Part shown: one piece after another, positions 1 through 45,556 of the stretch
Layout of the letters: each line of letters begins with the position of its first letter
How positions within the stretch are numbered: position 1 is the stretch's first letter
Assembly (NCBI GenBank): GCA_902622515.1
Contig: CACNQE010000013.1
Coordinates: 1-45,556 of the forward strand
DNA from: an uncultured SAR116 cluster alpha proteobacterium
Lineage (GTDB): Bacteria; Pseudomonadota; Alphaproteobacteria; Puniceispirillales; Puniceispirillaceae
Direction of reading: 5' to 3'
Length of the DNA: 45,556 nucleotides
Made by a program: the position numbers and the translations under genes
The notes under the pieces: generated by a model
Database searches by the model: none
Seen by the model: the letters and a program-made list of their open reading frames with translations, nothing else
What the model was told of the DNA's origin: nothing

Positions 1-1
1 G

Positions 2-346
2 TTAAGGTCAGGTACCGCTCAGGCATTAGGTCTCCAGTACCTTTTGTTAGCAGGAACCGTTGCTGCATTCATTGGTGGCGTAAGTATCTTAGGTGGAAGA
101 GGCGGAGTGGTTGGTGCTGTTATTGGTGCCTTAACTGTGAATTTTCTTAATACTGGGCTTGTTTTCAATGTAACTCCGGCATTTATGGTTCAATTATATC
201 TTGGAATTTTATTGTTAGTCGTCATTATGTTTCAGACAGGGTCGGTGATATTTGAGAAACGACAGAGGCGATATCAGATATTAAAAGATATAGATAATAG
301 AAGAGAACGCCTGAAAAAAGAAATGAAGGGTGGTGCTCAGCCATAA
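2..346 (+). CDS. RbsC-type ABC transporter permease, C-terminal fragment (5' end outside window)
   Basis: This is the last part of an inner-membrane permease of the ribose/branched-chain type (BPD_transp_2). The reading frame is open from base 2 to the stop, so the gene begins upstream of the window. The fragment holds the family's glycine-rich stretch GGVSILGGRGGVVGAV, followed by hydrophobic segments and a charged cytoplasmic tail of about 30 residues (KRQRRYQ...). The family moves sugars or related small solutes with a periplasmic binding protein and an RbsA-like ATPase, neither of which is visible here. The next gene encodes a regulator-like protein on the same strand, which may control this transporter. 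The substrate cannot be told from this fragment. Confidence 0.85.
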   Translation, partial: LRSGTAQALGLQYLLLAGTVAAFIGGVSILGGRGGVVGAVIGALTVNFLNTGLVFNVTPAFMVQLYLGILLLVVIMFQTGSVIFEKRQRRYQILKDIDNRRERLKKEMKGGAQP

Positions 347-419
347 AAAATTTTAGGATTGAGGTATCTAACTAAAAAATCATTTTTATCAGTTGGCCCA
401 TAATGGTAATGGAATTGCA

Positions 420-2219
420 ATGCGTGGAATAGACCAAAACCAACTAAATATGAAAATAGTGGGTGTCTCAGATAAAAAAGAGCCCTATGAAGAGGTTGAT
501 CTGCTACCAATCGGTGCTGCAAATCAGACACTTATTAATAGACTTGAATTTCTAGAGGAACTCCAAAACGAAATTGAGACATGCTTCAATTTGCGCACAG
601 CTTTCAGCGAGCTTCGAATTTTAATTGCGCTGATGAAAAATCATCTCGAAGGTAAAATGTCTACCAAAACGTCCCTTGTAGGTTATTCTGGAATGGCTTT
701 TGGAACAGCTATGAGAACTATTGAGCGCATAGAAGAGCTAGAACTAATAGTCAGAAGACCAAAAACAGAAACTGGAAAAAGCTTTTCATTGCATCCTTCA
801 GAAAAACTTATTGCTCAATGGCATGAATTATCTAGGCGGATGGAACATATCTTTAAGGTAAATTCTGCGTTATCTGAAGAAACAACTAATCGTATTAATT
901 ACTTTTTTGGTAGTTCATATCAAGATGGAAATATTTTGCCGCCACCTAGTATTATGATGAAGAAGCTACCTCTAAAAAAAGGTCTCAGCCTTCTGCTACA
1001 TGCAGACCCGACCTCTATGGCAATAGCTAAACTTAAAAAACATTTTGAGATTATGTTTGGTGTGAATATCCAAAATAGGGCATTATCTATTGACCGTTTA
1101 AGAGAAGAAATTCTAATTAATGCCGCGAGAGAGCAATCCAAATATGACATAATTGCATGTGATTTGCCGTGGTTTGGAGAGATGGCAGATGCAGGGCATT
1201 TCTTGCCTTTAGATAAATATATTAATGAGACAGGGTTTGATACTAGTGACTTCTATCAAGAGGCGTTGGCAAGTTCAAGATTCAAAGGCCAGCAATTTGG
1301 AATTCCAATCCATACAACTCCTGAACTGCTCATTTGCAGAACAGATGTTTTTTCAAGCTTGGAACTGAAATTTCCAGAAACAATCCAAGAAATGCTTGAT
1401 GCCGCTTATGCTATTCAGCGTGCTTCAATTGAAATGAAGGCTATCGCTTGGAATGCAGCAAGAGGCACGCCTCTTGGGCATAGTTTTTTATTCTCAATGG
1501 GCTCATTTGGTCAGCCTATTATTAATCTTCGTCAGTTAGACTCCGGGTTTGATGCAGAGTGGCCGAAGGGAGAAGAGTTCAGACCAATGTTCGGAACAGA
1601 CGCAGCAAGAGATGTCTGTGAATTTTTTTTAGAGTTGATTAACTTATCTCCAAAAAATATTCTGAATATGTCCTGGTTTGAGCGCGCTCGTGCTTATACA
1701 AATGGTGAGGTTGGCATGGTTTTTAACGCATCCCTATTGTCTCCAATGTTTGAGTTCGACAGTATGTCACCGGCGTTTGGAAAATCAACTTATTTGCCTC
1801 TTCCTGCAGGAAAAGCTGGTCGGCAGATTGCGCCAGTTGGAGGATATGCTCTGGCAATACCCAGAAATGTTCTATCTCAACGTGTCCCTCACATATGGAG
1901 TGCTATTGAGGAATTTTCGTCAGCATGGGCAACCAAGATATTTATTGAAAATGGAAGTTTGGTCAGTCCCCGAAATAGTGTGTCAAAAGATAAAGAGGTA
2001 CAAAAAATATCCCATGTAATTGGGATAATTGATGATTTGGCAACCACTGGCACCCTAAAAATGTGGCCTCGTCCTCCAATACCGGAGATATCAAACTTAA
2101 TTTCAATAGCTGGTACGGAGATTCATGATTTTCTCTCTGGCAAGGTCAGCAAAAGAATAGCCCTTATGAACGCCCAGAATAGAGCAGATAGTTTGATGCG
2201 CTCTAAAGGCTATTATTAA
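420..2219 (+). CDS. Winged-helix domain fused to ABC solute-binding (family 1) fold; putative cytoplasmic sugar-responsive regulator
   Basis: About 600 residues with two parts. Counted from the TTG at 393, residues 72-140 look like a MarR-like winged helix (SELRILIALMKNHLEGKMS, then AMRTIERIEELELIVRRPK, then a wing-like loop). From about residue 195 the protein resembles an extracellular solute-binding protein family 1: LLLHADPTSMAIAKLKKHFE, YDIIACDLPWFGEMADAGHF, the QQFGIPIHTTPELLICRTDV region and GGYALAIPRNV. There is no signal peptide or lipobox, so the binding fold should stay in the cytoplasm. It may act as a ligand-sensing domain that controls DNA binding, perhaps for the upstream ABC genes. 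Starts possible are TTG 393, ATG 420 (a GGA lies about 8 bases upstream, chosen here) and ATG 450. The ligand is unknown and the regulatory role is inferred. Confidence 0.8.
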   Translation: MRGIDQNQLNMKIVGVSDKKEPYEEVDLLPIGAANQTLINRLEFLEELQNEIETCFNLRTAFSELRILIALMKNHLEGKMSTKTSLVGYSGMAFGTAMRTIERIEELELIVRRPKTETGKSFSLHPSEKLIAQWHELSRRMEHIFKVNSALSEETTNRINYFFGSSYQDGNILPPPSIMMKKLPLKKGLSLLLHADPTSMAIAKLKKHFEIMFGVNIQNRALSIDRLREEILINAAREQSKYDIIACDLPWFGEMADAGHFLPLDKYINETGFDTSDFYQEALASSRFKGQQFGIPIHTTPELLICRTDVFSSLELKFPETIQEMLDAAYAIQRASIEMKAIAWNAARGTPLGHSFLFSMGSFGQPIINLRQLDSGFDAEWPKGEEFRPMFGTDAARDVCEFFLELINLSPKNILNMSWFERARAYTNGEVGMVFNASLLSPMFEFDSMSPAFGKSTYLPLPAGKAGRQIAPVGGYALAIPRNVLSQRVPHIWSAIEEFSSAWATKIFIENGSLVSPRNSVSKDKEVQKISHVIGIIDDLATTGTLKMWPRPPIPEISNLISIAGTEIHDFLSGKVSKRIALMNAQNRADSLMRSKGYY

Positions 2220-2609
2220 AAAACAGCAATTCTGATTCAGCCCAAATCTGGTTTTAAAAAGCCAATAGAATATAGTATGTTACAAAATTCAGTTTTGTGT
2301 TACACCTTCATCAGTGCTCTAAGTTGAAGTGTCTAACGTCCACAGCACATAAACTCCCGTTCGTTATTGAAAAATTAAAAATTTGAAAAAGAGAGTTTCT
2401 CATTTGTTATGCAATTGACAAGGGAGTGATTAAATTGCAACTCTCTGAGTTAACCAGATATTATTATTTTCAAAGTTGTAACAAAAAATGTTTTTATTGC
2501 CTATCACATGTAAAATTAACGTCTTTAAAGGAATTTAAAATTACAACATTATGTAAAATTTTGGTCATATTTGATTTGAAAATGTTTATTCAATCTAAAA
2601 GGAAAATAA
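2220..2609. other. 390-base AT-rich intergenic region, no gene recognised
   Basis: No convincing coding sequence is present. A 64-codon open frame (2426-2620) overlaps the next gene's start and has no recognisable domain. The only structure I see is a short inverted repeat, ACAAAA (2282-2287) and TTTTGT (2293-2298) around a TTCAG loop. It lacks a following T-run, so it is a weak terminator at best. The region probably carries the promoter for the OsmC-like gene. Confidence 0.5.
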
Positions 2610-3089
2610 ATGGTAACTAGTGTATTAGAAAAAAATATGAGTGAGCCTATTATAAGAACAAAAATGGTCACAGCTGAAAATTTTGCAACGCAGAAAACTA
2701 TTGCTGATTGCGGTGAGTTTGGAACCATTACTTTTGACGAACCAATACCACATGGCGGAACTGGTGAGGGGCCATCACCTCTTCAGGGAGTTTTATCTGC
2801 GCTTTGTGCGTGTGAATCTGTTACATTTAATCGTACTGCAGATGAAATGAATTTTGAGTATGAGAAACTATCTTTTTCCGCTGAATATAAAATTGATATA
2901 AGAGGTAGGTCAGGTGTGCGGGGAATAACACAACATTTCAAAATTGTTCGTTTGGAAATTAATGTTAAGACAAATGAAAATGCACAGCGATTGCAGGAAG
3001 TAGTGACAGAAACAGAACTTAGATGTCCTGTCTACAACCTTATTAAAAATGCTGGAGTTGATATATCTTGCCAGTGGGTCAGGGTATAG
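2610..3089 (+). CDS. OsmC/Ohr-like family protein
   Basis: A 159-residue OsmC-fold protein. Members reduce organic hydroperoxides with a pair of cysteines in the cytoplasm; others of the family have unknown roles. The first conserved cysteine lies in SALCACESVTFNRTADE (C66 or C68, on the central helix) and the second in ELRCPVYNLIKNAGV (C139). The GGTGEGPSPLQ stretch before the helix is typical. The ATG at 2610 follows AAAAGGAAAATAA, a good ribosome site; an in-frame ATG at 2637 is an alternative. It stands alone between AT-rich gaps and its substrate cannot be named. Family assignment is firm, peroxidase activity only likely. Confidence 0.85.
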   Translation: MVTSVLEKNMSEPIIRTKMVTAENFATQKTIADCGEFGTITFDEPIPHGGTGEGPSPLQGVLSALCACESVTFNRTADEMNFEYEKLSFSAEYKIDIRGRSGVRGITQHFKIVRLEINVKTNENAQRLQEVVTETELRCPVYNLIKNAGVDISCQWVRV

Positions 3090-3211
3090 GTAAATGACAG
3101 TTGTCGATAATCCAGTGGGATAGGTTTCTGCAAATAAACTATTACAAAGCTTTTTGGATTTTTTTATTTTAAGTTAATAAAGCTTAAATTATTACTGAAA
3201 GGAAATATACG

Positions 3212-4165
3212 ATGAGTAAAGATATGGTGATTGGTTGGATTGGGCTTGGCCGTATGGGTGCGCCAATGGTTGAGAAGATCATTAAGGCAGGTTATCAAGT
3301 CAAAATTTGGAATAGAACTAAGTCGAAGGCAGACGCATTGGTAAGCGCAGGCGCTTCATTAGTCGACGCACCATCTGACCTTGCAAATGTAGATGTACTC
3401 TTCACCATGGTCTCAACTGGAAAAGATTTGAGACAAGTATATTTTGGTGACGTTGGTGTAATGTCGGGTGATGATACTCCAAAAATTCTAGTTGAGTGTT
3501 CTTCTATTAGCGCACCTGAGTCAGCTGAATTTAGACAAAAAGCCATAGATAGAGGGGCAGAGTATCTTGCATGCCCAGTTTCTGGGAACGGAAAATGCGT
3601 CAAGGCAGGCAAGTTATCCGCTGTAGCTTCAGGTGATAAAAATACCTTTGATACAGTTAGAGAAATTATAGAATGTTATGCTATGCGTGGGGTTTCTTAT
3701 GTTGGTGAGGGAGAGTTATCTCGCTTTTGTAAAATAGCGCATAATGTGCTTTTAGGTGTATATATTCAAAACCTTGCAGAAATTACCATACTGGCTCAGG
3801 CTGCTGGTGTTCCTAGACACGCTTTTCTTGAATTTATAAATAATTCTGTTATGGGGTCTATTTTTAGTCAGTATAAAACACCAGCATTGGTCAATTTAGA
3901 TTGGACAACAACATTTACTCCGCCCCTCCTGCGCAAGGATCTAGATTTAGGATTGCAAGCAGCTCGCGAATTGGGGGTGAGTATGCCTGTTACCGCAGCG
4001 ACTAGAGAGGCACTTCAATCACATTTTGGCTCAGCAAGTCTTAAAGATGACCCAGAAGGATATCTAGCAGCAGATTTTAGCGCTCTAATCGAGACGGTTG
4101 CTCTCCAGGCAGGAATTAAGCTGGTTTCTGAGAATAAAGATGTAAAAACTGGGCTTGAAGTTTAA
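3212..4165 (+). CDS. NAD(P)-dependent beta-hydroxyacid dehydrogenase (3-hydroxyisobutyrate dehydrogenase family)
   Basis: A 317-residue soluble oxidoreductase of the HIBADH/tartronate-semialdehyde-reductase type. The N-terminal Rossmann motif is IGLGRMGAPM (GxGxxG at residues 11-16). The substrate-binding motif appears as ACPVSGNGKCVKAGKL, a variant of the usual DAPVSGG. The catalytic lysine is K174 in RFCKIAHNVLL, with N178 following, as in the family. The C-terminal all-helical domain covers roughly residues 165-300. The ATG follows AAAGGAAATATACG, a strong ribosome site. The gene is followed by a bidirectional terminator shared with the convergent M24 gene. The exact hydroxyacid substrate is unknown. 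Confidence 0.9.
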   Translation: MSKDMVIGWIGLGRMGAPMVEKIIKAGYQVKIWNRTKSKADALVSAGASLVDAPSDLANVDVLFTMVSTGKDLRQVYFGDVGVMSGDDTPKILVECSSISAPESAEFRQKAIDRGAEYLACPVSGNGKCVKAGKLSAVASGDKNTFDTVREIIECYAMRGVSYVGEGELSRFCKIAHNVLLGVYIQNLAEITILAQAAGVPRHAFLEFINNSVMGSIFSQYKTPALVNLDWTTTFTPPLLRKDLDLGLQAARELGVSMPVTAATREALQSHFGSASLKDDPEGYLAADFSALIETVALQAGIKLVSENKDVKTGLEV

Positions 4166-4182
4166 TATTTCATAAGTTTTCT

Positions 4183-4217
4183 AGAAAAAATGGGGATAAT
4201 TATCCCTACTTTTTTCT
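4183..4217. terminator. Bidirectional intrinsic terminator
   Basis: A perfect 14-base palindrome, GGGATAATTATCCC (4193-4206), is flanked by a run of A (4185-4190) and a run of T (4210-4215). It lies between convergent stop codons at 4165 (plus) and 4220 (minus), so it can end transcription from both sides. Confidence 0.8.
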
Positions 4218-4219
4218 AA

Positions 4220-5425
4220 TCAGATGAAACCTGATTTAGCTGTTAGTAATCCAACAGGTGTTTTTTGGAGACATAAAGGCCCTTCTTTTGATATTACAAA
4301 TAAAGCTCCGGTTTGCACACCTCTCATTCCAGTTGAGTCCGTGATGTTAGGCTGTACAACAATAGCCATGCCCTCCTGCAGTTTAATGTCTGGGATATCA
4401 CCCGCAGGTCTTGATTTTGAGCCCAATATTGGCGGTAGATATCCACCACCAAATCCATGAATAAGGTCATCACATGTAGTAAGACCACTCTCCTCAATAA
4501 TGCTGGCGGCATCTAGTATCTCTTGCATTGTGCAACCACTCCGTAAAACTGAAGCTATTGAATTTAGGGCACTATTTGCAACCTCATGAAATTCGGTTAC
4601 CCAATTAGCTGGTTTAGCGCGCATTGACATCGACCTGAGAACTTGTCCTGCATAGCCTCTAAAAGCACCACTAATTTCCATAACAATTAAATCATCTTTT
4701 GTTATTGCCCTGCTGGTAGCATTTTGTCTTGGAACCATCCCATCTGGTTTATCCATATTTGTTGATATAAAATAACGAATATGTGCCTGACCTCCTAATT
4801 GTAACCAACTATCTTCTGCAATTGAAACTAGGTCATGCTCCGTCATATTGGGTTCTATCTTCTCATAAATTGATTTAACTGCCAGATCAGAAAAATAGGC
4901 GCCAATTTTTAAACATTTAATCTCTGCATTAGTCTTGATTAGTCGAGTTTTTTCGTACCAACTGTCAAGGGGAGTAAGAAGATAACCTGCCTCTGTTATC
5001 GAAGTCATCATTTCAAAGCTCATTTTACCAATTAAACCAACCTTTCGAGCTTTTATCTGGTTAAGATGGTTCAACATTGTTTGTGCTGTATTTGGCCCAC
5101 CCCAGGAAACAGAAGCACCGTATGCTGTGGATTTTGCTTGCGGTGTATGATTATAATACTGAACGAATAGTTTAGCCTCCGAATCAAGAGATATTATAAG
5201 CAGGGCCTCTGCCGATACTGGCCAGCCTGTGAGCCATGGGATTGCTGAACCCGCTCGCTCAGCACCATAAATAATAAGACTATCTAGTTTGGTATCTTCT
5301 AAATAAGTTATAACCTTTTGCCATCTTTTTTGGTATTCCTCATCACTAAAACATCTTCCCTTAATCCCTCTCAAATCCTCAAGGTCTTCATCTAGTTTTA
5401 AGGAAAATTCAGTCTTAGTTAACAT
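4220..5425 (-). CDS. M24-family (pita-bread fold) protein with degenerate metal site
   Basis: A 401-residue protein with the two-domain layout of prolidase/creatinase: an N-terminal creatinase-like domain (about 1-160) and a C-terminal M24 domain (about 165-395). The histidine of LIHGFGGG (H323) is kept. However, the usual metal ligands look replaced: DLIVMEISGAFRGYAGQVLRS has E250 and Q261 where the family has aspartates, VVQPNI has Q358 for glutamate, and GVQTGALFV has G373 for glutamate. This resembles metal-free creatinase-type members more than aminopeptidases, so 'Xaa-Pro peptidase' should not be assumed. It is the last gene of a minus-strand set with an alpha/beta hydrolase, a TauE-like exporter and an amidohydrolase. 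It may hydrolyse a small amide or guanidine compound, but this is inference. Confidence 0.85.
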   Translation of the reverse strand: MLTKTEFSLKLDEDLEDLRGIKGRCFSDEEYQKRWQKVITYLEDTKLDSLIIYGAERAGSAIPWLTGWPVSAEALLIISLDSEAKLFVQYYNHTPQAKSTAYGASVSWGGPNTAQTMLNHLNQIKARKVGLIGKMSFEMMTSITEAGYLLTPLDSWYEKTRLIKTNAEIKCLKIGAYFSDLAVKSIYEKIEPNMTEHDLVSIAEDSWLQLGGQAHIRYFISTNMDKPDGMVPRQNATSRAITKDDLIVMEISGAFRGYAGQVLRSMSMRAKPANWVTEFHEVANSALNSIASVLRSGCTMQEILDAASIIEESGLTTCDDLIHGFGGGYLPPILGSKSRPAGDIPDIKLQEGMAIVVQPNITDSTGMRGVQTGALFVISKEGPLCLQKTPVGLLTAKSGFI

Positions 5426-5490
5426 GGTACAAATCCATTTTTGAGGCCCCCATTTACACTAATCTTAAAAAAATTTGTAAGATTGGAGAC

Positions 5491-6618
5491 TTATTCAGTC
5501 ATTTTTTTTGCCATCCAATCAGCGCTAGCTTGACGGTACTTATAGGCTCTATTATTCACGACATGGCCACCATCTGCAACAGCAAGATGTTTTATTTCTG
5601 ACGCATTTTTGGCAGCTTTTTCTAGCATAAATGCATGTTCACTTGGTATCACTCGGTCTAAAGAACCAGACACAATAAATAGAGGGCATTCTATCTGTTC
5701 TGCTACATCCTTTAGTGTCATACGGCTTGCTATCTCGCGAATTGATTTTTCATCAACACCACCAGAGCGATAATTAAAACAGGTTCTTGTTAATTCAGGC
5801 AGACTGTCATAGCAAAGTGCAAGATCAAATGGACCAGATAAAGCAATGCACCCTTTTAGGTTTTTGCAGAAGGCAGCTGCCCTAGGAGCATAGTAACCAC
5901 CCATTGAAACCCCCCATAAGCCAATACTACTTGCATCTAAATCTTTTCGCGTCTTTGTAAATTCTATAACTGCTTGAACAGGTTTTTCATATTCAGGGCA
6001 AATGGATAGGTCATATTCAGCTTCCCCTTGTCCTGGTCCGTCAAAAGTAAGAGTTGCCATACCTCTGTCCAAAAATAATTGTTCATTGTAAAACATCTCT
6101 TCTTTTGCACTATCCAAACCCATAATCAAAATGACAACTGGAGGTTTTTTAATACCGTTTGGAGCGCGTAAATTTCCGTATAGTGTACCACCATTATAGG
6201 GAATTGATACGCGTTCGCCTGGTGGGTTCAAATAAGAGAGCGCTTTTGTATAAATATCAACAGCCTTTTTATGTGTTGATTTCATCTGTATAGGGTTGTT
6301 TACAAACAGGAATTTTCCAAAATGATAGCAGATTGCTGCAGTCACATAGTGTTCACCCGCGCTTAGTAAAAACCCACTTTCTTCTGATTCACTTCCGAGA
6401 CCAGCATGAATGTCTCCTCGGTTTGAGAGAGCTATACACCAATCATCCCATTTCTGGGTTTGTGTTGTTACATCTTGAAAATCTGCGAGGGGCATTCCAT
6501 TGCTAACCATTCTGCCTGACCAATGCGCTTTTGCAGCTTTAATTTTTTCATCTGTCATTTTTTTCCATAGCCTAATTACCGAAGATTTAAATAATTCATT
6601 ATAATAAATACTAAACAC
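5491..6618 (-). CDS. FrsA/DHPON-hydrolase-like alpha/beta hydrolase
   Basis: A 375-residue alpha/beta hydrolase with a long helical N-terminal part (about 1-130) before the catalytic fold, as in the FrsA and 2,6-dihydroxypseudooxynicotine hydrolase group, some of which cleave C-C bonds. The strand-loop PPVVILIMGLDSAKEEMFY and the stretch TLTFDGPGQGEAEYD are typical. The triad is visible: S238 in GVSMGGYYAPR, D321 in SGSLDRVIP and H352 in DGGHVVNN. The GTG at 6618 overlaps the end of the TauE-like gene by 8 bases. A later ATG at 6558 (MTDEKIK) is an alternative. A related hydrolase is encoded at 10149-11297. The substrate is unknown. Confidence 0.87.
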   Translation of the reverse strand: MFSIYYNELFKSSVIRLWKKMTDEKIKAAKAHWSGRMVSNGMPLADFQDVTTQTQKWDDWCIALSNRGDIHAGLGSESEESGFLLSAGEHYVTAAICYHFGKFLFVNNPIQMKSTHKKAVDIYTKALSYLNPPGERVSIPYNGGTLYGNLRAPNGIKKPPVVILIMGLDSAKEEMFYNEQLFLDRGMATLTFDGPGQGEAEYDLSICPEYEKPVQAVIEFTKTRKDLDASSIGLWGVSMGGYYAPRAAAFCKNLKGCIALSGPFDLALCYDSLPELTRTCFNYRSGGVDEKSIREIASRMTLKDVAEQIECPLFIVSGSLDRVIPSEHAFMLEKAAKNASEIKHLAVADGGHVVNNRAYKYRQASADWMAKKMTE

Positions 6619-7372
6619 CAGTCCAGATTAACCGAACGCCTAGAGCAAAAATTGTTATGTAAACAATAATGAAAAATATTCTGTCTGTGAGAAAGTGATT
6701 AATTATTCTTCCTACAAATAATCCTACAAATGAAATGGGAATAAAAAGACTTGTAAGACCTATTAAGTCAAAATTAAAAATGCCTAAATACCAATAGGGA
6801 ACAATTTTAAGAAAGTTACAGATGCTAAAAAATACGGCCACAGTCCCCAGAAAAGCTTGTCTTGTAATATTTTGTGGGAGTAAATAGGCGGCAATAGGGG
6901 GTAGTCCGGAATGAATAAGGAAACTAGAATAACCTGCAAGAGATCCAGATAATAAACCCCAAATCGGTCCTAATATTCTTGGTTCAGTAACTTTTCTAAA
7001 ATGCCGCATTAAACCATCACCAACTAAAATTAATGCTAATAGTCCAATAAAAATTTTCAAAGCTTCAGGTGTGATTAACTTAATGGTAATGGCGCCTGTT
7101 AACATACCAATTAGGCCACCAGCTAACAATATGTTCATGCTTCTCCAAAGCACATGTTTCCGGTATAACCAATATGCAAAAGGGTCTGTTACTACTAAAA
7201 TGGGAAGTAAAAAGGCGGCTGCAGTAATCGGCGGCATTATTTGAGCAGCCAACAAGACGCCTACCAGTCCAAAACCTCCACCTATTCCGCCTCGTGACAT
7301 CCCCATAATGAAGCTCGCAAAACCCAGGGTTAGTAATTGGTAACTGTTATAAGATGATAGGCTCTCAAACAT
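6611..7372 (-). CDS. TauE/SafE (TSUP) family membrane exporter
   Basis: A 253-residue membrane protein with about eight hydrophobic segments and the repeated TSUP motif, seen first as MSRGGIGGGFGLVGV near the N terminus and again around LLSGSLAGYSSFLIHSG. Family members carry anionic sulfur compounds such as sulfite, sulfoacetate or aromatic sulfonates, or other organic anions. It overlaps the following hydrolase gene by 8 bases and follows an amidohydrolase on the same strand, so the three are probably co-transcribed. This suggests it moves a substrate or product of that pathway. The ribosome site is weak. The transported anion is not determined by sequence. Confidence 0.88.
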   Translation of the reverse strand: MFESLSSYNSYQLLTLGFASFIMGMSRGGIGGGFGLVGVLLAAQIMPPITAAAFLLPILVVTDPFAYWLYRKHVLWRSMNILLAGGLIGMLTGAITIKLITPEALKIFIGLLALILVGDGLMRHFRKVTEPRILGPIWGLLSGSLAGYSSFLIHSGLPPIAAYLLPQNITRQAFLGTVAVFFSICNFLKIVPYWYLGIFNFDLIGLTSLFIPISFVGLFVGRIINHFLTDRIFFIIVYITIFALGVRLIWTGV

Positions 7373-7445
7373 TTTTTATAAATTTCATAAGGTGCCTAGC
7401 TTTTTATTGTACAATGGTCATGTTCTGGTCAAATTTTAGAACCGT

Positions 7446-8408
7446 TTAAAAATTCAGATTGAGTAATTTTTGAGCGTTTGAGTGAGTAATTTTTTGATAA
7501 TCATCTGGTGACAATTTAGTTCTTTTTATCCAGCTTGTAGCATCTTTGTTATTATTGTAGGGCCAGTCTACAGCGAATAAAATCTTATCTGAACCCATCT
7601 CCATTAATGAGCATAGTAATGCTGAGTCAGAAAAATTTCCACTTGTTGTAATATAAAAATGTTTGCAAAATGTATTGCGAAATGAAACTTGGCGTTTATT
7701 TGGGGACTGACGTGTTGTTATACCCTCATGGGTTCTATCTATTAAAAAAGGTAATCCTTCGCCTAAGTGTCCCAAAATAATTTTAAGATTTTGATGTTTT
7801 TCAAAAATACCTGATAGAACCATTCTGACGGCAGCTGTTGACATCTCGATACCAAATCCCCATCCAGCAGTTCCGAATACCTTAAATTCATCTGTATAAT
7901 CTTTATAATAGGCATCGCTTACTCTTTTATCTGGAACACCTGGGTGAAGATAAATTGGAACATCGAGCTCTTCTGCTTTGGCAAAAACAGGCCAATATTT
8001 AGGTAAGTCAAAAAACTCGCCCTTTAGCATACCATGTAACATGGCTCCGCACATTCCCTTTTTCGTTACACACCTCTCCAGTTCTGAAGCAGCGATTTCA
8101 GGTGCTTGCATTGGCAGGCTAGCAAAGGCTGCAAATCTTTTGGGATGCTTTGATACGATTGTTGCCAATTCATCATTTAGTTTCATTGCGAAATCAGCGG
8201 CTGTTTCTGGTGAAAAGATTTGAGCACCAGGGTGATTGTGAGATAACACTTGTATATCAATACCCGCCTCATCCATTTCTTTAATTCTGAGATCAAAATG
8301 GTCATTTAATCTAGAATGTGTTTGCGCTGGCATAGAAGAATAATTGTCTATTAAGCTTTTGATTTCGTGAGTAATATAATGTTCTTCAATTGCTATAATT
8401 GGACTCAT
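7446..8408 (-). CDS. Amidohydrolase 2 family protein, gamma-resorcylate decarboxylase-like
   Basis: A 320-residue TIM-barrel metal enzyme of the ACMSD/Amidohydro_2 group. From memory of that family it looks closest to 2,6-dihydroxybenzoate (gamma-resorcylate) decarboxylase: AIEEHY at the N terminus (metal-binding Glu and His), VPIYLHPGVP, IILGHLGEGLPFLIDR, FYITTSGNFSD and ILFAVDWPYNN (metal-binding Asp). These enzymes remove CO2 from hydroxy-aromatic acids without oxygen or cofactor. I chose ATG 8408 because AAGGA lies 9 bases upstream; the TTG at 8429 has no such site. It heads the minus-strand set that continues with the TauE-like exporter. The decarboxylase role is probable, the aromatic substrate unproven. 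Confidence 0.85.
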   Translation of the reverse strand: MSPIIAIEEHYITHEIKSLIDNYSSMPAQTHSRLNDHFDLRIKEMDEAGIDIQVLSHNHPGAQIFSPETAADFAMKLNDELATIVSKHPKRFAAFASLPMQAPEIAASELERCVTKKGMCGAMLHGMLKGEFFDLPKYWPVFAKAEELDVPIYLHPGVPDKRVSDAYYKDYTDEFKVFGTAGWGFGIEMSTAAVRMVLSGIFEKHQNLKIILGHLGEGLPFLIDRTHEGITTRQSPNKRQVSFRNTFCKHFYITTSGNFSDSALLCSLMEMGSDKILFAVDWPYNNNKDATSWIKRTKLSPDDYQKITHSNAQKLLNLNF

Positions 8409-8487
8409 TTCATTTTCCTTAACTATCAATCAAATGGTTTTTTGAGGTAAACAAGAAACGGAAAAAATATATTAATTTACCTAAAAT

Positions 8488-8500
8488 AAACAGTCTGTTT
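8488..8500. promoter_or_regulatory. Palindromic putative operator in divergent promoter region
   Basis: AAACAG-T-CTGTTT is a perfect 13-base inverted repeat with a one-base centre. It lies between the divergent amidohydrolase (minus) and GST (plus) genes. The arms and spacing resemble sites of TetR-type repressors, but no TetR gene is in this window. It is a candidate operator only. Confidence 0.4.
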
Positions 8501-8651
8501 TTTAGATTTCTAATTGTTTGTTTTAAAAAATTGATTAATTAAAATTAATTTCAAATTGTAATATAAGATTGAATTAGTATTTGTAAAATAACTTTTTTAG
8601 TGCCTGAAAAAAAAAGTACACTTGATTTACTTAATAAAGAGATGATGGCTT

Positions 8652-9431
8652 ATGAATAACAATGTTAAAACAGATTTTAAATTATATAATGCACCTCAGT
8701 CTACTTGCAGTCAGCGTGTTCGTTTTGCCTTGCATACTAAAAAATTAGGATTTAGTGAAGTTTTGCTTGATTTATTTAGTGGTGACCAACTGAAGCCAGA
8801 ATATCTCAATATCAATCCTAATGGCGTTGTTCCAGCTTTAGATCATAACGGTAAAATAATACTAGATAGCGCTGTGATACTTGAGTATTTAGAGGATATT
8901 TGTCCAAAAATTTTTCCTATGCGTTCCGCAGATCCTGTTAAGGCAGCGGAGATGCGAACTATGATGCGCTTTATTGATGAGGTGCCAACGCCTGCTATAA
9001 GAGTTCCATCTTATAATCTTGCTTTTTTACCTCACTTTCAGAGTATGAGCGAAGAAGAATTTCAAGCATTAGCGGACTCAAAGCCTCTAAGAAGAGAATT
9101 TTTATTAAAGATGGGACAAACAGGATTTTCAGAAACAGATATGAATGAAGCTTTGTCACGTTTGAAGCGAGGGGTTCAAAGAATGAATGAGTGGATTGAA
9201 CACTCAGGTGGTCCATGGTTTCAGGGAAATGATCTTAGTTATGCAGATATTGCTATCATGCCAGTAATTATAAGACTTGAGGATATCAACCTGTCTCACT
9301 TCTGGGACGATTTTCCAGGCATTTCGAATTGGATCGAACTGATTAAGTCATTGGATGCTTTTACTAAGACGTTTTATCATGGTTCGCTTTTAACTCAAAA
9401 ATATCCCCATTTAAGTAAAAATAAAAAATAG
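8652..9431 (+). CDS. Glutathione S-transferase family protein
   Basis: A 259-residue GST: thioredoxin-fold N-terminal domain (about 8-90) with STCSQRVRFALHTKKLGF, NPNGVVPAL and SAVILEYLED (glutathione-contacting Ser in a conserved turn), then a helical C-terminal domain with the ADIAIMPVI capping motif. The STCSQRVR motif recalls zeta-class enzymes such as maleylpyruvate isomerase. The length and the ALSRLKRGVQRMNEWIE region recall beta-etherase (LigF)-like GSTs. It is followed after 20 bases by a fumarylpyruvate-hydrolase-like gene, which favours an isomerase acting on a ring-cleavage product, as in the gentisate pathway. Both roles remain possible. Confidence 0.88.
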   Translation: MNNNVKTDFKLYNAPQSTCSQRVRFALHTKKLGFSEVLLDLFSGDQLKPEYLNINPNGVVPALDHNGKIILDSAVILEYLEDICPKIFPMRSADPVKAAEMRTMMRFIDEVPTPAIRVPSYNLAFLPHFQSMSEEEFQALADSKPLRREFLLKMGQTGFSETDMNEALSRLKRGVQRMNEWIEHSGGPWFQGNDLSYADIAIMPVIIRLEDINLSHFWDDFPGISNWIELIKSLDAFTKTFYHGSLLTQKYPHLSKNKK

Positions 9432-9451
9432 ACCTAAAGTGAGGTAATAGA

Positions 9452-10138
9452 ATGACTAATTTAGTAATAAAAAAACCACTCAGCACTTATTTGCCAGTGG
9501 CAGGGAGTGAATCTAATTTTCCAGTTAGAAGGGTATATTGTATAGGAAGAAATTATGCAGAACATGCGCGTGAAATGGGTCATGACCCAGATAGAGATCC
9601 CCCCTTCTTTTTTCAGAAAAATCCGGATAACATAGTATTAGATGGGTTTTTTAAATACCCTACTATGTCCTCTGATGTTCATCATGAAGTCGAGATGATT
9701 GTAGCATTAAAATCTGGTGGGAGTTCTATATCTGTTTCTTCTGCAAACCAGCATATTTTTGGATATGGAATTGGTTTTGACATGACTAGACGAGATTTAC
9801 AACATCAAGCCAAAAAAATGGGTAGACCATGGGAGGTGGGTAAAGCATTCGAGCAATCCGCTCCATGTAGTGAATTACACCCAATTGAAAAAACTGGGGT
9901 TATAGAGAAAGGTAAAATTTCGCTTCACGTAAATGGTGAAATTCGCCAGAATGCAGACCTTTCGGACATGATTTGGTCGGTCCCAGAAATGATATCAATA
10001 TTATCAGAGTATTTTGAGTTAGCAGCTGGTGATATCATTCTAACTGGCACTCCTGCAGGTGTTGGCGCTGTCAGGCCAGGTGATAATATGAAAGCTTATA
10101 TAGAACGACTTGGCGAATTTGTTGTTATGGTTCATTAA
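9452..10138 (+). CDS. Fumarylacetoacetate hydrolase family protein, fumarylpyruvate hydrolase-like
   Basis: A 228-residue soluble FAH-fold enzyme. VRRVYCIGRNYAEHAREMGH, then PPFFFQKNPDNIV, are characteristic of fumarylpyruvate hydrolases (NagK-like). The metal-binding acids lie in HHEVEMIVAL and GFDMTRRD, with KMGRPWEVGKAFEQSAP and LTGTPAGVGAVRPGD completing the site. The family cleaves a C-C bond in diketo acids from aromatic ring opening. It sits 20 bases after a GST gene, the usual partner for maleylpyruvate isomerisation. No gentisate dioxygenase is recognisable in the window. The FAH assignment is firm and the substrate likely but inferred. Confidence 0.88.
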   Translation: MTNLVIKKPLSTYLPVAGSESNFPVRRVYCIGRNYAEHAREMGHDPDRDPPFFFQKNPDNIVLDGFFKYPTMSSDVHHEVEMIVALKSGGSSISVSSANQHIFGYGIGFDMTRRDLQHQAKKMGRPWEVGKAFEQSAPCSELHPIEKTGVIEKGKISLHVNGEIRQNADLSDMIWSVPEMISILSEYFELAAGDIILTGTPAGVGAVRPGDNMKAYIERLGEFVVMVH

Positions 10139-10148
10139 ATAAATTTTT

Positions 10149-11297
10149 TTAATTATTTTTAGGTGTTTGCCTGTTAAGTTTTTCTTTTAACCAACGAAAT
10201 GATGCAGGGGCCCAATCAGAGAAATATTTAAATGCACAATGGCCAGCATCTGGATAGATTCTAGCCTCTCTTCCGAGTGCAGGGCCGTTTTCTAGCATAA
10301 AATAAATATTGCCTATCGGAGCCAAGTGATCTTTTTTTCCATTTATCATTAAGATAGGCATAGTAATGTTATCCAGGACTCCTTGTTCTGGAAGCGCCCA
10401 TTGCGTGTATAATTCATTTTCCTTTTCAACACTCCACTCAGGAAAGGTTAAGGAACCATTTTTGGGTCCAAATTTGTACTGAGAACGACTAGACCTAGCT
10501 TCCACATAATCTAAAAGCTCTTGTTCTGTCATTTGATACCCAAAATGATGCCCCGCAGATGCCACAACAGCTTTCACCATTTTAGGGTAATGTCCAGCAA
10601 GTTGCATAACGGAATAGCCGCCTCTGCTTATGCCAAATGCACCAATTCTCTCAGGATCAACGCTTGGCAGTGATGCTAAATAATCTATTGCAGCAATCCA
10701 TGCTGAGACGGATTCAGGTTTCCATGGCATCAGATTATCTCCAGTACCAGGTGCGTCCATTACCAAAGCGACCATGTCATTTTCAATACAAAAATCTCCG
10801 GCCCATCCTCTGTCCTCTTTGAACATATCAGCTCCACACATTATAAGGACTGCAGCATGTTGTTTTTTTTGACTGGGAACGCGCAAATGACATTTTATCT
10901 CATGTCCTTTATGCTCGATTATGATTTCTTGAACTTTTGGCTTTAAATGAGTACACGATTTTTTATATGCTCTGTTACAATCCTCGCTGATAGATTTTTT
11001 CATATCTGAAATGGAACCGGGAAACCTTCCAATAGAGTAATATGTGCGCGCTTGCAGGAAGCATTTTCTTGCTTCTTGAAACTTTCCTTTTGTTTCAAGT
11101 TTATCACCTTTGCTTTCATAGTTTTCTCCAGCTTCTCTCCATAGGGGTACCCATTCTTCCTCATTAGTGCCGGAAACTCGATCGACATAAGATTGAAGGT
11201 ATTTCATATCCTCTATCATAGATAGCCAGCGTCGATAGAAACCAGCGTGATCAATTCTTGTCGGGTCCTCATCTGGAATACTAACGAAAGAGGCCAT
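10149..11297 (-). CDS. FrsA/DHPON-hydrolase-like alpha/beta hydrolase (second copy)
   Basis: A 382-residue hydrolase of the same type as the 5491-6618 gene: a long helical N-terminal region (about 1-140) and an alpha/beta fold with AAVLIMCGADMFKEDRGW and VALVMDAPGTGDN. The triad is S224 in FGISRGGYSVMQ, D323 in NGKKDHLAP and H353 in PDAGHCAF. The start ATG overlaps the stop of the GntR regulator gene by one base (TAATG), so the two are translationally linked. The regulator probably controls this gene together with the divergent Gfo/Idh operon. The FAH gene converges on it with only 10 bases between stops. The substrate is unknown; esters or C-C bonds of keto compounds are both reasonable. Confidence 0.87.
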   Translation of the reverse strand: MASFVSIPDEDPTRIDHAGFYRRWLSMIEDMKYLQSYVDRVSGTNEEEWVPLWREAGENYESKGDKLETKGKFQEARKCFLQARTYYSIGRFPGSISDMKKSISEDCNRAYKKSCTHLKPKVQEIIIEHKGHEIKCHLRVPSQKKQHAAVLIMCGADMFKEDRGWAGDFCIENDMVALVMDAPGTGDNLMPWKPESVSAWIAAIDYLASLPSVDPERIGAFGISRGGYSVMQLAGHYPKMVKAVVASAGHHFGYQMTEQELLDYVEARSSRSQYKFGPKNGSLTFPEWSVEKENELYTQWALPEQGVLDNITMPILMINGKKDHLAPIGNIYFMLENGPALGREARIYPDAGHCAFKYFSDWAPASFRWLKEKLNRQTPKNN

Positions 11298-12037
11298 TAT
11301 TCAACTCCTGTGTCAATTTTTATAAGTCGAAGAATTTCATCTTGAGCATCTTTGACTTCAATATCAATTATTAGTGTAGCTTTAGAAATATCCTTTTGTA
11401 AGATAGCTTGATAAAGATTTGACAAATTTTTAAGACTTCGTTGTTGTCGCTTTGGATCCCGATTTGGATGCGTGAGCCCAAGAGTACGCCAGCGCCAAGA
11501 CTGACAGGTAAGAGTGTCAATCAGACCAGATAAAACTTGATTACCTGCATATAAATAAATAATTCCAAAGAATTTATTTTTCTGCTTTATGATTAAGTCT
11601 GGTGAACCTTTTTTTAATGAGGTTTCAAGTTGCCTAAAACTATCTTTTAATTTTTTGAGTGTTTTTTCGGATTGATTTTCAATAAAAAGACTAACAGCCA
11701 ATTTTTCAAGAGTCGCACGTATCAAATAAATCTCATAAGCCTCTGAGGCAGACATTATACGAACTCTTGGTCCAACTTGAGGTTCAACTGTGATAAGCTT
11801 TTCTGTCTCAAGTTGTCTTATTACTTCACGTATCACAGTCCGAGAAACACCTAAAGTTTCAATTAGCTCTCTTTCTTTAATGCGAGCGCCTGGTTTATAA
11901 TCTCCACGAATAATTTTATCTCTAAGGTACAGATGTGCCTGTGCTCTTAATGGTGCTGCATCTCTAGCGATAAACGATGTTTTATTTTCATTCTTTCTTG
12001 ACAAAATGATTATCCAATTAGACTTTAATCTCGTCAT
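11297..12037 (-). CDS. GntR family (FadR/FCD subfamily) transcriptional regulator
   Basis: A 246-residue regulator. The GntR winged helix covers about residues 30-100: LRDKIIRGDYKPGARIKEREL, ETLGVSRTVIREVIRQLETE (recognition helix) and a wing. The FCD-type helical effector domain follows (ASEAYEIYLIRATLEKLAVS onward). Such proteins usually repress catabolic genes until an organic acid binds. It overlaps the hydrolase gene by one base and is divergent from the Gfo/Idh gene 50 bases away. The ATG at 12037 lies inside a near-ideal GntR palindrome (12031-12041). A TTG about 11 codons further in, preceded by GGATAATC, could be the true start and would free the palindrome to act as an operator. Confidence 0.88.
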   Translation of the reverse strand: MTRLKSNWIIILSRKNENKTSFIARDAAPLRAQAHLYLRDKIIRGDYKPGARIKERELIETLGVSRTVIREVIRQLETEKLITVEPQVGPRVRIMSASEAYEIYLIRATLEKLAVSLFIENQSEKTLKKLKDSFRQLETSLKKGSPDLIIKQKNKFFGIIYLYAGNQVLSGLIDTLTCQSWRWRTLGLTHPNRDPKRQQRSLKNLSNLYQAILQKDISKATLIIDIEVKDAQDEILRLIKIDTGVE

Positions 12038-12041
12038 ACGA
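12031..12041. promoter_or_regulatory. Putative FCD-GntR operator (TNGTNNNACNA type)
   Basis: TCGTCATACGA fits the TNGT-N3-ACNA pattern known for FadR/FCD-type GntR operators, with perfect symmetry outside the three central bases. It lies between the divergent regulator and Gfo/Idh genes, exactly over the first ATG of the regulator. It would suit autoregulation and control of the divergent operon. Confidence 0.45.
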
Positions 12042-12087
12042 TATTATTGTTTGAAGACATTTAAAAGAAAAAAATTTGGAGTGTTAG

Positions 12088-13158
12088 ATGAATATTCAAT
12101 CGCCTGTAAAATTAGGAATTGTAGGACTAGGCAGGTGGGCCAAAGTACTTACCAACGCAGCACAGAAGTCAGATAAATTGCAGATTATTGCAGGGCACTC
12201 ACGTTCTGAAGAAAAACGAGATGCTTTCACACAACAATTTGGAATTAATACATATGGAGGCCTTCAAGAAATTCTGGCAATTCCAGATATTGAAGGTGTG
12301 ATAATTACTGTTCCAAATGAACAGCATTTTTCAATTGCCAAACAGATTGCAGAGGCTGGCAAGCATGTTTACACGGAAAAACCAATTTCTAATATTTTAG
12401 CTGACGGTCTTAAAATGGAAATGCTTCAAAAAAAACACAACATAATAATGACTGTTGGCCATAGTGCAAGACTGCTTAAAGGCATACAAATGATGAAAGA
12501 ACATCTTGATGATGGCTCTCTTGGTAAACTAGCTTTTATAGAAGCTAATTTTTCTAATGAAAGAGCGCTCGAACTAACACCTGATACATGGCGATGGTAT
12601 CGTGATAGGGCTCCAGGTGGACCACTATCTCAGTTAGCTATTCATATGTTTGATATATTGCACTACCTCGGAGGAGATGTAGAAGGGGTCTCTTCTATAG
12701 CGTCAAAGTTATCACCGGTGGGAGCAGAAGTTGACGACCAATCTATGTCAACCGTTCGTTTCAAGAATGGAGTTGTTGGTTATGTAGGAAGTTGTTGGAC
12801 ATCTCCAGGAATATTCTCTACCCGAGTATTTGCACAGGCGGGATTAATGCATTTTGAGCTAGATTTTGCCTCTTGGGATGAACCAGAGAATCTGCATAAA
12901 AGTTCTTCTCTTTATATCCAGCGTGGAAAAGATGGCTATGGTTTACGGGAGGATTTAAAGATTTTTTCAGGAAACATGTTTCAAGACGAATTGGAAATTT
13001 TTGCAGACGCGTGTCGTTCGGGTTCCGCTACAAAGCTCACAGCTCACGATGGGAATGTGGCTGTCGCTATGGTTTACGCAGCACTTAAATCGGTAGAAAA
13101 CAATGCAGTAATGGTTTCAGTAGATGAAGTTATGTCAGCGGCATCGGCTGAAATTTAA
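12088..13158 (+). CDS. Gfo/Idh/MocA family oxidoreductase
   Basis: A 356-residue NAD(P)-dependent dehydrogenase. The N-terminal Rossmann fold shows LGIVGLGRWAKVLTNA, then VIITVPNEQHFSIAKQIAEA and the family signature HVYTEKPISN (catalytic Lys in EKP). The C-terminal alpha/beta domain has GGPLSQLAIHMFDILHYLGG, where the histidine is the usual acid/base residue. The family oxidises or reduces sugars, inositols and related polyols, and some members act on other rings. TTGGAGTGTTAG before the ATG is a good ribosome site. It opens a plus-strand module with a creatininase-family protein, a cupin and a D-2-hydroxyacid dehydrogenase, divergent from a GntR regulator. The substrate is unknown. Confidence 0.88.
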   Translation: MNIQSPVKLGIVGLGRWAKVLTNAAQKSDKLQIIAGHSRSEEKRDAFTQQFGINTYGGLQEILAIPDIEGVIITVPNEQHFSIAKQIAEAGKHVYTEKPISNILADGLKMEMLQKKHNIIMTVGHSARLLKGIQMMKEHLDDGSLGKLAFIEANFSNERALELTPDTWRWYRDRAPGGPLSQLAIHMFDILHYLGGDVEGVSSIASKLSPVGAEVDDQSMSTVRFKNGVVGYVGSCWTSPGIFSTRVFAQAGLMHFELDFASWDEPENLHKSSSLYIQRGKDGYGLREDLKIFSGNMFQDELEIFADACRSGSATKLTAHDGNVAVAMVYAALKSVENNAVMVSVDEVMSAASAEI

Positions 13159-13257
13159 TTCTTATATTCTCTTAGTTACAAAAGTAGATAGCATAGAATT
13201 TTTTAAATTAAACGTTACTATCTTTTTGAGAAATTTTGATTGATAGTGGGATATTAG

Positions 13258-13270
13258 TTGTAGATTACAA
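13258..13270. promoter_or_regulatory. Palindrome directly upstream of the creatininase-family gene
   Basis: TTGTA-GAT-TACAA is a perfect inverted repeat with a three-base centre. Its end touches the AAGGA ribosome site of the gene that starts at 13282. It could bind a regulator or form a small hairpin near the ribosome site. Its spacing differs from the TNGT-N3-ACNA type seen at 12031. Confidence 0.3.
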
Positions 13271-13281
13271 GGAACTATGAA

Positions 13282-14088
13282 GTGTCATTACATAGCAGAA
13301 AATTAGAGTTACTTACTCAGCCAGAAGTGGCAAGACAACTTGAAAATAATCCTTTGATAATTTTACCGGCAGGAAGTGTTGAACAGCATGGACCACATTT
13401 GCCCGCTGGAACCGATACTTTTGCTGCCTATATTATCGCAGAACGAATAGCAGAAAAAATGGATGGTTTAGTTGTGCCAGGCGGACCATTAGGAGTTACT
13501 CCATTTCATATGCCTTACGAAGCTACAATAACGTTATCTCATGAAACTTATATTCGCGTGGTATACGAAACATGTCAGTCGCTTGCCCAGCATGGGGCAA
13601 AACGTCTTATGATTGTAAATTGGCATGAGGGCAATTCATCATCTCTTGCCATTGCTGCCGAGCGTTTGCACAGGGAATGTGGCTTGAGTGTACTGACTGT
13701 TCAGGCCTGTTATGTAGCATCCGAACTATACGGTCCAACTTCAGGTGGTTTAACTCATGGTGGGGAAATCGAAACGCTTGCTATTTTGGCGGCCTATCCA
13801 GAGCTCGTTCACCTTGATAGAATAGAGGGTTCTTCAGACCATAAACATGGGTCTAGGATGGATAAGTTAAGAAGAACACGTTCGTATCAGCCAGTATTAA
13901 CAGACATTCGTACAATCGCTCCAACTGGTTGGTATGGTGATCCTAGTCGAGCTACTATAGAAAAAGGAAAGCAGATGCTTGAAGATCTTGGAAGTGCTAT
14001 TTCACAGGAGGCTAGTGAAATTTTCACGCTTCTTGATGAAGTAAATGGAGGCATCGCCACTTTAGATAAAATGGTAAAAAAGGAATAG
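13282..14088 (+). CDS. Creatininase family amidohydrolase
   Basis: A 268-residue metal-dependent amidase of the creatininase fold. The metal motif LPAGSVEQHGPHLPAGTDTF (Glu, His, Asp) is intact. The second motif reads IVNWHEGNSSSLAIAAERL, a variant of the family's NGHxxN, and THGGEIETLAIL is the third. Members open small cyclic amides or remove formyl groups. The start is GTG 13282, preceded by AAGGAACTATGAA; the ATG at 13277 is out of frame. It is followed by the cupin gene after three bases and probably co-translated with it. In context it may process a cyclic or amide intermediate made by the Gfo/Idh dehydrogenase; this is inference. Confidence 0.88.
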   Translation: MSLHSRKLELLTQPEVARQLENNPLIILPAGSVEQHGPHLPAGTDTFAAYIIAERIAEKMDGLVVPGGPLGVTPFHMPYEATITLSHETYIRVVYETCQSLAQHGAKRLMIVNWHEGNSSSLAIAAERLHRECGLSVLTVQACYVASELYGPTSGGLTHGGEIETLAILAAYPELVHLDRIEGSSDHKHGSRMDKLRRTRSYQPVLTDIRTIAPTGWYGDPSRATIEKGKQMLEDLGSAISQEASEIFTLLDEVNGGIATLDKMVKKE

Positions 14089-14091
14089 CGC

Positions 14092-14454
14092 ATGGCGCAA
14101 AAAATAAAAGCTGGAAATGCTGAGCGCCTATTATTGCCAGGTCGAGTATCTCATCAAATTGCAAGTGCTGGTGCAGGAGCAGATAATATATGCGTTCGGC
14201 TAGTTGAAATTGAGCCAGAACATCAACAAACCTTTAAAAGAAATAGACACTACCATCCCGATGTTGAGGAATGTATTTATGTTCTTGAAGGAGAGGGGTG
14301 TACCTATGCAGATACAGGTGAATATTCGATGTCGGTAGGTGATACCCTGATTATGCCACCGAATGAGCATCATGTAACACGGAATACTGGTAGGTCTATA
14401 TTGAAATTGTTATGTTTTTTCCCCACTGGTAGAGTAACCATTAATGGTGAGTAG
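14092..14454 (+). CDS. Small single-domain cupin protein
   Basis: A 120-residue cupin beta-barrel. The first motif, HYHPDVEECIYVLEGEG, supplies two histidines and a glutamate, and the second, GDTLIMPPNEHHVTRNTG, supplies the last histidine, so a metal site is likely. Proteins of this size can be isomerases, epimerases, dioxygenases or mere binding proteins. It lies three bases after the creatininase-family gene and overlaps the next dehydrogenase frame by up to 11 bases, so the four genes look like one operon. No specific activity can be named. Confidence 0.85.
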   Translation: MAQKIKAGNAERLLLPGRVSHQIASAGAGADNICVRLVEIEPEHQQTFKRNRHYHPDVEECIYVLEGEGCTYADTGEYSMSVGDTLIMPPNEHHVTRNTGRSILKLLCFFPTGRVTINGE

Positions 14455-15469
14455 GAAATTAGAGCCGGAACTAGTAATGTCTTCAATTGACTTAAAAGAG
14501 CACATAATTTGTCTTAGACCGGAGGCAGATTTTATAGAGTTTGATGCTGTCGCACCGGCCAGATTTTCGGTAGAGTATTTAAAGCCAGACGATTTTTCTT
14601 TAGCTCGTTATCTAGAGAAGACGCGAGCATTAATTATTCCAGCAGTTGGTCCAAAAATATCTAACGAGATATTCAAAAACTCAAACATTGAGATGGTTCA
14701 GGTTACTGGGGCGGGGATAGATAGACTTGACCCAGAGTATTGTCGTTTCAACAAGATTGCAGTGTGTAACGTTCAGGGTGTGAGCGCGTTTGCAGTTGCT
14801 GAATATTGTATTGCTTCTGCAATTACTCTATCAAGGCAGTTACATCTCGGAAATAGTGCACTTAAGGAAGGAAAATATGCTTCCATCCGCTCAAAGATGT
14901 TAGAAAAAAAAATGGTGTCTCTTGCAGGACAAAACGTCGGAATTATCGGATTTGGTAGTATAGGTAGAGAAACTGCTAGGTTATTCAAAATGATTGGCTG
15001 TGAGATTTTATGTTTTGATCTTTTTCCGCCGGACCAAAAAGAAACAGAAAAAGTTGGAGCAACAATTTGTGATCTGTCATCATTATTATCACAAAGTGAT
15101 ATTGTATCTCTTCATGTTCCATTAACAACGGAAACAAAAGGCCTTATTTCAAAAACCGAGCTTAAATTAATGAAAAAAAATGCAATTCTAATAAATGCTG
15201 CAAGAGGGGGAGTTGTGAACGAATTTGACCTTGCATCCGCAATTGAGTCAGAACAAATCAAAGGTGCCGTTGTAGATGTATATAGTCAAGAACCGGCATC
15301 ATCTGACAATCCCTTGTTAAATATCTCAAAGGATGCGATGGACCGAGTATTATATTCACCTCACATTGCTGGCATTACAAAACAATCTTGGACAGAATTA
15401 TTTCGTCAATCCTGGAGTAACCTGTCTTTATTTTTTGATAACAAACCCCTTAATAACAGACAAATTTAG
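14444..15469 (+). CDS. D-isomer-specific 2-hydroxyacid dehydrogenase
   Basis: A 341-residue NAD-dependent enzyme of the D-lactate/glycerate dehydrogenase family. Catalytic region residues follow the usual order: MVQVTGAGIDRLDPEY, the Rossmann motif NVGIIGFGSIGRETARLF, LINAARGGVVNEFDL (catalytic Arg), VVDVYSQEPASSDNP (catalytic Glu) and YSPHIAGITKQSW (catalytic His). It ends the operon with the Gfo/Idh, creatininase and cupin genes. The ATG at 14444 lies inside the cupin gene; the ATG at 14477 has CCGGAACTAGTA before it and gives a more natural N terminus (MSSIDLKEH), so that start may be the real one. It would reduce a 2-keto acid or oxidise a D-2-hydroxyacid. Confidence 0.88.
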   Translation: MVSRKLEPELVMSSIDLKEHIICLRPEADFIEFDAVAPARFSVEYLKPDDFSLARYLEKTRALIIPAVGPKISNEIFKNSNIEMVQVTGAGIDRLDPEYCRFNKIAVCNVQGVSAFAVAEYCIASAITLSRQLHLGNSALKEGKYASIRSKMLEKKMVSLAGQNVGIIGFGSIGRETARLFKMIGCEILCFDLFPPDQKETEKVGATICDLSSLLSQSDIVSLHVPLTTETKGLISKTELKLMKKNAILINAARGGVVNEFDLASAIESEQIKGAVVDVYSQEPASSDNPLLNISKDAMDRVLYSPHIAGITKQSWTELFRQSWSNLSLFFDNKPLNNRQI

Positions 15470-15494
15470 AATTTTTTACCCATAAGTTTTTAAA

Positions 15495-16295
15495 TTAATT
15501 ATCTTGGTTCCAAATTTTTTCAACGCGCTCAAAAGCCGCTTTTCCTTCGTCTCGTCGTTTCTCTTCTGTGATATCACCCCAATCTATCACAGCTGACTTA
15601 TAAGCTGGACGCGAAATAATATTTTCAAACCAGTTATTTAATGCAGTCATTTTTGACCATAACGGGGCCATCTGGAACGAACTTAAGCGCGTTAGATAAA
15701 CAACAAGTGATATATCTGCCAGCGAATAACTATTCCCTGCCAACCACTTATTTGTTTGAAGATGTTGATTCATTTCAGAGAAAAGCTCTTTAAACGCTTG
15801 GACAGACGGAGGTAGAAGAGGGCTTTCTAAACCCATCTCAATGTTAATCTTGTCGTTATTCTTTCTAACGCCATCACGCATTTTTGCATAATAATCTGCC
15901 AACTGTTCTTTGTCTGTTTTTTTGTAGATATGACGATTTACTACACAAACACCTATGGTTCTGCTGGCAACATGAATTCCATCTTCTATTTTGCGCATCC
16001 ACAATCGCATTTTGGCTACTTCTTTCGGGTCTTTTGAGCGAAGATTGATGTGATTTGGATAGGCATCTTCTAGATATTCTAAAATGAGAGTTGATTCCGG
16101 AAGCGTAAACGCCCCATCTTTTAAGAGTGGTATAAGACCTTTTGGATTATACTTATGGAAATCATCAGGCCTTTGGCTGGCATCACCAAGCGCTGTGTCC
16201 ACAATCACACTTTTCCATTCCAAGCCTTTTTCTTCAAGGCCTAGACGCACCCTCTGTGCGGCAGTGGAGCGGTCATAATGATAAAGTGTAAGCAT
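15495..16295 (-). CDS. Glutathione S-transferase family protein, LigF (beta-etherase)-like
   Basis: A 266-residue GST. The thioredoxin-fold part has YHYDRSTAAQRVRLGLEEKG, YNPKGLIPLL and PESTLILEYLEDAYP; the helical part has KDPKEVAKMRLWMRKIEDG and SYSLADISLVVYLTRLSSF. The layout, including the ADP/KDP-xx-RxWMRKIEDG helix and the extra length, resembles beta-etherases (LigF), which cleave aryl ethers with glutathione, although sequence identity cannot be measured here. AAGGGG precedes the ATG. It lies 25 bases after the glutathionyl-hydroquinone reductase gene on the same strand. Such reductases remove glutathione from aromatic conjugates, so the two could act in series. Confidence 0.87.
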   Translation of the reverse strand: MLTLYHYDRSTAAQRVRLGLEEKGLEWKSVIVDTALGDASQRPDDFHKYNPKGLIPLLKDGAFTLPESTLILEYLEDAYPNHINLRSKDPKEVAKMRLWMRKIEDGIHVASRTIGVCVVNRHIYKKTDKEQLADYYAKMRDGVRKNNDKINIEMGLESPLLPPSVQAFKELFSEMNQHLQTNKWLAGNSYSLADISLVVYLTRLSSFQMAPLWSKMTALNNWFENIISRPAYKSAVIDWGDITEEKRRDEGKAAFERVEKIWNQDN

Positions 16296-16320
16296 ACAGC
16301 AAACCCCTTTGTTATTTTAA

Positions 16321-17265
16321 TCACAAATCTGCAATATTATAAGACACTCCTACCGGTATAATAGCATATGGATTTATTTTAAGATGTGAAAGGTAGTAAT
16401 GATCAATTACATGGTCAAGCTTGATTGTAGAAAGAACTTTTGGAGTATTAAGTAGTCGATGCATGTAGCTATGAACGTTTGGATAATCACGCAGTTTTTT
16501 CTTATTGCATTTAAAATGATAATAATAAATTGGATCAAAACGAACCAATGTTGGAAGTAGTCGCCAATCTACTTCACATGCTTCATCACCAAGAAGAAAA
16601 AGATTTTCATTTAAAATTTTCTCTAATTCGTCGAGTGTTTTAAATAATAAATCAACTGCTTTAATATAAGCTTCTTGTGATTTTGCAAAACCCACACGGT
16701 AAACTCCATTATTCAACCCGCGATATATTAAATCATTCATGGACTGAAGTTTTTCATTATCACAAAATTTTGTCATCCGGTTCTCATCTTGGCCAGTAAG
16801 GGCACAGAAGGGTCCATCCAGCATTCTGATTATTTCAGACGATTCGTTATTTACAATAGTTTTGTTTTTTTTATCCCAAAGTGTTGGAACTGTTACTTTG
16901 CCTGTAAATTTATTATCTACGTGGGTATACAACTGATGCAAGTAATCAATTTTTAGACCGGTATTATTAGAAACGTCAGAATACTCCATAAAATGCCAAC
17001 CATCCGGATAGCTAATAGGATGTACAATTGAGACACCGATTACATCTTCGAGATTTAAAAGCGTACGATATAGTAAGGCGCGATGTGCCCATGGACATGC
17101 ATAAGCAACAATTAATTCATATCTTCCAGCTTCGGCAGGAAAGTCACCTTTACCTGGAGCAGTAATAAAATTCCGATATGGAGATTCAGGGCGAATGAAA
17201 CTTCCATCGGGCGCCTGTTTGCCTTCAAAATCTGCGCCCCAAACGCCATCTACCAACATACCCAT
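16321..17265 (-). CDS. Glutathionyl-hydroquinone reductase (Xi-class GST)
   Basis: A 314-residue omega/Xi-type GST. The active-site motif YACPWAHRALLYRTLL (catalytic Cys57) and VTVPTLWDKKNKTIVNNESSE are diagnostic for the YqjG/PcpF/ECM4 group, which reduces glutathionyl-hydroquinones with a second glutathione. The GRYELIVAYAC lead-in and the DWRLLPTLVRFDPIYYYHFKC segment of the C-terminal domain also match. The ATG at 17265 has AGGA about 10 bases upstream; an ATG two codons later is possible. It is separated from the upstream ABC operon by a terminator and continues into the LigF-like GST gene. This is one of the firmest functional calls in the region. Confidence 0.92.
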   Translation of the reverse strand: MGMLVDGVWGADFEGKQAPDGSFIRPESPYRNFITAPGKGDFPAEAGRYELIVAYACPWAHRALLYRTLLNLEDVIGVSIVHPISYPDGWHFMEYSDVSNNTGLKIDYLHQLYTHVDNKFTGKVTVPTLWDKKNKTIVNNESSEIIRMLDGPFCALTGQDENRMTKFCDNEKLQSMNDLIYRGLNNGVYRVGFAKSQEAYIKAVDLLFKTLDELEKILNENLFLLGDEACEVDWRLLPTLVRFDPIYYYHFKCNKKKLRDYPNVHSYMHRLLNTPKVLSTIKLDHVIDHYYLSHLKINPYAIIPVGVSYNIADL

Positions 17266-17290
17266 TTAAAATTTTTCCTATCTATAAATA

Positions 17291-17318
17291 AAGAAGGCCA
17301 GCATTTGCCGGCCTTCTT
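17291..17318 (-). terminator. Intrinsic terminator of the NMT1/Tau-type ABC operon
   Basis: A perfect nine-base stem, AAGAAGGCC (17291-17299) with GGCCTTCTT (17310-17318), encloses a ten-base loop. Read on the minus strand it is followed by TATTTAT, and it begins about 20 bases after the solute-binding-protein stop codon. Confidence 0.85.
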
Positions 17319-17337
17319 ATTTGTAACCAATTTAGCT

Positions 17338-18402
17338 TTACGCGGGTCTCTTTGCTAGGCCAAGAGACTCCTGTGCTGCATGCAAGAAACGCAAATCAAC
17401 TGCATCGCGCCAGTCAAAATCGGATGGTACTTGACCGAGGTCACGTACACCTTGTGCGAAGCTATCCATTGACTCCGCAGTAAATCCGCCATCTTTGCAG
17501 ATTTGGTCTAATTCAACCTCATACTGAGCTTCAAACTCCGGTGGGATATCAAACCCTTTTGCTCTCATTTCAGAATAAGCAGCATCCTTATTTGCAGGGT
17601 CAAATAACCACTGTCTTGCTTTTAATTCGGCATACTGCCAAGCATAAAGTGCATCTTCGTTTTTATCGCCCCACTCCATGTTAGTAATAAAACCCTCTTG
17701 CGGCACTTCATATTGAGTTGCTGAAATAAATTTTCCACCATTATCCTTTAGACCTTTTTCATGGCGAGGAAATACAGATCCTCCGGTAAGGACACCAGCA
17801 ATAATTGCTTTCATTCTTCCATCAGAACCGCCTTTCATTGGCACCATTTCTACATCTTTATCTGGGTCTATTCCGTTCTGAATAAGAATTTGACGTTGTA
17901 TCCAAGTATTTCTGCCTCCGAGGCCACCACCAGAGATTTTTCCTCCTTTGAGGTCATCAAAAGTTTCAATACCCTTACCAACACCCATAATCCACCATTC
18001 TTTATCACGATATACGCTAAGAAGCTTTAAAGGCTTTCCGCTTGCTGCATGAGAGCCAAAAAGAACGTCAACGTCAGAGTGAGCTACATCAAGGCTTCCG
18101 CCGATAAGGCCAGGAAAGTACTCATCGGTCAAATAAAACTCAATATCCTCTATACCAGCACTCTCATAAAATCCCTTAAATTGGGCAAGACGCCATGACC
18201 ACTGAGCGGCATAATTAGGATTCCAATCTGCCATTCTAATAGTACTGACGCTGGACTTTATAGCTGAAGAATCAACCGCCCAGGCGCCTTTAAAAGGCAC
18301 TGCAGTTGCTCCAATTGCTATGCCAAGTGCTCCTAAACCACCCTTGAGCAAAACCTCTCTTCTGGGCAGTAGTATCTTAGTCTTTTGTTTTAATCTCGCC
18401 AT
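17338..18402 (-). CDS. ABC transporter substrate-binding protein, NMT1/TauA-SsuA type, with twin-arginine signal
   Basis: A 354-residue periplasmic binding protein of the nitrate/sulfonate/taurine/pyrimidine-precursor class. The N terminus has a twin-arginine-type leader (LLPRREVLLKGGLGALG, likely cut after AWA near residue 42). The mature part has IRMADWNPNYAAQW, GLIGGSLDVAHSDVDVLFGS and GKGIETFDDLKGGKISGGG, typical of the fold. I place the start at ATG 18402 because GGAGGAAAAA lies directly upstream; a longer frame to 18471 would overlap the permease gene. It is third in the order ATPase, permease, binding protein, and a terminator follows. The substrate may be a sulfonate, taurine-like or small aromatic compound; sequence alone does not decide. 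Confidence 0.88.
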   Translation of the reverse strand: MARLKQKTKILLPRREVLLKGGLGALGIAIGATAVPFKGAWAVDSSAIKSSVSTIRMADWNPNYAAQWSWRLAQFKGFYESAGIEDIEFYLTDEYFPGLIGGSLDVAHSDVDVLFGSHAASGKPLKLLSVYRDKEWWIMGVGKGIETFDDLKGGKISGGGLGGRNTWIQRQILIQNGIDPDKDVEMVPMKGGSDGRMKAIIAGVLTGGSVFPRHEKGLKDNGGKFISATQYEVPQEGFITNMEWGDKNEDALYAWQYAELKARQWLFDPANKDAAYSEMRAKGFDIPPEFEAQYEVELDQICKDGGFTAESMDSFAQGVRDLGQVPSDFDWRDAVDLRFLHAAQESLGLAKRPA

Positions 18403-18446
18403 TTTTTCCTCCCATTTTGTTTTTGTTTTCGGTATCTGTGTAGGCA

Positions 18447-19322
18447 TCACAGATGATTCACATTTCGCCATGGGGCTACTTTAGCCTCAAGCCATCGTGT
18501 GAAATTTATAAGTGATAGTGACATCACGATTAGTAAAAGTAGGACTGCGAAAGTCATTGCAGTGTTAAAAGTATCTGCGGAACGTTGGATGAGGTATCCC
18601 AGACCATTTGAACCACCAAATAATTCGGCGATCACAACACCGATTAGTCCGCGGCCTATGCCTTGTTGTATTCCAGAAATAATGAATGGTAATGTGTATG
18701 GCAGCACCACTTTATAGTAAAGTTGTACTCTATTTGCTCCGAAGACTTTTGCGGCTGCTAGAAGGGATTTTTCCGTTGTTTTAACTCCTGCCCATGCATT
18801 TATTACGATTGGAAAAACTGCAGAAATAACAATAATAGTTACCTGCATCGTTGTTGTGAATCCAAGAAATAAAATAAAAAGAGGAACTAGAGCAATTCTA
18901 GGAAGCGAGGCTAGTGCCCATACATATGGGCTTAAAATGGATTCTACATACTTATTTCCACCCATCAGTAACCCACCAGGTATGCCTATCGCCATAGCTA
19001 TCGCAAGCCCGGTCATCAAATTCGTAAAACTATGAAGAAAATGGTCTAATATACTGCCAGAAAATACTGCCCCTTCGGGAGCTCTTGTTGTCATTCCAAC
19101 CCATAACTCTTGAAACATTGCAGAGGCTTTTGGAAGAAACAAAGAATTGATGTTACCATATGTTGTGACAATCTCCCAAAGAATGAAAAAGATGATTAAA
19201 TTGACAGAAGTTACAACAAAACCTCTAGTTCTTCTCCAAACCTCTTTAAAAGTCCAACCTACATCTTGTATTCGATTTGGGTCATCAGTTTCATACTGTA
19301 TTTGTTCAGTTGCCTTAGCCAT
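18447..19322 (-). CDS. ABC transporter permease, SsuC/TauC-like
   Basis: A 291-residue inner-membrane permease with six or so hydrophobic segments and a BPD_transp_1 domain. The coupling-helix (EAA) region is KVFGANRVQLYYKVVLPYTLPFIISGI followed by the G-rich GRGLIGVVIAELFGGSNGLG, as in SsuC/TauC. The ATG follows AGAGGTGAATAAAG, and that ribosome site lies within the last codons of the ATPase gene, which ends two bases upstream. This indicates coupled translation in one operon. It should form a homodimer with the preceding ATPase and the binding protein encoded next. Confidence 0.92.
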   Translation of the reverse strand: MAKATEQIQYETDDPNRIQDVGWTFKEVWRRTRGFVVTSVNLIIFFILWEIVTTYGNINSLFLPKASAMFQELWVGMTTRAPEGAVFSGSILDHFLHSFTNLMTGLAIAMAIGIPGGLLMGGNKYVESILSPYVWALASLPRIALVPLFILFLGFTTTMQVTIIVISAVFPIVINAWAGVKTTEKSLLAAAKVFGANRVQLYYKVVLPYTLPFIISGIQQGIGRGLIGVVIAELFGGSNGLGYLIQRSADTFNTAMTFAVLLLLIVMSLSLINFTRWLEAKVAPWRNVNHL

Positions 19323-19324
19323 CT

Positions 19325-20137
19325 TTATTCACCTCTTGTAGTCTGCATTGCTTCGTCTTTGACTAAGTTCCATATATGATCGCGCAACTCAGCATAGGTT
19401 TTTGATATTTTTACCTCAGAATTATTCATCCTTGGCCGAGGAAAGTCGATATTTACAATTTCTTTTATTTTTCCTGGTCTATAGGAAATAACCACTACTC
19501 GGTCACCTAATAATATAGCCTCGTCTATCGAATGAGTGATAAAAACACAAGTTTGACCTGTTTCCATCACAATTCGTTCCATCTCAGCTTGCATAGCCTC
19601 TCTTGTCATAGCATCAATTGCCGCAAATGGTTCATCAGCAAGTAAAATATCGGGATTAGTAGCAAGAGCTCTAGCAATTCCAACACGCTGTTTCATCCCA
19701 CCAGATAGCTCATATGGAAAAGACTTTTCAAACCCTGCAAGATCCACTAGTTCAAGACAGTTTTTAACTCTTTGTTTTTTTTCTTCTTCACTTATTCCAA
19801 GATTTTGAAGCTCATAGGGCAAACGTATGTTAGACTCTACAGTTCTCCAGGGAAGCAATGCGTAATCTTGAAAGACCATTGCACGGTCAGGCCCCGGTGC
19901 GGTCACTTCTTCTCCTCGTACTTTTACGCTGCCTCCTGACTTTGGAATTAACCCTGAAACAGCATTGATAAAGCTGGTTTTTCCACAACCAGAAGGGCCT
20001 ACTAAAACTACAAACTCCCCTTTTTTTATTTCTAAGTTTATATCTTGAAGGGCAATGAGTTTTTTCCGCTCCCTATGCAAATCATAAGAAATTGTTAGGT
20101 CATCAGCTACTATTATATTTTCATTCGAAATCGGCAT
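19325..20137 (-). CDS. ABC transporter ATP-binding protein, SsuB/TauB-like
   Basis: A 270-residue ATPase. Walker A is GPSGCGKTSF, the Q-loop lies in AMVFQDYALLPWRTVESNI, the signature is LSGGMKQRVGIARALA, Walker B is DILLADEPFAAID and the H-loop is VFITHSIDEA. The YALLPW segment is typical of the nitrate/sulfonate/taurine importers. The ATG is preceded by an unusually G-rich ribosome site, GGGGGGGATTTAAT. It is the first gene of the importer operon, and the 236-base gap upstream should hold the promoter. It energises uptake through the adjacent permease. Confidence 0.92.
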   Translation of the reverse strand: MPISNENIIVADDLTISYDLHRERKKLIALQDINLEIKKGEFVVLVGPSGCGKTSFINAVSGLIPKSGGSVKVRGEEVTAPGPDRAMVFQDYALLPWRTVESNIRLPYELQNLGISEEEKKQRVKNCLELVDLAGFEKSFPYELSGGMKQRVGIARALATNPDILLADEPFAAIDAMTREAMQAEMERIVMETGQTCVFITHSIDEAILLGDRVVVISYRPGKIKEIVNIDFPRPRMNNSEVKISKTYAELRDHIWNLVKDEAMQTTRGE

Positions 20138-20373
20138 ATTAAATCCCCCCCGAGATTATGAATATGAACTATAACTGAAATAAAAGTGTTTAGTGTTGAA
20201 TGAAAATCGTCAAGCAGAAAATTCCAATTTTTGAATTTTTCTTCCAAATTATCGATAATATTCAACTATTTAACTTAAAATCATTCTAAACTATGCTCTT
20301 TTTAATGAGAGATTTATCAGGAAAATTTATGTCGTTTTTTACATGAAATGAACGTAGCTTATCTTTTAATTTT

Positions 20374-21603
20374 TTAAAATATCGAATAGTCGACTTGCTC
20401 ATTTTTATTTATTGTGGAAAATAATGCTGGCATAGGATACTTCAAGCCTGAGGCACAATTATATAGAATTGCTCTTTGGCTATCTGAAATCATTCCTCTT
20501 TGTAAAGCCTGTTTATATGCCACCGCAGTGGCAGCTCCCTCTGGGCACAGTAATAAACCATCTTTCTTAGCAATTTTATCTCTCATATTCATAATTTCAT
20601 TATCATCTACTATTATTCCGAAGCCATCTGATTCTTTTATAGCTCGAATAATAAGAAAATCCCCAACTGCGACTGGAACCCTAATTCCGGCTGCTATTGT
20701 TTGGGCATTTTCCCAAATTGGGGCATGTTCAAGACCTTCCTGCCAGGCTTTTACTATAGGAGCGCATCCGGATGATTGGACCGCTATCATTTTTGGAAGT
20801 TTTCCTTTAATCCAACCAAGGCTTTTTAATTCCTGAAATGCCTTCCACATTCCAATAAGCCCAGTTCCTCCGCCAGTTGGATAGAAAATCACGTCAGGTA
20901 AATTCCAACCTAATTGCTCTGCTAGCTCAAGTCCCATTGTTTTCTTGCCCTCTATTCGATAAGGCTCTTTTAAGGTTGAGACATCAAACCAACCAGTTGC
21001 TTCCTTCCCTTCACCCACTATTTTACCACAATCATTAATTAGGCCGTTTACTTTATAAGTTTTAGCACCTTGTAGTCTAATTTCTCTTACATTAATATCA
21101 GGGGTATCTTCGGGGCAGAAAACAGTCGATTTTATTCCGGCCTGACTAGCATACGCAGCCATTGCGGCACCTGCATTACCGTTAGTTGGAATAGCCAAAT
21201 GGTTAATGCCGAACGATTTGGCCATAGAAACCGCTAGGCTTAAACCTCGAGCTTTAAAGGAGCCTGTTGGCAGACGACCCTCATCTTTAATTAAAATTTT
21301 TCCCTTTTGACCTCCTAAAATTAGGGCTGATTGCTTCAAAGGAATAAGTGGAGTTACAATTTCTCCAAGCGATATTCTATTTTTAGGCTCCGCTACAGGA
21401 AGCATCGGGGCATATCGCCAAAACCCTGGACTATTGGAATTTTCGATTTCGGAACGAGATAATTCGCTTTTCATTTTTTCTAAGTCATATCGAACAAGTA
21501 AAGGGCGTTGAACTTTAGATAATCCGTGAATTTGGCCAGCAGGATAGTGCTCTCCAGTCAGAGAACATTCAAGATGAGTTACGTAATAGTGATTTTTTGC
21601 CAC
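20374..21603 (-). CDS. Threonine synthase-like PLP-dependent enzyme
   Basis: About 409 residues of a fold-type II PLP enzyme. The N terminus has LECSLTGEHYPAG and RPLLVRYDLEKM, as in threonine synthases with an N-terminal zinc-finger remnant, but only one cysteine remains. The PLP lysine lies in LPTGSFKARGL, the phosphate-binding loop in PTGGGTGLIGMWKAF, and PTNGNAGAAMAAY is the family's active-site stretch. Threonine synthase converts O-phosphohomoserine to threonine in the cytoplasm, but paralogues act on other substrates. A longer frame to ATG 21723 would overlap the transporter gene by 55 bases with a shadow-like leader, so GTG 21603 is chosen. It follows a broken EamA exporter gene. Confidence 0.83.
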   Translation of the reverse strand: MAKNHYYVTHLECSLTGEHYPAGQIHGLSKVQRPLLVRYDLEKMKSELSRSEIENSNSPGFWRYAPMLPVAEPKNRISLGEIVTPLIPLKQSALILGGQKGKILIKDEGRLPTGSFKARGLSLAVSMAKSFGINHLAIPTNGNAGAAMAAYASQAGIKSTVFCPEDTPDINVREIRLQGAKTYKVNGLINDCGKIVGEGKEATGWFDVSTLKEPYRIEGKKTMGLELAEQLGWNLPDVIFYPTGGGTGLIGMWKAFQELKSLGWIKGKLPKMIAVQSSGCAPIVKAWQEGLEHAPIWENAQTIAAGIRVPVAVGDFLIIRAIKESDGFGIIVDDNEIMNMRDKIAKKDGLLLCPEGAATAVAYKQALQRGMISDSQRAILYNCASGLKYPMPALFSTINKNEQVDYSIF

Positions 21604-21668
21604 AATTTTTCTTTCAAATATTTTTGTTTTTAAGTTGGAAGTTAGATGAACTTTTACCTTTAAGTCAA

Positions 21669-22627
21669 CTAATCCAGAAATCTTTGACGTTGCCCGAGTA
21701 TTACAACTACGGTCACTGCGCATGCAAAAAAAATAATTTCCTTTTTTATGAGCTCACTGAGTAGCCAGTAGGATATGAATATTGCGATAAATGGCTGTAG
21801 AAACTGTATTTGTCCTACCTTCGCTATACCACCCCTGTAGAGTGCAATGCTCCATAAACAATTTCCAATAAACATCGATAAAAGACCTAAATACATGATA
21901 CCTAATAGTGAACCACTATGTTCGATAGCATTCTGAATTGAAAAATTTTTTGGCCATAATAGAAAAGAAAGTAAAAAGGAAATGGGGGAGGTGAGACACA
22001 AGCTCCAAGAAATTATAGAAAATCCTGATATTTTCTTATTTAAAGAAGCGCTTTTTGTATATCCAACTGCTGCACAAATACATGCAACAAACAGCCAAAA
22101 ATTTCCCAAAACAAACCTTTGAATATCTAATTCATGTAAACTTACTCCCATCGTATATTCATTGACCATGAATATCCCAACCAAGGCTGCAGCAGCAAAA
22201 GAATAAAACCAAAATAAAAGAGGTGGTTTTTCTTTGGCCATGATTACTGCAGCTGCAGATAGACATAATGGAAGCATAGAGAGTATTACAGCGGTATATG
22301 CGCTTGAGACTTCCGCTAAAGCAAAAGCTACTGCTCCAGGAAACCCAAAGACTATGAGAAGTCCAATGACTAATAGTTCATAAATCTCATTTACTTTGAA
22401 TCTGGCAGAATTTTTAAGGCTCATATAATCCCTTTTCTGCAAGTTTTTCAGCTTTAGATAAATAAAAAAATAATGGCAAATAGTGTCGCGCAGGAAGCCC
22501 TGAGAGCAGTAACATGAAGTGGTGAGTAAATTTCCAAAACCAGTTTTGTTGCTGGTATGGTTCCTGCAAATAATAAAATAGCTAGGAAACCTATGATAAA
22601 AAAGAAGTTGTTCGACAACTTTTTCAA
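21669..22627 (-). pseudogene. EamA/DMT-family transporter interrupted by a -1 frameshift in a homopolymer
   Basis: The intact downstream frame (21669-22442) encodes 257 residues with about eight membrane segments of the drug/metabolite transporter superfamily. The missing first part is present upstream in another frame: from TTG 22627 it reads MKKLSNNFFFIIGFLAILL and then a typical first EamA pair, GTIPATKLVLEIY and HVTALRASCATLF, before a stop (22454-22456). The frames would join if the run of seven T on the coding strand (A at 22464-22470) had eight, giving IFFIYLKLKNLQKRDYMSL. So a single base is missing, by mutation or by sequencing error. The intact product would have ten membrane segments and could export an amino acid such as threonine or homoserine. 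Confidence 0.8.
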
Positions 22628-22813
22628 AGCAGAAAAAACCTAAAGAATGTTAGAAAGAGAAATTTGATAAACATAATTATTCAAAAAAACACCTAACTTA
22701 TTGTAATAATGTAACGAATTATTTTTCTAATATTATCTTATTTTTCTTGCAGGCAGGCAATTGATCGTTACAGTATATAGCAAAATAAAAAAATAGTGCA
22801 AAAGGGGAGAACA
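22628..22813. promoter_or_regulatory. Leader and promoter region of the Opp/Dpp-type importer operon
   Basis: An AT-rich region between the divergent broken EamA gene and the SBP_bac_5 gene. It holds a long-range inverted repeat, GTAACGA (22711-22717) with TCGTTAC (22765-22771), which could fold the leader or bind a regulator. The ribosome site is AAGGGGAGAACA directly before ATG 22814. No riboswitch class is recognised. Confidence 0.35.
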
Positions 22814-24457
22814 ATGAGAAACATTTTAGTTGTAGCCTATTCCATTTTGCTCGGATTATTTTTAACTGTAGGAGTCAATGCTCAAACAATTAAAAATCCT
22901 GGCGTATTGGTGCATGCTGCTGATGATGAAGCAACAACTCTTGACCCGGCCCAAGTTGAGGCTGGTGAGGGTGGAGAAACAGTTATTCTCCAAGTATATG
23001 ACAGATTATTGGAATTTGGGCCATCTGGACCTGAACTTATTCCTGGTTTGGCAACGACAGTGCCTTCAGTAGAAAATGGTATGATAAGCGATGATGGCAT
23101 GACATATACCTTTGAAATAAGAAAAGGTGCGGTTTTTCACGATGGCACGGACGTAACAGCTGAAGACGTAAAATTTTCTTGGGACAGAATTGTTGAAATG
23201 GATCTTCCTGAGGGTCAGGCTGGGGTAATATCAGATATTGTTGCTGAAACACAAGCGGTTGATGATTACACTTTCCAAGTAACTTTACTAGAACCAAGTG
23301 CGAGTTTCTTAAATAGTACAGTTGTCTCAATGGCGGCATCCATTGTAAGTAAGGATGCAGTGATGGCTAACGGTGGTGTAGTCGAAGGCGAGCCAAATGA
23401 ATACATGGCCCAAAATGCAGTTGGCTCAGGACCATATAAATTGAAAGCATGGAACCGTGGTGAAAATATCCTTTTAGATATAAATGAAAATTACTGGGGT
23501 AACAAAGCAAAACTGGCTGCACGTATTGAAATTGGTGCAGAACCCGACGTAAGGGTGTTAGGACTGCGAGCAGGGAATTACGACACTATAGAAACAGACC
23601 CATCCTTCGTTGCTGACATAGAGGGAGCTGACGGTGTTACACTTCATACAGGTGGATTATTGCTTGAGCCTATTCATGTCGGTTTTAATCTGAATATTCC
23701 TGAGGGTGCGCTTCCAAAGGAAGACACTATTCCAACAGACTTTTTCCATGACCCACGTATTCGTCAAGCATTTAACTATGCATTCGATTATGAAGCGTTC
23801 CTTTATGGCCCATTAGCTGGTTTTGGAGAGTTTAATCCTCATTATCTACCAATAGGTATATTTGGACATGATCCAGATGCACCTCGATATGGAGCTCAAG
23901 ATAAGGCCAAAGCTGAGGAACTATTCCGAGCAGCTGGTTATTGGGATAATGGATTTTCAGTTTCCGTAATTACAGAGGAAGCAAACCTCTTTGCTGATGC
24001 AGCTTTAGTACTGAAGGATTCTATAGAAGACCTTAATCCGAACTTCCGAATTAATGTTTTAGCTGTGGCAGAGGCTGTTTTTGACGAAGCGCATGCACAA
24101 AATCCAGTGGAATATGCTATGTGGGTCAAAAATGCGGATCCATTTGCTGACCCTCATCCTTACATGAGTGCTTATCAGCACCCAGATGGGGAATGGGGGG
24201 AAGTACACGGATTTGCAAATGGATATCGAAACCCAGAAAAAATTGCTGAGCTCATAGATGGTGCATCAACAGAGCTTGATGTCAAAAAAAGAGCGGCAAT
24301 GTATTCTGAACTTCAAAAAATGCTATTTGATGATCCTATGTGGCTGATCACAGCTCAAGAGGGTGTGACAATGGCTTACCGGGAGTGGGTTACAGGATTT
24401 GTGCATAATCCGCTGTGGCCTCGGCCAAGTTTGAGGTTTTCTTACTTAGGTAAGTAA
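22814..24457 (+). CDS. ABC transporter substrate-binding protein family 5 (Opp/Dpp type)
   Basis: A 547-residue periplasmic binding protein. The leader MRNILVVAYSILLGLFLTVG ends near VNA-QT, a normal Sec signal. The mature protein has the family's opening DDEATTLDPAQVE, YTFEIRKGAVFHDGTDVTAEDVKFSWDRI, and NAVGSGPYKLKAW, with a middle domain containing HDPRIRQAFNYAFDYEAF. It binds peptides, glutathione, nickel complexes or other solutes. ATG 22814 is preferred over GTG 22796 because AAGGGGAGAACA precedes it. A 12-base-stem hairpin lies between it and the permease genes, which would allow more binding protein than membrane subunits. The ligand cannot be decided from sequence. Confidence 0.9.
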   Translation: MRNILVVAYSILLGLFLTVGVNAQTIKNPGVLVHAADDEATTLDPAQVEAGEGGETVILQVYDRLLEFGPSGPELIPGLATTVPSVENGMISDDGMTYTFEIRKGAVFHDGTDVTAEDVKFSWDRIVEMDLPEGQAGVISDIVAETQAVDDYTFQVTLLEPSASFLNSTVVSMAASIVSKDAVMANGGVVEGEPNEYMAQNAVGSGPYKLKAWNRGENILLDINENYWGNKAKLAARIEIGAEPDVRVLGLRAGNYDTIETDPSFVADIEGADGVTLHTGGLLLEPIHVGFNLNIPEGALPKEDTIPTDFFHDPRIRQAFNYAFDYEAFLYGPLAGFGEFNPHYLPIGIFGHDPDAPRYGAQDKAKAEELFRAAGYWDNGFSVSVITEEANLFADAALVLKDSIEDLNPNFRINVLAVAEAVFDEAHAQNPVEYAMWVKNADPFADPHPYMSAYQHPDGEWGEVHGFANGYRNPEKIAELIDGASTELDVKKRAAMYSELQKMLFDDPMWLITAQEGVTMAYREWVTGFVHNPLWPRPSLRFSYLGK

Positions 24458-24472
24458 ATTTAATCTAGTTAC

Positions 24473-24513
24473 AGTCAACCGTATATTTACACAGTGTTAA
24501 CATACGGTTGGCT
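24473..24513 (+). terminator. Hairpin between binding-protein and permease genes (partial terminator or mRNA stabiliser)
   Basis: CAACCGTAT (24476-24484) pairs with ATACGGTTG (24502-24510). The stem extends outward to AGTCAACCGTAT/ATACGGTTGGCT with one G-U pair, with a 17-base loop, and TGTTTATTTC follows. It fits partial termination or 3' protection of the binding-protein message. Confidence 0.6.
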
Positions 24514-24572
24514 TGTTTATTTCTAGTCATTAGAATAAGACAATATTTTTTTCCTACTTAACGGAATGAATT

Positions 24573-25586
24573 ATGCAAATAAGAGACTACATTATCCGTA
24601 GATTGATGATTTTACCAATCCTAATCATTGGAACTTCAATTATTGTTTTTGCGCTTACACGCATTGGGGGCTCACCAATTGGTATATACCTATCCCACGA
24701 AATGAGTCCGGCAGAGGTGCAAGAAATGAAAGAGCGCTTTCATTTGGATAAGCCTGTTCCAGTTCAATATTTTTACTGGATAAAGGGAGTTTCGCAGGGT
24801 GATCTTGGATGGTCTGGAGTTGCCTCCGCTCCAGTTGTTGATGTCTTTCCTAAAAAATTTGCGGCAACTATGGAACTAGCGATTGCAGCAGGCATTGTTG
24901 CTGTATCTCTTGGAATAGCTATGGGGACTTTTGCAGGCGCGAGACGGAACAAAATATCTGACCACATAATTAGAGTGGTATCTGTAAGTGGAGCCAGTAT
25001 GCCCCTTTTTTGGTTTGCCATCTTATTGTTGATTATATTCTGGGTGTGGCTGGGTTGGTTCCCGATTGGGAGAAGTGACCCGAATTTATTTGAGGCAATA
25101 CCGCATCCAACTGGTTTCTATACCATTGATGCTCTGTTAGCTGGTAATTTTTCTGCGTTTAGAGATGCGATTTGGCATTTAATTATGCCTGCGGTAGCCT
25201 TAGGCTACGGAGCGACCGCAATTATTGCAAGAATGATGCGTTCGTCACTGATCGAGGAATTGCAAGAAGATTATGTTGACGCTGCAAAAGCTAAGGGTTT
25301 AGCAGAAAGGGTGGTGTTAAAAAAACATGCGCGTCGTAACGCCCTCGTTCCAACAGTTACCGTTATAGGATTGACTTTTGGTTTTCTATTGCAAGGAACG
25401 GTTGTAGCAGAAATTATATTCAGGTGGCCGGGTCTCGGACGCTGGATGGCTTCAGCCGTTCTTAGAGGTGACCAAGCCACGATAATGACTTATGTGATGT
25501 TTACCAGTATCTTATTTCTTTTTGTTAATTTAGTCGTAGATATAATATATGCGTATCTAGACCGCCGGGTAGTTCTCGGAGATTAA
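24573..25586 (+). CDS. ABC transporter permease, DppB/OppB-like
   Basis: A 337-residue inner-membrane permease. It begins with MQIRDYIIRRLMILPILIIG and a first membrane segment, followed by a periplasmic loop with RFHLDKPVPVQYFYWIKGV, typical of the family. The coupling region reads AKAKGLAERVVLKKHARRNA, then LQGTVVAEIIFRWPGLGRWM near the C terminus. About six membrane segments are visible. It ends one base before the DppC-like gene, so the two are co-translated. It forms a heterodimeric channel with the next product. Confidence 0.93.
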   Translation: MQIRDYIIRRLMILPILIIGTSIIVFALTRIGGSPIGIYLSHEMSPAEVQEMKERFHLDKPVPVQYFYWIKGVSQGDLGWSGVASAPVVDVFPKKFAATMELAIAAGIVAVSLGIAMGTFAGARRNKISDHIIRVVSVSGASMPLFWFAILLLIIFWVWLGWFPIGRSDPNLFEAIPHPTGFYTIDALLAGNFSAFRDAIWHLIMPAVALGYGATAIIARMMRSSLIEELQEDYVDAAKAKGLAERVVLKKHARRNALVPTVTVIGLTFGFLLQGTVVAEIIFRWPGLGRWMASAVLRGDQATIMTYVMFTSILFLFVNLVVDIIYAYLDRRVVLGD

Positions 25587-25587
25587 G

Positions 25588-26520
25588 ATGAAAAAAAACG
25601 CTCAAAATGCGGGGATTGATGAAGTCAATTTTTATGACTCTGCTTTCAATGTTCGTCTCAAACGCAATTTAGAAATATTAAGTAATGTCCTTGCTAATCC
25701 AACAACTGTATTAGGATTAATCATCGTTATTTTAATGTTGGCGATGGCTATTTTTGCACCGGTAATTACCGAGCCGAATACTCCCGACCCTTACCAAATG
25801 CCAAGAGATTGGAAAGCGGCGCGCTCTGCTCCGCTCACACCAGGGCACATACTTGGGACTACAAATAGAGGTGGAGATGTATTTTACGGAGTCGTATGGG
25901 GTGCTAGAACCTCATTAAAATTATCAATACTTGTTGTATCACTTACTGTAGTTCTGGGAGTTATAATAGGAAGCGTTGCTGGAATAGTTGGAGGAAAAGT
26001 AGACGAAATTTTAATGCGAATTGTTGACGTTTTTTTATCAATACCAGAACTAATCTTTGCATTAGCTATCGCTGCTATTCTTGGTCCGTCTTTTACCAAC
26101 ATTATATTGGCATTAGTAATAGTTTTTTGGGTGAAATATGCTCGAATTATGCGTGCTCAAGTTATCAGAATTAAACAAAGAGAATATGTGGATGCAGCAA
26201 AAATAATGGGTGCTTCCAAATTGCAGATATATCTAAAGGATATTTTGCCAAACTCATTTAGTCCAGTCATGGTGCAAGCCACCTTAGATATGGGAAATAT
26301 CGTTCTTGTAGGTGCTACATTATCTTTTATTGGTTTGTCAGAAGCGGGTATTGCTGAATGGGGAGTGCTAGTTTCTGAGGGACAGGCTGGAATTTCAGCT
26401 GGGAGATGGTGGGCATCTACATTTCCTGGTTTAATGGTATTTTTATGGGCGCTAGCATTTAATTTAGTTGGAGATGGTCTGCGTGATGTTTTAGACCCGA
26501 GGACTGAGACAAAGAGGTAA
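25588..26520 (+). CDS. ABC transporter permease, DppC/OppC-like
   Basis: A 310-residue partner permease. An N-terminal cytoplasmic stretch is followed by LANPTTVLGLIIVILMLAM, then the family's LTPGHILGTTNRGGDVFYGV, and the coupling region VDAAKIMGASKLQIYLKDIL. GATLSFIGLSEAGIAEWGVL near the C terminus is diagnostic. The ATG lies one base after the DppB-like stop, with GGAG in the preceding codons, and the DppD-like ATPase starts two bases after its own stop. The five genes from 22814 to 29071 therefore form one importer operon. Confidence 0.93.
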   Translation: MKKNAQNAGIDEVNFYDSAFNVRLKRNLEILSNVLANPTTVLGLIIVILMLAMAIFAPVITEPNTPDPYQMPRDWKAARSAPLTPGHILGTTNRGGDVFYGVVWGARTSLKLSILVVSLTVVLGVIIGSVAGIVGGKVDEILMRIVDVFLSIPELIFALAIAAILGPSFTNIILALVIVFWVKYARIMRAQVIRIKQREYVDAAKIMGASKLQIYLKDILPNSFSPVMVQATLDMGNIVLVGATLSFIGLSEAGIAEWGVLVSEGQAGISAGRWWASTFPGLMVFLWALAFNLVGDGLRDVLDPRTETKR

Positions 26521-26522
26521 TT

Positions 26523-27707
26523 ATGTCACCGGATAATTTAGATATACAAAATTCTTTGGATAAAGATTTAATTGCATCAGTGACTGATTTGAAAGTCTAT
26601 TTTGAATCAAAGCAAGGAATGGTCCACTCTGTAGACGGTGTAAGCTTTGACATCGTTGATGGCGAAATGATGGGACTAGTAGGCGAAACAGGCTGTGGAA
26701 AAAGTGTAACTGCTCGTACATTTATGCAATTGGTACAATCACCACCAGGTATGCTTGCAGGTGGTAATATTAAATTTAGAAGCAAAAATATCAAGAATGG
26801 TTCTCAAGTTATAGATTTATTAGATTTGTCAGAGAATCAAATAAGAGAATTACGTGGTGAGCGTATCGCTATGATTTTCCAAGATCCAGGTAAAGCACTC
26901 AATCCTGGTCTAACCATTCGCACACAGGTAGCTGAGGTTTTTCAGGAACATCGGGAAAATGATGTTTTAGAAGAAGCTGGACTTAAAAATAAATTAACGG
27001 GTGTAACCGAATATTTCGTAAAAAAATATATTAAACAGGAAGCAGGTTTTCTAGTAACAACATTATTCAAAATACCTCCATTAAGTACCTATAAAAAGAA
27101 GATTGATAGCGGCATAAATCGATTGGTTGCAGAAGCATTAGAGGAAACTCAAATCCCTAACCCTACCAAGGTTATGGAACGGTATCCTCATGAACTCTCT
27201 GGCGGAATGAAGCAACGTGTAATGATTGCTCAAGCAATTGCTTGCAATCCAGATTTGCTTATTGCAGACGAACCTACTACTGCATTAGATGTTACAGTCC
27301 AAGCGAGGGTACTTGACCTTATTAAAGAATTACAAAAAAGACATAAAACCTCAGTTCTCTACATAAGTCACGACTTATCGTTGGTGAGAAGAATATGTGA
27401 TAGAATTGCAGTTATGTATGCGGGGCAAATAGTAGAAACTGGGGATGCAGAGACTATTTTTAATCAACCAAAACATCCCTACACACAAGGTCTGATTAAT
27501 GCTTTACCTTCAATGAGCCATGAGCGAGGAAAACTGGAAGCAATAGAAGGAATAGTTCCAGAGCTAATAGAACCAGAACCTGGTTGTCGATTTGTAAGCA
27601 GATGTATGCGAAGAAAGGCAAACTGTGAAGAAATTGACCCAAAATTAAAGCCAATATCTGAAGTAAATAAATCGCACAAAGTCGCTTGTCTACTCTACGA
27701 GGCTTAA
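26523..27707 (+). CDS. ABC transporter ATP-binding protein, DppD/OppD-like, with an insertion
   Basis: A 394-residue ATPase. Walker A is GETGCGKSVTAR, the Q-loop is AMIFQDPGKALNPG, the signature PHELSGGMKQRVMIAQAIA, Walker B LLIADEPTTALD and the H-loop LYISHDLSLV. The C-terminal oligo_HPY region has GCRFVSRCMRRKANC and ends with KVACLLYEA. Between the Q-loop and the signature there are about 106 residues, roughly 45 more than usual, forming a lysine-rich helical insert around ITGVTEYFVKKYIKQ and KIPPLSTYKKKIDSG. It pairs with the DppF-like ATPase encoded downstream. The role of the insert is unknown. Confidence 0.92.
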   Translation: MSPDNLDIQNSLDKDLIASVTDLKVYFESKQGMVHSVDGVSFDIVDGEMMGLVGETGCGKSVTARTFMQLVQSPPGMLAGGNIKFRSKNIKNGSQVIDLLDLSENQIRELRGERIAMIFQDPGKALNPGLTIRTQVAEVFQEHRENDVLEEAGLKNKLTGVTEYFVKKYIKQEAGFLVTTLFKIPPLSTYKKKIDSGINRLVAEALEETQIPNPTKVMERYPHELSGGMKQRVMIAQAIACNPDLLIADEPTTALDVTVQARVLDLIKELQKRHKTSVLYISHDLSLVRRICDRIAVMYAGQIVETGDAETIFNQPKHPYTQGLINALPSMSHERGKLEAIEGIVPELIEPEPGCRFVSRCMRRKANCEEIDPKLKPISEVNKSHKVACLLYEA

Positions 27708-27769
27708 CAATTTATTTTATAAACATATGCAAAAAAATAAGATAGATAATACTTTAAGGAAATTTAACA

Positions 27770-29071
27770 ATGTCCAACTCTAAAAATACTATTTTAAGTC
27801 TCAGAAATGTGAAAAAGCATTTCCCGATTAAAGAGGGCGTGTTTCAAAATGTTGTTGGTCAGGTGCATGCTGTTGACGGTGTTAGCTTTGATATAGGTGC
27901 TGGAGAAACGGTTGGTTTAGTTGGAGAAAGTGGATGCGGAAAAACAACAATTGGTAGATGTGTATCAGGCCTTGAGCCATTGACTGATGGTGATATCTTT
28001 TTTGATTTAACGCCAGAAAAGTTAGTTGCATTGGAGGACTTTGAAAAACATCAATCTGAAATTAAAAATAAATACCTTATTGATGAAATACAATCTACTT
28101 CAAACATAAGCAAGATTGAAGGGGACGACTTTTATAATTATAGAAGAAATTGTCAGATGGTATTTCAGGACTCTTTTTCTTCTTTATCTCCCCGTCAATT
28201 GGTGAGTGATATAGTGTCTCGTCCTTTGAAAATACATAAAGTTTGTGCAGATAATGAATTGATACCACGTACGATTGAATTGTTGGAGCAGGTTGGTCTC
28301 GGAAAACAGCACTTATATCGATTTCCACATCAATTCTCTGGTGGCCAGCGTCAGCGTATTTCTATAGCGAGAGCGCTAGCTCTTGACCCTAAGTTAATAG
28401 TCCTAGACGAACCCACCAGTGCTTTAGATGTCTCGGTTCAAGCTCAAATCTTAAATCTTTTACATGATCTTCAGAAACAACGCGGGCTTTCATATCTTTT
28501 TATTACTCATAATTTGTCTGTTATAAGGCATATGGCAGACAAAATAGTAGTCATGTACCTTGGAAAGGTCGTAGAGGCCGGAAAAACTGAAGATATTTTT
28601 GCTAATCCTCAACACCCCTACACTAAGGCGCTTCTTGCAGCTAGTCCAGATTTATCAGAAGATGTTATGTCAGATATGGCTGCTTTGGATGGTCCGATAC
28701 CGGATCCGGCGCGTCCACCACAAGGATGCAGTTTTCGAACACGATGTCCCGTTTCTCGAACCGAGTGTGGTTGGGAGGTTGATGATATTATAAGACGTTT
28801 GGAACACCATGAGACCCTGATAGACTCAATTAAATCTGTTCATCAACCTGATGCATTTAATGCTAAACTTACATTTGAAACATCTTTATCAGCAATTGAG
28901 CTAAAAGATGTGGTCGGTACGAAAGATATTCCTAAACAGATGAGAAAAGCGATAAAGAAAATTGAGGTCAAAGGAAATGATGTAAACATTTCCTTTGACC
29001 CTGTCCAGACCGTGCCGTTAGTGCAAAGTGAAAATGGGTCCCTTTCAAGGTGTGTATTAGCAAATAAATAA
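27770..29071 (+). CDS. ABC transporter ATP-binding protein, DppF/OppF-like, with two insertions
   Basis: A 433-residue ATPase. Walker A is GESGCGKTTIGR, the Q-loop QMVFQDSFSSLSPRQ, the signature FSGGQRQRISIARALA, Walker B LIVLDEPTSALD and the H-loop LFITHNLSVI. About 30 residues more than usual lie between Walker A and the Q-loop (around EDFEKHQSEIKNKYLI). In the C-terminal oligo_HPY region, about 90 residues separate GCSFRTRCPVSRTEC from the final cysteine in SRCVLANK, where 20 or so are usual. AAGGAAATTTAACA precedes the ATG, so it is translated on its own after a 62-base gap. The long C-terminal region is unlike most relatives. Confidence 0.9.
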   Translation: MSNSKNTILSLRNVKKHFPIKEGVFQNVVGQVHAVDGVSFDIGAGETVGLVGESGCGKTTIGRCVSGLEPLTDGDIFFDLTPEKLVALEDFEKHQSEIKNKYLIDEIQSTSNISKIEGDDFYNYRRNCQMVFQDSFSSLSPRQLVSDIVSRPLKIHKVCADNELIPRTIELLEQVGLGKQHLYRFPHQFSGGQRQRISIARALALDPKLIVLDEPTSALDVSVQAQILNLLHDLQKQRGLSYLFITHNLSVIRHMADKIVVMYLGKVVEAGKTEDIFANPQHPYTKALLAASPDLSEDVMSDMAALDGPIPDPARPPQGCSFRTRCPVSRTECGWEVDDIIRRLEHHETLIDSIKSVHQPDAFNAKLTFETSLSAIELKDVVGTKDIPKQMRKAIKKIEVKGNDVNISFDPVQTVPLVQSENGSLSRCVLANK

Positions 29072-29111
29072 AAACCAGAAAATAAAAAACAAATTTTTTA
29101 GCTACAATTTA

Positions 29112-30131
29112 TCAAACGTAAAATAGATCTATTTCCTGCCCGTTTCTATTGATGGTATCTTTTTTTACTTTGTTTTGTTTGGAAAGATGATTTAAATGAG
29201 CTCTAGACTCTCCTGCAGCAAAAAATAATTCGTGGCTTTCGAAACGCTTATTAAATAATAAGTCTATTCCATCACTTACTGATAACGGTTTTTTTTGTGC
29301 ATTGGATAATAAGATTTCTAATCGTTGATTATGATGCCTAATTAAATCAAGTGCTCTTAGATTGCCATTTTTAAATGGCCAATCATGGCCTGGATAAATT
29401 CTTATTTCGGGGTCAAGAGTTGTCATATCTTCTAGATATTCTAAGTAATCGCCTAGAACATCTTTGTCTATATCTCTAATATCCGCTGATATATTGGGTG
29501 AGATTCTTGGTAGCAGAAAATCTGTTGGTAAAAAGAGTTTATCACGTTCATTAATAAAGGAAATCTGACCCGAACTGTGCCCACTGTCAATTCTGCATCG
29601 CCAATTACTTGATGTACCTTGTATAGTATCCTCTGCAGAAAAATTATTGAAATCTGGTAATTCGGGAACATAACGTTTATATCTAGAGGAGTCATTTCGG
29701 CCAAGTTCGATCTCTTCTAACGGAAGACCATATTTTGAGTAAATAGACACTAAGAGGTCTGAAAATTCAGAGAATGACATATTAAAGATAAACTGAGAAT
29801 GTTTCATTTCTGCTCTAGAAATATAGCATTTTGCCCCAGTCATGTTTGCCAATTCAGCTGCGAACCCTATGTGATCAACATGATGGTGAGTTATGATAAT
29901 TTTATCTATAGGTTTTGTAGAAAGCAAACCACTCAAGAGGGACTTCCAATATTTTTTAGTTTCCTCTCCATAAATGCCGGCGTCAACAATCACCCACCCG
30001 TCTTTTGTATCTATTATAAATAGATTAATATGATTCAGTCGAAATGGAAGTGGAAGCCTACCCCAATATAAATCTGGGCTAAGTTTTACTAGTTTATTTA
30101 CTTGGGGTAATTCTATTGGTAGCTGTTTCAT
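29112..30131 (-). CDS. MBL-fold metallo-hydrolase
   Basis: A 339-residue metallo-beta-lactamase-fold hydrolase. The dinuclear zinc site is complete: ITHHHVDHIGF (HxHxDH), the histidine in DSGHSSGQISF, the aspartate in LPTDFLLPRI and the last histidine in IYPGHDWPF. A C-terminal helical extension after the barrel (about 250-339) resembles that of LACTB2-like and related thioesterase members. It is divergent from the acyl-CoA dehydrogenase gene, so hydrolysis of a thioester or lactone in the same pathway is plausible. It converges on the DppF-like gene with a short gap and no clear terminator. The substrate is unknown. Confidence 0.88.
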   Translation of the reverse strand: MKQLPIELPQVNKLVKLSPDLYWGRLPLPFRLNHINLFIIDTKDGWVIVDAGIYGEETKKYWKSLLSGLLSTKPIDKIIITHHHVDHIGFAAELANMTGAKCYISRAEMKHSQFIFNMSFSEFSDLLVSIYSKYGLPLEEIELGRNDSSRYKRYVPELPDFNNFSAEDTIQGTSSNWRCRIDSGHSSGQISFINERDKLFLPTDFLLPRISPNISADIRDIDKDVLGDYLEYLEDMTTLDPEIRIYPGHDWPFKNGNLRALDLIRHHNQRLEILLSNAQKKPLSVSDGIDLLFNKRFESHELFFAAGESRAHLNHLSKQNKVKKDTINRNGQEIDLFYV

Positions 30132-30265
30132 TATTTTATCTAACTTGCGGAAAACAAAAGAGTAAAAATTTTATATTTTGAAATGCTAAGGATCAAAGAT
30201 GACTGCGTCAATTGCCGCTTTTATGATATAAGAAATAAAGACAGAGTTAAAAAGGTTAATTTGAA

Positions 30266-32047
30266 ATGTATACCCCACCAATTCAGGATCAAAAATTCGT
30301 TTTAGAATATTTAATTGGCTTTGATTCAATAGTTCAACAACTGAGCATGAACGGCCAGAAACCGGAAGAACTAGATAAAGACCTTATTTGGTCAATTTTG
30401 GATGAAGCTGGGAAATTTGCCAGCACTGTTTTAGCTCCAATTAACCACACAGGTGACCAACAAAATTCTACAATTACCGAAGAGGGATGCGTAAGAACTC
30501 CTGATGGTTTTAAAGAAGCTTATAGGGCCATGTGCGAAGCAGGTTGGACAACATTAGAGGCAAAAAGTGAGTGGGGTGGTCAGCAAATGCCCATGAGTGT
30601 AAGTGCAGCAGTATGTGAAATGTGGCATTCCGCAAATATGAGCTTTGCGCTTTGTCATCTTTTAAGTCAAGGACAAATATATGCTCTTCAGAAATCTGCA
30701 TCACAAGAACAGAAGGAAACGTATTTGCCTAATCTTATTTCTGGAAAATGGACAGGAACAATGAATTTAACAGAACCACAAGCTGGGACAGATTTATCAA
30801 AAATTAGAACGAAAGCAGTCCGAGAAGGGGACCACTATAAAATTTCTGGTCAGAAAATTTATATTACTTATGGTGAGCATGATATGGCAGAAAACATAAT
30901 CCATCTAGTGCTTGCAAGAACACCAAATGCACCAGAGGGTATTCAAGGAATTTCGCTATTTATTGTTCCTAAAATTTTATTGAAGAATGATGGTGGCCTC
31001 GATAAGCCAAATGACATTAGGTGCATTTCTATTGAGAAAAAACTTGGAATAAAAGGCTCGCCAACGGCTGTTCTGCAATATGGTGATAATGGTGGCGCTA
31101 TTGGTTATTTGGTCGGAGAGGAGAACAAAGGTCTAGAGATAATGTTTGGTATGATGAACCATGCTCGATTTAGTGTTGGTCTGCAGGGATTAGCGATTGC
31201 GGAGAGGGCGTATCAGAAAGCAGTCCTCTATGCAGAAACGCGAGTACAAGGCATTCCTATCGCAGCAGAAAAAGGTACACCAATTAATCAGCATCCAGAT
31301 GTTTTGAGATTATTATCTATAATGAGATCTGAAATAGATGCAATGAGGGCACTAATTTTTACAGGTGCGAATGCAATGGATATAGCGGATAATTGTGCGA
31401 AGGAAGTTTTTGAAAATGAGCAGAAAAGAGCTTCTGTTTTGATACCGATTATCAAGGGCTGGATAACTGAGCTCTCTGTATTGCATTGCTCAAGTGGTCT
31501 GCAAATTCACGGAGGTATGGGGTTTATTGAAGAAACAGGCGCTGCACAATATTTCCGTGACTCAAGAATCTTACCTATCTATGAGGGCACAACTGCTATT
31601 CAGGCAAATGATTTGATGTTTCGCAAAACCATAAGAGATGAGGGTCAGACAATTCGTCTTCTTATAGAAGAAATAGAAAAAGAAATGGAAGTAGTAGATG
31701 ATAAGTATTCAAAGCCTATATCCAATGCAATTGCGGACGTTATTTCTACTTTAGAAACATTATTATCAAAAGCCAATGATTCACGATATCTAGCCGCCAA
31801 CGGAGTAAATTGGTTAATGCAGCTTGGATATTTTTGTGGTGGATGGATGGCTGTTAAATCAGCGGATAGGGCAATAAAAAATGCTAACAGACTGCCAGAT
31901 GAGTTTGTTAAGTCAAAAATAATATGTGCGCAAATTTATCTCCAGCATAGTTTGCCTCATGTTAGAACCTATTCTAACGTAATAAATCATGAAGATAATT
32001 CGATTCTAAATATGGATGTTAACTGGCTGCATCGACGAACTGCATAA
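30266..32047 (+). CDS. Acyl-CoA dehydrogenase, DmdC-like large form
   Basis: A 593-residue FAD-dependent dehydrogenase, longer than the roughly 390-residue standard form. It has the FAD/substrate motifs TMNLTEPQAGTDLSKI and GDHYKISGQKIYITYGEHD, a second flavin-contacting region IHGGMGFIEETGAAQYFRDS, and the catalytic glutamate in LPIYEGTTAIQANDL. The N-terminal extension and the extra C-terminal helical domain match the group that includes DmdC, which oxidises methylmercaptopropionyl-CoA in DMSP breakdown, though the group also has other members. AAGG lies about 12 bases before the ATG. It begins a plus-strand set with MetY-like, alpha/beta hydrolase and FadN-like genes. The acyl substrate is not certain. 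Confidence 0.87.
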   Translation: MYTPPIQDQKFVLEYLIGFDSIVQQLSMNGQKPEELDKDLIWSILDEAGKFASTVLAPINHTGDQQNSTITEEGCVRTPDGFKEAYRAMCEAGWTTLEAKSEWGGQQMPMSVSAAVCEMWHSANMSFALCHLLSQGQIYALQKSASQEQKETYLPNLISGKWTGTMNLTEPQAGTDLSKIRTKAVREGDHYKISGQKIYITYGEHDMAENIIHLVLARTPNAPEGIQGISLFIVPKILLKNDGGLDKPNDIRCISIEKKLGIKGSPTAVLQYGDNGGAIGYLVGEENKGLEIMFGMMNHARFSVGLQGLAIAERAYQKAVLYAETRVQGIPIAAEKGTPINQHPDVLRLLSIMRSEIDAMRALIFTGANAMDIADNCAKEVFENEQKRASVLIPIIKGWITELSVLHCSSGLQIHGGMGFIEETGAAQYFRDSRILPIYEGTTAIQANDLMFRKTIRDEGQTIRLLIEEIEKEMEVVDDKYSKPISNAIADVISTLETLLSKANDSRYLAANGVNWLMQLGYFCGGWMAVKSADRAIKNANRLPDEFVKSKIICAQIYLQHSLPHVRTYSNVINHEDNSILNMDVNWLHRRTA

Positions 32048-32090
32048 AACTTCATGTTAGAAATAAATATTTAAATTAAGGGGTAATCCA

Positions 32091-33380
32091 TTGAGTAAAA
32101 AATATAATTTCGACACACTTAGTCTGCATGCTGGTCAAACACCTGATGAGGAGTTTGGCTCAAGGGCCGTTCCAATTCATCAAACTACTTCTTATGTTTT
32201 TCGTGATACGCGCCATGCTGCTGCCCTGTATAATATGGAGATTGGTGGACATTTATATTCTCGAATATCAAATCCAACTGTTGCTGTTCTAGAGCAGCGT
32301 GTTGCCGCTTTAGATGATGCAGTTGCGGCAACGGCTACAAGTTCAGGCATGGCTGCGTTATTTTCATCAATATTAACAGTTTGTTCAGCTGGTGATCATA
32401 TTGTTGCTTCTTCTCAACTATACGGCGCGAACGTAAATTTACTGAAATACACGCTTCCACGCTTTGGCATACATACAAGTTTTGTTGACCCAACAAATCA
32501 TTTTGAGGTCAAATCAGCAATAAAAGAAAATACTAAATTATTCTTTTCTGAAATTATAGGTAACCCAGGTCTTGTGGTTCTAGATGTTGATGCATTAGCA
32601 ACTATTTGCAAGGAGCATTCAATCTTATTTATGATTGATGGTACCTTTAATACCCCCTATTTAATGGCACCTGTAAAAAACGGTGTAAACATAATCATTC
32701 ATTCTCTTACAAAATGGATAGGTGGACACGGCGTAGCAATTGGTGGAGTAGTTGTTGATGGTGGAAATTTTGACTGGGGTAGTACAGATAAATATCCAAC
32801 CATCTCAGAACCACATTATGCTATGGATGGTATTAATTTTTATGAGGAGTTTGGTCCGGCCGCTTTTACAGCAAAGTTTCGGGCAGAGGCGATGTATAAT
32901 TTTGGGCCCTCACTCGCACCAATGAATGCATTTCATATTCTACAGGGTTTAGAAACTTTGCCTCTTAGGATGCAAAGACATATCGAAAATACTGAAAAAT
33001 TGCTTAAATTTTTGACAGCTCACGAACAGGTTTCATGGGTTCGTCATCCTTTTTTACCGGAGCATCCGCAATATAAATTAGCAAAAAAAATGCTTCCAAA
33101 GGGAGCTGGATCTATTATTACATTTGGGATAAAGGGCGGGCGTGATGCTGGAAGAAAATTTATTGAAGCCGTTTCACTATCGTCTCATCTCGCTAATGTC
33201 GGTGATGCAAAGACGCTTGTAATTCATCCTGCCAGCACAACTCATTCTCATATTGATGCGGATGCTATGAAATCTGCTGGACTTACAGATGATATGATAC
33301 GTTTATCTGTTGGTTTGGAAGATATATCTGATATTGTTTCGGATTTTGAACAAGGACTGAAGGCAGCAAGTAAGCTGTAG
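32091..33380 (+). CDS. O-acetylhomoserine (thiol)-lyase-like PLP enzyme (MetY family)
   Basis: A 429-residue Cys/Met-metabolism PLP enzyme. It starts with NFDTLSLHAGQTPDEEFGSR, has the YSRISNPTVAVLEQRVAALD region, SSGMAALFSSIL and the PLP lysine K208 in HSLTKWIGGHG. These match O-acetylhomoserine sulfhydrylases, which add sulfide or methanethiol to O-acetylhomoserine to give homocysteine or methionine. The start is TTG 32091, clearly preceded by AAGGGGTAATCCA. It sits between an acyl-CoA dehydrogenase and a hydrolase rather than with other methionine genes, which hints that it captures a thiol released by this catabolic route. No SAM riboswitch fits in the 43-base gap before it. Confidence 0.9.
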   Translation: MSKKYNFDTLSLHAGQTPDEEFGSRAVPIHQTTSYVFRDTRHAAALYNMEIGGHLYSRISNPTVAVLEQRVAALDDAVAATATSSGMAALFSSILTVCSAGDHIVASSQLYGANVNLLKYTLPRFGIHTSFVDPTNHFEVKSAIKENTKLFFSEIIGNPGLVVLDVDALATICKEHSILFMIDGTFNTPYLMAPVKNGVNIIIHSLTKWIGGHGVAIGGVVVDGGNFDWGSTDKYPTISEPHYAMDGINFYEEFGPAAFTAKFRAEAMYNFGPSLAPMNAFHILQGLETLPLRMQRHIENTEKLLKFLTAHEQVSWVRHPFLPEHPQYKLAKKMLPKGAGSIITFGIKGGRDAGRKFIEAVSLSSHLANVGDAKTLVIHPASTTHSHIDADAMKSAGLTDDMIRLSVGLEDISDIVSDFEQGLKAASKL

Positions 33381-33405
33381 TAAATGGATTTATTAGGATG
33401 GCTTC

Positions 33406-34194
33406 ATGAAATTAAATTTTAATAATCATTTAACATATCTCTCAACTGGAGGTAAAAATCCGTCATCTAAAGGTGAATCGCTTATTTTCTTGCCAGGGAG
33501 TGGTCAGACTCACCTTACTTTTGTTTTACAAACGCGTTTTTTTGCATTTGAGGGATATTCAATTTATGCCCCTGATTTTCCAGGGCATGGATATTCTTCT
33601 GGAAAACCACTAGAAACCATTGAAGAAATGGCAGATTGGGTTGCACAACTTATGAATTATTTTAAAATTCAGTCAGCCGTATTGATCGGTCATTCACAAG
33701 GTTGTCTTGTTACAATCGCACTTGCTCATAAATATCCTGAATTAGCGCAGAAACTCATTCTAATTGCTGGTGCATTACAAATCAGAGTTAATGATTATTT
33801 ATTAGAAAAATCAGCAAGTGCATTATCTGATGCTATATCAATGATGACTGAATGGGGTCATGGTAAAAATGGTCATTTTTTTTCCCCGTCGCAGCCAGGT
33901 CATTCTTTATTGGGTATTGGCAGGGAATTAATGATGTCGAATACACCAAAAGCATTAAATGCTGATTTGCGCGCTTGTAATCTATTTGATGCAACTAATT
34001 TTGCCTCAGAACTTGATTTGCCAGTTCTATGTATCCTTGCAAAAAGTGATAAAATGACACCAATAAATCTAGGCATTAAAATGGCTAATACTATAAAAGA
34101 CGCTAAATTTGTTGAGATAGCTAAATCCGGGCATATGATTCCTCTTGAAAAACCTGATGAAGTAAATTTAGAGATATTAAATTTTATTAAATAA
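33406..34194 (+). CDS. Alpha/beta hydrolase
   Basis: A 262-residue compact alpha/beta hydrolase. The oxyanion region is LIFLPGSGQTHLTF, followed by YAPDFPGHGYSSGKPL. The nucleophile is the serine in LIGHSQGCLVTIAL, the acid the aspartate in LAKSDKMTPINLG, and the base the histidine in SGHMIPLEKPDE. AGGATGGCTTC precedes the ATG. It is spaced 25 bases after the MetY-like gene and 26 bases before the FadN-like gene, so it belongs to the same set. It could be a thioesterase or an esterase on a beta-oxidation intermediate; this cannot be resolved here. Confidence 0.88.
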   Translation: MKLNFNNHLTYLSTGGKNPSSKGESLIFLPGSGQTHLTFVLQTRFFAFEGYSIYAPDFPGHGYSSGKPLETIEEMADWVAQLMNYFKIQSAVLIGHSQGCLVTIALAHKYPELAQKLILIAGALQIRVNDYLLEKSASALSDAISMMTEWGHGKNGHFFSPSQPGHSLLGIGRELMMSNTPKALNADLRACNLFDATNFASELDLPVLCILAKSDKMTPINLGIKMANTIKDAKFVEIAKSGHMIPLEKPDEVNLEILNFIK

Positions 34195-34220
34195 AAAGAG
34201 AAATTATTAAAGGCATAAAA

Positions 34221-36551
34221 ATGGTAAACTCTAAAAAGCATTTTCAAAAAATTGCAGTATTAGGTGCTGGTACAATGGGCAGCGGCATCGCTGCCCAGAT
34301 TGCAAATGCAGGATTAGATGTGATGCTTATTGATTTAGCAGCTGAGGATAAAAATGCTATCTCTCCTGCAGAATTAGCAGTTCAGAGGCTCATTAATTCA
34401 GACCCACCGCAGCTTGTTTCAAAGCGAGTATCAAACCAAATAAAAACTGGAACGTTCGAATATGACCTAAATAAATTAAGCGACTATGACTGGGTAGTTG
34501 AGGCGGTGGTTGAACGACTTGAAGTCAAAAAATCAATTTATGCGCGTTTAAACAAAATAATAAAGCGAGATTGCATCGTAACATCGAATACATCCTCTAT
34601 TCCAATTTCATTATTAATGGAGGATATGGATATAGCCTTCCAAGAACGTTTTGCGATTACCCATTATTTTAATCCTGTTCGATATATGCGCTTGTTAGAA
34701 TTAGTTGTTGGAGAGCATACCAAAAGTGATGTTGTTGATAAACTTGCTGAATTCAATGATGTTATACTTGGTAAAGGAGTAATCAGGTGTAATGATACAC
34801 CAGGGTTTCTTGGTAATCGTCTTGGTGTTTATGCTATGCAAGTCGGCCTTAATGAGGCGTTAAAACGAAACATCCCCTTTGATGATGCAGACGCCATTCT
34901 TGGTAGGCCTATGGGTGTGCCAAAGACTGGAGTTTTTGGATTATATGATTTGATTGGTATAGATTTGATGTCAGATGTTGTTGCGTCAATGAGTGAAATT
35001 TTGCCAGAACAAGATGATTTTCAAAAAGTTGGTACAGATCCTGAACTTATTACTTCGCTTATAAATTCTGGTTATACAGGACAAAAAGGACTTGGTGGCT
35101 TTTACTTAGAAAGTAGTGGCGGAAGAAAGGTCAGAGATTTATCAAAGGAAGATGGCGAACTTATTCAATGGCGGGATATTAATCCATTACCAGAGATAGC
35201 AGAAAAAGCAGCAAAAGCCCAAAATGAACAAGATGAAGCACTATTAGTATTAATTGAGGATGATAGTGAATATGGCCGGTTTGCCTGCTCTGTATTGGCG
35301 CATATCTTTTGTTACGCAGGCCAGTTATTAGGAACAATTACTTCCAACCCTCAGGATATTGATGATGCAATGAAATTAGGGTTTAACTGGCAACGTGGTC
35401 CCTTTGAGATGATTGATGCTATTGGGCAAAAGCTTCTTTACAAATTAATCAGCGACGCGGGTCTTTCATTTCCTCAAAATCTAAAAACTGATACTCCTTT
35501 TTATTGTTTGGAAAATAATACTATATCGGTACTTCATGCTTTTGAAGGGTATATTCCAGTCAGTCTACCCCAGGGCTCTTTTAGGCTCCAAATTTTGAGA
35601 CGCACACTTCCAATACTTGAACAAAATAATGATGCCACTTGTTATGAGATAGAAAAGAATATGCGCCTAATTGAATTTCATTCAAAAGCTAATGCGTTGC
35701 GTCCTGGAACAGTTGATATATTAAAATATGCTGCCCACAATGCAGGAACTGGCCTAATCATACATAATGATTTTCAACATTTCTCGGCAGGTGTAGATTT
35801 GAATCACTTTAGGTTTTTAATAGAAAACAAAAATTGGGAGGAAATAGATCTATTTCTAAAAGAGTTTCAGGGAGTTGTAACCCAACTCAAATATTTACCA
35901 GTACCGGTTATTGGTGTGCCATCAGGTCTTGCCATAGGTGGAGGATTCGAAGTTCTGGCGCATTGCGATGCGCTTGTAGCACACGTTAATTCGACATTTG
36001 GTTTGGTGGAATCTGGGGTCGGTTTGTTGCCAGCAGGTGGAGGTGTCAAACAAAGTTATTTACGTTGGTTTGAGAAAACAAATGATTGGGATGAAGCTGC
36101 ATGGCAGTGTTGGATGCAAATAGGGTATGGTAAAGTTGGTACATCTCCGGATATGTCATCAAAATATCAATATTTCTTGCCGGATAGAGATTTACAAGTA
36201 ATGAACAAGGATAGATTGTTTGAACAGGCAGTTTCTCTAAATATTGACCTTCAGAAAACATACGCACCGCCTAAAAAACCAGTTTTTAAATTGGCAAATT
36301 CAATTTTACGTAAAAAAATGTACAAGTTTATGAAAAAGGGCGTCCAGGACGGAATATTTACGCCTCATAATTTCACGACTGCTATGGCGATTGCAGACGT
36401 GATTGTTGCGAAGGAAGGCGAGAGCCAATCTGCTACAGAACAAGATATATTTGACAGAGAGCGCTTAAATTTTATAAATCTTGCAAAAACGCCTCAGACT
36501 TTAGGTCGAATTTGTTCATTGCTCGACTCTGGAACAGCTGAGCAGAATTAG
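34221..36551 (+). CDS. 3-hydroxyacyl-CoA dehydrogenase / enoyl-CoA hydratase fusion, FadN-like
   Basis: A 776-residue protein with an NAD-binding 3-hydroxyacyl-CoA dehydrogenase first (IAVLGAGTMGSGIAAQIANA; substrate region SNTSSIPISLL and AITHYFNPVRYMRLLELV; helical part with NDTPGFLGNRLG) and a crotonase domain at the end (IHNDFQHFSAGVDLNHF, GVPSGLAIGGGFEVLAHCD, FGLVESGVGLLPAGGG). This order is that of FadN of Bacillus, the reverse of FadB. It performs the hydration and second oxidation of beta-oxidation. AAAGG lies 8 bases before the ATG. It converges on the acyl-CoA ligase gene. Chain length and substrate cannot be told. Confidence 0.9.
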   Translation: MVNSKKHFQKIAVLGAGTMGSGIAAQIANAGLDVMLIDLAAEDKNAISPAELAVQRLINSDPPQLVSKRVSNQIKTGTFEYDLNKLSDYDWVVEAVVERLEVKKSIYARLNKIIKRDCIVTSNTSSIPISLLMEDMDIAFQERFAITHYFNPVRYMRLLELVVGEHTKSDVVDKLAEFNDVILGKGVIRCNDTPGFLGNRLGVYAMQVGLNEALKRNIPFDDADAILGRPMGVPKTGVFGLYDLIGIDLMSDVVASMSEILPEQDDFQKVGTDPELITSLINSGYTGQKGLGGFYLESSGGRKVRDLSKEDGELIQWRDINPLPEIAEKAAKAQNEQDEALLVLIEDDSEYGRFACSVLAHIFCYAGQLLGTITSNPQDIDDAMKLGFNWQRGPFEMIDAIGQKLLYKLISDAGLSFPQNLKTDTPFYCLENNTISVLHAFEGYIPVSLPQGSFRLQILRRTLPILEQNNDATCYEIEKNMRLIEFHSKANALRPGTVDILKYAAHNAGTGLIIHNDFQHFSAGVDLNHFRFLIENKNWEEIDLFLKEFQGVVTQLKYLPVPVIGVPSGLAIGGGFEVLAHCDALVAHVNSTFGLVESGVGLLPAGGGVKQSYLRWFEKTNDWDEAAWQCWMQIGYGKVGTSPDMSSKYQYFLPDRDLQVMNKDRLFEQAVSLNIDLQKTYAPPKKPVFKLANSILRKKMYKFMKKGVQDGIFTPHNFTTAMAIADVIVAKEGESQSATEQDIFDRERLNFINLAKTPQTLGRICSLLDSGTAEQN

Positions 36552-36591
36552 TATAACTTTTTTCAAAATTTACTATTATTAGTTTCGAATT

Positions 36592-38241
36592 TTATTCAGA
36601 AGACTTCAATGATTGGCGAAGTATGTATTTCTGGATTTTACCAGTTGACGTTTTGGGAATTTCCTGAAAAATCACTGTTTTTGGTGTTTTAAACCCCGCC
36701 AAATGTTGGCGACAGAACGAGATAATTTCTTCTTCTGTAGCTGAGGTGTTTGGTTTCATCTCAACAAAAGCACAAGGCGTTTCCCCCCATTTTTCGTCTT
36801 TTTTGGCAACTACTGCAGCAAAAGCAATATTCTCATGTCGATAAAGAACATTCTCAAGTTCAACAGAAGAGATGTTCTCACCTCCGGATATAATAATATC
36901 TTTTAATCTATCTTTAATTTCTACATAGCCAGATTTATGACGAACGGCTAAATCACCTGACCTAAAAAAATCATCAGCTAAGCTGTCTTCAGTAGCTTTT
37001 CGGTTTTTATGGTAGCCTTTCATAATTGTATTTGAGCGAACAACAATTTCTCCTATTGTTAATCCATCAGCTGGAACGGGTTTATTAGTATCTCGGTCAA
37101 GAACATCTACTAATTCAGTATGGGTGAATTGCACACCTTGTTGCGCTTTTATGATTGCTTGCTCAGCAAATTCAAGGATATCCCATTTATCTTGCCATAC
37201 GCATTGCACAACATGGCCATAGGTTTCTGTTAAGCCGTAAACCTGCATCACGTCAAATCCTAATGCCTCAATTTTTTGTAAAATTGCAGCTGGAGGTGGA
37301 GCGCCTGCGGTCATCACTTGAACTGGCCATTTCGGTTTGAACTGAATTTCCTTTCGCGCGTTGACAAGCATACCTAAAATAATAGGAGCTCCTCCAAAAT
37401 GGGTTACGTTATGTTTTTGGATAAGGGAAAAAATTGTTTCTGCAGTAAGCTGGCGTGTACAGATCACCTTTCCTGCAAGTAAACCCATCATCCAAGCGTG
37501 TCCCCACCCATTACAGTGAAACATTGGAACAGTATATAAGTACGTTGGATGCATCTGCATCTGCCATGCAGGTATTGTACCCATTGCCATTAGATAAGCA
37601 CCACGATGATGATAAACAACACCTTTAGGCAGTCCACCTGTTCCAGATGTATAATTTAGACATATCGCATCCCATTCATCATCAGGAAGCTGCCAATTAA
37701 ATTTGCCATCTCCTAATTCAATTAATTGCTCATAAGTATATTGGCCAATTGGAGTTGCTGAAACACTAGAGCTATCTTGTTTGTCAATTATATCAATTAT
37801 TTTAAAATCAGTATATTTTGATTGTTTTAATGCCTTTGAGATAACATCTGAGAAACCGGTATCTGAAATCAGGATTCTAGGTTCTGCATGTTCAAAAATG
37901 TAGGCAATAGTATCGGCATCAAGCCTAATATTAACTGTATTTAAGACGCCTCCAGCCATTGCAACTGCAAATTGACATTCAAACATTTCAGGTGTATTTG
38001 CTGCAATTACCGTTACCACTTCTCCTTTCTTTAATCCAATTTGCTGTAAACCAGATGCAAGTCTTATGCATCTATCATAGGTCTCATGCCATAGATATTC
38101 TCTATTTCCGTAAATCAAAGAAACCATATTGGGGTAAAGATTACAGGTGCGTTCCAAAAAAGATACAGGGCTCAGTGGGACATAATTAGCCTTTCGTTTG
38201 GACATAAATGCTGCATTAATTTCATCGATATTTTTTGCCAT
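36592..38241 (-). CDS. AMP-dependent acyl-CoA synthetase
   Basis: A 549-residue ANL-superfamily ligase that activates a carboxylic acid through an acyl-adenylate to its CoA thioester. The P-loop is LNYTSGTGGLPKGVVYHHRG, the adenine region MQVYGLTETYGH, the aspartate in FFRSGDLAVRH and the hinge KDIISGGENISS are all visible, with the catalytic lysine near the end in KTSTGKIQKYILR. The N-terminal PLSPVSFLERTCNLYPN and HETYDRCIRLASGLQQIGL are typical of the broad medium-chain or aromatic-acid group and do not resemble DmdB. AGGAAAATAC precedes the ATG. It converges on the FadN-like gene and is divergent from soeABC. It supplies the CoA ester for the neighbouring beta-oxidation enzymes. Confidence 0.9.
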   Translation of the reverse strand: MAKNIDEINAAFMSKRKANYVPLSPVSFLERTCNLYPNMVSLIYGNREYLWHETYDRCIRLASGLQQIGLKKGEVVTVIAANTPEMFECQFAVAMAGGVLNTVNIRLDADTIAYIFEHAEPRILISDTGFSDVISKALKQSKYTDFKIIDIIDKQDSSSVSATPIGQYTYEQLIELGDGKFNWQLPDDEWDAICLNYTSGTGGLPKGVVYHHRGAYLMAMGTIPAWQMQMHPTYLYTVPMFHCNGWGHAWMMGLLAGKVICTRQLTAETIFSLIQKHNVTHFGGAPIILGMLVNARKEIQFKPKWPVQVMTAGAPPPAAILQKIEALGFDVMQVYGLTETYGHVVQCVWQDKWDILEFAEQAIIKAQQGVQFTHTELVDVLDRDTNKPVPADGLTIGEIVVRSNTIMKGYHKNRKATEDSLADDFFRSGDLAVRHKSGYVEIKDRLKDIIISGGENISSVELENVLYRHENIAFAAVVAKKDEKWGETPCAFVEMKPNTSATEEEIISFCRQHLAGFKTPKTVIFQEIPKTSTGKIQKYILRQSLKSSE

Positions 38242-38301
38242 GTATTTTCCTGAAAAATTAAAATTACTTTTTCTAAGATGATGGTTTAAATTCTTTTTTA
38301 C

Positions 38302-38318
38302 TTCAATATAAAATTGAA
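38302..38318. promoter_or_regulatory. Short inverted repeat between the acyl-CoA ligase and soeA genes
   Basis: TTCAAT-N5-ATTGAA is a symmetric repeat in the divergent promoter region between the ligase (minus) and soeA (plus). It may be an operator for either gene. The match to no named family was recognised, and the region is AT-rich, so chance is possible. Confidence 0.25.
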
Positions 38319-38460
38319 AATAGAGTTTTCTTATAATTTATGTATATGTTATCTTTGGTTTCTTGTTAAAATACATTTAGTGATTTTATTTAAACAAGAG
38401 TAGTAAAACTCAAATAGGTTGATAAAGAACGATTTAGCTTTGTCAGAGGGAAATGCAGAG

Positions 38461-41286
38461 ATGGCAAAAGCTGGTTATAAACAGCCAGAAATTGAACTTT
38501 CAAAATCAATTTCAGACGAAATAAAAACAACAACATGCTATATGTGTGCGTGTCGATGCGGTATAAAGGTATATTTAAAAGATAACAAAGTAAAATATAT
38601 TGAAGGTAATCGAGACCATCCAGTGAATAAAGGAGTATTATGTGGTAAAGGTGCCGCAGGAATTATGCAACATTATTCACCTGCCCGACTAAAAGCACCG
38701 CTTAAAAGAGTTGGTCCTCGTGGCTCAGGAGAGTTTGAAGAAATAAGTTGGGATGAAGCGCTAACTTTAGCGACTTCATGGCTTTCTGAAATCAGAAACA
38801 ATGACCCAAGAAAAATGGCTCTTTTCACTGGAAGAGACCAAAGCCAAGCCTTAACAGGATGGTGGGCATCACAATTTGGTACACCAAATTTTGCAGCTCA
38901 TGGAGGTTTTTGTTCGGTAAATATGGCTGCAGCAGGATTACACACTTTTGGCGGTTCATTCTGGGAATTTGGCGAGCCTGATTGGGATTTAACGGAATAT
39001 TTTATGCTTTGGGGCGTTGCAGAAGACCATGCCTCTAACCCAATTAAAAAAGCTATTGGTAAGCTAAAAAAAAGAGGTGTCAAAATCACAGTAATTAATC
39101 CAATTAGAACTGGTTATGGGGCCGTTGCTGATGAATGGATTGGAATTAAACCTGGAACAGATGGTTTGTTTGCAGGTGCATTAATACATCAGTTGCTGGT
39201 AAATCAGGCCGTTGATATTGATTATCTGCAACGTTATACCAATGCCACTTGGCTAGTTATAAATTCACCGGGGGCAGAGGATTTAGGTTTAATTGCAAGA
39301 GATGATGAAGGAAATCCATTAGCTTTTGATATTGTCGAAAGCTCTCTAATTAACGCTAATCAAAAATCGTCAAATCATGCACTACATGGCGAGTATACTT
39401 TACCAGACGGAAGGAAAGCTACTCCTTCGTTTTCTTTAATTGCAAATCGTTTTTTATCAGAAGAATATTCTCCTAAATCGGTAAGTATTAAAACAGGTGT
39501 GGCGGCAGAAACCATAATTCGGATTGCAGATGAGTTAGCAAAAACAGCATTTGAAAAAGAACGTCGTATTAAGCAGGAATGGACTGACTGGAATGGTGTT
39601 CAACACAGCGAGTTCATAGGAAGACCTGTCTCCATGCATGCAATGCGAGGAATATCGGCTCACTCGAATGGTTTTAACAGCTGCAGGATAATTCATTATC
39701 TACAAATATTACTCGGGGCGATTGATTGTCCTGGTGGATTTAGATACAAGCCACCATTCCCAAAAGCTGTTCCACCAGCTTTGCGTCCTGCTGGGAAATT
39801 AGAAGATGTTCGTCCTGGAGAACCAATGCCAGGAGCACCATTAGGGTTTGTGACATCTCCGGCTGATTTGCTCGTAGACCATGAGGGTAATGCGCTGAGA
39901 ATTGACAATGCTTATTCTTGGGAAGCACCATTTTCTGCACACGGTTTAATGCATATGGTAATTCATAATGCAGCCAATAAAAAGCCATATAATTTGGAAC
40001 TACTATTTTTATATATGGCAAACATGGGTTGGAACTCTTCGATGGATATCCCAGAAACATTGAATAATCTTACAAAAATAAATCCTGAAACTGGTGAATA
40101 TGCTATACCAAGAATTATATATTCAGATGCTTATTATTCTGAAACCATCGCTTATGCGGATCTAATTCTTCCGGATACAACTTATCTGGAGAGATGGGAT
40201 GCTATATCTTTGTTAGATCGACCCATTTCTGAACCCAATGCTGCTATTGATGCAATAAGAAACCCTGTTGTAGAACCTGACAGAGATGTACGACCTTTTC
40301 AAACAGTACTTATTGAATTGGGTGCGCGCCTCGGACTTCCAGGTATGACAAATAATGATGGTAGCCCAAAATATAATGATTATGCTGACTACATTATTAA
40401 CCATGAAAGAGGTAACGGTATAGGTACTTTAGCTGGCTGGCGCGGAGAAGATGGGGAACAAGTTGGTGTAGGTTCTCCAAATAAAGATCAATTAAAAAGA
40501 TATCAAGAAAATAATTGTTTTTTTTCTAACGCTGTCCCGTCAAACGCGCGCTATTTTAAGCATGCAAATAGGAGTTATCTTAAATGGGCTAAATCACAGG
40601 GATTTATAAATTCTACAAAACCAATCATATTTGAATTATATAATGAGGCACTGCAGAAATTTAGATTATCAGCAGATGGAAAATTTGAACCAAAAGTCCC
40701 TAGGTTGCATCAAAAAAGAATATCGTCATATTTTGATCCAATTGCATTTTGGTATCCACCGTTAGAAGAGAGCAAGCTTGATGGAGAACGATATCGATTT
40801 CATGCGATAAGTCAGAGGCCAATGCACATGTATCATTCCTGGGGTTCACAGAATGCTTGGTTACGTCAAATATCAAATTCAAATAAACTATACATGAATA
40901 GAAAAAGAGGGACTGAATTAGCTCTTAAAGATGATGATTGGATTGAAGTATCTAGTCATATAGGAAAAGTATTATGTCAGGTAAAATTAATGTCTGGGTG
41001 TCAGATTGATACTGTATGGACATGGAATGCTATCGGAAAAAGAGCAGGGGCATGGGGACTAAATAAGGAATCTCCTGAGTTTCGAAAAGGGTTTCTTTTG
41101 AACCATTTAATTTCGGCTCTTTTGCCAGAAAAAGAAGGAGGGTTTCACTACAGCAATTCAGATCCTATTACGGGTCAAGCTGCGTGGTATGATTTAAAGG
41201 TCCATATACAAAAGGCAAAACCGTCAAATAATCAGCGTTCGGAGCCTTATTTTTTACCTATTACTGCAAATATTAAAAGAAAGTAA
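38461..41286 (+). CDS. soeA: SoeA-like sulfite dehydrogenase (quinone), molybdopterin catalytic subunit
   Basis: A 941-residue cytoplasmic molybdoenzyme. The [4Fe-4S] ligands are C26, C29, C33 and C61 (TCYMCACRCG and VLCGKG), in the CX2CX3CX27C spacing of the PsrA/PhsA/SoeA group. HGGFCSVNMAAAGLHTFGGS, GRDQSQALTG and INPIRTGYGAVADEWIGI match my recollection of SoeA of Roseobacter and purple sulfur bacteria, which oxidises sulfite to sulfate and gives electrons to quinone. No twin-arginine leader is present, as expected for SoeA and unlike PsrA or DmsA. ATG 38461 follows GAGGGAAATGCAGAG; the TTG at 38419 lacks a site. The three genes together give near-typical Soe sizes. The assignment is strong but rests on motif memory, not alignment. 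Confidence 0.87.
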   Translation: MAKAGYKQPEIELSKSISDEIKTTTCYMCACRCGIKVYLKDNKVKYIEGNRDHPVNKGVLCGKGAAGIMQHYSPARLKAPLKRVGPRGSGEFEEISWDEALTLATSWLSEIRNNDPRKMALFTGRDQSQALTGWWASQFGTPNFAAHGGFCSVNMAAAGLHTFGGSFWEFGEPDWDLTEYFMLWGVAEDHASNPIKKAIGKLKKRGVKITVINPIRTGYGAVADEWIGIKPGTDGLFAGALIHQLLVNQAVDIDYLQRYTNATWLVINSPGAEDLGLIARDDEGNPLAFDIVESSLINANQKSSNHALHGEYTLPDGRKATPSFSLIANRFLSEEYSPKSVSIKTGVAAETIIRIADELAKTAFEKERRIKQEWTDWNGVQHSEFIGRPVSMHAMRGISAHSNGFNSCRIIHYLQILLGAIDCPGGFRYKPPFPKAVPPALRPAGKLEDVRPGEPMPGAPLGFVTSPADLLVDHEGNALRIDNAYSWEAPFSAHGLMHMVIHNAANKKPYNLELLFLYMANMGWNSSMDIPETLNNLTKINPETGEYAIPRIIYSDAYYSETIAYADLILPDTTYLERWDAISLLDRPISEPNAAIDAIRNPVVEPDRDVRPFQTVLIELGARLGLPGMTNNDGSPKYNDYADYIINHERGNGIGTLAGWRGEDGEQVGVGSPNKDQLKRYQENNCFFSNAVPSNARYFKHANRSYLKWAKSQGFINSTKPIIFELYNEALQKFRLSADGKFEPKVPRLHQKRISSYFDPIAFWYPPLEESKLDGERYRFHAISQRPMHMYHSWGSQNAWLRQISNSNKLYMNRKRGTELALKDDDWIEVSSHIGKVLCQVKLMSGCQIDTVWTWNAIGKRAGAWGLNKESPEFRKGFLLNHLISALLPEKEGGFHYSNSDPITGQAAWYDLKVHIQKAKPSNNQRSEPYFLPITANIKRK

Positions 41287-41323
41287 GTGTAATCGCTTTT
41301 TAAATTTTTTTTGGAGAACTTTT

Positions 41324-42088
41324 GTGACTGATTTGCCTTCTGGAACTGATAAAAAACTTGGTTTACTAATTGACCTTGACATTTGTGTTGGCTGTCATGG
41401 GTGCGTTACAAGTTGCAAGGAATGGAATAGTACAGATGATGATTTACCATTGTCTGATTTCGATTCCTATGGTGAGGCTCCAGATGGGATATTTCTTAAT
41501 AGAGTCCATGGATATGAAACTGATGATGGCATTTTAAGTCAAACAGTGCATTTTCCACGTTCTTGCTTACATTGTGAGCAGCCAGAATGTGTCACTGTTT
41601 GTCCAACCGGTGCTAGCTATAAAAGGCAAGAGGATGGTATTGTTCTAGTAAATCCAGAAACATGCATAGGATGTAAACTATGTTCTTGGGCTTGTCCATA
41701 TGGAGCGCGGGAATATGACCATAAACAAGGTATAATGAAGAAATGTACTTTGTGCGTAGACCGAATATATAATGAGGAACTTGAAGAAGAAGATAGAAAA
41801 CCCGCATGTGTTCTAGCCTGTCCCACAAGTGCGAGATTATTTGGTGATTTTTCTGATCCTCAAAGTGATGTATCAATATTATCTGAAAAGCGTGGTGGTG
41901 TAGCACTTATGGATAATTTGGGATATAAACCAGTTAACAGATATCTGCCACCAAGAAAAAAACATATAACAAGTGAACAAAATTCTAAAAATAATGCTAA
42001 TTTGCAAAAGTTTTCTGATTTAAAGCCAAGTAATGCTAATTCAAAGCTTGAAGAATTTTTTTCGTGGCTAGATCAGAAACTATCATGA
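41324..42088 (+). CDS. soeB: SoeB-like iron-sulfur subunit
   Basis: A 254-residue ferredoxin-type electron carrier with four [4Fe-4S] motifs: CVGCHGCVTSCKEWN (C21, C24, C27, C31), CLHCEQPECVTVC, CIGCKLCSWACPYGAREY and CTLCVDRIY with CVLACPTSAR. This is the DmsB/SoeB arrangement that passes electrons from the molybdenum subunit to the membrane subunit. The start is GTG 41324, with GGAGA seven bases upstream. It lies 37 bases after soeA and 61 bases before soeC, so it is in the same operon. The C-terminal ~70 residues are lysine-rich with no recognised fold. Confidence 0.9.
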   Translation: MTDLPSGTDKKLGLLIDLDICVGCHGCVTSCKEWNSTDDDLPLSDFDSYGEAPDGIFLNRVHGYETDDGILSQTVHFPRSCLHCEQPECVTVCPTGASYKRQEDGIVLVNPETCIGCKLCSWACPYGAREYDHKQGIMKKCTLCVDRIYNEELEEEDRKPACVLACPTSARLFGDFSDPQSDVSILSEKRGGVALMDNLGYKPVNRYLPPRKKHITSEQNSKNNANLQKFSDLKPSNANSKLEEFFSWLDQKLS

Positions 42089-42149
42089 AACTAAATATTT
42101 TTAGAAGTAGAATTAAAATTTCTATTTTCAGAGCGATGGAGCATGCTTC

Positions 42150-43112
42150 TTGAGCCCGGCTTATTCTATAATTTTTTTTACTGTTTTTTCAGGAGCAGGC
42201 TATGGCCTTTTAGCTATAATTAGTTTGACTACCCTTACGAGTTTGTTACCTGATTCTACATTGCTTAATTTAATTATGTTAATTCTTTCTCTGTTGTTAA
42301 TTTCTGTGGGACTCTTATTTTCTACTACTCATTTGGGACATCCTGAGAGAGCATGGAGAGCTATGTCACAATGGAAGACATCTTGGTTATCTAGAGAGGG
42401 ATTGCTTGCCCTAATAACATATGTGCCAGCATTGTTGCTCTGCGTTATTTGGACAGCTATGTTAATCCAATCATTTTCATCTCAAAGCATCAATGAATTA
42501 GAAAATTATGTAGCGTTGATTGGAGGGGTTTGTGGATTATGTGCAATCTCAACGGTTTTTTGTACAGGGAAGATATACGCTTCTCTTAAGACTATACCTG
42601 CATGGAATTATTTTCTCACAACGCCAATTTTTTTCTTACTTTCGATTGTGAACGGACTTTTACTGTGGATATTTTTTAATTGTGTTTTTAGCTATAAAGT
42701 AAATAACTTTGTAGTCTTATTCAGTGTATTTATGCTAGGGGCAGCGTTTCTATTGAAATGGGTATATTGGAACTTTGTAGATCAGGTAAAGTTTAGTGTT
42801 ACAAAAGCTGAAGCCATAGGATTAGAAAAAAATACTACAGTACAAAATTTAGAACCAGCACATCAAACACAAAATTATCTAATGAGAGAGATGGGATATA
42901 ATGTTGCTCGCAAACATGCCTTGAAATTGCGTTGGTTTGCTTCTTGGGCAGCCTTTATTATTCCTGGGATTTGTTTGTTAGTTGGAGTTACAGATTCCTC
43001 ATACATGCCAATAACTAGTTTTATTGCTTTATTATGTCTAATAGTGGGGCTTATTATTGAAAGATGGTTGTTTTTTGCAGAGGCGAAACATGTTATCACG
43101 CTTTATTATTAA
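42150..43112 (+). CDS. soeC: SoeC-like membrane anchor (DmsC/NrfD-like fold)
   Basis: A 320-residue integral membrane protein with about eight hydrophobic segments. The N terminus SPAYSIIFFTVFSGAGYGLLAI and STTHLGHPERAWRAMSQWKTSWLSREG are characteristic of SoeC/DmsC membrane anchors, which hold the A and B subunits at the inner face of the membrane and pass electrons to quinone. The start is TTG 42150, preceded by ATGGAGCATGCTTC. The ATG inside that site opens only a five-codon frame. The stop is convergent with the DUF4198 gene. With soeAB it completes the sulfite dehydrogenase complex. Confidence 0.88.
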   Translation: MSPAYSIIFFTVFSGAGYGLLAIISLTTLTSLLPDSTLLNLIMLILSLLLISVGLLFSTTHLGHPERAWRAMSQWKTSWLSREGLLALITYVPALLLCVIWTAMLIQSFSSQSINELENYVALIGGVCGLCAISTVFCTGKIYASLKTIPAWNYFLTTPIFFLLSIVNGLLLWIFFNCVFSYKVNNFVVLFSVFMLGAAFLLKWVYWNFVDQVKFSVTKAEAIGLEKNTTVQNLEPAHQTQNYLMREMGYNVARKHALKLRWFASWAAFIIPGICLLVGVTDSSYMPITSFIALLCLIVGLIIERWLFFAEAKHVITLYY

Positions 43113-43173
43113 AAATTGAATTTTCTATACTTTATGTGCGCCAATTTATTTTACAAATTTTTTCATTTTTACA

Positions 43174-43998
43174 TCAATCTGATTTAAGAGTGGCAGATGC
43201 CCACAGGGATTCCCAAATTGCTCCTTCAGGATTTGAGGTTGGTTCAATTTTCCGAATTATAACAGAATCAATTAAATAGCTCATGTCTGGAAAAGTGCTT
43301 AAAGTAAAAATACCATTTTTATCTGTTCTGGCTAATGATTTTTTTACTTTCCCAGCATTATTTTTTGAAAAAATAGTAACCTGTGAATTTGGGTGTGGTA
43401 TCCCTTTGTAGTAAAGAGAAAAAGAAATGTTCTTACTTATGTTGAAGGGTAAATCAGTATCTTCCATTACCCATTCAAATTCCATTCCAGAATACCTATC
43501 TTTCCCACTACTGTTTTGAACAGAAATAAAGCTTTTAGAAAAGCGCGTATACGTCTCTTTAAATCCTTTTTTAGGAAGATTTAGAGACAAATGCTGGCTT
43601 TGTATTTCTGGGAAACCTTTCTCTTCTGTAAAATTTATAAACTTTTGAAAATCATTATATGTGAGGTAGGTAGGGGACGACTGATATAAAATCACAGATA
43701 AACCCTTATGAAGGGGAATGAGATTTAAGGCTGGACGATCACCAATTCTACCATTTACCTTTTGACTGTCATTCTGGTACAGCACTTCGAATCTTGAAAA
43801 GTTATTTTTCATATAAGGATTTTCATACCCAGAGAAATCTTGACCAACAAAAAGTGAGGCGCTGAGAACATCGCCTATATTAAGCTTATATTTTTTTGGC
43901 TCTATCCAAAATTCATGTGCTAAGATTGGATAGCTAATTATGCAAAATACAGATGAAATAGTTGCAAAAATTGACAGTTTTTTATATAAGCGTTTCAT
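43174..43998 (-). CDS. DUF4198-family periplasmic protein
   Basis: A 274-residue secreted protein. The N-terminal leader LYKKLSIFATISSVFC, with a hydrophobic stretch ending near ILA, is a Sec signal. The mature protein begins HEFWIEPKKYKLNIGD, the hallmark of DUF4198, a family often linked to metal uptake and found near cobalt/nickel transport genes. Later parts are beta-rich (VTIFSKNNAGKVKKSLARTDKNGIFTL). It is divergent from the HupE/UreJ-like gene by only 33 bases, so the two share a promoter region. It may bind a metal for that transporter. Function is not established for the family. Confidence 0.8.
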   Translation of the reverse strand: MKRLYKKLSIFATISSVFCIISYPILAHEFWIEPKKYKLNIGDVLSASLFVGQDFSGYENPYMKNNFSRFEVLYQNDSQKVNGRIGDRPALNLIPLHKGLSVILYQSSPTYLTYNDFQKFINFTEEKGFPEIQSQHLSLNLPKKGFKETYTRFSKSFISVQNSSGKDRYSGMEFEWVMEDTDLPFNISKNISFSLYYKGIPHPNSQVTIFSKNNAGKVKKSLARTDKNGIFTLSTFPDMSYLIDSVIIRKIEPTSNPEGAIWESLWASATLKSD

Positions 43999-44031
43999 AA
44001 AATCGTCCTCTCACTACCAAAAAAACGGGTC

Positions 44032-45228
44032 ATGTTAAACTCGATGGCTAATCTATCCAGCTCATTTTTTTTTATACGGCATTTCTTTTTATTAATTGTT
44101 TGCATCATAACCCTAACTTTGGGTGTAGGCCAGCGCTCTTTTAGTCACGAGATTTCACCTGCAATTGCTGAATTATCGATTAAAGAAAACACTGTTGAAA
44201 TCGATTTTTATTTTTCGGTTGAGATATTTTTGGCAGATATTGATGCTTCAATAATTACTGATACAAACGAAACCAATAAATCAGAAGTTTATGATGAACT
44301 CAGAGCAAGAGATAGCACTGAGATTGAAACTATATTTAAAAGCAAATTTAACACGTTTGCTGATTTAATTACTGTAAAATCAGAACAAGAAATGCTTCAA
44401 GTGAAGTTTTTAGATATAAAAGTGTCTGAAAATAGAGATGTCACAATTCCAAGAGAAAGTAAAATCACACTAGCTGTTGCAACCAAAACAGATGATGTGA
44501 AAATCATCTTTGGTTGGGATAAAAAACTTGGTCCATTAATCGTTAGGCAAGTATCAGAAGAGGACTATACAACTCAGAATGATAAAGAATACGATTTGTA
44601 TTCGGCTTATTTGTCTCCAGGGGAGTTAAGCGCGCCTATTGTTCGTGGTGGGGTTTTGCCGGTTGCTTCAGTTGACATAATAAAAAGTTATTTAGTTATT
44701 GGTTTTGAACACATTATTCCTAAAGGACTTGACCATATATTATTTGTGCTTGGTTTATATTTATTTGCAACGAAAATATCCCAATTAATTTTGCAGGTCT
44801 CAATATTTACAATAGCACATACCATAACACTTGCTATGGCAAGTCTAGGCTATGTTAAAGTACCTGCAATTATTGTAGAACCTCTCATAGCGCTGTCAAT
44901 TAGTTACGTAGCTCTCGAAACCTTGTGGCATACAAAAATAGGATTGTCACGTTTACTCATAATTTTTGGCTTTGGACTACTTCACGGGCTCGGGTTTGCT
45001 TCAGTTTTGATGGATATAGGACTCAATTCGAAACATTTTATCACTGGATTAATTTCGTTTAACATTGGTGTAGAGTTCGGACAATTAGCGGTTATATTAA
45101 CCGCCTATGTAGCAATAGGAATTACTTTTTCAAAAACTCGATTTTATAGGTCTTTTATCCAAATTCCATTATCACTGATTATAGCTTCAATAGGTGGTTG
45201 GTGGTTTGTTGAACGGATATTTCTTTGA
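44032..45228 (+). CDS. HupE/UreJ-type membrane protein (HupE/UreJ_2)
   Basis: A 398-residue protein with a signal-like leader (residues ~15-40, ending near SFSHE), a periplasmic beta-rich part (about 40-220) and a C-terminal membrane domain of about six segments. The membrane part has GLDHILFVLGLYLF, FTIAHTITLAMASLG, LLHGLGFASVLMD and SFNIGVEFGQLAVIL, the histidine-bearing motifs of HupE/UreJ nickel- or cobalt-linked transporters. It is divergent from the DUF4198 gene, a common partner. No urease or hydrogenase gene lies in the window. The ATG at 44032 has only a weak ribosome site, and ATG 44044 is an alternative. Metal transport is likely, the metal unknown. Confidence 0.85.
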   Translation: MLNSMANLSSSFFFIRHFFLLIVCIITLTLGVGQRSFSHEISPAIAELSIKENTVEIDFYFSVEIFLADIDASIITDTNETNKSEVYDELRARDSTEIETIFKSKFNTFADLITVKSEQEMLQVKFLDIKVSENRDVTIPRESKITLAVATKTDDVKIIFGWDKKLGPLIVRQVSEEDYTTQNDKEYDLYSAYLSPGELSAPIVRGGVLPVASVDIIKSYLVIGFEHIIPKGLDHILFVLGLYLFATKISQLILQVSIFTIAHTITLAMASLGYVKVPAIIVEPLIALSISYVALETLWHTKIGLSRLLIIFGFGLLHGLGFASVLMDIGLNSKHFITGLISFNIGVEFGQLAVILTAYVAIGITFSKTRFYRSFIQIPLSLIIASIGGWWFVERIFL

Positions 45229-45251
45229 AGTCTGGCAATTATAAATAATAA

Positions 45252-45278
45252 AAAAGGGGTGAAATTTTCACCCCTTTT
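45252..45278. terminator. Bidirectional intrinsic terminator
   Basis: A near-perfect palindrome: GGGGTGA (45256-45262) pairs with TCACCCC (45268-45274) around AATTT, flanked by an A-run and a T-run. It lies between the convergent HupE-like and DUF1127 genes and can serve both. Confidence 0.88.
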
Positions 45279-45308
45279 CGCAAACGCGCAAGTTTAGGGA
45301 GGAAATAA

Positions 45309-45512
45309 CTATGCGGCGTTTTCGTTCTTAGAGTTACTGTTAGCAAACATTTTATCAGCAACAAATTCTGGTATTTGACCTCTGACAATTCCAATGTCTG
45401 ATAATGTACTATCGTCAAGACCATTTAGCGCACGACATGTATTTGAAAATTCAAGCCATGATACAAATTTTGAGACGATTATATTATTTTTTAAATTATT
45501 TATAACGGACAT
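45309..45512 (-). CDS. DUF1127 small protein
   Basis: A 67-residue protein carrying the DUF1127 motif in its middle: SNTCRALNGLDDSTLSDIGIVRGQI, matching the family's ...L..L.D..L.DIG..R..I pattern. Such short proteins are common in alphaproteobacteria; some take part in phosphate, RNA or stress responses, but this one has no assigned role. The ATG at 45512 is preceded by ATGGAGAAAAA, a strong ribosome site. It is followed by a bidirectional terminator. The flanking arm residues (MSVINNLKNNIIVSKFVSWLE) are not usual for the shortest members. Confidence 0.82.
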   Translation of the reverse strand: MSVINNLKNNIIVSKFVSWLEFSNTCRALNGLDDSTLSDIGIVRGQIPEFVADKMFANSNSKNENAA

Positions 45513-45556
45513 TTTTTCTCCATATTACAACCTAATAGAAAAGTGGGTTTATATAA

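Follow-up and report, generated by a model that had tools for sequence, protein, structure and literature searches.

We consider it highly probable, judging from sequence, that three adjoining genes in the window (the whole 45,556-nucleotide stretch of SAR116 DNA analysed here) encode SoeABC, a cytoplasm-facing, membrane-bound sulfite:quinone oxidoreductase whose relatives are paired with varied desulfonation modules, and which in the window's own genus stands alone. In the mechanism that follows from this reading, SoeA would convert toxic sulfite to sulfate, SoeB would relay the electrons through its iron–sulfur clusters, and SoeC would hand them to the quinone pool; sulfite as the substrate and quinone as the acceptor we infer from the family. 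Members of SAR116 are numerous in surface seawater, and oxidising sulfite ties organic sulfur to respiratory energy.

The soeABC locus

The ORF list and Pfam place the three genes side by side in A-B-C order on one strand.

38461..41286, plus strand: SoeA, Mo-bisPGD/4Fe-4S catalytic subunit (Pfam PF00384, PF04879, PF01568)
41324..42088, plus strand: SoeB, iron–sulfur subunit with 16 cysteines (Fer4-type domains)
42150..43112, plus strand: SoeC, membrane anchor of the DmsC/NrfD family (PF04976, 77.6 bits)

The sequence-only reading had placed a SoeABC at 38461-43112, and this assignment holds, with three ORFs at that location, matching Pfam domains and intact genes. The ORF list begins SoeA at a TTG at 38419; an ATG at 38461 is found in all six aligned rows from the genus (6/6). 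SoeA carries the 4Fe-4S cysteines as well as a cysteine at the position of the molybdenum ligand, and C26, C29, C33, C61 and C151 are invariant across 56 aligned rows; C151 is presumably the Mo ligand, going by alignment to 2vpw and by the usual pattern of the family. The cysteines of SoeB suffice for four clusters, and the eight hydrophobic segments of SoeC correspond to eight predicted helices. No RR occurs within the first 60 residues of SoeA, and from this missing twin-arginine (Tat) motif the subunit is predicted to be cytoplasmic. Compared with G005, dN/dS is 0.128 for SoeA, 0.108 for SoeB and 0.356 for SoeC, ratios by which the intact genes are under purifying selection. The predicted structure of SoeA (mean pLDDT 80.8) lies nearest to ArrA, PcrA and PsrA among the 50 matches listed, a likeness that fits the superfamily and does not tell the substrate. 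The sequence thus bears out directly the subunits, the ligand cysteines, the missing Tat motif, the family placement and the purifying selection.

Phylogenetic placement and distribution

A phylogeny placing the A subunit within another molybdoenzyme group would have argued against this identity. In the tree, the SoeA rows instead form a single clade, with support of 100/99 in a set of 11 SoeA-type rows and 11 others, apart from seven reference molybdoenzymes (DmsA, YnfE, YnfF, NarG, NapA, FdnG and TtrA), several reference rows sitting on long branches and two (L177, L178) being partial in length. The SoeA rows come from biochemically uncharacterised proteins, the set including none from Allochromatium vinosum, Aquifex aeolicus or Ruegeria pomeroyi.

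SoeA is present in 63 of the 136 genomes of the order and in 7 of the 10 of the window's genus, and its closest relative outside the genus, in genome G015, shares 68% identity. A second tree, built from 34 of 80 named loci, picked by hand, and 20 rows from the order, gives the genus SoeA a long stem (0.40), and the 56-row alignment shows six changes in it at otherwise invariant positions, as against 0-3 in seven other clades. The 80 named loci are the best 80 of 583; A2 takes 32 of them, and all 80 enter the count of neighbouring genes. Two other loci, L139 and L140, were not used.

Gene neighbourhood in the window

The organic-sulfur setting that had been proposed for SoeABC rests on the last three of the following genes; the first is a neighbouring acyl-CoA ligase.

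36592..38241, minus strand: acyl-CoA ligase of the PRK08162 type (NCBIfam, 798 bits against a cut-off of 677)
32091..33380, plus strand: MetY, O-acetylhomoserine sulfhydrylase (PRK08134, 638.8 against 636; TIGR01326, 564.5 against 495.1)
17338..20137, minus strand: ABC importer of the Tau/Ssu/Nrt superfamily (Pfam)
6611..7372, minus strand: membrane protein of the TSUP family (TauE/SafE; PF01925, 90 bits)

The ligase is transcribed divergently from SoeA, is kept beside it in the genus by synteny, and lies outside the complex; since SoeABC diverges from this neighbour, SoeABC and MetY do not form one operon. No Rfam family matched anywhere in the window, nor at a loose threshold over 29900-45556, and we therefore assign no riboswitch to MetY. 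A link to DMSP through neighbouring genes of the DmdBC type was considered and rejected, the matches being ambiguous. The neighbouring acyl-CoA dehydrogenase scores about equally against 6ijc, which we take to be DmdC (420.1 bits), and 8png, a probable acyl-CoA dehydrogenase (411.3 bits), and the ligase scores 254.2 bits against a long-chain ligase versus 224.6 and 221.9 against 6ihk and 6ijb, both presumably DmdB.

That organic-sulfur genes abound in the window is less well borne out: the importer, the PF01925 protein and MetY all exist, but the importer stays below curated cut-offs and the TSUP gene lies 31 kb from SoeA, amid hydrolase genes. A comparison with the other loci at E 1e-8 gave no relative for its product, and nothing ties this putative exporter to sulfonates. 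The proposal that the importer brings in sulfonates is likewise unsupported, the assignment going no further than the superfamily: the permease and ATPase fall below every curated taurine, sulfonate and nitrate cut-off, no match to NCBIfam came up for the binding protein at the limit applied, and two GST-family genes come after the importer. MetY, likewise offered as a sign of organosulfur catabolism, is an enzyme of homocysteine and methionine synthesis and not a desulfonating one.

Gene context in relatives

Outside the genus, SoeABC keeps varied company. In G015, genes for an MsmA-type Rieske protein, a beta-subunit and a ferredoxin lie directly upstream of it; taurine-type genes (homologues of Xsc, Tpa, Pta or TauR type) lie nearby in 7 of the 11 genomes of the order that were read outside the genus, and in 16 of the 80 named loci (best 80 of 583), the remaining 64 having no taurine-type homologue in the stretch examined. 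SuyAB-type (sulfolactate-type) genes occur about 8 kb from SoeABC in locus L021. SoeA and Xsc are associated across the order (p about 1e-10, four Xsc fragments having been counted both ways), but the signal arises from differences between families, and within families f1-f3, leaving out the window's genus, it is absent (odds ratio 0.91, p 1.0); we therefore do not use the p value as evidence of coupling.

Within the genus, no desulfonation gene adjoins SoeABC in the six genomes read. Xsc exceeds its cut-off in 46 of the 136 genomes of the order and in none of the 10 of the genus, seven of which have SoeABC, so that soeABC by itself is a poor sign of taurine or sulfonate use. No sulfite-reductase domain exceeds its cut-off in the 10 genus genomes, and for this reason sulfite in the genus is probably either oxidised or exported.

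Sources of sulfite

What, then, would supply the enzyme? Candidates are an SsuD-like monooxygenase or SuyAB, found in some sister genomes, MsmA, and a persulfide dioxygenase. We give slightly less than an even chance to the first kind of answer, that sulfite is released from sulfonates, as the sequence-only reading had it, by an SsuD-like, MsmA or SuyAB enzyme that escaped the assembly or the searches. The SoeA genes most closely related to the window's are found within an operon of the msm type (G015) or next to genes of the taurine type (G037). For SAR116 subclade I, one of SsuD and MsmA is stated to be encoded (PMC12262181), and the assembly is 95% complete. An SsuD-like protein is present in seven of the 10 genomes of the genus, but it stays below the cut-off (227-239 vs 518) and occurs also in G003 and G006, which lack SoeA, whereas the match in G002, which has SoeA, is weak and partial. 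Likewise, operons of the suyAB type with a putative exporter are found in two sister genomes, G007 and G006, the latter having these genes despite its absent SoeA. In the window's own genome, none of five desulfonation models was matched above cut-off: TauD and the SuyB-type model (PF20629) gave 0 matches, and the best scores were 253 bits for Xsc (cut-off 676.4), 26.7 for the CuyA-type model (cut-off 289.4; the R. pomeroyi CuyA, taken as a control, scores 331) and 47.8 for SsuD (cut-off 518.2). A motif CXH-X15..30-CXXH, a range that takes in the CXH-X26-CXXH of MsmA, was absent from the window and the own-genome loci scanned, a small fraction of the genome. Genes of desulfonation type do accompany SoeABC in relatives, and the general idea that SoeABC clears sulfite from organosulfur compounds is supported by this gene context and by the published account for SAR116 (PMC12262181), but the window's own genome yields no such enzyme under these models.

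A less probable source, to which we would give perhaps one chance in a few, is a persulfide dioxygenase acting on sulfane sulfur derived from cysteine or DMSP, with the same SoeABC removing the sulfite. The own genome encodes a protein that scores 381 bits against 4ysk, which we take to be a persulfide dioxygenase, and 77.6 bits against a chain named persulfide dioxygenase ETHE1, although it does not reach the NCBIfam Blh model (392.9 vs 625). The ORF next to this putative dioxygenase encodes a DUF6691 membrane protein. The putative dioxygenase is present in all seven SoeA-bearing genomes of the genus (7/7), and a homologue lies divergently beside SoeA in two of the 80 named loci (L032, L066; best 80 of 583), but across the 136 genomes it shows no association with SoeA (p 0.86), and in family f4 it occurs in 35 of 58 genomes with SoeA in 0. 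Two DmdA-like proteins exist, both under the DmdA cut-off (380.7 and 379.0 vs 410). Methanethiol oxidase is missing from 9 of the 10 genus genomes and was rejected as a sulfite source, PF05694 being found solely in G009, an assembly with 7% contamination. In SAR116 subclade Ib.III, possibly the window's genus, dmdA is reported to be missing (PMC12262181).

More speculatively, and in our judgement rather improbably, SoeABC in SAR116 might be a portable sulfite-disposal cassette, re-paired by lineage with methanesulfonate, taurine or sulfolactate modules, which after the loss of Xsc in the window's genus would have been put to new use by itself, disposing of sulfite formed from persulfides, its catalytic subunit having shifted, as the long stem and the six altered residues might reflect.

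Comparison with known systems

That the enzyme is instead of the DmsABC type, reducing DMSO, is very improbable: the anchor falls in the Pfam family DmsC, the best NCBIfam model for SoeB is DMSO_dmsB (138.7 bits, cut-off 214.1) and earlier papers report DMSO reductase genes in SAR116, giving that name to similar genes (PMC3368413, PMC8547437), but SoeA is separated from DmsA, YnfE and YnfF in the tree and scores 122 bits on the DmsA/YnfE model against a cut-off of 777.7. E. coli DmsABC shares the architecture of molybdenum subunit, iron–sulfur subunit and DmsC-family anchor, whereas its DmsA belongs to another clade and bears the twin-arginine leader that the window's SoeA lacks. Sequence comparison further suggests that the 'dmsABC' reported beside msmA in the genus of IMCC1322 may be SoeABC; if so, sulfite oxidation in a methanesulfonate operon would replace the claim of DMSO reduction for that genus.

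Among the SoeABC systems, that of G015, the nearest outside the genus by its SoeA, is preceded by MsmA-type genes, unlike the window's, and the genus departs from the order at large in its lack of Xsc over cut-off. SoeABC in SAR116, the horizontal transfer of soeA and a sulfonate source have already been published for subclade I, where the enzyme is the same and the order presumably so, SsuD or MsmA is proposed to supply the sulfite, and the main text is silent on taurine, xsc and persulfide (PMC12262181). In R. pomeroyi, soeCBA adjoins pta and lies near tauR (PMC4334477), whereas neither gene is found beside the window's complex. Compared by description, the SoeABC systems of R. pomeroyi (SPO3557-3559), A. 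vinosum and A. aeolicus resemble the window's in subunit make-up, with a Mo/4Fe-4S A subunit predicted to be cytoplasmic, a B subunit with four 4Fe-4S clusters and a C subunit of the NrfD/DmsC type (PMC4334477, PMC8076601).

Identity of SoeABC

SoeABC, a predicted sulfite:quinone oxidoreductase, had been named by the sequence-only reading, and that assignment is confirmed by sequence from the three genes, their domains and cysteines, and the SoeA clade.

Window 38461-43112, + strand: SoeABC, three consecutive genes (ORFs, Pfam domains)

SoeA carries the Pfam Molybdopterin, Molybdop_Fe4S4 and Molydop_binding domains; SoeB has Fer4-type domains and 16 cysteines; SoeC, with eight hydrophobic segments, matches DmsC (77.6 bits) and NrfD (32.5). 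Counting SoeA residues from the ATG at 38461, Cys 26, 29, 33, 61 and 151 are invariant across 56 aligned rows, and RR is absent from the first 60 residues. The dN/dS values against the genus genome G005 are 0.128 (SoeA), 0.108 (SoeB) and 0.356 (SoeC). No NCBIfam model exceeds its cut-off for SoeA, the best being PhsA (205.5 bits vs 694). A tree of 22 rows gathers the 11 SoeA-type ones into a single clade (100/99), outside which fall DmsA, YnfE, YnfF, NapA, NarG, FdnG, TtrA and four other proteins of the order (inferred to be SAR116, Puniceispirillales). Because several non-SoeA rows of this tree sit on long branches, two are incomplete, and biochemically characterised SoeA sequences are absent from its rows, the name SoeA rests on clade, anatomy and gene context together. 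The best PDB sequence match, 2vpw (thiosulfate/polysulfide reductase, 123.5 bits), and the top Foldseek matches among those listed for the structure model (ArrA, PcrA and PsrA; mean pLDDT 80.8) are superfamily-level. Separately, residues 161, 407, 508, 529, 762 and 896 differ in every one of the six genus rows, although the 50 SoeA rows from elsewhere show no variation there; each of seven control clades has 0-3 such changes.

Gene neighbourhood

Five other genus genomes (G002, G004, G005, G007 and G008) keep the order MetY, alpha/beta hydrolase, FadN-like, acyl-CoA ligase, SoeABC and DUF4198, and HupE as well wherever the stretch extends that far. In clustering against the 80 named loci (the best 80 of 583), none of these conserved neighbours finds a counterpart, and the taurine-type homologues searched for are absent from the stretches of the five genomes. 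Outside the genus, Xsc, Tpa-, Pta- or TauR-type homologues occur near SoeABC in seven of 11 order genomes (G037, G025, G035, G030, G010, G022 and G043; three with Xsc). Of those best 80 named loci, 16 show one or more homologues of the Xsc, Tpa, Pta, TauR or alanine dehydrogenase type, counted over stretches of unequal length. The Tpa- and TauR-type names are given by context, since the NCBIfam labels are AptA and PdxR. At two of these 80 loci, a persulfide dioxygenase homologue lies divergently beside SoeA (L032:2836-3872, L066:8968-10001).

Source and fate of sulfite

The sequence-only reading joined SoeABC with an importer, a TSUP protein and MetY into organosulfur catabolism feeding sulfite oxidation. 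A general role in organosulfur metabolism is plausible and already published (PMC12262181, accessible part); the sulfonate link is not supported by the desulfonation models searched in the window's own genome (2.11 Mb, 95% complete; the window is one entire contig). There, the TauD and SuyB-type models have no match, and the Xsc, CuyA-type and SsuD models give none over cut-off. For the importer's permease the best model is TauC, at 127.9 bits where the cut-off is 342, and for its ATPase SaoA (250, cut-off 360). With E 1e-10 as the limit, no NCBIfam model matches its binding protein, whose one PDB match, a weak one, is to a bicarbonate transporter chain. The importer genes are followed by a pair of GST-family genes in the same orientation (window 15495-20137 for the whole set), and the importer substrate may be unrelated to sulfonates. 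Among the other loci compared, the TSUP protein has no relatives at E 1e-8; MetY exceeds the O-acetylhomoserine sulfhydrylase cut-offs.

Sister genomes hold other candidates. An SsuD-like luciferase-family monooxygenase is present in seven of 10 genus genomes (L168:1774-2955 in G005, and six others), the window's own not among them, at 227-239 bits vs 518.2; the G005 protein stays under the cut-off for SsuD (239 bits) and for SfnG (149). Two genomes carry an operon of a second type, and a third its remnant:

L180:7820-11372 (G007) and L181:6862-10384 (G006): operon of SuyA-, SuyB- and sulfolactate-dehydrogenase-type genes plus a putative exporter of the YeiH family
L182:8871-9630 (G002): suyAB-type operon remnant

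The name SuyB rests on gene order, because its best NCBIfam model, galactarate dehydratase, is far below cut-off (141.7 vs 730.85). For the dehydrogenase the top model is L-sulfolactate dehydrogenase, at 178.7 bits against a cut-off of 500; the YeiH-family protein is 42% identical to R. pomeroyi CuyZ. A SuyB in a Rhodobacteraceae MAG (L021:1-2185), about 8 kb from SoeABC, is 84.6% identical to the sister-genome SuyB, which hints at recent transfer.

As none of the 10 genus genomes has a sulfite/nitrite reductase domain (PF01077) above cut-off, oxidation or export are the likely fates of sulfite in the genus. This agrees with the incomplete sulfate assimilation described for two SAR116 strains in the available portion of PMC3368413. 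A persulfide dioxygenase homologue is found in nine of the 10.

Distribution and possible transfer

Of the 136 order genomes, 63 have SoeA (profile A1, E at most 1e-100), and of the 10 in the genus, seven; Xsc is over cut-off in 46 and none, respectively. When only SoeA-bearing genomes are counted and Xsc fragments are taken in, Xsc occurs outside the genus in 41 of 56 genomes and inside it in none of seven (Fisher p 0.0003); because the genomes are related, this value may reflect one single loss. One family of the order, f4, has neither (both 0/58).

A 54-row SoeA tree joins the genus to G015 and G037 (99), with Paracoccaceae-type rows next to them (92); 14 other order rows fall in a separate clade (100) with four named rows, and L039, a named SAR116 single cell, takes a third place. 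This pattern fits the horizontal transfer of soeA in SAR116 reported in the accessible part of PMC12262181.

An msm-soe gene order

In G015 (one contig, 2,753,527 bp, same family as the window genome), three genes lie directly upstream of SoeA: a Rieske alpha/reductase fusion with CXH-X26-CXXH, the MsmA signature (PMC4433239, in the part available), a beta subunit and a Rieske ferredoxin. A second MsmA-like protein, lacking the motif, follows SoeABC.

L105:13157-16735 and L106:912-7667: MsmA-type genes and SoeABC of G015 (Rieske motif, gene order)

The available text of PMC8547437 places msmA near 'dmsABC' in the genus of IMCC1322. That 'dmsABC' is probably SoeABC, judging from gene order, because one other PsrA-like gene of G015, the only one of its other molybdoenzymes examined, adjoins small genes that by eye resemble nitrile hydratase subunits, and not dmsBC. 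At L178:3-3397 (G015) and L177:2-3247 (G034), a single molybdopterin oxidoreductase lies beside three small genes resembling, by eye, subunits of nitrile hydratase or thiocyanate hydrolase.

Comparison with published predictions

For SAR116 subclade I, sulfite oxidation by soeABC has been predicted, with SsuD or MsmA as the source (PMC12262181, accessible part). Judged against the literature searched on SoeABC, SAR116 sulfur metabolism and msmA, our analysis adds three points to that portion of the paper: Xsc is absent from the window's genus, G015 has an msm-soe gene order whose soe part was likely misnamed dmsABC, and two sister genomes carry a suyAB-type operon.
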